Below are positions 1 through 64,000 of a stretch of DNA of 64,000 nucleotides, in pieces. This DNA is from Sabellastarte sp. h YS-2021 (Eukaryota; Annelida; Polychaeta; Sabellida; Sabellidae): NCBI GenBank assembly GCA_964017235.1, contig OZ024929.1, forward strand, positions 60,297,603 through 60,361,602, written 5' to 3'. The notes beneath the pieces were generated by a model. The model was not told where the DNA came from. It made no database searches and saw only the letters and a list, made by a program, of their open reading frames with translations. The position numbers and the translations under genes are program-made. Numbering within the stretch: the stretch's first letter is position 1; each line of letters starts with the position of its first letter.

Positions 1-304
1 GACAGAAGCTGCTTGAGATCAAGAAGAACTACCTAAGTTAAACCTTCTTCTCATCCATTCAATTTGGATGGAAAGGATTTGCTTTCTTCACCTTTCTACC
101 TTATGCGAGGTCTGTGGGAGTTTTCACATTATAAAAACACATCAACAGATTTTTCAACAACAGCACACAAATGCCAGGATTTTTCAAAGGAATTTGTTTC
201 AATCTACCTTGTCTTCAATGACGTTATGTTCATATTACACAGTGTACAACCATGCAGTTTAAGACACAGCATTTTCAAATGCTGGGATTGGCCATCTTCT
301 GGTC

Positions 305-665
305 ACAGGTAGTTGCGTCACATCTATCAGACGCGTTCTTCCTCGATCCCAGATACAACTAGATGTGATTCTTCATTGTTTCTTTGCTGGTGAAAGAATG
401 CACCTTGTCATGGGTCGTTCTTTTCAGTTCACAGCCCTACCCTTTGGTATAGTGACAGCTCCACTCGAATTTGTCCGCGTAGCACCTCATTCATCAGTAG
501 ACCACTGGTTATATACTGCCGCCTACACCACATATTTGCTTGTAGAAATCGAAGCAATTAGTGGCCTGTGTACAGAAACTACATTGGGGGATAAGCTTTC
601 GAAGTCAGAACTCATCCCAACAAAGTGTCCCCATAGAAGAAAAGTGGGTTATTTGAGAAGTTTAT
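305..665 (+). pseudogene. DIRS reverse transcriptase relic
   Basis: The frame beginning near 365 reads FQFTALPFGIVTAPLEF, a clear match to the RT palm block FKALPFGLSTAPLEF in the copies at 24.9 kb and 48.6 kb. Just upstream, CVTSI corresponds to the WVTSIDF block that precedes it. About 40 residues downstream, KSELIPTK and then VGY match the KSELVPKQ...VGYQF block. The YLDD catalytic segment expected between these blocks is gone. This was once the polymerase of a retrotransposon and cannot be functional now. Confidence 0.6.
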
Positions 666-1539
666 GGATGGTGTACATTCAAGTTTGTCAACCATTCCAG
701 AATTCTAATGTCATTTATAGTATTTTAGAATCTATAAAATATTAACAATCTTTATACATTCAGATATGTTGTTCACACTTTTGAAAATATATCTGTTTTG
801 GTGTAAAATCACAGAGGTCTTACCAGGATATCCCTCCATACAGAATATATGTCTGTGAAGGGTAAGGAACACATTTGGCAGACCCATTCATTAGTTAAGT
901 GTCTGATGGTCTTGCATCTATGGGTTCTTTGTAAGCCCACGACAATTTTCAGAGGGCTCACCACATTTAGGGCTGTCAAAATGGGATATCAGATACCTTT
1001 TCATGCAGGGATAAGTCATTCAAACAGAATGTCATTCATCCCATAGTTTTCACATGATTTGCCAAATTTGGCACACTGCAAGGCTAGATAGGTTTGTAAC
1101 AAAGATGAAGAACAAACTATCTATTTATTTCACCAGTTTAATGCAATGAAATGCAATGGCAGTACATGTATTGAATATCCTGTGTGAAGCACGATTTGGT
1201 TGTGCCTACTGCTGAATATTTCTCATTTCAAAAATGTACAAAAAATGAGAATTATGCTTGTTAAATGATAGCAGGAACCCAGAGTGACTAGGGATGCGTT
1301 AGTTTTGGGTCCTGATGGAATTATTCTCAAAACCACTATTGCCCTATAATATAGAGGAATCTCTTTAACCAGCTATTCAACTAGAGATTCACCAAAACCT
1401 GCCATATCTCAACTCCATGGGGGAAAAAAATCTCAGAAGCTGAGGCACTTCAGAAGCTGTTTTTAAAAAGTCTACAGAGCAAGGTAGTTCTTTTTGAATC
1501 TGATGCAAGGAGATTCAGTTGGACTTCCAACAGCTTTCT

Positions 1540-2510
1540 CTCTCCTCAGTAGCAGATTTTTGACCCATTGATTCAAAATCTGGTTTTACCACACTTGCAG
1601 GATACAGGGATGCTATTGCAAATCATTTGGGTTCACTACTGAAATCATTCATAGTTATGAACTTAATAGACTGATACATGGTTTTTTCATTTGGGTTCAC
1701 TATTGAGATAATTCATAGGTATGAACTCAATAGACTGATACATGGTTTTTCAGTTGGGTTCACTGTTGAAATCATTCATAGTTATGAACTCAATAGACTG
1801 ATAGATAAGTTTCATTGAGTTCATTTTTGAAATCATTCATAGTTATGGCCTAATTGGATTGATAGAGGTTTTTCTTAGGATAGACCAATGAAGGATGGTG
1901 CTACACCTTTTACACTCTTTGGACTTGTCTTGATTATTCTTAGTCTTGACAAAGTCTCTTTTGAACCATCTGAATCAGAATTTAAACATTCTGACATTCA
2001 AATCAGTTTTCTCATGACCTTGGCCTCTGATAGATAGAGAGGTGAGGTTGTTTGGACTTTCAAATCATTGAAACACAGAACTGGAAGGAGTCACAGTTTC
2101 TCCTTCATCAGTACTCCTAGCAGAGAACAGATAGTCTCAGATGAGCCCGATATTGTTCAAGCTGAGTTTCATTCCTGCTTTTATGCAATTTTTAGATCAT
2201 TCTTTGACTGAAGATATGACCCTTTGCCCCTTTATAGCTCTAAGGTTCTATCTTGACATATTAGAGATCTTAGATAGGGGAAATATGTGCTATTCATCTC
2301 TTTCAAGATGACTTTTCAGGAGGTATACAAGGAGCTACCATGTCAAAAGGCAGACAGTTCTGCTAACTGATCAAATATCTGACCTTGCAACTTAGAATGT
2401 TTCCATGACCAAGGCTCAAAATGCTCCTTATATGGCTGGAAGTCACACTCCACAGTTTTATACTTTAACTTGTGACTTGGCAGTCAAATGAAAGTCAGAC
2501 TATTCTTTGG
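1540..2510 (+). pseudogene. DIRS tyrosine recombinase relic
   Basis: Scattered segments match the YR of the better copies. GYRDAIANHLG near 1600 corresponds to GYRSAIADKLG. KSPFEPSESEFKHSD near 1950 corresponds to KAPFEPLKEASLKH. LTEDMTLCPFIALRFYLD near 2205 corresponds to the charged block before RALRYYLDRT. SHTPQFYTL near 2445 corresponds to SHNTFTQFYLKD, which carries the catalytic tyrosine. The arginine box reads as a stop followed by RGEV where others have RRSEIHAW. Stops and frame changes run throughout, so this is a dead integrase-equivalent. Confidence 0.6.
1624..1870 (+). repeat. Four tandem ~63-bp copies inside the YR relic
   Basis: A unit containing TTGGGTTCACT, ATCATTCATAGTTATGAAC and AATAGACTGATA recurs at about 1624, 1687, 1750 and 1812. 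The copies lie within the former recombinase coding sequence. Intact copies have no such repetition, so this is a local tandem amplification after the element died. Confidence 0.8.
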
Positions 2511-2585
2511 AACTATAGTATCGCCATGTGGTTCCTTCATAGTTTGTGTATTGTATTATACATGTACATTACAGTAATTATATGA

Positions 2586-2762
2586 TTTTATTGCGCTACA
2601 ATAGCTTACCATGTGGGACTCAATGCTGTTCTCGGATGGCCGCAAGGCATCAGGCCAACGTCTAAGAAAAATAGATATTTATAGTTGGCCGTAGCCTCAA
2701 GTTGTTGTCTCGTGGTAACCTTTGACCTTTCGTCCTACTTTCTCGTTGGCCGCGTGAATTGG
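2586..2762 (+). repeat. Left ITR of a DIRS element (family 1), solo
   Basis: It begins TTTTATTGCGCTACAATAGC and continues through CTTACCATGTGGGACT, TGTTCTCGGATGGCC, GGCCAACGTCT and CTACTTTCTCGTTGGCC. This matches the left ITR of the element at 11028 closely. No family-1 body follows. It is either a solo terminal repeat or the start of a massively deleted copy that ends at 3905. Confidence 0.75.
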
Positions 2763-2923
2763 TAGCGTCTGTCATTTACACAGACATTTTCATCTATTTC
2801 TCAGCAAATACGTATTGTTGGATGTTAATTTTTGATCATGTCATTTAATATATATCATAGATTATTCCGTTTTGACAGGATAAGTATTTTTCTTTATTTT
2901 ATGATTGTATATGTACAGTTCCA

Positions 2924-3142
2924 ATGGCCAGATCACACATTTTAGTGGTACCTGAAAACCCATTGGAAATACTCCAATCATGGGACATTCATTTCCCCTG
3001 TTCTGAGATCTTGGAAAAGCATCTAATCTGGTGGAAAGACCCAAGGAATGTTTTAATAGGTTGTATTCTCCATATAGAGGAGCACAATCTCCTGTTATTC
3101 ATCAATGCGCCGGCCATTGGTTGGGTAACATATTGGTATTGA
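2924..3142 (+). pseudogene. DIRS RNase H N-terminal relic
   Basis: A short open frame reads PLEILQSWDIHFP, then HLIWWKDPRNV, then LLLFINAPAIGWVTY. These align with PQSLNNLLPW, HLDWWQNPSNV and IQLFTDASNEGWGAH of the DIRS RNase H at 14.8-15.0 kb. The catalytic aspartate of TDAS is changed to asparagine (INAP). No RT precedes it and no YR follows. The next 400 bases, about 3143-3534, are AT-rich with nothing recognised. Confidence 0.55.
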
Positions 3143-3534
3143 GTGTTGTAAAATTCCAAATATGTGGGAATTTTTTCAATGAATGTTCTGGACAGCTCCA
3201 GTTTACTTTATAACAAAATATAACTCCATATGTTATTTTGTTAAGTTTCTAAATATGATTGTCATACTCTTGTACTTATCATCACAAATGTGTTTGAAAT
3301 TAGTACATTGAAACTAAGAATGCATACAGGGCCAAGGCAACTTTGGGAAGGTTGCCAGGTTAGTGCTTACATGTATAACTTCTAAATGTTATTAAGTTAC
3401 TTTTATGGCATAATATAGTCTAGTACTGTATCCTCATAAGATTGCTTGAGATTTGTACTTTGACTTTTCATTTGATTATACCTGCTTTTGGTGACAAAAA
3501 TATTAAAAATACCACCACCAGTATAGTTTTAATC

Positions 3535-3905
3535 AAGCATTAGTGAGGATAAAGTAAGGGTATTTTACGCAATAAACTGTAAAAATTTTATTGTAATTTA
3601 ACTTTTTATAAGTTAAATACTTACCTTATCTTCACTAGGTTCGGATTCCCGCCCTGCCAACCCCACATTTTGAAGATTTTTGGGTTTACAATTTATTATA
3701 TTGCCTCCCAAAATTAAAGTGAGGCTTAACAGGGTTCTTCCAGTTCACGCGCATGCGTGGTCATGCATATATATAATGGTACCGACAAGAATATTTATTT
3801 TTAAAATATTCTCGTTTGGTCGTCCATGTTTGCTCCCGCCAACACATAAGCATTAGTGACGATAAGGTAAGTATTTAACTTATAAAAAGTTAAATTACAA
3901 TAAAA
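3535..3905 (+). repeat. ICR plus right ITR of a third DIRS family
   Basis: 3535-3645 holds GCATTAGTGAGGATAAAGTA, then GCAATAAACTGTAAAAATTT, then AAGTTAAATACTTACCTTAT. Its reverse complement equals the right element end (GATAAGGTAAGTATTTAACT ... AAAATTTTTACA at 3868-3911) joined to a left end starting GTTTATTGCGTAAAATAC. That is the DIRS circle-junction arrangement. The corresponding left end is not in the window. The sequence between is the right ITR body, with a TATATA stretch near 3770. Confidence 0.7.
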
Positions 3906-4588
3906 TTTTTACAATTACTCACTTATGGAATGCAATAGAACCCCAAACTATATGCCATCGTATATTTAAAGACAAAGAAGCTGAACAACATATTTTAGGA
4001 AAATACTCTAACTGCAATAGTTTTGGAGTTGCAACTCAACAGTCAGAATTTCAAAGTAGCTATCACTCAGCAATGCAATGTGCAACAGGTCTGAAACTTT
4101 ACTATGTGATAGCTTATCAAAAAGTAGATGAATAATATATTTGAAAAGAATTCCCTAACTTAATACTTTTGAAGATATTTGACATTTAATTATGTCATTA
4201 TTTTGCTACAAATAAGAAAATAGCTATTACTCACTTATGGCATGCAATGGGACCCCAAACTATGTACCATCTTATAGCTAAGGACAAAGTAGCTGAACAA
4301 TATATTTGAAGAAAAAGCTGTAACTGCAATAGTTTTTGAGTTATGAGTCCTTTACTCAAAGTAGCTAAAATTGCTATTACTCACTTTTCTTTAGGCCTAA
4401 GTCCATAAAACCCAAAAAAATTTCAAGGGCGTGAAAATTCATTGGGACAATTAATTTACAAAAAAATCTGTAGCAGTAGTAGTTTTGGAGAAATCTGCAT
4501 GACTAACTAATGCACGCACGCACACACGCACGCACACATAGGCATCATTTCATAATCTCCCTCCCGGACTAAAGCCCGGCGGGAGATA
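3906..4588 (-). mobile_element. Fragment of satellite-bearing hairpin-ended element
   Basis: Contains about three ~160-bp monomers (ATTACTCACTTATGG, AATAGCTATTAC and similar) in the opposite orientation to those at 18-20 kb. A (GCAC/ACAC)n microsatellite lies at 4510-4540. The end is a hairpin, ATCTCCCTCCCGG - CTAAAG - CCCGGCGGGAGAT, at 4554-4586. The same hairpin, microsatellite and monomers occur in the nested element at 17856-21970, so this is a truncated second copy. The layout resembles Helentron-related 'pearl' elements of bivalves (analogy only). The following 200 bases (4589-4796) contain nothing I recognise. Confidence 0.7.
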
Positions 4589-4796
4589 AAAATGCAATAA
4601 GAGTATACTTGTAAGCTCTTTATTATATTGACATCTTTCAAGTCTTGTTTTGAAAACTTAATAATGCTTAAGGGGATTCCAGCTTATTTTGATTGTGGAA
4701 TTTTTCATATATAAATGCCACAGCACAGGTTATATCGTCTTATGTGGGTGTTTCACCGCATGACTAAGCTTCCTGATTAAGGGTTTTTGGAGTCGG

Positions 4797-5305
4797 TTTC
4801 AAATATTTGCTTAGTCCCAGACGTCCTGTAAGGGTCGGTAGTTGTCGGTTGTGGCCGTGAGAGAAATCAAACATGTTTGATATTTTTCACGACCCAAACC
4901 GATTCTCATTTCCCGCCGACAACAAAATGTCCAGTCCCAGGCTTCCTCAGGCCTCCTCAGACCCAAATTTACACAGTCCTATGTTGTCCCAGGCGTCCTG
5001 CGACCCTTAGTTCCAGACCTCCGTAGCTTAGTCCCAGGAAGCCTGTTTGGCAGTCCCCGACTCATAACAGATCTTTGAAGTTTCATGCGTGTGAAAGAGA
5101 ATCGGTTTCATTAGTCCCGGGAAGCCTCAGACCGTCTCAGGTGTCCTGGGACTAAGAAATCTGGGTCTGGGACTAAGCCCCGACTAAGAGAAGCCGACCC
5201 TAACTGATCCAAGCCGGCGTCCTCAGGCCACCTGGGACGACACAAATTTAGTCCGCGACGGTCTGAGGACGCCCCAGGAGGCCTGGGACTAAGAGCCAAT
5301 TAATA
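4797..5305. repeat. PIF/Harbinger terminal region with CCTGAGG / TTAGTCCCAGG repeats
   Basis: About ten interspersed copies, in both orientations, of a motif like TTAGTCCCAGGMRKCCTGAGG. The same motif crowds 29160-29490, upstream of the Harbinger transposase. I read these two clusters as the two ends of one transposon, with the repeats as probable transposase or accessory-protein binding sites (inference). The exact terminal inverted repeat could not be fixed. A start at the TTA near 4814 would suit the 3-bp TWA target duplication known for the superfamily. Confidence 0.55.
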
Positions 5306-5362
5306 GCTGACTGTTTTCCCACACGTCGGAATTTAAAACGAGGCAATGAGGGGGTCTGGGAC

Positions 5363-5369
5363 TATATAA
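5363..5369 (+). promoter_or_regulatory. TATA box of the MADF-protein transcription unit
   Basis: TATATAA followed by a GC-containing start region, on the strand of the accessory gene at 9227 and just inside the repeat-rich end. It fits a transposon promoter, with transcription starting near 5390-5400. The distance to the gene is now over 3.8 kb because of the intervening insertion. Confidence 0.5.
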
Positions 5370-5989
5370 GCGACCGCGTACACATTCTCGTTGTTACTGA
5401 CTGTTTGGCTACTGAGAGACGTGTGTCACTGTTTTGTAGGGGTTTTAGTTTTTTATGTCAGCTGACTTGTCAGTCAGCTGACATTATGTCGTCACTCTGC
5501 GGCGTGGGCGTCCGCGTGAACAACTTCTTCTCCAAAACTACAAGGCCTAGAGACATGCTGTTTTTTTTTTAAAAGATACCTTATCTATCGAGGATGAAAA
5601 ATTGTTCAAGGCATGCAAATCTGTCTGTTCGTCTGTTTGTTTGCTAGAGACGTTACAAGGGAGGTACCCCCACCAAAAGTGTGAAAATTTCAACACTTTA
5701 TCACAATTTTCTCAGTGACTATTGAAGGGATTTCTCTCATATCTTGCATATATGTACTAGACCAGAGGTAGATTCTCTTGTGTGAGTATGAGACCTGGAT
5801 CTGTCTTAGTTTTTTTTTAATAAATTTTTTAATAATTTTTAATGCATTAAAATTCATGAAATCATGCACTAAATCACTTATAACTTGAAAAGTGTTGCCT
5901 TTAGAGCATTTTGTTAACATATGTTATTCAGCTACTTTTTTCATAGCTACAACATGGTGAGTAACTTGGGTGTCTGTCTCAATAGCTAA

Positions 5990-7615
5990 GTGAGTGATAG
6001 CTACTTTTGGGCTTTTCAGTAACTACCATCTTGAGTGAAATCACTTGTAACTTGAAAACTATTGCATTTAGAGAATTTCGTATAAATATGTTATTCAGCT
6101 ACTTTTGGGTCAGCTATAACATAGTAAAATTTCAGACCTGTAGCTCGTGGCATAGCTGAGTAATAGCTACTTTTAGGTTATCACTATTGAGTAAATCACT
6201 TATAACTTGAAAACTATTGCATTTGGAGTATTTTGTTTCAATATGTTATTCACCTATTTTGGGGTCAGCTATAACATAGTAAAATTTCAGATCTGTAGTT
6301 CATGGCATAGCTGAGTAATAGCTACTTTGAGGTTATCACTGTTGAGTAAATCACTTATAACTGAAAACTATTGCATTTACAGAAATTTGTGTAAATATGT
6401 TATTCAGCTACTTTTGGGTCAGCTATAACATAGTGAAATTACAGACCTGTAGCTCATGGCACAACTGAGCAATAGCTATTTTCAGGTACTGTATGTTGAG
6501 TAAATCAGTTGTAACTTGAAAAATATTGCATTTGGAGTATTTTGTTAAAATATGTTGTTCACCTACTTTTGGGTCAGCTATAACATAGTGAAATTACAGA
6601 CCTATAGCTCATGGCATAGCTGAGCAATAGCTATTTTCAGGTTTTCACTACTGAGTAAATCAGTTGTAACTTGAAAATTATTGCATTTACAGTATTTTGC
6701 TTAAATATGTTGTTCACCTACTTTTGGGTCAGCTATAACATAGTAAAATTTCAGACATGTAGTTCATGGCATAGCTGAGTAATAGCTACTTTTAGGTTAT
6801 CACTGTTGAGTCAATCAGTTATAACTTGAAAAATATTCCATTTGGAGTATTTTGTTAAAATATGTTGTTCACCTACTTTTGGGTCAGCTATAACATAGTG
6901 AAATTACAGACCTGTAGCTCATGGCATAGCTGAGTAATAGCTACTTTTAGGTTATCACTGTTGAGTAAATCACTTATAACTTGAAAAGTATTGCATTTAG
7001 AGTATTTTGTTTCAATATGTTATTCACCTATTTTGGGGTCAGCTATAACATAACAGCTATAACATAGTGAAATTACAGACCTGTAGCTCATGGCACAACT
7101 GAGCAATAGCTATTTTCAGGTACTGTATGTTGAGTCAATCAGTTATAACTTGAAAAATATTGCATTTGGAGTATTTTGTTAAAATATGTTGTTCACCTAC
7201 TTTTGGGTCAGTTATAACATAGTAAAATTTCAGACCTCTAGCTCATGGCATAGCTGAATAATAGCTACTTTGAGGTTATCACTGTTGAGTAAATCATTTA
7301 TAACTTGAAAACTACAGTGTATTGCATTTACAGAAATTTGTGTAAATGCGTTATTCAGCTACTTTTGGGTCAGCTATAACATAGTGAAATTACAGACCTG
7401 TAGCTCATGGCACAACTGAGCAATAGCTATTTTCAGGTACTGACTGTTGAGTAAAGCAGTTGTAACTTGAAAACTATTACATTTAGAGTATTTTGTTTAA
7501 ATATGTTATTCACATAATTTTTGGTCAGTTATATCATAGTGAAATTGCAGACCTCTATGTCATGATATAGCTAAGCAATAGCTACTTTCAGGTTCTCACT
7601 ATTGAGTAAATCATT
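5990..7615 (+). repeat. Satellite array, ~155-bp monomer, about ten copies
   Basis: Monomers carry AACTTGAAAACTATTGCATT, then ATATGTTGTTCACCTACTTT, then GGGTCAGCTATAACATAGT, then CAGACCTGTAGCTCATGGCA. They start roughly every 150-165 bases. The same framework appears in the arrays at 18.1-20.1 kb and 20.2-21.8 kb. Confidence 0.85.
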
Positions 7616-7739
7616 GTATCCACTGGATAGCCGCAGCATGTAGAGAGATTTCACCATTACCGCTCTAATGAAAAAAATATTATAGCTAGCCTTCTCAAGT
7701 TTGCAGAATATATTAATAACCATAAAATGTTGCCTGGGA

Positions 7740-8815
7740 ATATTTTTGAAAAACAAGATGGCCGCCAGGGACGTTTATTCGACTTCAAACAAGGACTTTT
7801 GTTGGCCCTCTAGAGGAAAGGGTATTATAGGTAGAGATCTGAAATTCGCAGGATATGTTCCTCATTATAAAATCTTGACTGGGAATATTTTTGGCCTCAT
7901 TTTGAAAAACAAGATGGCCGCCACAGGTGTTTCTTTGTCAGTCATGAAAAGTGCTTATATCTCCCTTATTATTGGTCCTAGAGGTTTGGGATGGTAAACC
8001 AACCTGTAGGAAATGGGCTGGGAATCTTTTGGTGTGGTCAGATTTGACCTTTGACCACTCCTTCAAGGTCAAACGAGGATAGCCAAACTTAAAAGTGCTT
8101 ATAACTCACTTATTATCGGTCTTAGAGGTTTGGGATGGTAAACAGACATATAGGAGATCATGGGCTGGGAATCTGTTGATGTGGTCCGATTTTACCTTGG
8201 ACCTCTTCTTCAAGGTCAAACGAGGATAGCCAAACTTAAAAGTGCTTATAACTCGCTTATTATTGGTCTTAGAGGTTTGGGATGATAAAACAACATATAG
8301 GAAATCATGGGCTGGGATTCTTTTGGTTTGGTCAGATTTAACCTTGGACCCCTCCTTCAAGGTCAGTTGAGGATAGCCAAACTTAAAATTGCTTATAACT
8401 CGCTTGTTATTGGTCCTACAGGTTTGGGATGGTAAATCAACCCACAGGAAATCTTGGCTGGGAATCATTTGGTGTGGTCGGATTTGACCTTGGACCCCTC
8501 CTTCAAGGTCAAACAAAGATAGCAAAACTTAAAAGTGCCTATAAATCGCTTATTATTGGTTCTAGACGTTTGGGATGGTAAACCATCCTATAGGAAATCA
8601 TGGGCTGGGAATATTTTGGTGTGGTCAGATTTGACCTTTGGACCCCTCCTTCAAGGTCAAATAAGGACAGCCAAACTTAAAAGTGCTTATAACTCGCTTA
8701 TTATTGGTCCTAGAGGTTTGGGATGGTAAACCAACCTATAGGAAATCATGGGCTGGGAATATTTTTGTGTGGTTGGATTTGACCGTGGACCCCTTCTTCA
8801 AGGTCGTACGAGGAT
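7740..8815 (+). repeat. Satellite array, ~148-bp monomer, about seven copies
   Basis: Units contain AAAAGTGCTTATAACTCGCT, TATTATTGGTCCTAGAGGTT, TGGGATGGTAAACC, CATGGGCTGGGAAT and CTCCTTCAAGGTCAAACGAG. AAAAGTGCTTAT-type starts fall near 7947, 8091, 8240, 8389, 8530 and 8679. The first copies are interrupted by AAAAACAAGATGGCCGCC. Open frames seen here on either strand merely follow the repeat period. Confidence 0.85.
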
Positions 8816-9226
8816 ACTGCATTTGCAGTATTTCTTTAAATATGTTTTAACCTACTCTTACACTTAAACAGTTACCTTCTTTCCTTCATAATACCATTTG
8901 CAGGGCACAACTTTTTTGTCCTTTTCTTCTGTCAGGTTCAGAATTTCTTTTGAACATGCTGTTCAATTACCATTTACTGTACTTCTGTACAGCACTTTCC
9001 CTGATCATTATGCTTTCCTCTCATTATTACCTTCACAAATCAAAAACACTCAGTCAGCTGACACAGTGCCCGTTCACGGGCACTCTCCTCTTGTTAAATA
9101 TCATATAATACTTGAGCTTAAGGCAAATTTTACAGTTAGGAGACACGTTTTACTTTTTTACTTTTTTTTATTGCTATTGACTGGAGTTATGAAGAAAGAG
9201 AAAGGGGGAAGAGAGGAAAGAAGAAG

Positions 9227-10408
9227 ATGGATGAGAGGCAAGAGGAGAGGGAGAAGGAAAGTGGAGAGGTGGATAAAAGGATTGAGGAAAGGACGGAGGA
9301 GGGTACAGAGGAGGGTACACAAGAGACTGAGGAGCGATTGGAACTTACTGAGGAAGCTTGCGAAGAAGAAGAGAGGTGTGAGGAGGATTTAGAGAGTCAC
9401 TCGGCAGCCAAGAGAGCCAGGGTCTGTTCAACTTTCACTGACAGCCAAGAAACTGCAATTGTGGAGTTTGTGAAGGAGCATCCAGAGCTCTACGACAAGG
9501 AGCATGCACGTTTCCACGACAGACAGAAGAAGGAGGCTCTCTGGGCAGAAATTTCTGCAGAACTGAAGCTCCAGCCCTTTGATGTCAGAAGATGGTTCGA
9601 ATCCTAGCGAACGCGTCATGGCAAGCTGTCAAAACTACAATCTGGCCAAGTCCCAAGGGAGATGACCAAGAGACAGTCCTGGGTCTACCAGCAGATGAGT
9701 TTCCTTAAGACCCATATCAGACGAAAGGGGGCCAGCAGAAGTTCAGGGTTCGAGGCCAGTCCAAATACCAGCAAGCAGGACGAATCTCGTGGGTCTACTA
9801 CTGATACAGAACACCTTGAGTCCAGTGTCCTCAGGGAGAGTAGGAGTCAACCTATGTTCACATCTACAACAGTTTCAACAGACTCCAAGATACTCGAGCA
9901 CTTTGACCAGATGAGGACATTGATCTCAGGTTTCCTGCAGCAGAAGTCAGACAGGCAGCCCTTCTTTGACTACGTGGCATCAGAGGCTGAAAAGATGACC
10001 CAAGATGAATTTGAGGACCTTAAGGGCAGAATTTTTAGAGAATTTGAAAGCATTAAGATGAACCGTAGACGTCAACCACTAGCCAGAAGATCAGCCACTA
10101 TTACCACGGAGTCCCAGAGGGTCGGGATACTGCCAACAACCACTCAACAGGCGTCTACTTCCACCCAAACAGCAGCTAGCAGCAGTTACGTCTACTACAC
10201 ACCAAGCCCCCTTGGCTTTGGCAACAATCCATCAGTTCTAACTGTACAGGACGAGGGCAGTAGACAAAACTTAAGTGGAATGCAAAGCCAGCTACCAGAT
10301 CTGACATCTACACAGATCATTGAGCAGCCTCAGCAGCAGCAGCAGCAGCCGCAACTCTTCAATATCACCACTACAGCACCGCCTCAACAGCAGCAGCCTC
10401 CTCAGTAG
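9227..10408 (+). pseudogene. MADF/Myb-like Harbinger accessory protein, one internal stop
   Basis: Two open stretches, 9227-9607 and 9662-10408, are in the same frame and separated only by TAG at 9605-9607; readable sequence continues past it. Start ATG 9227 is the first in frame. Residues 1-70 are extremely acidic and Glu-rich. Residues ~72-145 form a MADF/Myb-like DNA-binding domain: TFTDSQETAIVEFVKEHPEL, LWAEISAEL, DVRRWFES, then after the stop RTRHGKLSK. The C-terminal half is Ser/Thr/Gln-rich and ends in poly-Gln. Proteins like this accompany PIF/Harbinger transposases and help bind the element ends (family knowledge). Here it sits between Harbinger-type repeats, and the matching transposase lies at 27.8-29.1 kb. 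A single CAG-to-TAG change would explain the stop. Confidence 0.7.
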
Positions 10409-10734
10409 CCATCCAGTCAGGGCGGGTCTTTGACCTGCCAGGCCCTTTTCAGGGCCACCCAAATATTCCAAAAACAATTATTTAGCTGCAAGTTATTCCA
10501 ATTCTCCTCCCAAAACATAACAAGTCCAACACCTACACCACCCCAAACATGAAACAAATAACCCATGGTACGACACATAACCAAAAAAGGCCACATAGAA
10601 AAAAATGTTAAAATAAACTCCCAATATGGCCAATAATCAGCCCATTTTAGCATAAAATCCATGGGATTGTTTAAAATCTTAAATAAAAAAGTCCAACACT
10701 TACATCATCCCCTTTTAATGCCTCTTAAAAGGCA

Positions 10735-10935
10735 TTATCAGATACTTACCAACCCACAAACACACAAACCCAATACCAAACCTAACCCTTAACTAAACAA
10801 CACACAAACCAAATACCAAACCTAACCACCAACCCACAAACACACAAACCAAATACCAAACATAACCACCAACCAAGAAACAGACAAACCCAATAGCAAA
10901 CAGAACCCAAACCAAATAACCGACAAACTATTTTG
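10735..10935 (+). repeat. CA-rich minisatellite downstream of the MADF gene
   Basis: Repeats of AACCCACAAACACACAAACC and CAAATACCAAACCTAACC with a period of about 45-55 bases. A G/T-rich (reverse-complement-like) minisatellite lies downstream of the transposase at 27430-27685, as expected if both genes point toward one central region. The bases between 10409 and 10735 hold nothing recognised. Confidence 0.6.
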
Positions 10936-11027
10936 CAAACATAACCCCCATCATTGTAAAGAAAACCAGTTTGGTGGTTATATTTCCTAAATATTTGAGA
11001 AGTGGAGTAAAAGATTTTAAATTTAAG

Positions 11028-11165
11028 TTTTATTATGCTACAATAGCTTACCATGTGGGACTTAATGCTGTTCTCGGGTGGCCACACCATGGCCAACGTC
11101 TTAGAAAAAAAGACATTTCTTGTTGGCCCTACTTTCTCGTTGGCCACGCGAATTAGCAATGCTTT
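11028..11165 (+). repeat. Left ITR, DIRS copy 1
   Basis: Begins TTTTATTATGCTACAATAGC, then CTTACCATGTGGGACTTAAT, GCTGTTCTCGGGTGGCCACA, and CTACTTTCTCGTTGGCC. Its reverse complement recurs at 17422-17619, where an extra ~50 bases show that the left copy has an internal deletion. Confidence 0.9.
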
Positions 11166-11286
11166 ATTTTAGAAGGAAAGTTCTTTTATGTTTACAAGGA
11201 TATACTTGTCGTTGGATATGGAAACTACATCAGTTTCTTTATTTTATTGCATAGAATTATAATTCGATGTCTTTTCATAATTCAGA

Positions 11287-11758
11287 TACCGTAAATGACC
11301 TATTTAGCGCACAGTGCGCTAAGGAAAGTCTATTTTTATTGAATTTTTGGTGAGAAAAAATTCCCCTTTTAGCGCACCCATTCTGAAACACTTTCCGGGA
11401 TGAAGTATAGGTCAGTCCGGTAAGAATAACGGTGTTTCGACATTTAGAATCTACCGAAAGAACCCACTTCCTGTAAATATGGCGGTAGATGAAAACAAAC
11501 TCGAAATCCATGGCAAAAATGTCAATTTATTAAGTAAAAATACGTAAATTATATAAAAAATATGTGGATATTAAAGAAAATTGAGACAGGTGAGATTTAA
11601 GCTGAATAATCGGTCATTATTACCCTTTTGTAACCAACCGCGATTGTACACTGTCACTGTCTAATCGTCTACCCACTAGAAGTTGTCCAGTATATTGCTT
11701 TGAAAAGAGATAGGGTGCGGTTACAAGGGCAGATGCGCTAAATAGGTCATTTACGGTA
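11287..11758. mobile_element. MITE, 468 bp, TA target duplication
   Basis: CCGTAAATGACCTATTTAGC starts at 11289 and its reverse complement ends at 11756 (GCTAAATAGGTCATTTACGG). The inverted repeats run for about 23 bases (to GCA/TGC) and both outer sides are TA. No coding capacity. TA duplication would suit Tc1/mariner-type mobilisation, but the superfamily cannot be fixed from this alone. It sits in the leader of DIRS copy 1, so it is the younger insertion. Confidence 0.8.
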
Positions 11759-14012
11759 AGTATCTTTACCATTTTTTACAACTGAAGTCCACTTCCGGGT
11801 TCACGTTGTAAAGAAACAGCGACTCGTTTATGTGGTTTCTAATACAGGATATATATATATATGCCTGTCAGTAAAATAAATAAAATAAAATATTTAACCC
11901 CTATCTGCTTCATTATTGGACCATTTTTAGGGTTTAAAAGTATATAAATATAACACAAATGAGTCCTTGTCGAGTGAAATCATCGGAAACAACTTCCGTT
12001 TTTTTGTCGAGACACCATTTCTTGCAATATGCACGTCTTGTGTAGGTAGTTTGTATACAGGAATATATGCCTGTTGAAATCAAATAAAATAAATTTTGCA
12101 AGGGTTTATCCCCGTTCTTCTACTCTATTGGTCCATTTTAAGGGTTAAAATATGATATAAAGCATGAAACTAACTTGGGGAATCCTCGGGGAAACCCCTG
12201 TGATGACGTCACGTCTAGACAACATGTCCTGAGAGACGCGTGTTTCTTACAGTACGTTTATCAATAAAATTAAATAAAATTAATAAATAAATGAAATAAA
12301 ATATTTTATCCCCTTCTTTCCTGTATTATTGTCCGTTTAAAATGTTAATACTTAAATAAAGAGGAATAGAATCCTTCCTCAAATCGTCTAGACTATACGT
12401 GTTTCTTCAAACTAAGGTAACCTTGGTTTGCCATTATTGTAATCATATTTTAATTCATCCAGTTTCATAATATAAAAAATATTGTACTTGCCTTTTAGAT
12501 TCTATGTTATTTAATCAAATTCTGTGTAATTACTGCTTTCCTTATCTCACAACTAGCCCTACCTGCAGTGAGGCGGGCGGGGCAGGTGACCTTGTGTCAC
12601 TGTTGATTTACATACGTAAATCCAGTTGTGTAGTTCTTTCAAAGAAGGAAGGGCAAAGCTTACATGGAAGCTTACTTTTAAGGAAAGCTTACATAGAAAT
12701 TATAATATCCAACTTCTTTCTCCAGGGTGGATCAGATCCCTGCTTGAATTTGAAGCCAGATCAGATCTTAGTTCATCCGAGGTTTTTAATGCACCCGAGA
12801 ATCAGATGCAGTATTCCCAACTACACTTCACCTGAGCATGATTTGATACTCGGATTTTCATTGCATCTCTCGGTTCATCTAATCTGAAATCCAATGCTCG
12901 GTTGATTGTATATAGATCTGATCCTCGGATGATCGGATCATCTAATCTGATGTTCGGATGATGATTCCAGATCAGAACACTGAACAATCCAAACACAAAA
13001 ACAAAAAACTTGGGACTAATAGTTCACCAGCCTGGCAGTAAATATCACTTATTGGAGGCTTTGGTCCAAGTCCAAGTCCTCAAGCCCAAGAGGGCTTCTA
13101 AACAAGGTCCTTCATTCAGTTCTGACTCTGTATTTTTAGGGAAGTAGGTTGCCTGACTTCCCCCTAACCATTTTTGAGGACATTGAAACTTAGGCAGTTT
13201 TTTTAACCTCCCTGCCCCCAGGGAATTTATGCCTAGATCCCCCACAGTCTGGACTCTGAATGATTTACTAGGCCAACAGGAACTTGGGCTGTTAATTTCC
13301 CTTAAATGGAACAACCTTGTTTTGAACACAAATTACAATTTTTCAAATCTGTATCTCCCTAGGGGCCTCCTTGGGTAAGCCCCCCCCCCCCCCCCCCCCC
13401 CCCCCTCCCCCTTGTGGTCAGCAAGAGTTGAGCTTCAGGATGCTCTTCACTAGGTTCTTCTGAATACAACCTGGTTATGGATATCTGTTAAGACAGTAGC
13501 AAGGCTACTACCAGACAGGTCAAACTCAATTTCATGGTGCATATAAGTAGTCAGAAGGGTATGGTGAATTCAGGTGAGATACTGGATCTTTATATCTTAA
13601 AGTTCCCCATTCACAACTACTTTAGGAGGGACAGGAGTCCCTCATCAAGGCACCTGTAATAACACTTAGGGTTTAGGCCCAATTAATCTCCCTTTCCAAT
13701 TCCCCACATCTAGAGGCTCCTACAGGAACCACCCCAATGGGGGTCATTCCATCCCAAGCAGTATCCATCATTTTCCCCAGGTAGGGGGAAATCGAGTAGC
13801 CGAGGCTCCAAGGTCTTTTCGACCCACACTGCATGAAAACCCTTCCCCCCCAATGACTCCTCCAGCCTCCCTCAGTCCACCAGTAGGAAGTCGCCTCCGT
13901 TCTTTCATATAAGACTGGCAAACAAATCCTGTCTTTCTTTTCAAATCCAAGTCCAGTCAGACTCCTGATCCAGTCAGAATACAAGGCCCTTCAAAGACCA
14001 AGTTCTGGCCAC
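11759..14012 (+). other. Eroded leader/gag region of DIRS copy 1
   Basis: The place where gag should be. No convincing gag protein is readable, although short frames exist. 12100-12420 is AT-rich with AAATAAAATA runs. 12720-12985 is dense in GATCAGAT and CTCGGATGATCGG motifs. 13381-13408 is a run of 25 or more C. From about 13040 to 13990 there are Pro/Lys-rich fragments in several frames that may be broken gag or RT N-terminus, but I cannot prove it. Confidence 0.4.
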
Positions 14013-15861
14013 TTGTATCCAGTCTCTTCTGTCAAAGAACGCAATAGAAAGGGTGGAAAATGTAAAATCTCTCAGGTTTTACAGTCGCCTGTTCCTAGTA
14101 CCAAGCCTCACCAAAGGTGGAGGCCAGTCATAGACCTAACCAGGCTCAACACTTTTCTACATGTAGAAAAGTTCAAAATGGAAACCCCAGAGTCCATCAG
14201 GACCCCCCCTGATTCCAGGGGAATAGGTATCGTCGATAGATTTGTCGGACGCTTACCTACACATCCCCACCCATCCAAACTCAAGGAAATACCTAAGGTT
14301 TTGCTACAAGTCTCAGGTGTTCCAGTTCACCTCCCTCCCATTCGGACTAGCCACAGCCCCCCCAGGTCTTTACAATGATTGTAAAGGAAGTGAAACTAAT
14401 GGCCCTCTCCAGGGGACTCAGACTTCACCAATACCTGGACGACTGGCTGATCAGGTCCCAGTCTCAGGAGGAAGCCCAAGTGAACACTCAGGCAGTAGTA
14501 GACCTAACTCAGTCCTTGGGGTGGATAATAAATCAGGAAAAATCAGAACTGAAACCTACTCAGGTGTTTTTCGTTGTGGACTACGAATACCATCTAGATT
14601 CAACCCTTGTAAAACCCACTCAGAGAGATGGCTCAAACTTCAGGATTTGATCCTACGACTCAAGTCAAAACGTGTTTTGACTGCAAGATGTTTGATGTCG
14701 CTAATTGGGTTGCTAGCCTCAACGGAGAAAATGTTCCCGGAGGGACTCCTTCACATGAGGCCCTTTCAGTTTCATCTCAAGGAGCACTGGAGATATCCTC
14801 AATCGCTGAACAACCTCCTTCCTTGGACAGAATCCATTGCAGCCCACCTAGATTGGTGGCAAAATCCCTCAAACGTGATGAAAGGTGCAGACCTTCATCC
14901 CAAGGACCACAGTATCCAACTCTTTACCGACGCCTCAAACGAAGGTTGGGGCGCTCACTTAGATCAAAATTCTACAAAGGGTCTGTGGTCAGATCGGGAA
15001 AAAAGGCTACACATAAATGTCCTAGAATTGAAGGCGGTCTCCCTGGCCCTTCGAGACTTCAAGGACCAGTGCCAGAACCAAATAGTGCTAGTTGCGACAG
15101 ACAACTCAACAGTGGTAGCCTACATCAACAAACAAGGAGGAACTCACTCAACAGAGATGTGTGCTCTCCTGTGGAAGATCATGACCTGGTGCCATCACTA
15201 CCACATAACATTGAAAGCCAGGCACATTCCAGGGTGCCTGAATGTGATGGCCGACCTACTGTCCAGGACCAACCAAATGCAGTCAACAGAATGGTCTCTG
15301 CATCCGCGGGTATTCAAACAGACCTACCAGAAGTGGTTCACACCTCATGTAGACTTATTTGCCACTCACCTGAACCACAAACTTCCACTGTATGTATCTC
15401 CTGTCCCAGACCCAAAGGCTTGGGACATAGATGCTCTAAACATAAACTGGACGAACCTCACGGCCTATGCTTACCCTCCTATGGCTCTCCTTCACAAGAT
15501 GATCCAAAAGATCAAGCAATGCCATTGCCTGATCATCGTAATAGCCCCAGGCTGGCCAGGGATGCCCTGGTTTTGGGACCTAGTGCAGCTCTCAACAGAG
15601 ATCCCACTACAACTCCCAGTGTCAACGACCCTACTCAAACAGTCACACAAGTATGTGTTCCACAACAACCCACAACAGCTGAACCTCCACGCGTGGTGTC
15701 TAGGAGCGGACAACTCCAAGAACAAGGCTTCTCTGTGGAGGTGGCAGAGAGAATTGCTGCTCCTCAGCGGTCATCAACAAGGACCATCTACAAGTCAAAG
15801 TGGGCCCTATTTGAAAAATGGTGCAGAGAAAATTCGGTGGATTTCTCCACTCCATCTGTGA
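14013..15861 (+). pseudogene. DIRS RT-RNase H-methyltransferase-like polyprotein, frameshifted (copy 1)
   Basis: The RT fingers (QRWRPVIDLTRLNTFL, KFKMETPESI) are in one frame from 14013. FTSLPFGLATAP follows in a second frame after about 14245. The catalytic YLDD (14432-14443) is in a third frame, 14375-14650. From about 14640 the second frame resumes with the thumb (LMSLIGLLASTEK) and a complete RNase H set: FTDASNEGWGAH, LELKAV, ATDNSTVVAYINK and ADLLSR. Next comes a DLFATHLNHKLP...AYAYPP...IVIAPGWPGMPWFW block that I take for the Dam-methylase-like part known in DIRS elements. Four frame switches make it non-functional. This is the most divergent of the window's RT copies. Confidence 0.85.
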
Positions 15862-16800
15862 AACAAATCTCAGATTTTTTCATGTACCTGTACCAAGACC
15901 TAAACAGGCGCCCCTCGACCATTGATGGTTACAGGACTGCAGTCATTGACACTTTGGGCCCAACGGCCCACCATATTGCACATAATGCAGACCTTCATAG
16001 GTTACTCTCCAGTTTTCACAGGGATCGTCCAAAAAGTTCCAGAAACCTACCTAAGTGGAACCTTTCTGTTGTTCTCAATGAGATCACAAAAGCACCCTTT
16101 GAGCCTATGAAAGACACAGACCTCAAACATCTTACCCTCAAAACTGCTTTCTTGCTAGCTTTGGCCTCCAGCAAACACCGCAGTGAAATCCATGCCTGGG
16201 TCGCAAACAAAGTATTTAATCTAGGCCAATGGGAAAAGGTCGCCTTGTTCCCTTCTTCTGATTTCATAGCCAAAAACCACCTAGCAAGAAAAGGTTCTCA
16301 AAGTGTGTCTTCGGTGACTATTCCTGCTTTGACTACCATTGTAGATAGACAATTTAAAGAAGACAGGACCCTGTGTCCGGTGCGGGCCCTGAGGTACTAT
16401 CTGGACCGAACCAAAGACCTGAGAGGGTCTCGTTCCCTCCTTTTCATCTCCTTCAAGAAAGGACATACCTCAGACATCAGACCCGCTACTCTCTCTTCCT
16501 GGTTGAAACAAACCATCCTACTTTGTTATAAACAAGCAGACCAACAAGCCTTGGACGTGTTCCAAGTTAAAGCGCATGACATCCGGGCCTTCGCGGCCTC
16601 TAAGGCCTTTTACGGTGGGGTATCGGTGAACCAAATCATGCAAGCGTGTCACTTTTACAAATTTTTACCTAAAAGACCTTTCTTGGTCAGACACCGACAA
16701 CCATATGTATCTGGGACCCGTAGTGGTGGCACAAGTCCTAGATCCTTCCCCTCAGACCAGTTGTCCTCGGAAAGAAAAAAAAAGGGGGGGGGGGGCACAT
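15620..16800 (+). pseudogene. DIRS tyrosine recombinase, inactivated by small deletion (copy 1)
   Basis: One frame (open from 14628 to 16841) carries the whole recombinase: core-binding part (STRTIYKSKWALFEKWC, DGYRTAVIDTLG), the catalytic arginine in HRSEIHAW (codon 16179-16181), CPVRALRYYLDRT, and HDIRAFAAS (His 16575-16577, Arg 16584-16586). After QACH at ~16650 the expected WKxHN segment is missing and the frame changes. TFTNFYLKD with the catalytic Tyr (16666-16668) is read one frame over, followed by LGPVVVAQ. In the sister copies this is the integrase-like enzyme that circularises or inserts the element. The same frame is open for 1 kb upstream, overlapping RNase H. Confidence 0.85.
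16786..16796 (+). repeat. Poly-G tract after YR (copy 1)
   Basis: A run of about 11-12 G after an A-run, in the same relative place as in the other DIRS copies, between the end of YR and the ICR. Bases 16850-17270 downstream are 3' untranslated, with nothing else recognised. Confidence 0.8.
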
Positions 16801-17273
16801 CCGCTACAACCAAGTCTTCAGGAGTCTCTCCCAGGATCTAGGTATTCTTTTACCTTCAAGATGTTACGGGTAAGGTCTTTTTTGTTTTTTAGTTTATCAA
16901 GTAATTTGTGTAAAGGACTTATTAAGTTGTCATTAATCTCATATTCAGGTGGCAAAAATTTATGAGAATTCCAACCATTGGGCTGGTCTGTCACTCGTGA
17001 AGGGCCCCTAGGGACCCCTTAGACCTCTAAGTGAGCACTGCTGCACTTCCGTCCTACAATCAAAACATCTAGACAGTTTTTAGCACTGTCTCTCATTCTT
17101 CTTAGGTTTTTGGCTCTTCACAGGCCCGGTCTTCGGGATTGGGGCACTGTGAATGGGACTCAGAATGGTATTTCTAACACTATTTCTATATATATTACTT
17201 CAAATCTTAGAAAAAAAAAATGACATACCTTCCAGTCTCAGCTGCAATCCCGCCACCGGGCGGTTGAATTTAG

Positions 17274-17374
17274 CATTAAGTCCCACATGGTAAGCTATTG
17301 TAGCGTAATAAAATCGAAAATTTTAATTACTAAATGTAGCTTTTATAAGCTACAAGCTTACCATGTGGGACTTA
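17274..17374 (+). repeat. Internal complementary region (ICR), DIRS copy 1
   Basis: AAGTCCCACATGGTAAGCTA, TTGTAGCGTAATAAAATCGA, AAATTTTAATTACTAAATG, TAGCTTTTATAAGCTACAAG, CTTACCATGTGGGACTTAA. The reverse complement is the right terminus (…TAATTAAAATTTTC) fused to the left terminus (TTTTATTACGCTACAATAGC). It serves as the template that restores complete ends in the DIRS replication model. Confidence 0.9.
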
Positions 17375-17421
17375 AGAGTCCCACCCTGCCTCCCCGCTGA
17401 TTACAGCTGAGGGGTAGATTT

Positions 17422-17619
17422 AGAAAATTTCAACGAGAAAGTAGGGCGATTGGTCAGAAGTTATCACGTGACGACAACTATCGGTAGATGCTACGGCTAA
17501 CAAGAAATGTCTTTTTTTCTAAGGCGTTGGCCGTGGTGTGGCCACCCGAGAACAGCATTAAGTCCCACATGGTAAGCTTGTAGCTTATAAAAGCTACATT
17601 TAAGTAATTAAAATTTTCA
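17422..17619 (-). repeat. Right ITR, DIRS copy 1
   Basis: Reverse complement of the left ITR at 11028. It contains TCTAAGGCGTTGGCC, GGTGTGGCCACCCGAGAACA, GCATTAAGTCCCACATGGTA, and ends TAGCTTATAAAAGCTACATT plus an AT tail. Copy 2 starts directly after it. Confidence 0.9.
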
Positions 17620-17620
17620 A

Positions 17621-17825
17621 TTTTATTGCGTCAATACATCCTATCCAATGGACAATAGCTTATCCGGTCGGCGCGGACCGGCCTGCCAAACGTCAGAAAA
17701 AGACGTCCTGTGTTTCCACCGGCTAGGCCGGCCCAGTACTGTGCACTCGCCAGATGACGTGTCGTACTTCCTTCCTGTCTAGACAGCGTGACGTCATAGC
17801 ATCTTTTTCGTTTGGCGCTTGTGCT
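17621..17825 (+). repeat. Left ITR, DIRS copy 2
   Basis: TTTTATTGCGTCAATACATC, CTATCCAATGGACAATAGCT, CCAAACGTCAGAAAAAGACG, CTTCCTTCCTGTCTAGACAG, CGTGACGTCATAGCATCTTT. Its reverse complement is at 27033-27243. The CRE-like TGACGTCA (about 17790) recurs in all family-2 ITRs and may be a promoter element (inference). Confidence 0.9.
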
Positions 17826-18109
17826 GTACACACGTACTTTGGAGAGGATTTTTAATTATCTCCCGCCGGGCTTTAGCCCGGGAGGGAGATTATGGAATGA
17901 TGTCTGTGCATGCGTGCGTGCGTGTGTGCGTGCCTGCGTGCGTTAGTTAGTCACGCAGATTTCTCCAAAACTACTACTGCTACAGATTTTTTTGTAAATT
18001 AATTGTCCCAATGAATTTTCATGCCCTTGAAAATTTTTTTGGTTTTATTGACTAAAGCCTAAAGATAAGTGAGTAATAGCAATCTTAGCTACTTTGAGTA
18101 ACGGGCTCA

Positions 18110-20100
18110 TAACTCAAAAACTATTGCAGTAACAACTTTTTCTTCAAATATGTTGTTCAGCTACTTTGTCCTTAGCTATAAGGTGGTACATAGTTTGGGG
18201 TCCCATTGCATGCCATAAGTGAGTAATAGCTATTTTCTCATTTGTAGCTAAATAACAGAAGAAGTAAATGTCAAATATCTTCAAAAGTATTAAAGTTGGG
18301 GAAATCTTTTCAAATATGTTGTCCATCTTCTTTTTGGTAAGCTATCACATACTAAAGTTTCAGACCTGTTGCACCTTGGATAGCTGAGTAATAGCTACTT
18401 TGAAATTCTGACTGGTGAGTAAAGCCATTGTAACTCCAAAACTATTGCACTTAGAGTATTTTCCTAAAATATGTTGTTCAGCTACATTGTCCTTAGCTAT
18501 AAGATGGTACAGAGTTTGGGGCTCTATTGCATGCCATAAGTGAGTAATAGCTATTTTCTCATTTGTAGCTAAATAACAGAAGAAGTAAATGTCAAATATC
18601 TTCAAAAGTATTAAAGTTGGGGAAATCTTTTCAAATATGTTGTCCATCTTCTTTTTGGTAAGCTATCACATACTAAAGTTTCAGACCTGTTGCACCTTGG
18701 ATAGCTGAGTAATAGCTACTTTGAAATTCTGACTGGTGAGTAAAGCCATTGTAACTCCAAAACTATTGCACTTAGAGTATTTTCCTAAAATATGTTGTTC
18801 AGCTACATTGTCCTTAGCTATAAGATGGTACAGAGTTTGGGGCTCTATTGCATGCCATAAGTGAGTAATAGCTATTTTCTCATTTGTAGCTAAATAACAG
18901 AAGAAGTAAATGTCAAATATCTTCAAAAGGATTAAAGTTGGGGAAATATTTTCAAATATGTTGTCCATCTACTTTTTGGTAAGCTATGACATAGTAAAGT
19001 TTCAGACCTGTTGCACCTTAGATAGCTGAGTAATAGCTACTTTGAAATTCTGACTGTTGAGTAAAGCCATTGTAACTCCAAAACTATTGCGCTTAGATTG
19101 TTTTCCTAAAATGTGTTGTTCAGCTACTTTGTTCTTAGCTATAAGATGGTACATAGTTTGGGGTTCTATTGCTTGCCATAAGTGAGTAATAGCTATTTCC
19201 TCATTTGTAGCTAAATAACAGAAGAAGTAAATGTCAAATATCTTCAAAAGTATTAAAGTTAGGGAAATCTTTTCAAATATGTTGTCCATCTACTTTTTGG
19301 TAAGCTATAACATATTAAGTATTAAAGTTACAGAATTCTTTTCAAACATGTCATTCATCTACTTTTTTGTAAGCTATCACATAGTAAAGTTTCAGACCTG
19401 TTGCACATTGCATAGCTAAGTAATAGCTACTTTGAAATTGTGACTGTTGAGTAAATCCATTGTAACTCCAAAGCTATTGCAGTTACAGCTTTTCTTCAAA
19501 TATGTTGTTCAGCTACTTTGTCCTTAGCTATAAGCTGGCATGTAGTTTGGGGTCCTATTGCATGCCATAAGTGAGTAATAGCTATTTTCTTATTAGTAGC
19601 AAAATAATGACATAAGTAAATGTCGAATATCTTCAGAAGTATTAAAGTTACGGAATTCTTTTCAAATATGTCATTCATCTACTTTTTTGTAAGCTATCAC
19701 ATAGTAAAGTTTCAGACCTGTTGCACATTGCATAGCTAAATAATAGCTACTTTGAAATTATGACTGTTGAGTAAATCCATTGTAACTCCAAAACTATTGC
19801 AGTTACAGCTTTTTCTTCAAATATGTTGTTCAGCTACTTTAACTATAAGATGGTATATATTTTGGGGTTGTATTGCATGCCATAAGTGAGTAATAGCTAG
19901 TTTGTTATTTGTAGCAAAATAACAACATAAGTAAATGTCAAATATCTTCAAAAGTATTAAAGTTAGGGAAATATTTTCAAATATGTTATTCATCTAGTTT
20001 TTGATAACCTATCATATAGTAAAGTTTCAGACCTGTTGCACATTGGATAGCCGAGTAATACCTACTTTGAAATTGTGACTGTAGGGTAAATGCATATAGT
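18110..20100 (+). repeat. Satellite array, 321-bp dimers of ~160-bp monomers
   Basis: Three near-identical 321-bp units (starts near 18360, 18681, 19002) flanked by more diverged ones. Each unit is two related halves sharing GAGTAATAGCTA, TTGTAACTCCAAAACTATTGC-like and ATATGTTGTTCAGCTAC blocks. The near identity of the middle units indicates recent amplification. The repeated 95-residue frames on the - strand come from the repeat, not from genes. Confidence 0.9.
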
Positions 20101-20199
20101 TTGGGGTTCTATTGCATGCCATAAGTGAGTAATAGCTATTTTCTTATTTGTGGCAAAATAATGACATAATTTTTCTCAAATAACTGCTTCATCTACTTT

Positions 20200-21810
20200 T
20201 GGGAGAGCTTTCACATGGTGAAGTTTCAGACCCGTAGCTAATTATTCACCTACTCAAAATGAGTAAATGATAATTATCTCTAAGAGTATTGCGGATATCC
20301 AATTTTTATCAAATAACTCATTCATCTACTTTTGGGAGAGCTTTCACATGGTGAAGTTCCAGACCCGTAGCTAATTACTCACCTACTCAAAATGAGTAAA
20401 TGTGAATTATCCCTAAAAGTATTGGGGATATCCAATTTTTCTTAAATAACTCATTCACCTACTTTTGGAAGAGCTTTCACTTGGTGAAGTTTCAGACCCG
20501 TAGCTAATTATTCACCTACTCAAAATGAGTAAATGCTAATTATCTCTAAAAGTATTGTGGATATCCAATTTTTATCAAATTACTCGTTCATCTACTTTTG
20601 GGAGAGCTTTCACATGGTGAAGTTCCAGACCCGTAGCTAATTACTCACCTACTCAAAATGAGTAAATGTGAATTATCCGTAAAAGTATTACAGATATCCA
20701 ATTTTTCTCAAATAACTCATTCAGCTACTTTTGGGAGAGCTTTTACTTGGTGAGGTTTCAGACCCGTAGCTAATTATTCACCTACTCAAAATGAGTAAAT
20801 GTGAATTATCTCTAAAAGTATTGCGGATATCCAATTTTCATCAAATAACTCATTCATCTACTTTTGGGAGGGCTTTCACATGGTGAAGTTCCAGACCCGT
20901 AGCTAATTACTCACCTACTGAAAATGAGTAAATGTGAATTATTTCTAAAAGTATTGCAGATAGCCAATTTTTATCAAATAACTCATTCACCTACTTTTGG
21001 GAGAGCTTTCACTTGGTGAATTTTCAGAGCCGTAGCTAATTATTCACCTCCTCAAAATGAGTAAATGCTAATTATCTCTAAAAGTATTGTGGATATCCAA
21101 TTTTTATCAAATTACTCGTTCATCTACTTTTGGGAGAGCTTTCACATGGTGAAGTTCCAGACCCATAGCTAATTACTCACCTAATCAAAATGAGTAAATG
21201 TGAATTATCTGTAAAAGTATTGCAGATATCCAATTTTTCTCAAATAACTCATTCACCTACTTTTGGGAGAGCTTTTACTTGGTGAAGTTTCAGACCCGTA
21301 GCTAATAATTCACCTACTCAAAATGAGTAAATGTGAATTAGCTCTAAAAGTATTGCGGATATCCAATTTTTATCAAATAACTCATTCATCTACTTTTGGG
21401 AGGGCTTTCACATGGTGAAGTTCCAGACCCGTAGCTAATTACTCACCTACTGAAAATGAGTAAATGTGAATTATCTCTAAAAGTATTGCAGATAGCCAAT
21501 TTTTCTCAAATAACTCATTCACCAACTTTTGGGAGAGCTTTCACTTGGTGAAGTTTCACACCCGTAGTTAATTATTCACCTACTCAAAATGAGTAAATGC
21601 AAATTATCTCTACAAGTATTGCAGATAGCCAGTATTTATGAAATAACTCATTCACATACATTTTGGAGAGCTTTCAATTAGTGAATTTTCAGATCCGTAG
21701 CTAATTACTCACCTACTCAAAATGAGTAACTGCCTATTATCACTAAAAGTATTGCGGATAGCCAATATTTCTCAAATAACTCATTCACCTACTTTTTGGA
21801 GAGCTTTCAC
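20200..21810 (+). repeat. Satellite array, ~134-bp monomer, about twelve copies
   Basis: Monomers contain AGACCCGTAGCTAATTACTC, ACCTACTCAAAATGAGTAAA, AAAGTATTGCGGATATCCAA and CTACTTTTGGGAGAGCTTTC. CCCGTAGCTAAT falls near 20227, 20356, 20496, 20626, 20761, 20895, 21294, 21428 and so on. Alternate copies resemble each other (CACATGG versus CACTTGG), hinting at a dimeric period. Confidence 0.9.
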
Positions 21811-22068
21811 ATGCTAAATTTTTTTAATGAATTTTTAAAATAATTTTTAATGCATTAAAATTCATAAAATCATGCAATAAATCAATTATAACTTGAAAAG
21901 TATTACATTTGGAGCACCTTGTTAAAATATGTTATCTTTAGTACATCTAATTTATATGGCGGGAGATAAATGCATGCGTCAGAATGCTTGTTTTAAATTT
22001 ATATTGCCAGAACTTTGTTTTTTATATAATATGATCTTCTACGGATTCTTAAAGACTCTTAGCTTACT

Positions 22069-24103
22069 ATGTCTTCTCCCAGCCAACGTAGGGGAAGTTG
22101 TGGCCATATGATGGCAGGTTTTGATTTACACAGCGTGTGTGCACGCTGTCGAGATAAGAAGGGACAGGATCCCTGTGTAGAGAAACCTGGAGCGGATGGT
22201 ACTATTTGTAAAGCTCTTACACCTGAACAGTTGTCACAACTCTCCACGCCTTCATACAAGAACAAAAAGGAGAAACGTGAGTTAAAGTCTTCAACTCCAG
22301 CTAAGAATCCTACATCTGATGCCACTCTCAGTCCCACCCTTGTGGACCCGGCCCTAGTGTCGGTAGTGAGTGTTGTGGATGGCAAGAGCACCTCAGGGTT
22401 GCCTGGTTTGAGTGATCAGCCAGCAGAAAAAAGGCAGAAGAAAGAAGGAAAGAAGGTCTCAAGTTCTAAACCGGTCAAACCGGACAAGTCTGTCAAGTTG
22501 GTTAAATCCTCTCACCGACCATCATCATCAGACTCTACCGACCAAAAGCTAGAAGTGATGGAACAGAATTGGTCGGACCGGTTCAACCGTTTGGAAGCCC
22601 TGTTGTTGGCCAAGTCTCTGGACCGGGAGCCTACCTTCAGTACTGTCAAGGTCACACCGACCCATGCTCCACCGGCCACTGCTATCAGAGCTGAGCCCTT
22701 CTTGAAGCCTTCCGACCAACCTTCCTCTGCCCAGCCTTCTCAGAGGCTGGCATCCACTGTGTCACTGGCCACCGACCCTGCTGAAACTACCACTGCTGCT
22801 AAGGCCGACTCTGATTCATCTCAGCCCTCTCACCGACCAGGAACTTTCGGTGCAACCGGCCAGCCCTCTACTTAGAGACATTTTATAGCTGCTTTTGACA
22901 CCACTAAGAAGGATACATCTTCTAGTGATTCAGACTCTGAAAGCTGTTCTTCTGACCGGCCTCCAGTTGACTTATACCCAGAAGAGGGTGAACTATCCGA
23001 CGACCAGGAGGTCTCTCTCACCGACCCGGACCAGTCCCTCTCAGAGGAACAATCATATAGAGAGACAATGAGGGGGATTCGGTCCTACATGGGATGGACC
23101 CACATTCCAGATATGGACTCAGGGACAAAGACGTCAGATGACAACCTTTTTGCTGGGCCTTAAGCTGCAAACCCCTGGCAAGGTCTCTGTTAACCTCCCC
23201 ACGGACGAGTGGTTCTGTAACAAACTCAGTAAGCTTAATCTCACTCTGGTCCAAGGTTACCCTTCTCGTACCGCAGAAGCTGGAACTCTTCAACGGGATC
23301 AGTTTGTCCGACTGGCCAAGTCCCAGAATAAATGGTACGGCTTACACTCAGAGGCTAAGAAGGACTCCAGTAGTACTGTTAAATCTTGGGGCACTAGTTC
23401 TTCACGTATCAACAGCACATATCTGAGAATAGCTCGACAAGCCGGTATTGCTTCCAACCCGCCATTGTCCAGGCCCATTTCCCAAGAAAATTTACGCAAG
23501 TGGGAGAGATCTGCCAGGGAGTCATCCATCATATGCAACCAAGCAGCCGGGTTCAATCGCTGCCTTCGCAAGGTTCAGCAGAACATGCAAGGTCAACTTA
23601 AAGCTATCCGGACAGAATCTAAGGGCAAGACAGCAAGCCGGGTCTCTTCAGCAGCAGGTGAATTGCAGTTTCTGCTTGACTTTAATGCCAGTGTTTGTCA
23701 GGCCATGGCCAAGGCAATGGAACATTTAACGGACTTTGTCTTTGTAAATATGGCAAACACCACTCTGTTTTGAAGGGATTCTTACTTAGCATATCTCAAG
23801 GCAGGGGTGAATGCGGATACTCTCAACGCTCTCAGAGCAGCTCCACTGGAATTGGATACCTTATTCCCAGATTCTATCATCAAACAAGCCGAGGAGGACA
23901 TAGCTGCCTTTGACAGAAATCGCTCTGGGTCGGTTTATAAAAAGGGCAGGTACCACCCATATGAGAGACAGGACCGAAAATCTGACTCTAAAAAGCAAGA
24001 CAGACCAGCTTGGAAAAACATCTCGTCCCACAGCCAGAGACGTGGTAAAGGCAAGCACCAGTATTCCTCCCGACCAGCCAAGGGCCAGCAGCCTTATAGA
24101 TGA
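22069..24103 (+). pseudogene. DIRS gag protein with three lesions (copy 2)
   Basis: ATG at 22069 begins MSSPSQRRGSCGHMMAGFD, followed by a Cys-rich N-terminal motif (CARCRDK, DPC, ICKALTPEQLSQL) and a Ser/Thr/Pro-rich linker. The frame meets TAG at 22873 but continues in the same frame to about 23155 (YRETMRGIRSYMGW). There one frameshift moves it to the 23138 frame (KVSVNLPTDEWFCNKL, GYPSRTAEAGTLQRDQF, NQAAGFNRCLRKV). A TGA at 23771-23773 replaces an expected arginine codon before DSYLAYLKAG. The tail (GRYHPYERQDRKSD...SHSQRRGKG) is basic and ends at 24103. This is the structural, RNA-binding protein of the retrotransposon particle. The order is the same in copies 5 and 6. Confidence 0.8.
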
Positions 24104-24175
24104 CAATTACTGTGTAACAAATTTACCGGCAAGGCTGCTGGCCGGGAGCATTCTCCCAACAGAGACAATAGACAC

Positions 24176-24430
24176 TTGTTTACCTTTGAATGTAAAACCT
24201 CATGTTGTTCTTCATGTTCATACTGCACCCGGGCATTCCCAAAAGAAAGGAGTAAGTCCCGGGTCAGCAGATTGTCACTTCAGAGATTACAAATTAAAAT
24301 ATGTGAAAGGTGTTTCTTGTGTCACTCAATTGTGTTGTGTCCAAACTGTAGAAAATGTCAAAAATGCTGCCCCAAATCTACCTGTAGGGGCCAGACTTCA
24401 GAACTTTTGGCAAACTTGGCTCGACCTGGG
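24176..24430 (+). CDS. Cysteine-rich module overlapping the RT N-terminus (copy 2)
   Basis: In the frame two ahead of RT: CCSSCSYC, a basic spacer, then KICERCFLCHSIVLCPNCRK, CQKCC and STCRG. The pairs CxxC-CxxC-CxxC-CxxCC suggest two or more zinc sites. The same spacing occurs in copies 5 (47.9-48.1 kb) and 6 (55.04-55.26 kb), always in this frame relative to RT, although the RT frame is also conserved over the same bases (VKGVSCV ... PVGARL..FW..W). The frame stays open to 24607, and after one stop from 24668 to 25630. It leads in frame to the YR, so this may be the N-terminal zinc module of an overprinted Cys-YR protein. I know no named domain for it. Confidence 0.55.
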
Positions 24431-26300
24431 TGCCGGTCCGAAAATAGTTCAAATCCTGAGAGAGGGTTACACCCTCTCCTTTCGGATCCGGCCAAACCTC
24501 ACAAGGTCTCCAACAGTCATAAGCTGCTATGTCAATCCCCACAAGAACAGCTACCTGATGGAGGCATTACATCAGCTTATAGACAAAAATGCTGTAGAAC
24601 TGGTTGACAACCAGACCTCCCTAGGGTTTTTCAACCGGCTGTTTTTGGTACCCAAACCCAACAACAAGTGGAGACCTATACTGGACCTAAGCAAAATAAA
24701 TCAGTTCCTCAAAGTGGAGAAATTCAAAATGGAGACACCGGAAACCATCAGAACATCCCTCCAACAAGGAGAGTGGGTCACCTCTATAGACTTCAAGGAT
24801 GCCTACTTTCACATTCCAATACAGGAACAATCCAGGAAATATCTAAGATTTCATGTCCGAGGCCGGACATACCCATTCAAGGCACTTCCTTTTGGTCTGT
24901 CCACAGCGCCCTTGGAGTTCACTGTAATAGTAAAGAAGGTGAAACTGATGGCCATACACAAGGGTATAAGAATCCACCAGTACCTAGACGACTGGTTGGT
25001 ACGGGCCACTTCCCACCAAGATTGTCTCCAACATACTCGAACACTGGTCAAGATGTGCCAAGACCTAGGCTGGATGGTAAATGTAGAAAAATCAGAACTA
25101 GAACCCAAGCAAGTCTTCGACTTTGTAGGTTACCAGTTCGACCTCCGGTCCGGCAGGGTCCGACCCACACCGGACCGTTGGCAAAGTCTTCAAGAGAAAA
25201 TTCAGAGACTGCTAGTGCTACCGGTCTGTCCGGTCCGGCAGCTCATGTCCTTGATAGGTTTGTTAACAGCCACAGAAAAACAAGTTCACCTAGGCCGACT
25301 GCTCATGAGACCCATACAGTGGCACCTCAAAAACAACTGGAGGATACCGGAATCCTTAGAGAAGGTCATCCCAATACCCAAGTCTCTGCACCCACATTTA
25401 CAATGGTGGCTGATGGAAGACAATGTACTCCAAGGTCAACCATTACACCCAATAAAACATGCTCTGCAAATCTTTACAGACGCATCAAAAGAAGGGTGGG
25501 GCGCTCACTTAGACGAGCATATTGCAAGAGGGGTAAGGTCATTACTGGAAAGCAAGCTGCATATAAATTTTCTGGAACTGAAAGCAGTGTTTCTGGCGCT
25601 AAAAGAGTTCCAATACCTTTGCTCAGGTAAGATTGTCCTGGTAGCAATGCACAACACAACGGTAGTGGCTTATATAAACAAGGAAGGAGGCATGAGATCA
25701 GGCCCACTTTGTGCCCTATTGTGGAGAATCTTGACTTGGTGTTCCAAGAAGCAAGTGACTCTCAAGGCCCGACACATCCCAGGTCGCCTAAATGTAGTAG
25801 CCGACAAACTATCCAGACTGGGTCAGACCATACAAACAGAGTGGTCTCTCCTTCCAGGAGTTTTCCAAATCTTATGCAGCAAGTGGCACCGACCTCAAAT
25901 AGACCTATTTTCCACGAGGTTCAACAACAAGTTGCCTCAATTTGTGTCACGGGTTCCGGACCCCCAGGCGATAGCAGTAGACGCTCTCAGCCTACCATGG
26001 GAGCATCTGGACGCGTACGCCGACCGCCATATTGGGCAAAGTGGTGGAGAAGTTACAGAGCTCCCCATACAAGATAATCATCCTGATTGCTCAGGGGTGG
26101 CCCAACATGCCTTGGTTTTGGGACCTAGTGACCATGTCCAGTCAGGTTCCCCTCAGTCTGCCCAACTTGCCCAACCTGCTGACACAGCCCTTCAATCAGA
26201 TCCCTCACAGAAATCTGACGAATCTGAACCTCCATGCATGGCTCCTAGAGCCACATCAATCAAGGAGCAGGGCTTCTCTCAAGCAGTGGCAGTAAGAATT
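24300..26300 (+). pseudogene. DIRS RT-RNase H-methyltransferase-like polyprotein (copy 2)
   Basis: The best preserved RT: one frame from 23910 to 26369. The N-terminal PVGARLQNFWQTW and REGYTLSF blocks are typical of YR retroelements. RT: FFNRLFLVPKPNNKWRPILD, TSIDFKDAYFHIPI, LPFGLSTAPLEF, YLDD (24981-24992), FVGYQFDL, LMSLIGLLTATEK. RNase H: FTDASKEGWGAH, LELKAVFLAL, MHNTTVVAYINK (Asp to His at the third acidic site), ADKLSR. The Dam-like block starts DLFSTRFNNKLPQFVS. An indel near 26020 in the AYAFPP motif then shifts it, and IILIAQGWPNMPWFWDLV is read one frame on (26032-26295). The RNase H lesion and this indel argue against activity. Confidence 0.85.
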
Positions 26301-26490
26301 GAGGCTCCTCAGCGAGGTTCAACCAGATCAGTCTATGAGGCAAAGTGGGCCGTTTTTACAAAGTGGTGAATCACTAAACAGGTGGACTTCAGGTCTCCCC
26401 CTGTAAAGTCAGTTGCTGACTTCCTACTATGGCCTGGGCTGACTCAGAGCTCTACCATTTGGGTCCTGTAGTGGCTGCACAACAGATCCA
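26225..26490 (+). pseudogene. Tyrosine recombinase remnant, catalytic core deleted (copy 2)
   Basis: The N-terminal part IKEQGFSQAVAVRIEAPQRG and VYEAKWAVFTKW is followed by TGA at 26367-26369. After VKSVADFLL the sequence jumps at about 26430 straight to the extreme C-terminus (AWADSELYHLGPVVAAQQIH). About 800 bases containing R, HxxR and Y are missing compared with copy 5. The copy depends on another recombinase in trans, if it ever moved in this form. Confidence 0.85.
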
Positions 26491-26547
26491 CAAATAACCC
26501 AGGACCTACAGGAGATCTGTAAATATGTAAATAGTGTACATATATTT

Positions 26548-26555
26548 AAGAACCA

Positions 26556-26591
<36 letters not shown>
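26548..26591 (+). repeat. AATAAA followed by ~33-base A run
   Basis: CCAATAAAAAAAA... in the 3' region after YR. It looks like a polyadenylation signal merged with an A tract. The other copies have only short A stretches at this spot, so it is probably a local expansion. Confidence 0.6.
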
Positions 26592-26594
<3 letters not shown>

Positions 26595-26687
26595 GTGTTG
26601 TGCTTCCTTTGGGAGGTTTATTCCTATTTCTTATGGGACTGAACTCACTCCTCTCTTCCCCTACCTCAGAGCAGGTCTGTAAAAAAA

Positions 26688-26707
26688 GGGGGGGGGGGGG
26701 GGGGGGG
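26688..26707 (+). repeat. Poly-G tract after YR (copy 2)
   Basis: About 20 G after AAAAAAA, preceded by the block CTCTTCCCCTACCTCAGAGC and AGGTCTGTAAAA that is conserved in copies 3, 4 and 7. Confidence 0.9.
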
Positions 26708-26877
26708 AGCATAAGTTGGTTTGGACCAATGGGCCGGCCCCTATTAACCGACTAGGGCCTTAAGGGTTTCTGACTACAAGATCAACCCGGGCCTGAAAGA
26801 AAATCAGTTGTTAGTTTGTTTATGAGCTCACCTAAGTCCCTAGTAACTTACCCGCCGACCAAGTGGTAGTTATTCAG

Positions 26878-26972
26878 CTATTGTCCATTGGATAGGATGT
26901 ATTAACGCAATAAAATTGCAAATTTAATAAGTAAATTAAATTTTTATAAGTTAATACCCTATCCAATGGACA
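26878..26972 (+). repeat. ICR, DIRS copy 2
   Basis: CTATTGTCCATTGGATAGGA, TGTATTAACGCAATAAAATT, GCAAATTTAATAAGTAAATT, AAATTTTTATAAGTTAATAC, CCTATCCAATGGAC. Its reverse complement is the right terminus fused to the left terminus of this family. Confidence 0.95.
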
Positions 26973-27032
26973 CACAAGACCCTCCCACCGACCCCGCTAT
27001 CAACTTACTAGGGGCCTAATAGGTTTAGACAA

Positions 27033-27243
27033 CGAAAAAGATGCTATGACGTCACGCTGTCTAGACAGGAAGGAAGTACGACACGCCATCTGGCGAGTGC
27101 ACAGTACTGGGCCGGCCTAGCCGGTAGATACACAGGACATCTTTTTCTGACGTTTGGCGGGCCGGTCCGCACCAACCGGATAAACTATTGTCCATTGGAT
27201 AGGGTATTAACTTATAAAAATTTAATTTACTTATTAAATTTGC
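27033..27243 (-). repeat. Right ITR, DIRS copy 2
   Basis: Reverse complement of 17621-17825, including CTGTCTAGACAGGAAGGAAG and CTTTTTCTGACGTTTGGCGG. It ends GTCCATTGGATAGGGTATTA ... TTACTTATTAAATTTGC. Confidence 0.95.
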
Positions 27244-27254
27244 AAATTTCCAGG

Positions 27255-27690
27255 AAAAAATTTCTGTTTCAAAAATTCCCCCCCCCCCCCAAAAAAAAAA
27301 AAAAAAAACAAAAAAAAAAACAAATGTAAGTAAAATTAGGATGTAGCTTTCAAAATATATGCCATATTTATTCCATTTAGGAAGTTATTTTTGGCTTTGT
27401 GTGTTTCTTTTGATAATTATGTTTAGCACTAGGTTTGTCTATTTGTTAGTTTGATGACTGGCATTTATTTCTGTCTGTTTGTTGGGTGGATGAATTATGT
27501 TGGCCATGGGGTTTGGCTGTTTGTTGGTTGCATGACTTCTGTCGGGCATTGGGTTTGTCTGTTTGTTGGGTGGGTGAATTATGTTGGCCATGGGGTTTGT
27601 CTGTTTGTTGGTTGCGTGACTTCAGGTCGGGCATTGGGTTTGTCTGTTTGTTGGGTGGGTGAATTATGTTTGGTAATGTTTGTGTTATTT
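27255..27690. repeat. Poly-C/poly-A tract and ~85-bp G/T-rich minisatellite
   Basis: 27280-27320 is C12 followed by A-rich sequence. From 27430 three ~85-bp units carry TGAATTATGTTGGCCATGGG and GTTTGTCTGTTTGTTGGGTG, with TGAATTATGTT at about 27490, 27575 and 27660. They lie downstream of the transposase, mirroring the CA-rich repeats downstream of the MADF gene at 10.8 kb. Confidence 0.7.
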
Positions 27691-27787
27691 TGAACAAGCA
27701 TAGCTGATTAATTGTTTTTGGAATATTTGGTAGTCCTGAAAAGGACTGGTTATTAGTCCTGAAAAGGACTGGTTACTGCAGCAGGAG

Positions 27788-29095
27788 TTATATTCTGCCA
27801 TCTTGCCAGGCCACTGCTCCCTCATTATTGAAGTAGTCCTTGAGGTAATCCCTCTGTCTTTTGGCTTCTCTGGCAGGGTTTCTGTCTGGACCACCACCAG
27901 CAGCACCACCAATCAGTCGACAATCACCAGGCACATCATCATCTTCATCATCTCCAGGCTCTTGACCACCATGTTGACCTTGATACTGGCTTCTCAGTAT
28001 GTTGTGCAGAACCACACAGGTCATGACCACATCCCTGGCTGTTTCTGGGGGTAATTCAATAGTAGTCAACATCACTCTGAATCTTGAGACCAGGATGCCA
28101 AAAGCATTCTCAACAACTCTCCTGGCCCTTGATATTCTGTAGTTAGCAATCCTTTCCTCTCTGGTTAACATCCTTCTACCATAGGGTTTCATCAGCCAGG
28201 TCTTCAGGGCTAAGGCATCATCTGCCAGAATGAAGTAGGGGACATCTCTACCACCCTGTGTTATAGGAGCTGGGTCAGGGAAGCCTATCCTGCCATCCTC
28301 AATCCTCCTCTTCAGCTGACAGGCATTAAATATCTGGGCATCTGAGCAAGATCCAGCTGTACCAGCATCCACCCATCTGAATTTGTAGTGCCCATCTACC
28401 AAGGCCAACATTACTATGGAAAAGAACCCCTTGTAGTTGTGGTACAGGGCTCCAGAGTTCTTGGGTTTCTTCAGGGCCACATGCTTGCCATCAAGGGCAC
28501 CCAGGGCATGTGGAACATTTCACCTGATCCTGAATTCCCTTTCCAGGTCTTTCCACTCATCTGGAGTAGTAGGACATCTGAGGTACTCTGGTAAACTCAT
28601 CCTGGATGGCCCTGCAGACCTCTGGTAGAAACTTGGAAATGGTGGATCTGCCAACCCTGAAGTGACAGAATAATGATGTGTATGACTCTCCAGTGGCCAG
28701 ATATCTGATGGTGAGGGCTAACTTTTCCCCAACACTGATTGGAGCTCTGTAGTTGGTGGCGTGCCTGGCTAGACGTGGTTCCAGTCTGGTCTTTATCATT
28801 TCAAAGAATTCAGGGGTCATCCTCATGTAGTTGGTGAATCCTGGAATGTCTGTGGCATACAGTTCAGCCATAATGTTGTGGTAGGCCCCCTCTCCTCTCT
28901 CTGTAGTAGCCATGGCCTGACCCACATGTTGTGCCTTCTTCTAGGTCTCTGTATGGCTGGTGGTGGTGGAGGTGCTGTTTGTGGTGGTTGCTGTGGTCTA
29001 CGTAGAAATAGCAAATACATCATTATTTGTAACTGAATAAAAACTAAAAAAGCCCTAAGTTGTTGCTGAAGTTGTCTTCCATTAAAAGGTGGCAT
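27788..29095 (-). pseudogene. PIF/Harbinger transposase (HARBI1-like), broken
   Basis: On the - strand. Start ATG at 29095 (MPPFNGRQLQQQ), Pro-rich, then RRRHNMWVRPWLLQRE. A frameshift at a G-run near 28887 leads to the next frame (AYHNIMAELYATD, MTPEFFEMIKTRL, and a helix-turn-helix, SLFCHFRVGRSTISKFL). A second shift near 28570-28600 and TGA at 28520-28522 precede the DDE_Tnp_4 nuclease. In the nuclease: first Asp in LDGKHVAL, second in the [16 protein letters not shown] block, Glu in [11 protein letters not shown]. The C-terminus is acidic and then basic. Three lesions make it a pseudogene. Such enzymes cut and paste the element at TWA sites together with a Myb/MADF partner, here probably the gene at 9.2-10.4 kb. 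Confidence 0.85.
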
Positions 29096-29159
29096 CCTGC
29101 TGTGTTGCTATAAAAGTAATGATAATTAGATTGCGGAATTTATATATATATATACCCAG

Positions 29160-29490
29160 AAAATCCAACTTTTTGGCAAAACAAGAATCGGCGATCGTGG
29201 TCTGGGGAAGACTGAGGAGGCCTGAGGACACCTGAGGTCGCCGGGGCTTAGTCCCAGGAGGCCTGAGGCATCCTGGGACCCAGTCGGTATGTGTACGACA
29301 GGATCGTGGTGGAAACCGACCAGAAAACTGGCTTAATCGGTTCTTAGTCCCAGACCAGTCGGGGACTGTCTGGGGCCTCCTCAGGCTTCCTGAGGCTGAT
29401 CAGTATTCCCGCCCATTTCACCATTTTCTTCACCGACTGTCCACGATTAAGGGTCGCCGACAGGATCGGGCCTTAGTCCTTTGGTGGAAC
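29160..29490. repeat. PIF/Harbinger terminal region, second end
   Basis: Upstream of the transposase. Contains GAGGAGGCCTGAGGACACCT, CTTAGTCCCAGGAGGCCTGA, CTTAGTCCCAGACCAGTC and CTCCTCAGGCTTCCTGAGGC, the same motif set as 4797-5305. A likely outer boundary is GACAGGATCGGGCC followed by TTA near 29485. From here to about 29880 nothing is recognised. Confidence 0.55.
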
Positions 29491-29879
29491 AGGGGCATTA
29501 GATAGCCACATGTACTTGTAACCATAAACTGTCATGTCTGTGTGGGTTTGACTGGCACAAGTAACAATACTGAGGTCCTGTCCCATATGACCATGCTAAT
29601 AAATTGGACGTAGAACACCAACTTTGATCTTTGAAGTTTTAATTAGATTCTGATGCATAAAGTTCTATGCTTATCTACTTTAGACTGCTTTAGCTGGGTT
29701 CTGCAGAGTTTTTTTATATAGACATACACGAACAGATTGTGTCTAGATTACCACCCAAGACACTTCAGGCATGTGTTCATCTGTTATATCATTGGATTTC
29801 AACAGTAATGGTTCGACATTTGGCATTGTCTTACATTTGTAAAATTATCGGGTATATTATACAGTGCAGCTAAGATGAT

Positions 29880-31195
29880 AAGATGTATGTTAATTAAGCG
29901 GCCCGTCAGGGACGCTTATTTGTTTTCACCGAAGTTCGACTGATCACCGCCGCCGCCGCCAGATTATGGTCTCCCTTGAATAACTTCTTAGCCTTTCAAA
30001 TTTTTCTTTCCTTCTTATCTTTCTTTAAAACTATATGGGCTGGAAAAATTTTTGAGATACTTTGCGCAGACCTTAAGCTTTACTTAAGATAACCTTAAGC
30101 ATAAGTCCAAAACACCTCGTCATCGCATTTCGGAAAAAAACACACACACCTGTGCTATAAAATTTATCAGGTACATTCTAGACCAAATTTCCAAGGTTGG
30201 AAAGGATTTTCTCATCAATCGGACCATAGATGCCTGAATGGGAGGCATTTTATTTTCGTAAATTTTTTTAAAATGGGTACTTGGTCTGTATATCAAAAAC
30301 GGTCAGGATTTCGGCGTTTTGTTGGAATAACTTATTCAGCTACTTTTTGATAATCTTTCACATGCCAAAGTTTTAGCCCAGTATCTGCAATTTTAAGGTT
30401 ACCTTAATGTCAAAAAACGGGGGTTTAGCCCTCCAGTTCACTTAGTTTTTCACTTTTTTCAACCAAACTTGGCACATATATTAAGATTTGCCAAAGGAAT
30501 ATTCTGACTTTATGGTGACCTTAAACTCAAAATGTTAATGGACATATGGCTCCTTTCTTTTTCCATTTTTTATTTCGAAATTATCACTGGTATTAAACTA
30601 GATAAAAATAATACTTATGGTCACCTTAAACTCTCAGTATGAATGGAGTTGTAGCCACCTTAAAGTGAAATAAGGGGGTTTTCAGCCTCCAAGTATCTTA
30701 TTGTTCGACTGACCTCAGTTAAACTTTGCACACTTATAAAGGATGGCAAACCAAACGGTTATCCTGACTTTAAGGTGACCTTAAACTGTTAATATAATTT
30801 TGGCCCCCCCCTAAAGTCATAACATTTGAATAAAGCCATCTGGCTCCTTTCTTTTTCCATATCTAACATATATTGATATTGAAGGGACATTCTCATATTA
30901 TGGTCACCTTAAAGTCGCAATATGAATGAAGTTATGGTCACCTTAAAGTGAAAAAGGAAGTTTCAGCCTCCAGCTATCTTATTGTTCAACTGACCTGAGC
31001 TAAACTTTATGCACTTATAAAGGATGAGAAAAGGGACATTCTTATTTTATGGTCACCTTAAAGTCCCCATATGAATGAAGTTATGGCCATCTTGCACCGA
31101 AATTATGGAGTTTTTAATCTCCAGCTGTTGTATTGTTCAGCTGACCTCACTTTAATTTTGCGCACTCATTAAAGATGAAAATAGGGACAAGTAAC
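29880..31195. repeat. Decayed dispersed repeat with TAAGGTGACCTTAAACT motifs
   Basis: GCGGCCCGTCAGGGACGCTT and a CGCCGCCGCCGCC stretch at 29940, then repeated blocks with GGTCACCTTAAA / AAGGTGACCTTAAACT near 30485-30545, 30620, 30780, 30905 and 31050, and CCTCCAGCTATCTTATTGTT. The same motifs occur at 45080-45640 and 63240-64000, where a hairpin start is present. Probably a non-autonomous element without coding capacity. Confidence 0.55.
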
Positions 31196-31634
31196 ATACA
31201 CAATGCAATAAAGTTCACAGTTTCTATTGCTTATGATGCATATGTTGACATCTTTTATGGGTAACTTCTTTTTCATCAGGGCCGCTTCGTTTTTGTCAGC
31301 AAAAACATTCTTCTAGTTGTATTTTGCTCATTATACTTTCATGTTCCCTGTTACTATAAAACCATAGCCACATTTCAAAATCCATACTCAATGTTTATGT
31401 GTATGTATATAGTGTGTGGGAGGTTGGCAGTCATTAAGGGTGCCAATTTGTCTTTATTTTTAAAGCCACATAAAATCCTGATAAACTATTGATTAACCTT
31501 TGCTTTTACAGCTTTTTGTTACTTCAACTCTAATTTTCGGCATCTTTTTTTTTAATTAGAGTGGTTTTTGCAACTGTTATTTGTGGTGAGGTTTCAGTTG
31601 TGTTTTCTGCTGACATTTAGTCACTTTTCTGCAG

Positions 31635-31814
31635 GTGTTTGCCCTTCCTAAAGATGAACAAGAAGAAAAGGCTTTAATCTACTCCATGATGTTTCTAGTG
31701 ATTGCTGTGTGTGCTGGCCTGGCCATGTTCTTCCAGGCTTACATGTTTGGCATCTCTGGAGAGTGTCTCACCCTGAAAATACGGTCCAAGGCGTTTGATT
31801 CATTGTTACGGCAG
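31635..31814 (+). CDS. ABCB-type ABC transporter, exon A (second transmembrane domain)
   Basis: A 180-base exon, exactly 60 codons, from VFALPKDEQEEKALIY to AFDSLLRQ. It is preceded by a pyrimidine-rich tract and CTGCAG, and followed by GTAAGA. The hydrophobic run SMMFLVIAVCAGLAMFFQAY is a membrane helix, and GISGECLTLKIRSKAF is the start of the intracellular loop. It corresponds to the block before 'DVSWFDD' in the second half of vertebrate P-glycoproteins. The protein exports lipophilic compounds using ATP at the plasma membrane (family knowledge). Other exons except B lie outside the window. Phase 0 at both borders. The preceding bases (31196-31634) and 31815-32265 look like plain intron. 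Confidence 0.92.
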
Positions 31815-32265
31815 GTAAGAATTACTGCTGTCCTTTGATGTAATTGAGTAAAGGTCTCACAAACAATAAACGGTAGCAGTTGTAACCAGATAATTATTAC
31901 CCACCGTGCCCCGTATTTGACACATAGCGGGATATATTTTATTTGTATACAACAGCGCCTCCGTACCATGGATAACTAGCATCAACAACTTCCGGTTTTT
32001 CACCAATATCTTAGAAACTATGTTACCTACAAATATGTATTATATATCATTAGAAAGGTAATTTTACAGCCCTTCTACTCATGTGTGTTGCATAAAAATC
32101 CGTGCTGAAATAAAGGAACTATTGCAAGTTAAAGATTGAAGTTTTTATATTCACTGTTGCCTGTGCTTTTTGACAGCCTTTTCACATTTTCTCATTAAAT
32201 ATTCATGCTATTTAACCAATAAATTGTACAAAATGGTGGATAATAAAAAGTAAAACATCCCTCAT

Positions 32266-32354
32266 TGGACATACAGTATGTAGAAAAAATATATCACAGC
32301 ACGAGTATTATATTGTTAATCTTCATGAGTGATATATTTTTTCTGTATATGTCA
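32266..32354. repeat. Palindromic mini-element or hairpin
   Basis: GACATACAGTATGTAGAAAA ... ATATATCAC faces GTGATATATTTTTTCTGTAT ... ATGTC across a ~30-base loop. The arms match over roughly 25 bases. It may be a tiny MITE, or just the remnant of one. Confidence 0.5.
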
Positions 32355-32539
32355 TTCGGGAAGTTTTCCTATTTTACATTACAGTACATATACAAAGTTA
32401 TTGAATATACACATATTAACTTATTTTTTATCTGTTATTTTTGCCAGTTTACAACTTTGAGTTTTGGTAAATATGCGGAAAGAAAACTTTGATATGTTTC
32501 CTTATTATGGTGATAATTGTATTGTCAGACGAAACTTGG

Positions 32540-33600
32540 GGATGCTAAAGTTTTAGTACAATCTGGCCTTGGCCACCGCTTCCACTATATCTGAAGGCAC
32601 TGCTGCTGCTGCTTATAAGGGTGTTCCACTGGGGCTGTCTTGTCGATAACTATGGATTTTTCGAGGGTCAGGATCAATGTTTACATAGTCGGTTCAGTCG
32701 CATTCAGCCTGTCCTGGGAGGATCTGGACCCATATTCCTTCCCACCAGTAGCCCTCTTGGGCAAAGTACACGGGTTGTCACAATTCCGTGCATGTCATAA
32801 TAGTGCGTTTCTGTTTAAAAAACCTATCCAGCAATAAATCGGCTATCAACGTGTAATATTTTATAAAATTTGTATTTAACTGATTTTTTTCTATGGTCCA
32901 GGTCTTTGTTTTCTTTAATTTCAATTGATAGATTTCATAATTAGTTTGTTGAATATTGATGAACGGAATTATGACATGCACGGTATTGTGACAACCCATG
33001 TAATTGTGGACTACTCATATAGGAAAATCCTTCTGATTGTGATTCAGGGTAACCGAACATGCCCTGGCTCTGGGATATAGTTACCGTATCAAGTCAGATC
33101 CCCATGTGCCTGCTCAACCTAAATATACATGCTTGGCTCCTAGAGCCTCGGGTATCAAAGAGCAAGGTTTCTCTCAGGCAGTGGCAGCACAAATTGAGGC
33201 CCCTCAGAGGGTCTCAATCAGATCAGTCTATGACGCAAAGTGGACCCTTTTCACAAAGCGGTGCCACAGCAATTATGGGGACTTTAGGGTGCCACCTATA
33301 AAATCTATGGCCGACTTGCTGCTATACCTGTTGCATGAAGTTGCAGCTAAGTACTATTGATGGCTACAGATCAGCCATTGCAGACAAACTGGGAAATTCA
33401 CCCATTAATGTCGGCAAAGATGATAACCTCACCCGTCTCTTGTCTAGTTTCCACAGAGACAGACCCAAGGGTCCGAAGGGCGTCCCCTGCTGGAACCTTT
33501 TCTGGAACCTGGGCTGATTGAAAGCTTTTCCACTTGGGTCCAGTGGTGGGTGCTCATCAAATACATACACCAATTGCCCAGATTTTTTTGAGATAGACAC
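32540..33600 (+). pseudogene. DIRS fragment: methyltransferase-like part plus YR ends
   Basis: 32635-32768 reads SWEDLDPYSFPPVALLGKV, the Dam-like block of the family-2 copies. After a MITE (32767-32999) it resumes with APRASGIKEQGFSQAVAAQI and VYDAKWTLFTKRC (33140-33260), then NLTRLLSSFHRDRPKGPKGV (33425-33485). It then jumps from the VP.WNL block to the extreme C-terminus (WVQWWVLIKYIHQ near 33540), so the catalytic core of YR is deleted. Two stops and several frame changes. No ITR or poly-G is present. Confidence 0.75.
32767..33000. mobile_element. MITE, ~230 bp, in a DIRS fragment
   Basis: CACGGGTTGTCACAATTCCG then TGCATGTCATAAT at the left end, ATTATGACATGCACGG then TATTGTGACAACCCATG at the right. 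The ~30-base terminal inverted repeats have two mismatches. TA flanks both sides as a probable target duplication. The DIRS coding pattern resumes on the other side. No coding capacity. Confidence 0.8.
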
Positions 33601-33609
33601 AAAAAAAAA

Positions 33610-34710
33610 AAATTCAGTCAGTTAGTACTTCCTTCTACGGCGATCTCTCAGCTTGTATTCCTTTTAACCTTTCAAAAACAGAAATCTTATCTCATTATCA
33701 CAACCTAATATTTCTTAAAACCTTCTAAACAAAAAAGTTATCTCATTATCTCAACTTATACTTCCACACTGAACACAACCCTTTATGAAAAACCTACAGA
33801 CACACATCTGTACTTACATTATGCATCTGCACACCATAACCTTGCAAAACAAAAGGACCATATGGACAATTCCTTTGCCTAAGAAGGATTTGTACTTTTG
33901 AAGAGGACTTTGAACTGAACTCATCTAAACTGATCCAATACTACCTCAAGTGAGGATATCCTGAGCATGCCCTAATTAAGCACCATAAAATGGCATCTAA
34001 ATTTACTCAGAATGAGACACTTCCTAGAACTCAACCAACCACACCAGTTATGGTTACCAACTACAATCCCAGAAACCTAAACATCAGGAAACTGATTCAT
34101 AACAACTGCAATATTGTAACAAATAGTCCAGACTGTGGGAACATTTTTAAAGAAAAACCCATTATTGGTTTCAGCAGACTCCCATACCTGAGAGACCAAT
34201 TAATTAAAACAGTAGTAGATAACCCTTAGACTCACCTGACTAAGTCCAACCCATCCCCACCAATTTTCACCAGACTAGGCAAATGCAAATACTCTTCACT
34301 AGTCAATAAAATTAAGGAAGTAGCATGCATTTACACAAAAAAACCACCCACAAGTGCAAAAACCTTCCTAAACATATCACTTGTGAAATTGACAACGTAA
34401 TCTGCATTATCACTTGTAGGAGAAACAGTGGGACCATTCAGACAAAAAAGTGTATGAACACATTGCATCTGTTAAGAATTGATCTAAAAATACACCACTG
34501 TCCAGATACTTCTCAACAGACGGACACTCACACAGTTACTTAAGATTCTCGGAGTGGTTCTCACCACAGTCAGATAACCCAAATACAGCCAGGCATAGAC
34601 AAAGGGACCTGAATTGGATCTTTACTATACCCTCTACACCCAATAGGCATCACCCAGTTTGTGTAGAGTCGCTGATTTCTTATAGTCGTCACACACTCAA
34701 TGACTAAAAT
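33610..34710 (+). pseudogene. Penelope-like retroelement relic (RT tail and GIY-YIG region)
   Basis: An open piece at 33990-34229 ends IGFSRLPYLRDQLIKT, like the 'GFRRPKNLRD.LV' motif that follows RT in Penelope-like elements. Next, in another frame, comes HKCKNLPKHITCEIDNVICI then ITCRRNSGTIQTKKCMNTLH, resembling the zinc knuckle and eroded start of the GIY-YIG endonuclease. Around 34600, RDLNWIFTIPSTPNRHHPVC resembles the terminal 'R..RE..WI..L.T..P.G.N' block. 33610-33980 is A/C-rich with no match. Assignment is by motif order only. Clearly dead. Confidence 0.55.
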
Positions 34711-34719
34711 CCCCTTGTG

Positions 34720-35700
34720 TTTTTAATACGGGGTGTGCTTGTCCGGATGATAACTTCAAAAGCAGTTCATCTATTTGCATGAAATTTGGTAAGTAGGTTT
34801 GTATAAAGGACGTCTGGAAATGATTAACTTTTGGAAGTGATTTGATACAAATGGGAGAATTTTCACCCTTAAGCCCTTAAGAAGTTTGTCTGGCCTGTAT
34901 CTTGGAAACCGTAAGGTGTAGGAAGTTGATACTTGGTAGGGACATTGGTTAGGGGGTGTAGGTGTGCAACGTCATGGTCTGACCTTGATTTGACCTTGCC
35001 GTAGTGACCTTGTGTTTGAAAATCTTTTCCGGGCTATATCTCGAAAACCGTAAGGTGTAGGAAGTTGATATTTTGTAGGGACATTGGTTATGGGGTGTAG
35101 GTGTGCAACTTCATGGTGTGTTCTTGATTTGACCTTTGACCTTTCTGGTAAGATCTTGACCTATAAAATCTTGTCCGGGCTATATCTCGGCAACCGTAAG
35201 GTGTAGGAAGTTGATACTTCGTAGGGACATTGGTTAGGCGGTGTAGGTGTGTAACATCATGGTCTGACCTTCATTTGACCTTGCTGTAGTGACCTTGACC
35301 TATAAAATCTTGTCCGGGCTATATGTCTGAAACAGTAAGGTGTAGGAAGTTGATACTTGGTAGTGCAATGGTTATGGGGTGTAGGTGTGCAACGTTATGG
35401 TGTGACCTTGATTTGACCTTTGGCCTTGACATGGTGACCTTGACCTATAAAAACTTGTCTGGGCTATATCTCGGAAACCATAAGGTGTAGGAAGTTGATA
35501 CTTGGTAGGGGTATTGGTTAGGGGTGTAGGTGTGCAACGTCATGGCGTGACCTTGATTTGACCTTTGACCTTGCTGTAGTAACATTGACCTATAAAATCT
35601 TGTCCAGGGTATATCTCGGAAACCATGAGGTGTAGGAAGTTGATATTTGGTAGGGACATTGGTTGAGGGTTATATGTGTGCAACGTCATGGTGTGACCTG
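34720..35700 (+). repeat. Satellite, ~147-bp monomer, about six copies
   Basis: Units contain GGCTATATCTCGGAAACCGT, AAGGTGTAGGAAGTTGATAC, TTGGTAGGGACATTGGTTAG, GGTGTAGGTGTGCAACGTCA and TGACCTTGATTTGACCTTTG. The lead-in is ACGGGGTGTGCTTGTCCGGA. The same monomer appears at 58150-58850 (same strand) and inverted at 60870-62190. 35700-35838 is non-repetitive and ends where DIRS copy 3 begins. Confidence 0.9.
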
Positions 35701-35838
35701 GATTACCTCCCTTATGGACCTGGCTTCATTGTCGGTAGTGGGGGCTGTGGATGGCCAGGTCACTGTGTAAGTTTCCTGGTTATGTGTCACAAAAGAATTC
35801 GACCACTGATGCCAAGAAGTGCGTTCTTCAAACTCACG

Positions 35839-36060
35839 TTTTATTGCGTTAATACATCCTATCCAATGGACAATTGCTTTACCGGTCGGCGCGACCGGTC
35901 CCGCCAAACGCCAGAAAAAGACGTCCTGTATATAATACCAGCAGGACCGGTCAGTAGTGTGCACTCGCTAGGTGGCGCATCATACTTGCTTCCTGTCTAG
36001 ACAGAGTGACGTCAGTTCATCTTTTTCATTTGGCACGTGTAGTGTGCAGACGCGTTTTGA
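35839..36060 (+). repeat. Left ITR, DIRS copy 3
   Basis: TTTTATTGCGTTAATACATC, CTATCCAATGGACAATTGCT, CGCCAGAAAAAGACGTCCTG, CTTCCTGTCTAGACAGAGTG, ACGTCAGTTCATCTTTTTCA. Matches the reverse complement of 41204-41415. Confidence 0.95.
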
Positions 36061-36914
36061 AGTTATCTCCAAGTTTGAAGAAAACGCGGTTTATTCTACA
36101 AAATTAAAGCTTATTTTCATCTGAAAATATATATATTGTGTTACATACATATCAGGGCCTCTCCAGGACTTTAACGAGGCATTATCCAGCATTTTATAGC
36201 CAGTTTTGAAGATTTTCTGTGTACTTGTCGTCGAGAGGAAATCGTGGGTGAGAGGTGGTGTGTTGTCCCTGCAGCATTCCTTCTTCTGTTCAGAAATGTA
36301 TATTTACCACGATTCGCCCTCCATTAATTTCTACATTGTCGAGTAACACTGCGTGTATGTCGACGAGAAGAATTTAGAAGGAAAGAAGAATGCATCGTCT
36401 GACGTCATCACTTCCAGCTTATGCTGGTCACGTGACACAGACCTGGTCACATGATACGCATTCAACTATGGAGGTCACGTGATACGCATTTATTAATGGA
36501 GGAATCGTATTTTTTCAACAGAAGTTTTCATCAGAAGAAGACGACCATTTATTAATCAACACCCATTTTTAACTGGCAAGAAGAAATCTAGCAACTCGCC
36601 TGTTGGTGTGAAGATATTAGATGACATTTGGTCACTGCAATCTGCGTGTTTTTGAAGTGCCGGTCATGTGACTTCACAGATCTCCATACACGACCGGCAA
36701 GGCTAGCAGAAGAAATTGTGGCTCCACAGATCCCCAAGTGTGACCGGTTCAGCTAGCAAGAAGATGACCAGGTCTAGACCCCTTGTGCTGAATTTTACCG
36801 GTACCAGTTCTGCTCAGACTACCGGTGGGGTCTCCAGCTAGCCCCCCCCCCCCCCCCCCCCCCTTGACCCTACCTTGGTATGGGTACTGGGGCAGGTTGA
36901 GAGTAAGAAGATCT
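36061..36914 (+). other. Leader of DIRS copy 3, no gene recognised
   Basis: No gag start comparable to copies 2 and 5 is readable. TCACGTGAYACGCATT-type repeats occur at 36430-36500 and a 23-base C run at 36841-36863. CCGGT-rich sequence toward the end leads into the minisatellite. Confidence 0.5.
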
Positions 36915-38300
36915 ACCAACCGGTTACAGAGGATGGGCCTACCGGGAACCGGTTATAAAAGTTGCTCCAGCTAGCTGTCCAGGCCACTGATTTTATGCTG
37001 CCTACAATGCCGGTTACAGAGCCTACCCACTGGGTTCTGGCTACACAGCCCTCATTGACCAGTGTGCTTCCCCTTAGCCAGTTACAGAACCAACCAGACC
37101 GGTTTACAGGCAGAAAATGCAGGTGAATTAACCAGACTGACCCTGGCTGTTTGAAGAATCTGGTTACAGAGAGAATTTTCTGGTTACACAGAGTTCTGCT
37201 GCTCCCACCATCACAGTGCTGACAGCAGGCTAACCAGTTACAGATTTTACCAGTTACAGAGAGAATTTACCGGTTACAGACAGGTCTGCTGCCCCCACCA
37301 TCCCAATGCTGACAGCAGGCTCACCGGTTACAGAGTTTACCGGTTACAGAGAAAATTTTCTGATTACACAGATCTGCTGCTCCCACCATCCCAGTGCTGA
37401 CAGCAGGCTAACCAGTTACAGAGAGATCTGCTGCTCTCACCATCCCAGTGCTGACAGCAGGCTCACTGGTTACAGAGTTTACCGGTTACAGAGAGAATTT
37501 ACCGGTTAACAGAGGTTACTGGTTACAGAGAGATCTGCTGCTCCCACCATTCCAGTGCTGACAGCAGGCCCACCGGTTACAGAGAAATCAGTTGTTCCCA
37601 TGGGCAGAAGGCAACAAGTCCAGTGAGGACAACAGGGTCACCAGTTAGAGATTTGCCGGTGACAGTCAGATAGACAGGAAGTTCTTCAGTAAATTACCTC
37701 AACCAACCGGTTACAGAACCTACTGACGGGTTCTGGCTTACACAACCTCCAGGGACCAGTAGCTTCATACCAAGCCGGTTACAGAGTCTACTGGTCTGGC
37801 TTATAGACAGAAATTCCGGTGAAGAAACCTGATTGAAACTGGAACACCAGCTTACCGGATTGCCAGATCCATCAAGTGATCAAATAATGATAGAGCTGTG
37901 GCTGTCTGAATGCCTGGTTACAGAGAAGCACCAGTTTACCGGTTCATTACCAGTTAAATGGCTTACCGGTTACTGAGAAGTGTTGGTTACAGAGAAAACC
38001 TTCTGATTCCAACATTACGGACAGGAAGAAGGCAGTTCTGTTAGATAAGCCTACCTCTGCTGAGACGTAGTCGCCCAGTTCTGCCAGTTCAAATGAGTTT
38101 TTTCGCAGAACTATGGATCCACCAGGAACCGGTTACAGAGCATTGCTTAACCTATAACCGGTTAGGCCCTGGTACTGGGCAGGTCCACAAGACTGGCTAA
38201 CAGACCAGCAAAGTCTTTTAAGGGTCCAAATGGCCATCTTAGACCAACCAGTTGCTGTCTGAGGAATCTGGTTACAGAGAAATTCTTGGACCAGTCACTC
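36915..38300 (+). repeat. CCGGTTACAGAG minisatellite in the gag region (copy 3)
   Basis: Several dozen variants of (A)CCGGTTACAGAG(A). Higher-order units contain GATCTGCTGCTCCCACCATC, CCAGTGCTGACAGCAGGCTC, then ACCGGTTACAGAG, and are repeated about five times between 37190 and 37580. CCGGT motifs are also frequent in the gag genes of copies 5 and 6, so the repeat probably grew from coding sequence. Confidence 0.85.
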
Positions 38301-38699
38301 GTCCTGGTGAGATGACTGTCTCAACCTGCCTGATCAGTCAGCCAGTTACTCTTGCCAGTGAGATGCAGAACTCAACCACATTGGTTAGAATACTGCCAAC
38401 AAAAAGTCTGCTGTACCAGTTATTCTAGAGATGCCATTGATCCAGCCTCCGAAACTGGCCAACCCAGCTTGCCTTTTTACCCAGCTCGTGACCAGTGTCA
38501 GCTGACACCAGGGGCATGAGTTTGCAAACTCAAGCTTTTCCGCAACCCTTTTCTGGTTTGTCACAACTGAAGCAATGGGAAATTTATCTGTTAATTGTTT
38601 CCACAGTGGGGTTCTGTGAAAATGACATGTCGCAGATCCCCTTTGGATGGTTTTCTACTGTGTGGATCAGTGAACCTGTCGCCAGTGTTGACACTGGTA

Positions 38700-39560
38700 T
38701 TTTTGCACCAACCTGCCGGTTCAAACTTGGGCCACCCTAGGGGCCAGCCTCAAGTTTATATGAACCTCCCAGGAAGGCTACACCCTCCCCTGCCAGAAAC
38801 GACCAGTTTGACCAGTTCTCCAGGCAGGATTTTGGTTCAGTATCCTAAATGATTCAGCTGGAATTTCAGGAACCACATGAACCTCTCTTCAGCCAGAGGA
38901 GTGGCTAACCTCAAGGTTGCATACTCCCTCACCCCTTTCAACCAACAAGGAAATGCCAGCTCCCACCAAACCAGTCTCCAACATACACAATCTCTAGTAG
39001 CTCTGTGTCAGGAGTAAGTTTGAATGGTATCATGAAAAATTAGAACTGGACCTCGAGCAAGTCTTTGACTTGAGAGACTACCAGTTCAGCCTGAAAGGGG
39101 GCAAGGTGAGACCCACCCTAGAGCATTTGCAGACGTTATCTGCAATCCAGAAACTTCTCTCCGGGTCGACATGCCCGATCCGGCGGCTCATGCCCCTGAT
39201 AGCATTACTGACAGCCATAGCAAAGCCCGTCCACATAGGTGGCCTTCCTCATCAGGCCGATACAGTGGCACTTGATAAATAGCTGGAGAGTACCTGAATC
39301 ACCAAAAGGTGATCCCAGTTCACTCCACCCTCAGCTAAAATGGTGGCTGCAGGAAGACCATGTCGACAACTACATCTCTGTCTCACCAGTCCCAGATCCT
39401 CAAGCCTGGGCAGTAGATGCCTTCAGTCTGCCTTGGGAGGACCTGGACCCATATGCCTTCCCACCAACAGCTATCTTGGGCAAAGTGGTGGGAAAGTTGC
39501 AGGACCACCCGTGCAACAACTCATACTGATTGCACCAGGGTGGTCCAACATGCCTTGGTT
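38700..39560 (+). pseudogene. DIRS RT/RNase H remnants (copy 3)
   Basis: A degraded RT N-terminus (GRLHPPLPETTSLTSSPG, near 38780) is followed at 39080-39280 by thumb blocks (DYQFSLKGGKVRPT, CPIRRLMPLIALLTAIAKP). Then comes IRPIQWHLINSWRVPES and a jump to ISVSPVPDPQAWAVDAFSLP, EDLDPYAFPPTAILGKV. RT fingers, YLDD and all RNase H catalytic motifs are deleted. Confidence 0.8.
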
Positions 39561-40725
39561 CTGGGACCTGTTAACCATGTCCAGTCAGATCCCACTGTGT
39601 GCACTTTCTGCCTGACTTTTGACTCAGTTACTCAACCAGACCCTTCACAGGAACCTGGTAAATCTGAATCTACATGCCTGGCCCCCAGAGCCCCAGCTAC
39701 CAAGGAAGCAGGGCTTCCCTGAGGCAGTGGCAGCTCGAATTGAGGCTCCTCCAGAGGATCAAACAGATCAGTCTATGAGGCAAGTGCACCATATGTTTTA
39801 CACGTGGTACCTCAGTAATCAGACGGACTTCTGGGCACCACCTTTAAAAGCTATAGCTGACTTCCCTTTGTACCTTTTCAAGACAGGAAGTTACAGCCGG
39901 GCACCATTGATGGCTATAGACCAGCCATTGTTAACAATTTGGGAATTTGCCCATTAATGTCAGCAACGATGAAAATCTCACTGATCTCCTGGATAGTTTC
40001 CACAGAGACAGATCCAAGGGAAGAGGGGCATCCCCTCTTGGAACCTTTCCCTGGTTCTACACCAGCTGACAAGGTTCCTTTTTGAACCCCTTAAGGAGGC
40101 CTCCCTGAAGCACTTGACTATCAAGACTGTCTTCCTGTTGGCCTTAGGTTCAGGCAAGCGAAGGGTGAGATCCATGCTTGGCTGCATAACAACCTCAGAC
40201 ACCAGATTGGTCCATGGTGTCTTTCTACCCCTCAGCCAGCCTTCCTTCCTAGAATCAGCTAGCCAAAGAGAGTCCAGACAGTGTGGCCCCTGTGGTTAAT
40301 GCAGCCCTGGTCCCCACTCTGAATAGGTCACAGGTCCTGGTGTCCAGTCAGAGCCCTGTGTTACCATCTGGGTAGGACCTCAGATCTTAGGCATAACAAG
40401 GAGCTGGTCTTTGTCTCCTTCCAAGAAAGTTTTCGACAAGGACATCTCTCCTGCCACCATCTCCTCATGGATCAAGCTACTGTGATCCTATGCTATGAGC
40501 TCTCTGACCAGTAAGCCCTCGCCTTGCATCAGGTCAAAGCCCATGATGTTAGGGCTTTTGCTGCTTCTAAGGCATTCCAGTCAGGAGTCTCCTTAGAACA
40601 GTCCTCAGCCTTCCACTGTAAGTCATATATCACCTTCACACAGTTCTGAAGGATGTGGCTGGGGCTGATTTAGAGCCTCTTTACTTGGGCCTAGTAGTGG
40701 CTGCTCAGCAGATCCACAAATAGCC
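39560..40725 (+). pseudogene. DIRS tyrosine recombinase, multiply frameshifted (copy 3)
   Basis: Recognisable in pieces: EAVAARIEAPPEDQTDQSM at 39720, ISFHRD-like around 40000, SLKHLTIKTVFLLALGSGKR near 40110, and HQVKAHDVRAFAASKAFQSG (40530-40580) with HxxR kept. At the catalytic site the bases read CACAGTTCTGAAGGATG, so the TAT codon of FTQFYLKD is deleted. Not functional. Confidence 0.8.
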
Positions 40726-40865
40726 CTTATATTGAGATTTGTATACATGTACATAGTGTAAATAGCTCATGAATCTAATTGACATGCTTCCTTCGGGAGG
40801 TTTATTTGCCTTCTGGGACTGAACTCATCCCTCTCTTCCCCTACCTCAGAGCAGGTCTGTAAGAG

Positions 40866-40891
40866 GGGGGGGGGGGGGGGGGGGGGGGGGG
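40866..40891 (+). repeat. Poly-G tract after YR (copy 3)
   Basis: About 25 G directly after CAGGTCTGTAAGA, in the conserved position. Confidence 0.9.
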
Positions 40892-41050
40892 CAATGCTGG
40901 TATAGCCCCGGCAACCGGGCTCTGGTAACCACCATGGACCTATAGGTCTCCTAAGTCAGCCTAGACCGTAGGGTAAAAATTTTGTTACCATTTATGAGTT
41001 CATTCTAAGTCCCTAGTAACTTACCCGCCGACCAAGCGGTAGTTATTCAG

Positions 41051-41145
41051 CAATTGTCCATTGAATAGGATGTATTAACGCAATAAAATTGCAAATTTAA
41101 TAAGTAAATTAAATTTTTATAAGTTAATACCCTATCCAATGGACA
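41051..41145 (+). repeat. ICR, DIRS copy 3
   Basis: AATTGTCCATTGAATAGGAT through GTATTAACGCAATAAAATTG to CCTATCCAATGGAC, the same junction structure as copy 2 with one change in the left arm (GGATAGG to GAATAGG). Confidence 0.95.
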
Positions 41146-41203
41146 GGCAAGGCCCTCCCAACTGACCCCGCTATCAGCTTACTAGGGGTCTAAATCTGTT
41201 TAG

Positions 41204-41415
41204 ACAACGAAAAAGATGAACTGACGTCACTCTGTCTAGACAGGAAGCAAGTATGATGCGCCACCTAGCGAATGCACACTACTGACCAGTCCTGCTGGTA
41301 TTATATACAGGACGTCTTTTTCTGACGTTTGGCGGGACCGGTCGTGCTGACCGGTAAAGCAATTGTCCATTGGATAGGGTATTAACTTATAATAACTTAT
41401 TAACTTTATAATTGG
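41204..41415 (-). repeat. Right ITR, DIRS copy 3 (end truncated)
   Basis: AACGAAAAAGATGAACTGAC, GTCTAGACAGGAAGCAAGTA, CAGGACGTCTTTTTCTGACG, then GTCCATTGGATAGGGTATTA. It stops about 25 bases short of the usual terminus and is followed by copy 4 sequence. Confidence 0.9.
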
Positions 41416-41499
41416 CCATGTCCTTCCTCTCAGACACCTGATCGAGGCATGACATGCATTCACCAGGAATGCAGTAGCACTGGGCAGACCACAGATCTC

Positions 41500-42740
41500 A
41501 CAGACTTCTTCAGTTGATTTTCCTTGGTACCAAACCCAACAACTTGTCTATCTGTAGCACCCTTGGATGTTACAGTACTAACCAAGGAAGTGAATCTGAT
41601 GGTTTTACACAAGGGTATAAGGACCCACCAACCTGTCTCCTAAGGTTGACTACTGAACTTGCAGAAATCAGAACTGGGCCCCAAACAAGACTTCGACTAC
41701 GTAGGTTACCAGTTCAACCTGAAATGTGGCCAGGTCTGGCTCACATCGTACCGGTGGCAAACTCTTCAACACAGAATACTGAACTACTCTCCCGACTGGC
41801 CTGTCCGGTCCGGTAGTTCATGTCCTTGATAGGTCTGTTAACAGCCACGGAAAAGCAAGGCCATATGAGACCCATTCAGTGGCATTTCAAGAAGAAAAAC
41901 CAAAAAAAAAACAAAAACAGCTGAACGGTTCCAGAATCACTAGGAAAGGGGATCCCTGTCCCTTATTCATCCCCATCTAAATGGTGGCTGGAGGAAGACA
42001 ATGTGCTTCAAGGTCAACCATTACTAATCTAAAACATGCTCTGCAAAACAGACGCATCAAATAAGGATGGGGCGCTCACTTAAATGAGCATACAGCAAGG
42101 AAGCCTTCCAGAAAACAAGCTGCATATCAGTTAGATACGACTGAAAGCGGTCTTCTTGGCCCAGAAAGAATTCCAAGACCTCTACTCAGACAAGACAATT
42201 CTTGTGGCAACTGACAACACCACTGTGGTGTCATACATAAACAAGGAAGGAGGCATGAGGTCGGGCTCACTGTGTGCCCTTCTGTGGAGAATCTTGACCT
42301 GGTATTCCAGGAAACAGGTGACTCAAAGCCCGATACATTCCAGGCCAGCTGAATGTGGTAGCAGACAAGCTATCCAGGCCAGGCCAGATCATCCAAAAGG
42401 GAGTGGTCTCTCCTTCCAGAGGTCCTCCAATCAATATGCAGCAGGTGGCACCGACCTTAAATAGATCTGTTTGCCACAGGGTTCAACAAGCTACCTCTGT
42501 TTTTGTGTCACCAGTGCCAGACCCCCTGGCCGGGGCAGTGGATGCACTCAGCCTGCCATGGGAGAATCTGGATGTGTATGCCTCCCCACCAGCAGCCATC
42601 TTGGGCAAGTGGTGGTGAAGCTGCAGGACCACCCATGCAAGAGAATCATTATGATTACTCCAGGGTGGCCCAACATGCCTTGGTTCTGGGACCTAGTGGC
42701 CATGTCCAGCCAGATCCCAATCTTCCCAGCCTGCTAATGC
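41500..42740 (+). pseudogene. DIRS RT-RNase H-Dam-like, deleted and frameshifted (copy 4)
   Basis: RT starts at the LVPKPNN block, then jumps to VNLMVLHKGIRTHQ. The YLDD segment is deleted, and VGYQFNLKCGQV follows. RNase H: TDASNKDGALT-like at 42046, then LVATDNTTVVSYINKEGGMR (42200-42260), then VVADKLSR-like at 42355. Dam-like: RVPDPLAGAVDALSLP, NLDVYASPPAAILG, PGWPNMPWFWDLVAM. Many stops and indels. Confidence 0.8.
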
Positions 42741-42744
42741 AGCC

Positions 42745-43860
42745 CTTCAATCAGACTCCTCACAGGAATCTTACAAACCTAAAGCTACATGTGTGGCTCC
42801 TAAAGCCTCAGCTATCAAAGAACAGGGCTTCTATGAGACAGTGGTAACAAGTATTGAGGCTCCTCAAAGAAGATCAACCAGATCAGTCTATGAGGCAGGT
42901 GGACCATTTTTACAAGGGGTGCCTCAGTAATCAGGTGGACTTCAGGGCACCCCCCTGTTGAGTCAATAGCCGGCTTCCTACTGTACCTGTTCCAGGACAG
43001 GAAGCTACAGCCAAGTATCATTGATGGCTACAGATCAGCTATTGCTGACAAACTAGGAAACATTCATAAATGTCAGCAAAATGAGAATCTCACTAATCTC
43101 CTGGATAGCTTCCACAGAGACCGACCCAAGGGTCAATGGGGGGAGGAGGGATCCCCTCCTGGAACCTCTCTTTGGTGTTGCACCCGCTGACAAGGCTCCA
43201 TTTGAACCCTTATAAGAGGCCTCTTTGAAGCATTTGATCTTCAAGACTGTCTTCCTTTTGGCGCTGGTTTTGGTCAAACACATCAAACATCAATCAGACT
43301 GGTCTAAAGTATCCTTGTTCCCTCACCCAGCCTTCTTTCCAAGAACCTGCTGGCCAAGAGGGCCCAGATAGTGTGGCCCCAGTGGTTATACTAACCCTGG
43401 CCCCCAACTCTGGATAAGTCACTCAAGTCTGATAGGTCCCTGCTTCCAGTCTGTACTGCGCTAATATTTGGACAAGACCTGAGACATCAGGCAGAACAAG
43501 GAGTTTGTTTTTGTCTCCTTTAAGAAAGGCCTTGACAAAGACATCTCATCTGCCATTATCTCATCATGGATCAAGCAGACTGTGATCCTATGTTATGGAC
43601 TCTCTGACCTAGAGGCCCTCACCTTAAACCAGGTTAAAAGTTTTAGTGAGATCACTAGTTAAAACCCATATGTGAGGGCATTCACTGCCTTCAAGGTATT
43701 CCAATAAAGAGTCTCCTTGGAACAATATTTGTGAGCCTGCCATTGAAAGTCACGTAACACCTTCACACAGTTCTATTGAAGGATGTGGCTTGGGCTGATC
43801 CAGAGCTCTACCACTTGGGACCTGTAGGAGCTGCTCAGCAGATCCACCAGTAGCCCATGT
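42745..43860 (+). pseudogene. DIRS tyrosine recombinase, degenerate (copy 4)
   Basis: Pieces follow the YR order: KASAIKEQGFYETVV (42805), YEAGGPFLQG, NLTNLLDSFHRDRPKG (43085), CPAL/FGQDLRHQ (43460), VFVSFKKGLDKDISSAI (43510). The HxxR box is broken by an insertion (GTTTTAGTGAGATCACTAGT at 43638-43657) and a stop. FTQFY is present at 43768-43782 but followed at once by a stop. Confidence 0.75.
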
Positions 43861-44127
43861 TATTGGGGAGACTTATGCTTCCTTCGGGAGGTTTATTTCT
43901 GCTGGTGGGACTGAACTCATCCCTCTGTTCCCCTACCTCAGAGCAGGTCTGTTAAAACGGGGGGGGGGGGGAACATCGGTATATCCCCGGATAACCGGAT
44001 GCTGCTAACCGACCATGGCCTGATAGGGTTTACTGACTTTAAGTCAGCCCAGGCCTGTATAAATTTGTTATGAGTTCACTGGAGTCCCTAGTAACTTACC
44101 CGCCGACCAAGCAGTAGTTATTCAGCG

Positions 44128-44479
44128 ATTGTCCATTGGATAGGATGTATTAACGTAATAACATTGCAAATTTAATAAGTAAATTAAATTTTTACAAGTT
44201 AATACCCTATCCAATGGACACACAAGACCCTCCCAATCGACTATCACCTTACTAGGGGTCTCAGAGGGTTAGACAACGAAAAAGATGCTATGACATCAGC
44301 TTGTCTAGACAGGAAGGAAGTACGAGGCGCCATCTGGGGGATGCACACTACTGTGACCAGTCCTGCCGGTGGCTACACAGTACGTCTTTTTTGACGTTTG
44401 GCGGGCCAGTCTGCGACGACCGGATTAGCAATTGTCCATTGGATAGGGTATTAACTTATAAAAATTTAATTTACTTATT
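44128..44479. repeat. ICR and right ITR, DIRS copy 4
   Basis: ICR 44128-44220 (ATTGTCCATTGGATAGGATG ... CCTATCCAATGGAC, one base changed in GCAATAA to GTAATAA). The right ITR from AACGAAAAAGATGCTATGAC to the terminal TTTAATTTACTTATT, lacking the last ~9 bases. Confidence 0.9.
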
Positions 44480-44800
44480 GCCACATCGGTAATATTCTAA
44501 ACATTCAAACCATAATTCGACCATACAAATGAATATCAACATGGGAGAAGTCTTAAAGGTTCATAATTTTTAGTTTAATAAATTGTCCTGTTTTAATACT
44601 TTATATTTACATGCAGTTTCTTTCTCTTAGATGTTATTTTCTCTGCTTAAACATTATTTGGACACTGACACTGCTCTGAAAGTATCCCGTTCTTTTTACT
44701 GTTTCACTACTTCTGTATCTCATGGTGTTGAAAACTATTTTCCCAGGCTGTGGGGTAGGGCATCTCTGATGCTATTTTTTTTATATTGAAACTGAAAGTC
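44480..44800 (+). repeat. Dispersed repeat, inverted copy at 60.3-60.7 kb
   Basis: Contains CAAACCATAATTCGACCATA, TGTTTTAATACTTTATATTT, TCTCATGGTGTTGAAAACTA, and GGCTGTGGGGTAGGGCATCT then CTGATGCTATTTTTT. The reverse complements (GATGCCCGTACCCCACAGCC, CACCATGAGATACAGAAGTA) occur at 60385-60450. A partial direct copy is at 58850-59370. No coding potential. Confidence 0.75.
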
Positions 44801-45079
44801 TTCAATATCTCAGAGATGGTGTGAGATAGAATGCAGGGTATATGTAGTCATCAGGCACTTTTTGCCAAAATATATTTTTCCTGTCATTTTTGGAGACCAT
44901 CTTGAACTTATGCATAAAATGTATTCCGAACATTTTCCCAGGACACATTTATATTTTTCACATCTTTTTGTGAGATCAGCATCTATGCTGGGTATCTTAT
45001 GTGGATGCTTTGTCTCTTATGGCATTGTCTGCTGTCGTCACACTTTCATATCCGGACAATATTTCAAAAATGGCATAAC

Positions 45080-45650
45080 AGATTAAATTCAAATCTGGCA
45101 TGTGGATGTAATTTTTCATCAAGGTGTGCCCTTTTGTAAGGAGACCTTTAACTCCCAGTAGTAACATACTTATATTGAGTTTAAGTTGTTTTTGTCTTTC
45201 AAAAATTGGTTGACAGATTCAATTCAGATTTGGCTTGTAGTTGTAACTGGTTTTCAAAGTATGCCCTATTTTAAGGTGACCTTAAACTCTGATGTATAAA
45301 AGAATTCTATTTAGATTATTTTTTTTTTATTTTTCCAGAGTATACTGAAAATAACTTGAGAGATTTCATTCAAATTTTGTATATATATGTAACTGACCAT
45401 AGATAAGTGTCATACATTAAGGTGATCTTAAACTCGCACTAAGAACAGAATAGTATTCACTGTAAGTTTGGCAAATCTTTGAACAATATTTTAAGTACTC
45501 TGTAATTCTAGACATATGTAAGTGGTGGATGTAGCAAATATTGAACAGAACCCTTCATGAAAAGATGACCTTAAGCTCCCTCACAGATGCAAACTAACAT
45601 TGAGTTTAAGGTTGGAACAATTTTTTTTTGTGTGTGTGTGTGTTTCAAAG
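45080..45650 (+). repeat. Decayed tandem units with AAGGTGACCTTAAACTC motifs
   Basis: Roughly four units (near 45090, 45210, 45370, 45510), each with 'CAAATCTGGCATGTGGATGT'-like and 'AAGGTGACCTTAAACTC'-like blocks, related to 29880-31195 and 63240-64000. 44801-45079 holds nothing recognised. A (GT)n stretch is at 45630. Confidence 0.5.
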
Positions 45651-45792
45651 ATATTTGATGTGGCAATTGAGATTTCTTCATTAACATTAATCATGTAAAT
45701 ATATCTAGACTAGGGCAGGGTCAGTAGCATATTTTCTATTTCGGTATCCCGCCAGTGTAAAACCGTACCGATTCCAGGATACCAAAAGAAGA

Positions 45793-46015
45793 TTTTATTG
45801 CGTTAATACATCCTATCCAATGGACGTTAATACATCCTATCCAATGGACAATTGCTTTATCGGTCGGCGCGATCCCGCCAAACGCCAGAAAAAGACGTCC
45901 TGTATATAATACCGGCAGGACCGTTCAGGAGAGTGTATTCGCCAGGTAGCGCATTGTACTTCCTTCCTGTCTAGACAGCATGACGTCATAGCATCTTTTT
46001 CGTTTGGCGCATGGA
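45793..46015 (+). repeat. Left ITR, DIRS copy 5, with a 24-bp duplication
   Basis: Starts TTTTATTGCG. Then GTTAATACATCCTATCCAAT plus GGAC is present twice in a row (45801-45848) where other copies have it once. It continues GCCAGAAAAAGACGTCCTGT, CCTGTCTAGACAGCATGACG, TCATAGCATCTTTTTCGTTT. Confidence 0.92.
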
Positions 46016-46118
46016 GAGTGTGGACGTGTTTTCAATGAAGACGTTTTTTTTTATCTGTACAACAAATTCAACCATTTCATTTTTACTTCCAAATATTTCT
46101 ACTGATCTATCTACCATC

Positions 46119-47776
46119 ATGTCGTCCCCAGGACAGAAACGCGGCACATGTGGCCATGTTATGGCTAGCTTTGACGGCCAATTCAAATGTGCAAGATGTC
46201 GGGACAAGGTGGTGGGAGAAGACGCCTGTGTTCTCAAGAAAGACTGTAACATTTGCAAAGGGTTTACCCCTGAGCAGATTCTGCAATTGGCCACCCCCAC
46301 TTACAGAGAACGCAAGAGTAAAGAAAAGAAGTTGGTTTCGTCCTCCCCTGCTCCCACTCTCATGGACCCTTCACACGTGAGTGTGCTGGGTAAAGTGGAG
46401 GGGGACAAGGTTTTACACCCTGAAACCACACCAGCTGCGAAGAAGAGTAAACGCAGTGATTCACCCAAGCCCTCTGCCAGCAAGAAGAAGTCCAGCACTA
46501 GTAGCAGACCTTCAGCAGACGACCTGAAGAAACTGGATGATAAATGGGCAGAGAGGTTCTCCCGGCTGGAAGCCATGCTGTTAGCCAAGTCTTTCACTGT
46601 ACTGGTTGAACCGGTTGTGGCAGAAGTCACCACCAGCCAGAAGCCTTTTTCTGACCCTGTTGCTAGCACCAGCAGTCTGGCTAGAGAGAGTACCGGTTCC
46701 AGCCTTGTTCAGGCCACCGGTGAGGCTGTAGATGAGATGCAGACTGCCAGCCAGCCTCTTGAGGCTAACGGTGCCGGGACAGCAACCCAGCCTGTTCAGG
46801 CCCCCGGTTCAGTCCCTGATGTACAGCCATCCGGTGAAAGAGATCTCAGTGCAGCATCTGATAGTGAGGGTGACCAGCACAGTGTTACCGGTTCCCTGTC
46901 TAATGAGAACTACCGGTACGGGTCCCCAGACAGAGACCTCCCCAGGGAAGAGGCTGCAGATCAGGAACTTTCAGAGGAGGCCAATTATCGAGAGACAATG
47001 AGAGGTATTAGAAGTTTTATGGGTTGGCACAAGATCCCAGAGTTCGAGACTGTGTCCTCTTCTGATGACAACCCTTTTGCCGGTGCACGTGTACAGCCAA
47101 CAGTCGGGTTGCACGTCGAAACCTTCCTTCTGCCCCACCCTCCTGGGCCTTCAGCCAGGACATGCTCAGGTGTTGGGAGAGAGCAGCACGTGAACAGACG
47201 GTTATGTGTAATCAGGCTGCTGGTTTGTCAAGGTGTTTGACCAGGGTTCTGCTCAGCTGAAAACCCTACATCTGGACAAGAAGGGCAAGTCGTCTGAAAG
47301 AACGAAACAGGCTATTGATGAACTAGACTTGTGACCTTCAACCGGACAATATCTCAAGCCATGGCCAGAACTATGCAAGATTTGTCAGAAGGGGTTTTTA
47401 TCAGCATGGCCAACTTCACACTGGCGCGCAGGGACAGTTACTTAGAGTATTTACATGCCGGTGTGAAGCAAGATACTCTGAACACCTTGAGAATGTCTCC
47501 AGTACATCTTAACTCACTGTTCCCGGATCAGCTTTCACCAAGGCTGAGGAAGAAATCTGCAGAAGTGAGGAGAGGCGCTCTGCTGGCCAGTCACACAGAT
47601 GTCAAGGACGTTTCCACCCTTACGCTTCTAGTGACAAGTCTGCTAGTCATCTGGACCAGAAGTCCGGTGTCCCCGCATGGAAACAGATAAGGGACAAGCA
47701 ACAGTCAAGGAAAGGTCGTGGCAAGGCCTCAACATTCTCCCAGAAGCCGGCTAAGGGTTCCAAGCCACGTAAATGA
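46119..47776 (+). pseudogene. DIRS gag protein, internally deleted (copy 5)
   Basis: ATG 46119 starts MSSPGQKRGTCGHVMASFDG with the Cys motif CARCRDKVVGEDAC, CNICKGFTPEQILQL. Ser/Pro-rich, CCGGT-rich linker; YRETMRGIRSFMGWHKIPEF near 46990. Around 47090 about 200 codons are missing (no NLPTDEW or GYPSR block) and the frame changes. QDMLRCWERAAREQTV and NQAAGLSRC are readable at 47160-47230, then GVFISMANFTLARRDSYLEY (47390-47450) in a further frame. It ends with a basic tail at TGA 47774-47776. The in-frame ATG at 46011 lies in the ITR, so I prefer 46119. Confidence 0.8.
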
Positions 47777-47874
47777 CAATCACTGTGTAAATTCTGTGAC
47801 CGGTCAGAAGAACTCCGTTTGTGTTTACCGGTCAGACAGGCTTGAACCCACCTCCAGTTGTAGCCGGGGACAAG

Positions 47875-48140
47875 AAAGTGACTTTAAATTTGAATGTAGA
47901 CTTTTGTGTTGCAAATGCTCATATTGTCACCAGGTTGTCACAAAGGAAAGCCATAAATCCCAATTGTTGTCAAATGTACACAGAAATAAAATATGTGAAA
48001 GATGTTTCCTGTGTAGGTCACTTGAGTTCTGTAAATCTTGTCACAAATGCCCCACCTGTTGTCACCAATCCACCTGTAGGGGCAAGGTTACACAAGTGTT
48101 GGGAGAAGTGGGAAGCTCTGGGTTCGAGTCCAAAAGTAAT
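47875..48140 (+). CDS. Cysteine-rich module overlapping the RT N-terminus (copy 5)
   Basis: Within a frame open from 47718 to 48683: FECRLLCCKCSYCHQV, then KICERCFLCRSLEFCKSCHK, CPTCC and STCRGK. Cys spacing is the same as in copies 2 and 6 apart from the first pair. RT is read in the next frame over the same bases. Downstream the frame stays open over fingers and palm (to 48683), is open again from 48747, and reaches the YR. See the finding on overprinting. Confidence 0.55.
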
Positions 48141-49780
48141 CACCACACTGAGAGAGGGCTATACCCTCCCCTTCCGGTTCAGACCAAACTTGACCAGGTC
48201 ACCAAGTGTAATAAGCAACTACCACAATCCAGCCAAACAGGCCCACCTTTTAGAGGCACTGTATCAGCTGGTGAACAAAAATGCAGTAGAACCGGTAGCA
48301 AACCAAAACTGACTGGGCTTTTACAACCGGCTATTTTTGGTACCCAAACCCAACAACCGGTGGAGACCTATCCTGGACCTGAGCACCTTGAACACCTTTT
48401 TGAACACAGAGTCGTTCAAGATGGAGACCCCAGAGACAATAACAACCTCCTTACAGGCAGGGGAGTGGGTCACTTCCATAGACTTCAAAGGCGCGTACTT
48501 CCACATACCTATTCACAGTCAGTCCAGGAAGTACATGCGTTTTCACCTCCAAGGTCGGTCCTACCAATTCAAAGCCCTACCCTTTGGCCTCTCCACAGCT
48601 CCCATGGAGTTCACAGTGGTGACCAAAGAGGTCAAACTCATGGCACTGCAGAAGGGTATAAGGATCCACCAGTACCTAGATGACTGGTTGGTGAGAGCCT
48701 CTACCCACGAAACCTGTCTCCAACATACACAGACCTTGGTAGTTCTTTGCCAAGATCTAGGTTGGCTAGTGAACAAGGAGAAGTCAGAACTGGTTCCAAA
48801 ACAGGTTTTCAACTTCGTAGGTTACCAGTTCGATCTGAAAGAGGGCAAGATCAGACCCACACCAGATCGTTGGCAGGCCTTGACAGACAAGATCCAGTCA
48901 ATACTGTCCGGTCTGGTATGCCCGGTCCGACAGTTCATGTCCCTCATAGGTCTTCTCACAGCAACAGAAAAGCAAGTCCTCCTAGACTTCACATGAGGTC
49001 TATACAGTGGCACTTGAAAAACAACTGGAGGGTCCCAGAATCACTAGACAAGGTGATCCCAGTCCCCAGGTCCACCCCCACCTAAGGTGGTGGCTGGAGG
49101 AAAGCAATGTGCTACCAGGTCAACTATTACACCCTCTAAAACATGCTCTGCAAATATATACAGACGCATCAAAAGAAGGGTGGGGCGCTCACTTAGACGA
49201 GCACACTGCAAGGGGAATTTGGTCCCTTCCAGACAGCAAGTTGCACATAAACCACCTAGAGCTAAAAGCAGTCTTTCTAGCTCTAAAAGAGTTTCAAAAC
49301 CTCTGCTGCAACAAGACAGTACTGATAGCTACAGACAACACAACAGTGGTTGCCTATATCAACAAAGAGGGGGGAATGAAATCGGGCTCCCTGTGTGCCC
49401 TACTGTGGAGAATCCTGTCCTGGTGCACCAGGAAGCAGGTGACCCTCAGGGCACGTCACATCCCCAGCCGGCTGAACGTGATAGCAGACAAGCTATCCAG
49501 ACTGGGCCAGACCATTCAAACAGAGTGGTCACTTCATCCAGAAGTGTTCAAAGCTATATGCTCCCGGTGGCACCAGCCTCAAGTAGATCTGTTTGCCACC
49601 AGGTTCCACAACAAACTGCCACAGTTTGTGTCACCGGTCCCAGACCCCCAGGCATGTGCAGTCGATGCACTCAGCCTTTCCTGGGAGGACCTGGACCCAT
49701 ATGCCTTTCCACCAGCAGCCATCTTGGGCAAAGTGGTGGAAAAGTTACAGGACTATACCCTTGCAACAGGATAATCCTGA
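48050..49780 (+). pseudogene. DIRS RT-RNase H-Dam-like polyprotein (copy 5)
   Basis: N-terminus PPVGARLHKCWEKW, LREGYTLPFR. A TGA at 48310-48312 interrupts the frame before FYNRLFLVPKPNNRWRPILD. Then WVTSIDFKGAYFHIPI, LPFGLSTAPMEF, YLDD (48673-48684), FVGYQFDLKEGKIRPT. A deletion shifts the frame near 48985 (ATEKQVLLDF). RNase H is complete in the frame 49007-49774: YTDASKEGWGAH, LELKAVFLAL, ATDNTTVVAYINK, IADKLSR. Dam-like: VDLFATRFHNKLPQFVS, DLDPYAFPPAAILGKV. Another shift near 49765 leads to ILIAPGWPNMPWFWDLV. One nonsense and two shifts, with all catalytic motifs retained. Confidence 0.88.
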
Positions 49781-49789
49781 TTGCACCGG

Positions 49790-50989
49790 GATGGCCCAAC
49801 ATGCCCTGGTTCTGGGATCTAGTGGCAATGTCCAGTCAGATCCCACTGTGTCTGCCCAACATACCCAACTTAGTGTCTCAGCCATTCAACCAGGTCCTTC
49901 ACAGGAACCTGTCAAATCTGAATCTACATGCCTGGCTTCAGCTATCAAGGAGCAAGGCTTCTCTGAGGTAGTGGCAGCACGAATTGAGGCTCCTCAAAGA
50001 GGATCAACCAGATCTGTCTATGAGGCAAAGTGGACCATTTTTACAAGTGGTGCCTCTGTAATCAGGTGGACTTCAGGGCACCACCTCTGAAAGCCATTGC
50101 TGACTTCCTCCTGCACTTGTTTCAGGACAAGAAGTTGCAACCAGACACTATTGACGGCTACAGATCAGCTATTGCTGAGAAAATTGGGCAATGTCACCAT
50201 TTATGTCAGCAAAGATGAGAATCTCACTCGTCTCCTGGATAGTTTCCATAGAGACAGACCCAAGGGCAGGAGGGGCATCCCCTCCTGGAACCTCTCTGGT
50301 GCTGCACCAGTTAACAAAGGCTCCCTTTGAACCCCTGAAAGAGGCCTCCTTGAAACACTTGACCTTCAAGACTGATGGCCTTGGGTTCTGGTAAATGCAG
50401 GAGTGAGATCCATGCTTGGTTACATAAGAATATCAGACACCAGTCAGACTGGTCTAAGGTGTCCTTGTACCCTTCACCCAGCTTTCTATCCAAGAATCAG
50501 CTGACTAAGGAGGGTCCAGATAGTGTGGCCCCAGTGGTCATACCAGCCCTGGCCCCTTCTCTGGATAAGCCACTCAAAGGTGACAGGTCCCTATGTCCAG
50601 TTAGAGCCCTGCGCTACTACTTGGACAGGACCTCAGATCTTAGGCAGAATAAGGAGCTGGTCTTTGTCTCCTTCAAGAAAGGTTTTGACAAAGACATCTC
50701 TCCTGCCACCATCTCCTCATGGATCAAACAGACTGTGATCTATGAGCTCTCTGACCAGGAGGCCCTCACCTTGCATCAGGTTAAAGCCCATGATGTCAGG
50801 GCCTTTGCTGCCTCTAAGGCTTTCCAATCAGGAGTCTCCTTAGAGCAGATTTTGTCAGCCTGCCACTGGAAGTCTCATAACACCTTCACTCAGTTTTATT
50901 TGAAGGATGTTGCCTGGGCTGACTCAGAACTTTTCCATCTGGGACCTGTTGTGGCTGCCCAACAGGTGCAGCACCAAGCCCAGAAATGA
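49790..50989 (+). pseudogene. DIRS tyrosine recombinase, catalytic residues intact (copy 5)
   Basis: SAIKEQGFSEVVAARIEAPQ and STRSVYEAKWT (to about 50040), shifts near 50040, 50190 and 50340, then one clean frame 50375-50989 with the whole catalytic domain: Arg in CRSEIHAW (50399-50401), CPVRALRYYLDRT, HDVRAFAAS (His 50789-50791, Arg 50798-50800), CHWKSHNTFTQFYLKD with Tyr at 50897-50899, and the C-terminal FHLGPVVAAQQ. In DIRS elements this enzyme joins the circular cDNA to the genome without target duplications. Only the N-terminal half is frameshifted here. Confidence 0.88.
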
Positions 50990-51183
50990 GGAGATGTGTA
51001 TATATGTAAATATGTACATGCTGTAAATATGTAAAGATGTACATCATGTAAATATGTACACAATGTATACAAAAAATACAAACTCTGATTTGCTTCCCTA
51101 GGGAAATTTATTTTCATGGGACTGAACTCAGCCCCTCTCTCTCTCTCTTTCCTTCTCTCAGAACTCTCCTGAGAAAAGAAAAA

Positions 51184-51210
51184 GGGGGGGGGGGGGGGGG
51201 GGGGGGGGGG
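51184..51210 (+). repeat. Poly-G tract after YR (copy 5)
   Basis: About 27 G after GAGAAAAGAAAAA, preceded by a CTCTCTCTCTTTCCTTCTCT tract. Same position as in the other copies. Confidence 0.9.
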
Positions 51211-51371
51211 CAATGTCGGTAGACTTCCGGGTAACCGGTTAGTCGGTAGCCGACCTGGACCTCACAGGGTTCTATGACCCTAGGTCAAATGGGACTTCTC
51301 AATTTGTTTATTATGAGTTCACTTGAGTCCCTAGCAGCTTACCCGCCTTTCAAGCGGTAGTTATTCAGCAA

Positions 51372-51735
51372 TTGTCCATTGGATAGGATGTATTAACGCA
51401 ATAAAATTGCAAATTTAATGAGTAAATTAAATTTTTATAAGTTAATACCCTATCCAATGGACAGTCAAGGCCCACCCAACCAGCCCCGCTACCAGCTTAC
51501 TAGGGGTCTTACAAGGATTGGACATGAAAAAGATGCTATGACGTCACGCTGTCTAGACAGGAAGGAAGTACGATGCACCACCTGGCGAATACACTCTCCT
51601 GACCGGTCTTGCCGGTATTATATACAGGACGTTTTTTTCTGGTGTTTGGCGGGACCGGTCACGACGACCGGTAAAGCAATTGTCCATTGGATAGGGTATT
51701 AACTTATAAAAATTTAATTTACTTATTAAATTTGC
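51372..51735. repeat. ICR and right ITR, DIRS copy 5
   Basis: ICR 51372-51464 (ATTGTCCATTGGATAGGATG, TATTAACGCAATAAAATTGC ... CCTATCCAATGGAC). Right ITR about 51525-51735, ending TAACTTATAAAAATTTAATT, TACTTATTAAATTTGC. Confidence 0.95.
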
Positions 51736-52121
51736 AAAATTGTGTTCTAGTATATCCCCAATTGAGTTGGCCCACCAAGAGGAAATATGATTTGCGAAAA
51801 GAAAACATTGCTGTTTTTAAAGAAATCACTATAATGGTGCTAAAATATATAAAAATATGGGATAAAAGTTTGAAATTTCTTCAGATTTGAGGCTTGTTTC
51901 TAATACTTTACGGTTCCTCACAATATTATACCGAAAGAGTATCGAAAAATTATCAAAATACCGGCTGTAAAGTGTCACCACAGTGTTGAAGTGAATTGGT
52001 CTTGATACCGAGATACCGGTGTTACCGAACCTGCCCTAATCTTGACCCAAAAATAAGTCTCTTTTGTAAGGTTGCACTACATTAGGAACCTTCATGACCT
52101 CTCTGTTTCATATTTTTGCAG

Positions 52122-52285
52122 GATATTGGGTACTATGATGACCATTCTAACAGTACAGGTGCTCTGTGTACCAGATTGGCCACTGATGCATCCGCTGTGC
52201 AGGGAGCCACTGGAGTCCGCCTTGGCACTGTCTGTATGAGCTTTGCTGCCATTGGCACAGGAATCATCATTGGCTTCATATACAG
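52122..52285 (+). CDS. ABCB-type ABC transporter, exon B (second transmembrane domain)
   Basis: 164 bases, [52 protein letters not shown]. It is preceded by TATTTTTGCAG. It continues exon A directly (…SLLRQ to DIGYYDD), as in P-glycoproteins where 'RQ' meets 'DVSWFDD'. It carries the intracellular helix with TRLATDA and the next membrane helix. The end is most simply TACAG followed by GCAAGT, a GC-AG intron. A weaker GT donor four bases further (CAA/GTGAAG) is the alternative. The next exon was not found up to 64000, so the following intron may exceed 11.7 kb. Confidence 0.9.
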
Positions 52286-52483
52286 GCAAGTGAAGTGCAC
52301 CAGTGATGTACAGATACATTTTTGGCATTATAACACCTCTAGAGGATTCTTATCTTTTGCCATTTTATTCTATAATGCAGCTTCTTTGTGTATGTGTGTT
52401 ATATTTTTAATGCAAAATTTCAAAACTTTGCCCTCATAAAACTTTATGGCAGCCTTAAAATCCCAACAATGCTTACATAGTAT

Positions 52484-52680
52484 TTTTATTGCATTAATAC
52501 AACTAACCTAGAAGACTGATGCATTTGTCCAAACGTTAGAAAAAAACGTCCTGAGCTGGGCTCTGGTTGGGACCGGTAGTGTCCCATTCATTCGCCAGGT
52601 GGCTGTATAGCCTCCCTGCTGGTGTATTGCGCATGATTGCACATGCACTCCTCCTCTTTTTGTTTGGCGCCTATCAAGTA
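52484..52680 (+). repeat. Left ITR, DIRS copy 6
   Basis: TTTTATTGCATTAATACAAC, then CCAAACGTTAGAAAAAAACG, TCCTGAGCTGGGCTCTGGTT, CATTCGCCAGGTGGCTG, and TCTTTTTGTTTGGCGCCTAT. Same plan as family 2 (AAACG-AGAAAAA-CGTCCTG; CTTTTT-GTTTGGCGC). No matching right ITR exists. Confidence 0.8.
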
Positions 52681-52775
52681 AAACGCTGGAGATTTAAGAG
52701 ACAAAAATTCTAATTTTGTGTGTACACTGTGTATATTTCTGGAATGTTATTGGATAAGTTTGTTTATAAAGTATC

Positions 52776-55062
52776 ATGGCATCACCGGGAGAGTTCAAAG
52801 GACAAAGAAAGGGTTCTTGTGTGTTGGCAAACGATTGTTTAATTTGTGAAGGATTCAGTGATGTGCAAAAAGAAAAGTTGGCAACCCCTTCATATAAAAT
52901 ACGTAAAGAAAGGAAGGCCGGTTTGTTAGTTTCCCCCCAAAAAAGTGACTGTCCTTGGTAGCTTGGATGAACAGTCATCTGTTGTTTCTTCTGCGCATCC
53001 CTCTCCACATGCACCTGTTTCTGCTTCCCCTTCTGCCTCTCATACACAGTTTTTTGTCACTGCAGAGCAATTTGAGGCAATGAACGACAAATGAGCGGAG
53101 CAGTTTGCTTGTTTTGAGGCTTTGTTATCAAGAGGCAATGTTTTTACTGTACCTAAAACAACAGTTTCTTCTCTCCCTACTCACACTGTTGTGTCATTTC
53201 AACCTTTCATAAATCCTGCTACCCGGCATACCGGTCCGGTAGTGTCCCCGGCAGATCAGGATTCTTTGTCCAAAAAAGGAGGTGAAGTTAAACTAAAAGA
53301 AAGATCTCATAAGCCCTCCAAATCTGACAAGGCTAGACCGGACTTTGGTCATCAGGCTACTGTTTCTTCCGGTCCTGCTTTTGACATCCCCGGTCTGGGC
53401 GATGATGTGCAGGAACCGGTTTTTCAGTCAATGCAAACTTCCTCTACTGCTGACATGGCTTTTCAGTCTACCGGTCCAGAGCCAACTACCAGTCTGTAAC
53501 AGAAAGTCACCGGTTCAACCTCTATGTTCACTAAAACATCCAAACATACCCATCAGGAGAGTCAATCTACCGGTCCTTTTGAGCCAGCTCCTTACCCACC
53601 GGCTGCTGCTGCTGCATCTGGTGTTTCCTTTGCTGGTCTGGGCTATGGTGTGTCTGACGTACAGTACAGGGAGCTACCTCAGCAGGAACTTTATAATGAA
53701 CTTTGTGGAGATGAGGATTCTACTGTAGAGGAAGGCGAAGTCTCTTCAGATGTTATTGATAGACAGGATCATACAGAGGATATGACATATCGTAAGACAG
53801 TCAGATCAGTCCGTTCCTTTATGGGATGGAATCACATCCCTGTTTATGAAAGTGATCTGTCAGAGCCAGACAAATCTAACAATCCCTGGAAGGGCAAGAA
53901 TCCAAAGAAGCCGGCTAGGATCTCGGTTGTCATGCCCCCTGACGACTGGCTTTGTCAGAAGTTAGAAAAGTTAAACACCACAGTGGCAGAGGGGTACCCT
54001 TCCAGGGCGCAGGATTCTGCGGGGCTAAAAAGGGACCAGTTCATCAAGATCCCCAAGAGCCAGAGTAGATGGTATCAAATACACACTCTGAGGCCAGATG
54101 GTCCCCAATGACCTGGCAAAAATCTTTTCAGTTGGAGTGACAATGAAGCCAAGGTCACCTCCCAATTTCCTCGGATTATAGAGGCTTCTGCTTATTCTCC
54201 CTCAGGTCCTCCATCTAGGCCAATATCACAGGACTATTTGCACAGATGGGAAAAGTGTGCACGTGAAGGTAGTTACTTAGTTAATAGTGCCGCAGGCTTC
54301 AACAGGTGTTCATCTGAACTGCAAGAGAGAATCTCAACAAGTGTGACTTTTCTTCAGTCAAAGATAAATAAGGGCAAGGCTCCCAAAGAGGTCACGGAAA
54401 CTCTCAAGGATATCAAGGACTATGTTACCTTTCATCAGAGCGTCTCTGTAGCTATTGGAACAGCTTTGCAACACTTGGCAGGTAGCTTGTTTGTTCACTT
54501 GCCCAACCTTATTCTTCTGCGCTGGGATTTATACTTAGAACACGTCAAGCCTGGCATTAAGTCTGACACATGGAATTTGCTCAGGAATGCCCCCATGTTC
54601 GGACATGGTCCTTTCCCCGACTCTGTTTTGTCTACTGCAGAACAAGATATTGCCAAACATGAGTCTGCTGGAGTTGCTCCAGGGCCCGGTCCGGGTGCCT
54701 CGCAGCACTCCAGTTTGAGGGATAGTGGAAGATATAGAAGTTATGAGAAGAAGAGAGAATCACAACAAGGTGCAAGTCAAGGTGACCAGGGGCAACAATC
54801 TTGGTGTCAGTTTTCTAGAAATAGGGGTCATGGCCGTGGGAGAGGTTCAAACCCTTGTTTTCCAGGTCACGAGGAAATAAATCATATAAATGACAATTAC
54901 CATTCAGTTCCAACCCAGTTAAGTTGCCAGTTAAGCAGGTTGGATCCTAAGTTGAGTCAGTTAAATCAGACTGTACATTCTCTAGTTGTGAACAAAGTAG
55001 TGAAACCAAGATCAAAACAGACTTTAAGAGACTTAGTTTGCGAAAAGGCTGTATCTTATTAA
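52776..55062 (+). pseudogene. DIRS gag protein, frameshifted (copy 6)
   Basis: ATG 52776 begins MASPGEFKGQRKGSCVLAND, with part of the N-terminal Cys motif missing, then CLICEGFSDVQKEKLATPSY. Stops near 52960 and 53497. Linker pieces at 53122-53499 and 53524-54111, the last with YRKTVRSVRSFMGWNHIPVY, VMPPDDWLCQKLEKLNTTV and GYPSRAQDSAGLKRDQF. After TGA near 54110, 54238-55062 gives LHRWEKCAREGSYLVNSAAG, HLAGSLFVHLPNLIL, LYLEHVKPGIKSDTWNLLRN, and a Gly/Arg-rich tail (HGRGRGSN). The most nearly complete C-terminal half of gag in the window. Confidence 0.82.
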
Positions 55063-55280
55063 GATGTTGTCAGTCATGCTCATTCTGTAACTTTTCGCGG
55101 GCAGCCACAAAGAAAAGGCTTAGGCCCCGCTCTGTCTTTGAACAAAATAAAAGTTGTCAAAGGTGTCTCTTGTGTAAGTCAATGTCTTTCTGCGCCATTT
55201 GTACCAAATGTCCCACATGTTGCCACAGAGATCAGTGTTGGGGGAAGGCTTCAGAGCTTCTGGCAGGTTTGGCAAAAGTT
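55038..55280 (+). CDS. Cysteine-rich module overlapping the RT N-terminus (copy 6)
   Basis: Frame open 55038-55712: RCCQSCSFC, basic spacer, KSCQRCLLCKSMSFCAICTK, CPTCC, HRDQCWGK. Same Cys spacing and same relation to the RT frame as in copies 2 and 5, although this copy is the most divergent. It overlaps the last 25 bases of gag. Confidence 0.55.
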
Positions 55281-56960
55281 GGGATCAAATCCAAGAATGG
55301 TTTCAATTTTGAAAGAAGGTTACACTCTTCCTTTCAAGGAAAGGCCACTTCTCTGCCGCTTTCCCTTGATAGTAAGCAAATATGCCAACCCACTCAAAAA
55401 CAAGTCGCTTTCGGAAGCTCTTTCCTCCCTCATACAAAAGCAAGCAGTGGAAAGGGTGGTTGTCAAGTCTTCTCTAGCTTTTTACAACCGTCTCTTTCTA
55501 GTTCCAAAGCCCAACAGGAAATGGCGACCAATATTGGACCTGAGCAAACTCAATCTTTTCCTAAAAACAGGGACTTTCAAAATGGAGACCCCGGAGACCA
55601 TAAGACTGTCCCTCCAAAGAGGGGAATGGGTCACTTTGATGGACTTCAGCGATGTCTACTTCCACATTACTATAGCTCAAAGGTCCAGAAAATACCCAAG
55701 GTTTCATCTTAACAAACTCAATTACCAGTTCATCTCTCTTCCCTTTGGTTTGGCAACGGCCCTGTTGGAATTTACCAAAGTGGTCAAGCAAGTAAAACTG
55801 ATGGCTCAAGCCCGGGGTATAAGGATCCACAAGTACCTAGATGACTGGTTGTTAAGAGCCCCGTGCCAGGCAACTTGCATTCAACATACCTGGACCCTCT
55901 TCAGCCTTTGCCACGAGTTGGGTAGTAAACTTGAAGAAATCGGGACTGACCCCTCAGCAGGTTTTCAATTTTGTCGGTTACTGGTTCGACCTGTTGACTG
56001 GTCGGGTTCTTCCCACTCAGGACAGGTGGACATCCCTACAGCAAAAGCTAAAGTTCATTAAGGCCTGGAACTGTTGCACAGTCAGACAATTCATGTCTCT
56101 GATAGGGCTTCTGACAGCAACAGAGAAACAGGTGTGGTCAGGTCGCCTTCACATGCGAGCCATTCAGTGGCATCTGAAGCGTCACTGGCATGTTCCCGAG
56201 AGTCTGGAAAAGGTCATTCCTCTTCCCACTTCTCTGCATCCACATCTGGATTGGTGGCTAAACGAGAGCAATGTTCTTCGGGGCCAACCTTTAAATCCCC
56301 TTCAACGCGCTCTACAGATATTTATAGACGCCTCAAACGAAGGTTGGGGCGCACACTTAGGCAAGAGGCGTTTGGTCAGACCCAGAAAGTCACCTCCACA
56401 TCAATTTTTTATAGCTAAAAGCAGTTTTCCTGGTTTTCCAGCATCTTTGAGGGGACCAGATTGTTCTGATAGCAACGGACATGAGAACAGGCTCTCTTTG
56501 TGCCCTCATTTGGAGACTTCTGTCCTGGTGTCACCCCAGAGGAATAGTTCTGAGGGCTCGACACATTCTAGGTCGCTTGAATGTGATAGCAGACAAACTC
56601 TCCAGACAATCAGGTGATCCAGACAGAGTGGTCCCTATCTCAGCAGGTGTTCAATCTCTTGTGCTCCAGATGGGACCGTCCTCATGTAGACCTGTTTGCA
56701 ACCCGGTTCAATCACAAACTCTCCAAGTTTGTATCACCGGTGCCGGATCCGACAACCTGCGCAGTAGACGCCCTGAGTCTTCCATGGGAGAATCTAGATG
56801 CTTATGCATTCCCTCCAGTCTCCCTGCTCACCAAGGTGATCTCCAAAGTGATGGATCAAGGCTGTCGCAGAATGATTCTAATTGCTCCAGGGTGGCCCAA
56901 CATGCCTTGGTTTTGGGACCTGGTCAGTCTGTCGGCTCAGATTCCCTTCAGGCTTCCACT
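55138..56960 (+). pseudogene. DIRS RT-RNase H-Dam-like polyprotein (copy 6)
   Basis: Frame 55138-56061: VGGRLQSFWQVW, LKEGYTLPFK, FYNRLFLVPKPNRKWRPILD, WVTLMDFSDVYFHITI, SLPFGLATALLEF, YLDD (55834-55845). One base is lost near 55920, and FNFVGYWFDL, LMSLIGLLTATEK, FIDASNEGWGAHL follow in the frame 55931-56617. RNase H then breaks: LELKA is scrambled near 56420 and NTTVVAYINK is deleted after IATD at 56480. Dam-like frame 56614-57123: HVDLFATRFNHKLSKFVS, NLDAYAFPPVSLL, MILIAPGWPNMPWFWDLV. Confidence 0.85.
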
Positions 56961-57009
56961 GCAGGGGAATCTGGTGACACAGCCCTTCAACGGTCTCCAT
57001 CACAGGAAC

Positions 57010-58017
57010 CTCAGCAATCTGAATCTACATGCTTGGCTCCTAGAGCCTCTGTCATTCAGGAACAAGGGTTCTCTGACGAAGTGGCAGCAAGAATTGAGGC
57101 TCCTCAGAGACTCTCAACCATAGCCGTTTATAAGTCAAAGTGGGCCATTTTTGTCAAATGGTGAGACTTCAGGTCGCCCTCTGTAAACCAGATTGCAGAT
57201 TTTCTCTTGCATCTTTTCAAGGAAAGAAAGCTGTAACCTACCACCGTTGAAGGCTATAGAATGGCCATTGCAGACATGGTGGGCAATGATAGGCTAAATA
57301 TTAGCAAGGATGAAAACTCGTTTGTTAGATAGTTTTCATAGAGACACACCAAAAGGAAGGCGGGGAGTGCCCACCTGGAACCTTTCACTGGTCCTTCACC
57401 AGCTGACTAAGGCTCCTTTTGAACCCATGCGAAAGGCATCTCTTAAACACTTGACGTTTAAGACGGTCTTTCTGTTAGCCTTGGGTTCAGGCAAGAGGCG
57501 TAGTGAGATTCATGGCCTGGCTATATAAAAACATCAGACATCAGGAAAACTGGAGTCAGGTCTCACTGTACCCCTCACCCAGTTTCTTATCCAAGAACCA
57601 ACTAGCTAGGGACGGACCGACATGTGTGGCTCCAGTGGTTATCCCAGCCTTGGCTCCTTCTTTGGACAAGTCTCTTACAGAAGACAAATCACTCTGTCCA
57701 GTAAGAGCTTTATGTTACTACTTGGATCGAACCAAGGATCTGTGTAAAGGTAAAGACCTGGTTTTTGTGTCCTTCGGGAAGAGTTTTCACAAGGATATTA
57801 TTCTTTCCACTATCTCTTCTTGGATCAAACAGACGGTGCTATTGTGCTACCAGCTCTCAGATGAGGAAGCTCAGAATTTACATCAAGTTAGAGCACATGA
57901 TGTTAAGGCCTTTGCGGCTTCCAAGGCTTTTCAAGGAGGGGTATCCTTAGAACAGATCCTTTCCGCTTGTCATTGGAAAGCCCACAACACCTTTACACAG
58001 TTCTAGCTGAAAGACCT
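57010..58017 (+). pseudogene. DIRS tyrosine recombinase, catalytic Tyr codon is a stop (copy 6)
   Basis: PRASVIQEQGFSDEVAARIE, VYKSKWAIFVKW then TGA near 57162; LLDSFHRDTPKGRRGV and KRRSEIHG (Arg 57499-57501) in frame 57310-57528. One extra base, then frame 57503-58006: CPVRALCYYLDRT, AHDVKAFAASKAF, ACHWKAHNTFTQF. The HxxR arginine is Lys (57905-57907), and the codon after TQF is TAG (58004-58006) where Tyr belongs. LKDLAWADSEL continues beyond. Confidence 0.88.
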
Positions 58018-58149
58018 AGCTTGGGCAGATTCTGAACTGTACCAGTTGGGCCCTGTGGTGGCTGCTCAGCAGATCCACGATGATAAGCAATACCTCTCAG
58101 TTTACATAGCATACATAGTGTATATATAAAAAAAAAAAACAAAAAAAAA

Positions 58150-58850
58150 CAGCATGGTGTGACCTTGATTTGACCTTTAACCTTGCCATAGTGACCTTGA
58201 GTTTGAAAATCTTGTCCAGGCTACATCTCGGAAACCATAAGGTATAGGAAGTTGATACTTGGTAGGGACATTGCTTGGGGGGTGTAGGTGTGCAAACGGC
58301 ATGCTGTGACCTTGATTTGACCTTTGACCTTGCCGTAGTGACCTTGACCTATAAAATCTTGTCTGGGCTATATCTTGGAAACTATAAGGTGTAGGAAGTT
58401 GATACTTGGTAGTGACATTGGTTAGGTGTGCAGGTTTGCAACGTCATGGTGTGACCTTTATTTGACCTTTGACCTTGCCAAAGTGACCTTGACCTATAAA
58501 AACTTGTCCGGGCTATATCTCGGAAACCATAAGGTATAGGAAGTTGATATATGGTAGGGACATTGGCTAGGGGGTGTAGGTGTGCAACGTCATGGTGTGA
58601 TCTTGATTTGACCTTACCGTAGTGACCTTGACCTATAAATCTTGTCTGGGCTATATCTCGGAAACCGTAAGGTGGAGGAAGTTGATACTTGGTAGGGACA
58701 TTGGTTAGGGGGTGTAGGTGTGCAACTTCATGGTGTGACCTTGATTTGACCTTGCCATAGTGACCTTGACCTATAAAATCTTGTCTGGGCTTTATCTCAG
58801 AGACCGTAAGGTATTTGAAGTTGATACTTGGTAGGAACCTTGTATTGCCA
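58150..58850 (+). repeat. Satellite, ~147-bp monomer, five copies
   Basis: Same unit as 34.9-35.7 kb: TGACCTTGATTTGACCTTTG, GACCTATAAAATCTTGTCTG, GGCTATATCTCGGAAACC, GTAGGAAGTTGATACTTGGT. It abuts the broken end of DIRS copy 6. The long - strand frame here is a by-product of the repeat. Confidence 0.9.
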
Positions 58851-59374
58851 CATCTGAATGTATAGGTAATATTAAAAAAATTCAAACCATAATTCGACTA
58901 TGCAAACATGTATAAAGATGGGAGAGGTTTATTTGTGTTAGGTCACTTTGGTATGTTTGGACATTATTCAAGACATCCCAACCATAATTCGACTGTGCAA
59001 GATGTGTGTATATTAACAACTTGCAGAACAAGCAGACTTGTGGGTTCTTCATCTTTTTGACCTGAAGGTATTTCTGTCGATCATGAACTGGCAGATTTTT
59101 GTTAATTTTGAACCCTGTTAGGGGGTGTAGGTGTGCATCATGGTGTGATCTTTAGCTTTGGCTCTGCTTTGAGACATGTTTCTCTTTTGACAAAGATACA
59201 TGGATTGCTTCCACTGATTATTATATGTACTTTTACATAATTATGCTATTTTCCATTGACATCTATTCTCCAGTTAATAAATTTTACATTGTCATAAGTT
59301 TTAGTTTACTGATTAATGTCATCTTGCTATTGAATTGTCTTGTTTTAATACTTCATCTCTACATACATTTTCTT
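58851..59374 (+). repeat. Dispersed repeat, partial copy of 44480-44800
   Basis: TTGCCACATCTGAATGTATA, GGTAATATT, CAAACCATAATTCGACTATG and, at 59330, AATTGTCTTGTTTTAATACT match the repeat at 44480. About 450 bases of unrelated sequence lie between. DIRS sequence starts immediately after. Confidence 0.55.
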
Positions 59375-60200
59375 TAAGAAAGGTTCCGACAAAGACATCT
59401 GCCTCCATCTCCTCTTGGATCAAACAGACTGTGATCCTATGTTATGAGCTCTCTGACCAGGAGGCCCACTCTTTACATCAGGTTAAAACCCATGATGTCA
59501 GGGTCTTTGCTGCTCCTAAGGTTTTCTAGTCGGGAGTCTCCTTAGATCTAATCTTGTCAGCCTGCCACTGAAGTCACATAATACCCTCACACAGTTCTAT
59601 CTGAAGGGTGTGGCTTGACCTGACTCGGAGCTTTACCAATTGGGCTCGGTATGGGCTGCTCAGCAGATCCACAATTGGCCCTTCGATTGAGGAGATTCGT
59701 ATATATGTACATAGTATTAACAGTTTCTACATGTACATAGTAAAAAAATGTGATGTGCTTCCTTTGGGAGGTTTATTGACATTCTGGGACTGAACTCATC
59801 CCTCCCCTACCTCAGAGCAGGTCTGTTAAAAGGGGGGGGGGGCAACGTCGGTATAACCCCGGGTAACCGGCTGCTGGCAACCGACCATGACCTTGCAGGG
59901 TTTCCTGACTTTAAGGTCAACCCAGGCCTGGGCCTATTGGTCTCCTGAAAAAGTCAGCCTAGACTGTAGGTTAAAATTTGCTATTATGAGTTCACATATG
60001 TCCCTAGTAACTTACCCGCCGACCAAGGGGTAGTTATTCAGCAAATTGTCCATTGGATAGGATGTATTAACGCAATAAAATTGCAAATTTAATAAGTAAA
60101 TTAAATTATTATAAGTTAATACCCTATCCAATGGATATAGCAAATTGTCCATTGGATAGGGTATTAACTTATAAAAATTTAATTTACTTATTAAATTTGC
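59375..60200 (+). mobile_element. DIRS 3' fragment (copy 7)
   Basis: YR C-terminal relic 59375-59680 (SSWIKQTVILCYELSDQEAH, HQVKTHDVRVFAA, then FYLKGVA with the Tyr kept but two stops nearby), poly-G of about 11 at 59831, and ICR 60044-60139. The last ~55 bases of the right terminus follow (60145-60200), with the body of the right ITR missing. Ends TTATTAAATTTGC. Confidence 0.88.
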
Positions 60201-60299
60201 AATTTTGTTGGTCAAGGTTATGAACTTTAAACTTGCAACCAATGACAAACAACTACCAGCTTACCCAAATAAGACCAGGCCTTTGACACCACATGTGTG

Positions 60300-60720
60300 C
60301 TTTATTCCCCAAATTTATGCACTCTACATTGTACTATATAAAAGTCTTCATAGGCAAATCTAGGTAGAATCACCTTCAAAAAATAGCATCAGAGATGCCC
60401 GTACCCCACAGCCTAGGTAAATATTTTCAACACCATGAGATACAGAAGTACTGTATCAGTACAAACTTCAGGATACTTTCAGAGCACTGTCAGTTATATA
60501 AAGGTCCAAACAATGTTTAAATGGAGAAATAATGTTTAAAAGAAAGATCATGCATATAAAGATGAAGTATTAAAACAAGATAATTCAATAACAAGATGAC
60601 AGCATTAATCAGCAAACTAAAATTCAACCCTCTTTATCTACATCTGCAAGGCCCGAATTATGGTTTAGATGGTTTGAATATTACCATGCATACAGAAGTG
60701 GTAATACATTTAATGAATGC
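60300..60720 (-). repeat. Dispersed repeat, inverted copy of 44480-44800
   Basis: AGCATCAGAGATGCCCGTAC, CCCACAGCCTAGG, CACCATGAGATACAGAAGTA, AGTATTAAAACAAGATAATT, and GAATTATGGTTTAGATGG are reverse complements of the 44.5-44.8 kb sequence, with the same block order inverted. 60201-60299 and 60721-60869 hold nothing recognised. Confidence 0.75.
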
Positions 60721-60869
60721 TTATGTGTGGTGTTGGAGCAAAATCTGTGGCTCACTTGATGAAATTCTATCTCTTACAATGGGAAGTTAATAAAATTTAT
60801 GAAAGTAAAATTCTTAATAAATTCTAATATGACTTTAATAGTGCTTAATCTGCATCAAAAGAGAGACCC

Positions 60870-62310
60870 AAAGGTGCAACAAGATTTTATAGGTCAAGGT
60901 CACTACGGCAAGGTCAAAGGTCAAATCAAGGTCAGACCATGACATTGCACACCTACACCCCCTAACCAATATCCCTACCAAGTATCAACTTTCTACACCT
61001 TACGGTTTCCGAGATATAGCCCGGACAAGATTTTATAGGTTAAGGCCACTACGACAAGGTCAAAGGTCAAATCAAGGTCAGACCATAACACTGCACACCT
61101 ACACCCCCTAGCAAATGTCCCTACCAAATATCAACTTCCTACACCATACGGTTTCCGAGATATAGCCCGGACAAGATTTTATAGGTCAAGGCCACTACGG
61201 CAAGGTCAAAGGTCAAATCAAGGTCAGACCATGACGTTGCAGACCTACACCCCCTAACCAATATCCCTACCAAGTATCAACTTCCTACACCTTACGGTTT
61301 CCGAGATATAGCCCGGACAAGATTTTATAGGTCAAGGTCACTACAGCACAGTCAAAGGTCAAATCAAGGTCAGACCATGACGTTGCACACCTACACCCCC
61401 TAACCAATGTCCCTGCCAAATATCAACTTCCTACACATTACAGTTTCCGATATATAGCCTGGACAAGATTTTATAGGTCAAGGTCACTACGGCAAGGTCA
61501 AAGGTCAAATCAAGGTCAGACCATGACGTTGCACACCTACACCCCCTAACCAATATCCCTACCAAGTATCAACTTCCTACACCTTACGGTTTCCGAGATA
61601 TAGCCCGGACAAGATTTTATAGGTCAAGGTCACTACAGCACGGTCAAAGGTCAAATCAAGGTCAGACCATGACGTTGCACACCTACACCCCCTAACCAAT
61701 GTCCCTGCCAAATATCAACTTCCTACACATTACAGTTTCCGATATATAGCCTGGACAAGATTTTATAGGTCAAGGTCACTACGGCAAGGTCAAAGGTCAA
61801 ATCAAGGTCAGACCATGACGTTGCACCCCTACACCCCCTAACCAATATTCCTACCAAGTATCAACTTCCTACACCTTACGGTTTCCGAGATATAGCCCGG
61901 ACAAGATTTTATAGGTCAAGGTCACTACAGCAAGGTCAAAGGTCAAATCAAGGTCAGACCATGATGTTGCACAACTACACCCCCTAACCAATGTCCCTAC
62001 CAAGTATCAACTTCCTACACCTTACGGTTTCTGAGATATAGCCCGGACAAGATTTTCAAACTCAAGGTCACTACGGCAAGGTCAAAGGTCAAATCAAGGT
62101 CAGACCATGACGTTGCACACCTACACCCCCTAACCAATGTCCCTACCAAGTATCAACTTCCTACACCTTACGGTTTCTGAGATGCAGCCCGGACAAACTA
62201 TTTCCCGCCGACCGCCCACCCGCCCGCCCGGATGCCCGCCCGCCCATCCGGACACCATGGGTGAAAACAATACCCCGACAGCCCTTAAGGGCTGTGGGGT
62301 AAAAACTATT
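60870..62310 (-). repeat. Satellite, ~147-bp monomer, nine copies, ending in a hairpin
   Basis: Units AAGATTTTATAGGTCAAGGT, CAAGGTCAAAGGTCAAATCA, CCTACACCCCCTAACCAATG, TCAACTTCCTACACCTTACG, GGTTTCCGAGATATAGCCCG recur every ~147 bases from 60880. Two kinds alternate (CACTACAGCA with ACATTACAG, and CACTACGGCAAGG with ACCTTACGG), giving a 294-bp period at 61170-61900. It ends in a C/G-rich stretch (CCGCCCGCCCGGATGCCC) and a near-perfect hairpin TACCCCGACAGCCCTT-AAGGGCTGTGGGGTA at 62271-62301. Confidence 0.9.
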
Positions 62311-62329
62311 TACATCACTATGGCATAGA

Positions 62330-63235
62330 ACATAATTGGGGTAATTAAAAGTTCAGCCAAAACAAATACTCAGTTAACTATGTCACAGTTACAAAGACAG
62401 CACTGGTAATATTTCTGCAATACAAGAGCCATACAACAGATTTGTATACAAGGAAGCGTGTAATATAAGACTTTTCAATATTAAGTTCAAGGCCCAAATT
62501 GCCTAAATCTTAGAAGGCATCAAATAACCAATAGCCTTACAGCTACAAGCAAAGCAAGCCACTGCAGCAAGAGTGGGAATCCTGGGGTGCTGCCAGTTGA
62601 TAGCCAGTACTTACCAATGGTAAGTTACCATTCATCTAAAGCTGAAACCAGCATGTATCATCTGTCCCCCAAATATTCCTCTTATGTATAGGGGGCGGTG
62701 GTTGACAGAAAAATTTTGTTAGTGTTACCCCTTCCAAGTCTTAACATCTGCAATATTAACCTAAACATCAGTCCCACAGTTTCTAGGGATCTCATACATT
62801 TGGATTGTCAAGTATATAGTAATTTTTCATATTCTTAGTGAATCCATGGCCTCAGTAAGTCTATCCCTCCAATACTTTCATCGAAATTTCATTGAGAATG
62901 AATATAGCTTCAGCTAATGAAGTTAGAGTGTGTTCATAGTAAAGATTAAGTTCCATAAATGTTACAGCAATCATAATTTCAATATACACTATAAATATCT
63001 TCTGTCATTGTAGCTGCTTCAATTATTCATGGAGAACAGAAACCTATAGGTTATTTTTTTTACCTTTCATATTTTTCAGACTGATTATACCGGGTAAATG
63101 ATTTTTAGTAAGAACCCAAAAGGATCACTTCCTGTTTACATGTGTGATCATGAGCAGCTCAGGTTGTTTATTTATTAAAGTAAACATTGAAAATTTGATA
63201 ATACGGAAAGAAATATGTAGAAACAATGATAAATA
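62330..63235. other. No recognised feature (intron-like)
   Basis: AT-rich unique-looking sequence with no significant open frame, repeat or RNA gene that I can see. It probably belongs to the ABCB intron after exon B. Confidence 0.6.
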
Positions 63236-64000
63236 ATTATATCCCCAGACGAAAGTCGGGGATATATTGGATTCAGGTCCGTCGCGCCGCCGCCGCCGTA
63301 GAAATTTCCTTGTGGACGCGATAACTCAAAAACAAATTAATATTTTTTTTTCAAACTTGGTACACATGTTAAGGGTGCCCAAAGGAAGATCCCTATTTTA
63401 AGGTGACCTTAAACTCCCAGTAAAAAAGAACTTATGGCCACCTTAAGGTCAGAAATTGCACTTTTGGCCACTTAGATCCCTGTAGGTCACAAACTATGAT
63501 GCTCAGCTGGCTGAAATTTTACCTGACAACACATTAATATGTTCTTAGTACATGTGCCAAAAATCATGACTTTAAGTTGAGGAGAAAATTGTGTTTGAAG
63601 CCCATAAATACCCCCACTTAGGGATTTTTTGCTATACTTTACACATATTTTGCCCTATAATTTGGAAGTGATAATTCTGATGAGTCTCAAACTGCGCTAG
63701 GTATAACTTTGATATGTAATCCTTGTCTGTAGAAAATTTTAGGGCTGTAGGTTTACCCAAAGGGGTCAACTTAAGGTCTCAAAAGTGCCCACAGAGACCC
63801 AATTTATGCACTTTTTGCCACTTTCAAGCACTGTAGCTTTCAAACTATGTCTCTCATCTAAGTTAAATATCATCTGGGAATATATCTATGTGTTTTCTTA
63901 TATGTGCCCCAACATTTAGGCCTTTAATAGACAGTTAACCTGTGTATCAGGACCATAAACACCCACCCGAGTGACCCTTATAAGACATTTTTCACATCTT
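63236..64000 (+). repeat. Hairpin-started dispersed repeat with TTAAGGTGACCTTAAACTC
   Basis: Begins with the hairpin ATCCCCAGAC-GAAA-GTCGGGGAT (63241-63263) and CGTCGCGCCGCCGCCGCCGT, then TTTTAAGGTGACCTTAAACT at 63400 and GTCCACTT-type low-complexity text. Related to 29880-31195 and 45080-45650. Runs off the window end. No coding capacity seen. Confidence 0.6.

Follow-up and report, generated by a model that had tools for sequence, protein, structure and literature searches.

The window, that is, the whole stretch of 64,000 nucleotides from the annelid Sabellastarte sp. analysed here, contains several copies of DIRS1-like tyrosine-recombinase (YR) retrotransposons. The features are as follows.

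45792..51737 (termini approximate), + strand: copy 5, DIRS1-like element with inverse-complementary ends and an internal complementary region
46119..47773, + strand: copy 5 Gag (tblastn of P0137), with frame lesions between about 47080 and 47580
47774..47782, + strand: copy 5 Gag stop TGA followed by CAATCA, a CARYYA readthrough motif (pattern match in the sequence)
47786..48083, + strand: copy 5 Cys-rich module, YR frame, parted from the Gag frame by a 1-nt indel near 47823
48082..49774, + strand: copy 5 RT/RNase H frame, open pieces 47800-48312, 48313-48996 and 48986-49774 (Pfam RVT_1, 3.1e-24)
48084..49990 (end approximate), + strand: copy 5 overprinted linker, YR frame, with a stop at 48681 and indels common to the RT frame
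49990..50989 (start approximate), + strand: copy 5 tyrosine recombinase domain with frame lesions (Pfam Phage_integrase; tblastn with the copy 1 YR frame)
22069..24100, + strand: copy 2 Gag (P0137 residues 1-636), with a single frame change near 23157
24101..24109, + strand: copy 2 Gag stop TGA followed by CAATTA (pattern match in the sequence)
24113..24391, + strand: copy 2 Cys-rich module, in frame with Gag and unbroken
23904..26369, + strand: copy 2 RT/RNase H frame (RVT_1, 2.3e-24), turning into the YR frame past an indel near 25990
24392..25990, + strand: copy 2 overprinted linker, YR frame
54891..54899, + strand: copy 6 TGA followed by CAATTA at the Gag-stop position, the Gag frame being shifted upstream of it
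54951..55712, + strand: copy 6 Cys-rich module, continuing into the first part of the overprint (open reading frame list)
14613..16841, + strand: copy 1 (other family), overprint and YR in a single open frame of 742 aa (open reading frame list)
41550-43860: copy 4b, one of the five aligned copies in the stop count

The left end of copy 5 (45792-45825) is inverse-complementary to 51374-51407 and its right end (51681-51737) to 51407-51463, so that the internal complementary region at 51367-51463 matches both termini. Inverted terminal repeats are also present, 45826-46001 pairing with 51526-51703 at 90.6%. The gene content is that of a DIRS1-like element, namely a Gag-like first ORF, RT/RNase H and a tyrosine recombinase, with a long pol/YR overlap. 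P0137 (636 aa), one of two full-length relatives of Gag (the other is P0150), aligns with copy 5 by tblastn over residues 1-339 (46119-47129) and 407-636 (47102-47773); the Gag pieces gave no credible match in Pfam. The RNase H-type match RVT_3 (2.8e-4) lies marginally under its cut-off (21.3 versus 21.6 bits), and that of Phage_integrase on 50363-50986 (E 1.1e-4, 22.4 bits) under the curated cut-off of 27.1. Relatives of the YR frame are numerous, and R, HxxR and Tyr, the motif of these recombinases, were picked out by eye in the YR. A scan of the copy 2 ORF with general Pfam profiles gave no match for a methyltransferase (MT) domain after RNase H, and one scan each of viral and prokaryote contigs with the copy 2 RT ORF as query found no related loci. 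Frame lesions are common among the copies, and copies 5 and 6 are continuous only if small indels are followed.

The elements of Piednoel et al. 2011 (PMC3266345) share the Gag, RT/RNase H and YR genes, have both the inverted terminal repeats and the internal complementary region, and carry a YR ORF that overlaps pol, with the catalytic YR in the non-overlapping 3' end. According to the available text of that study, the overlap occurs in half of 28 DIRS1-like elements and in none of its mollusc elements. Dictyostelium DIRS-1 (PMC5633606, available text) likewise has three ORFs with overlapping pol and YR. The overlap as such is already known in DIRS elements, as the original prediction noted.

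The same prediction held that the YR frame links a Cys-rich module to the recombinase and is nearly stop-free across the whole RT/RNase H gene. Open stretches indeed lie at the predicted positions (47691-48683 and 49057-49971 in copy 5, 24104-24607 and 24608-25630 in copy 2, 14613-16841 in copy 1 and 54951-55712 in copy 6), and the stop-free length goes well beyond that of codon-shuffled RT: in the five aligned copies pooled, 8 YR-frame stops were counted against 92.0 expected (sd 7.1), and the lowest of 2000 synonymous shuffles had 65. These shuffles were made from alignment-verified RT codons with protein and codon usage kept, and two YR-frame pieces (15519-15821 of copy 1 and 49755-50045 of copy 5) were left out of the pooled count. 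Observed and expected stops are 0 and 18.9 in copy 1, 2 and 19.3 in copy 2, 2 and 9.9 in copy 4b, 1 and 17.1 in copy 5, and 3 and 26.7 in copy 6, while the third frame has stops in excess (202 versus 162.7 expected). Furthermore, RT codons ending in T are rare before AA, AG or GA (8/402) compared with other codons starting with A or G (112/486; Fisher P 3.5e-23), a dinucleotide control in which the first base of the following codon is held fixed. Shuffles and dinucleotide control together strongly support a linking frame of non-random openness. On the same aligned codons of the five copies there are 8 YR-frame stops and 10 in-frame RT stops, a similar rarity, as if both frames had been open before decay; inside the Cys zone just 0.9-1.8 RT-frame stops are expected per copy, and the count there is without power. 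ATGs are also scarce in the YR frame of copy 2 (2 versus 7.0 expected, the first being the 434th codon past the Gag stop) and copy 5 (3 versus 7.3); copies 6 and 1 show no clear shortage (P 0.28 and 0.30).

The openness is not accompanied by conservation of the encoded amino acids. Purifying selection on the YR-frame residues, which had been expected, is not seen across the overprint, where identity is no higher than RT conservation forces: observed and expected values are 0.471 and 0.469 for copies 2 and 5, 0.363 and 0.367 for copies 2 and 6, and 0.349 and 0.352 for copies 5 and 6. Nor are RT-synonymous sites slowed, contrary to the suppressed synonymous substitution proposed. The other family includes, as a relative of copy 1, P0232 (1002 aa, 1534 member sequences). 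Compared with this protein, 42 full-length YR-frame clusters of the family show a median difference of 15.8% over the overprint and of 1.7% over the YR portion. On the grounds of identity, synonymous sites and cluster divergence we reject a second conserved protein over RT, and the overprint looks like a translated, stop-avoiding spacer of free sequence.

Selection on the YR frame is seen, however, in the Cys-rich module, the one part for which the proposal stands. The module was found in the YR frame of copies 2, 5 and 6 with conserved spacing, as predicted, and at its end it runs up against the conserved beginning of RT, which reads PVGARL in copies 2 and 5. Its core has 14 Cys columns conserved at 92-100% in 75 sequences, and in nine shared Cys codons the first and second bases are invariant at 18/18 positions versus 19/44 elsewhere in the module codons (P 1e-5). 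A profile search with the module family (43 members) gave no zinc-type family among Pfam matches with E up to 1, PDB sequences gave no match to the module, and AlphaFold gave no fold for module or linker (mean pLDDT 45). The module is probably zinc-binding. Its position at the N-terminus of the YR frame was correctly described, but it does not belong to that frame only, since it also continues the frame of Gag. The prediction left this module unplaced; with Gag leading into it in frame across UGA-CAA-UYA, in copy 2 as well as in five protein clusters, its most fitting interpretation is that of a putative Gag-readthrough extension.

The context of the Gag stop is conserved. TGA-CAATYA, which fits CARYYA, is present in all three copies having this junction, and 12 of the 14 bases around it agree in each pair, compared with 13-27/60 in the 60-base ungapped flanks. 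CARYYA promotes UGA readthrough, at about 15% in one mammalian reporter according to the available text of PMC4132726 and PMC3542737. Of 71 retrieved proteins in which the C-terminus of Gag lies close to the protein's own end, 66 terminate at the Gag-stop residue. The five clusters have a sense residue there, followed by the module in frame: Trp in P0006, P0121 and P0123, and Leu in P0124 and P0152, the latter two of which may be splicing artefacts of gene prediction. As a selected in-frame extension, the module is continuous with Gag without an indel in these clusters and, among the window copies, in copy 2 alone; in copies 5 and 6 the frame is broken by indels (in copy 5 a single base past the stop), and copy 6 has an extra stop at 54948, downstream of the TGA. 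In addition, RT-frame readings across the site imply YGA-YAA-YYA in 32 of 35 cases, the 35 being those kept of 70 pattern rows after 35 unrelated matches had been dropped by eye. These 35 gene-model readings, like copies 2, 5 and 6, have an RT frame that stays open across the Gag stop.

These observations suggest, as a rather probable model, dual coding in a DIRS1-like element in the order Gag, leaky stop, Cys module, overprinted linker and YR. Gag would end at a leaky UGA with CAAUYA directly behind it, and a minority of ribosomes would read through this stop and continue in the Gag frame into the Cys-rich module, which is probably zinc-binding. Translation would then cross the whole RT/RNase H gene in a second frame and finish with the YR, giving a putative Gag-YR fusion protein; the 500-600 overprinted residues would form a basic, Pro/Arg/Ser-rich and probably disordered linker, which selection would keep stop-free without holding its sequence. 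RT/RNase H, in the +1 frame relative to Gag, would be reached by a separate route. Since the RT frame is open across the stop, UGA-C might also sort ribosomes in three ways (termination giving Gag, readthrough giving Gag-Cys-linker-YR and a +1 slip on this same codon giving Gag-RT), which we regard as improbable. In the family of copy 1 the overprint is entered from its own AUG, which counts against the model.

Could the frame be open simply as a result of RT codon usage, dinucleotide bias or shared ancestry, without being translated? The copies are related, and the +2 frame of copy 6 Gag shows a mild depletion of stops (34 versus 42.9, sd 4.2), so some background bias may exist. Stops are nevertheless avoided under the shuffles and the A/G control, and remain below expectation given the partner's codons in 13/13 ordered pairs (P up to 0.067) when permutation within codon-change classes allows for shared ancestry. 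YR-only DNA shows no avoidance in the T-ending-codon test (61/162 versus 63/182), nor do copy 2 Gag and copy 5 Gag (32 stops versus 30.7 expected in 46119-47079 of the latter). Chance and composition are ruled out as causes by the shuffle, dinucleotide and YR-only and Gag controls, and the by-product explanation is hardly credible. Spliced messages, in which the Gag stop is lost with an intron or Gag is joined to YR by splicing and readthrough plays no part, are quite unlikely: several public gene models hop frames here, necessarily via the annotators' introns, but this is usual gene-predictor behaviour at a stop, and with RT removed there would be no need for a stop-free overprint, yet the stop avoidance extends over the aligned RT/RNase H codons.

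Termination and reinitiation at an AUG or CUG near the Gag UGA, which would make a Cys-overprint-YR protein separate from Gag, deserves some weight but seems unlikely. In its favour, 15 of 343 retrieved proteins open with a Met immediately followed by the first module Cys, the ATG overlapping the Gag TGA seems to be the start of P0004 and P0018, and in copies 2 and 5 the codon just ahead of that Cys, the third past the stop, is CTG. The Met-Cys proteins are a biased sample, however, because gene models must begin at Met; before the first Cys, 26/35 RT-frame readings imply CTG or TTG and only 3 ATG or GTG; and reinitiation needs neither the Gag frame nor CARYYA. For copies 2 and 5, reinitiation at the overlapping ATG is rejected, since this ATG lies in the third frame and its reading ends after five codons. 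The module could instead function as part of Gag, nucleocapsid-like and on a minority of Gag molecules, with the YR cut off or made otherwise. It is in frame with Gag, and Gag zinc motifs serve in classifying YR retrotransposons (PMC4157794, available text), but 500-600 further open codons towards the YR are unneeded by a Gag-only extension, and we give this possibility little credence.

The literature searched leaves unexplained how DIRS elements express a recombinase ORF lying across pol, and relative to it the Gag link and the selection pattern of the overprint appear to be new. The pattern suggests a specific entry point, UGA-CARYYA after Gag, and an overlap translated without a sequence message would therefore have the role of a bridge. 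It would offer a clear example in nature of dual coding where selection acts only on openness. If true, YR retrotransposons would become another group of elements in which readthrough yields a Gag-enzyme fusion as a minority product. Unlike in the elements of Piednoel et al. 2011 (PMC3266345), YR is here joined to Gag via UGA-CARYYA and a Cys-rich module and the overprint is stop-avoiding and sequence-free; the available text describes none of these, and that on Dictyostelium DIRS-1 (PMC5633606) describes neither the module nor a readthrough link. The Ectocarpus DIRS1-type element with an ALOG domain (Iyer and Aravind 2012, PMC3537659) is a precedent for a DIRS YR with a zinc-type module on its N-terminal side. 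As far as its available text goes, an FCS-type zinc ribbon precedes the ALOG domain there, whereas the Cys cluster of the present elements is larger, has no Pfam match and lies in the Gag frame, with the overprint between module and YR.

Type I readthrough in tobamoviruses and others (PMC3542737, PMC4132726) is alike in its stop, CARYYA and in-frame extension, but the natural cases in the available text generally use UAG, whereas here UGA is found in a YR retrotransposon and readthrough is predicted from sequence. No RNA structure was found 3' of the Gag stop (z 0.08, 0.20 and -0.68). Type I readthrough requires none, and none is listed for tobamoviruses in the available text of these papers. 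In gammaretrovirus Gag-Pol, as described in the available sources, an in-frame stop past Gag is likewise read through into a Gag fusion; there, UAG with a pseudoknot leads into pol, whereas in the present elements YR is what the extension runs towards, with pol in another frame.

Several copies of DIRS1-like tyrosine-recombinase (YR) retrotransposons, most of them bearing frame lesions, are present in the eukaryotic DNA of the window, among them the following:

about 45792-51737: copy 5, with the inverted termini and internal complementary region typical of the DIRS1-like group

This copy carries a Gag-like ORF, an RT/RNase H gene (RVT_1 match in Pfam, 3.1e-24) and a YR (Phage_integrase match, 1.1e-4, which is below the curated cut-off). 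Three protein searches gave 761, 224 and 1038 related proteins (the last among 7994 candidates scored); the best 120 of each were listed, with ENA as their source, and 343 distinct proteins were fetched from these listed matches, while all DNA-level tests concern the copies within the window only. In addition, positions 35839-41392 have copy-5-like termini, with inverted arms (35858-36030 and 41206-41378) that are 97% complementary, enclosing DNA with no match to two Gag queries and a large RT/RNase H gap, and look like a DIRS copy with an internal deletion. At 17620-17821, about 4 kb upstream of the copy 2 Gag, there is a piece resembling copy 5's left terminus; long tandem arrays (18110-21813; 321-bp and 133-bp units among others) separate it from that Gag.

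The YR frame, that is, the reading frame which leads to the recombinase and is overprinted on the RT/RNase H gene, is open at the positions originally noted. It equals the RT frame plus two bases, so RT third-codon positions serve as the first positions of YR codons, and a YR-frame stop arises where an RT codon ending in T is followed by AA, AG or GA. RT codons end in T at 8 of 402 sites before these dinucleotides, versus 112 of 486 before other codons starting with A or G. Over 2269 codon junctions in five copies, only 8 YR-frame stops were observed against 92.0 expected from synonymous shuffles with RT protein and codon usage left unchanged, which strongly supports the non-random openness of the frame. 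The third frame of the same copies has 202 stops against 162.7 expected. No avoidance was found at the equivalent frame relation in YR-only DNA (T-ending 61/162 versus 63/182) or in the Gag genes of copy 2 (30 stops, 33.7 expected) and copy 5 (32 stops, 30.7 expected); the copy 6 Gag is slightly depleted (34 stops, 42.9 expected, sd 4.2). The RT frame itself has 10 in-frame stops over the aligned codons used for the YR-frame count, and the two frames thus appear to have decayed to an equal extent from ancestors in which both were open. Judged from these sequence patterns, the overprint is very likely translated.

The original prediction had also expected purifying selection on the +2-frame residues and suppressed synonymous change in RT, and neither was found in the overprint. 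In a permutation test, the codons of one copy were swapped only among sites with an equal partner codon and an equal RT residue, so that the encoded RT and the pattern of substitutions stay intact and only the relation of each codon to its successor is disrupted. Across 13 ordered copy pairs, YR-frame identity matched expectation (P 0.21-0.94) and the BLOSUM score gave no excess similarity (P 0.125-0.95), whereas every pair had fewer stops than expected (P up to 0.067). Four-fold RT sites in the overlap diverge as much as four-fold YR sites outside it: among 10 pairs in which both zones are present, the overlap value is higher in 7 and lower in 3, with many near saturation. Furthermore, in the family of copy 1, represented by the related protein cluster P0232 (1002 aa, 1534 member sequences), the median difference from P0232 among 42 full-length YR-frame clusters is 15.8% in the overprint versus 1.7% in the YR part; these clusters are gene models picked for openness and are thus informative on divergence, not on openness. 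The P0232 overprint contains 12.5% Pro, 9% Arg and 12% Ser, with a net charge of +6.4 per 100 residues. Therefore, the overprint avoids stops, yet its sequence is free.

The Cys-rich, CxxC-type module between the Gag stop and the overprint of copies 2, 5 and 6 behaves differently. In 75 sequences (72 core-spanning ones of 128 matching fetched proteins, plus three window rows), conservation of the 14 core Cys columns ranges from 92 to 100%, with a mean of 0.97 versus 0.725 in other columns. In the 31-codon block common to the three copies, nine Cys codons show no variation at their first two bases (18/18 invariant sites, versus 19/44 in other codons; P 1e-5), and TGT/TGC swaps at four of the nine are silent in the module frame and exchange Val and Ala in the RT frame. 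A profile search found no match to any Pfam zinc family, no PDB sequence matched and AlphaFold gave no usable model of the module; its Cys spacing is suggestive of zinc binding. The module had been placed on the YR frame, and this placement holds, with the qualification that in copy 2 it also continues in the Gag frame past the TGA.

The Gag of copy 2 ends ...TGA CAA TTA CTG TGT. Copy 5 has TGA CAA TCA with a 1-base indel further on. In copy 6 the site reads TGA CAA TTA, preceded by a shift of the Gag frame and followed by another stop. The only plus-strand matches to TGACAATYA in the window are these three junctions; since 1.79 are expected by chance on both strands and one minus-strand match occurs, the count alone is no evidence, and the evidence is position and frame. 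Every pair of copies shares 12 of the 14 bases around the Gag stop, versus 13-27 of 60 in the 60-base flanks. The Gag C-terminus lies near the end of 71 fetched proteins, of which 66 stop at this residue. Five others have Trp or Leu there, followed by Q-S/L-L-C into the module; the two with Leu may result from artefactual splicing. The +1 (RT) frame runs through the Gag stop without interruption, and 32 of the 35 gene models that continue it across the site imply YGA-YAA-YYA, which is TGA-YAA-YYA where Gag stops. CARYYA is described as promoting readthrough at both UGA and UAG (PMC3542737, PMC4132726). YR-frame ATGs are scarce in copy 2 (2 versus 7.0) and copy 5 (3 versus 7.3), a scarcity not clear in copies 6 and 1. 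On this sequence evidence, readthrough at the Gag UGA is a fairly probable entry into the module and the overprint, and in the best-supported model the order would be Gag, leaky UGA, Cys module, free linker and YR.

The copy 1 family differs in its entry: the Cys pattern occurs in none of its 120 best-listed relatives, its YR ORF begins at an AUG internal to RT, and the RT models of this family have a starting Met of their own. Because both families keep the overprint open while their entry routes differ, translation through RT is suggested to be a selected property. Of 28 DIRS1-like elements, half are described as having long pol/YR overlaps (PMC3266345), and YR and RT/RH ORFs are described as frequently extensively overlapped (PMC6681497). 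A zinc-type module ahead of the DIRS YR of Ectocarpus (PMC3537659) is a precedent for the present one. The titles and abstract openings of the open-licence DIRS papers listed report neither Gag-YR readthrough nor a selection test of the pol/YR overlap, and DIRS is not mentioned in the covered part of a large recoding review (PMC5009743); both the readthrough link and the selection test are thus new within these searches.

Other features of the window are as follows:

10436-10481: match to the histone 3' UTR stem-loop of Rfam (RF00032; 35.8 bits, above gathering), which closely follows open frames at 9140-10408; these include a match to MADF/Myb-SANT as well as a Gln-rich end, and such a stem-loop after a non-histone ORF is odd

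27788-28519, minus strand: Harbinger-like transposase ORF of 243 aa (DDE_Tnp_4 match, 1.1e-30)

34886-35704, 58153-58842 and 60879-62196: one tandem-repeat family of roughly 145 bp, the last in the orientation opposite to the other two
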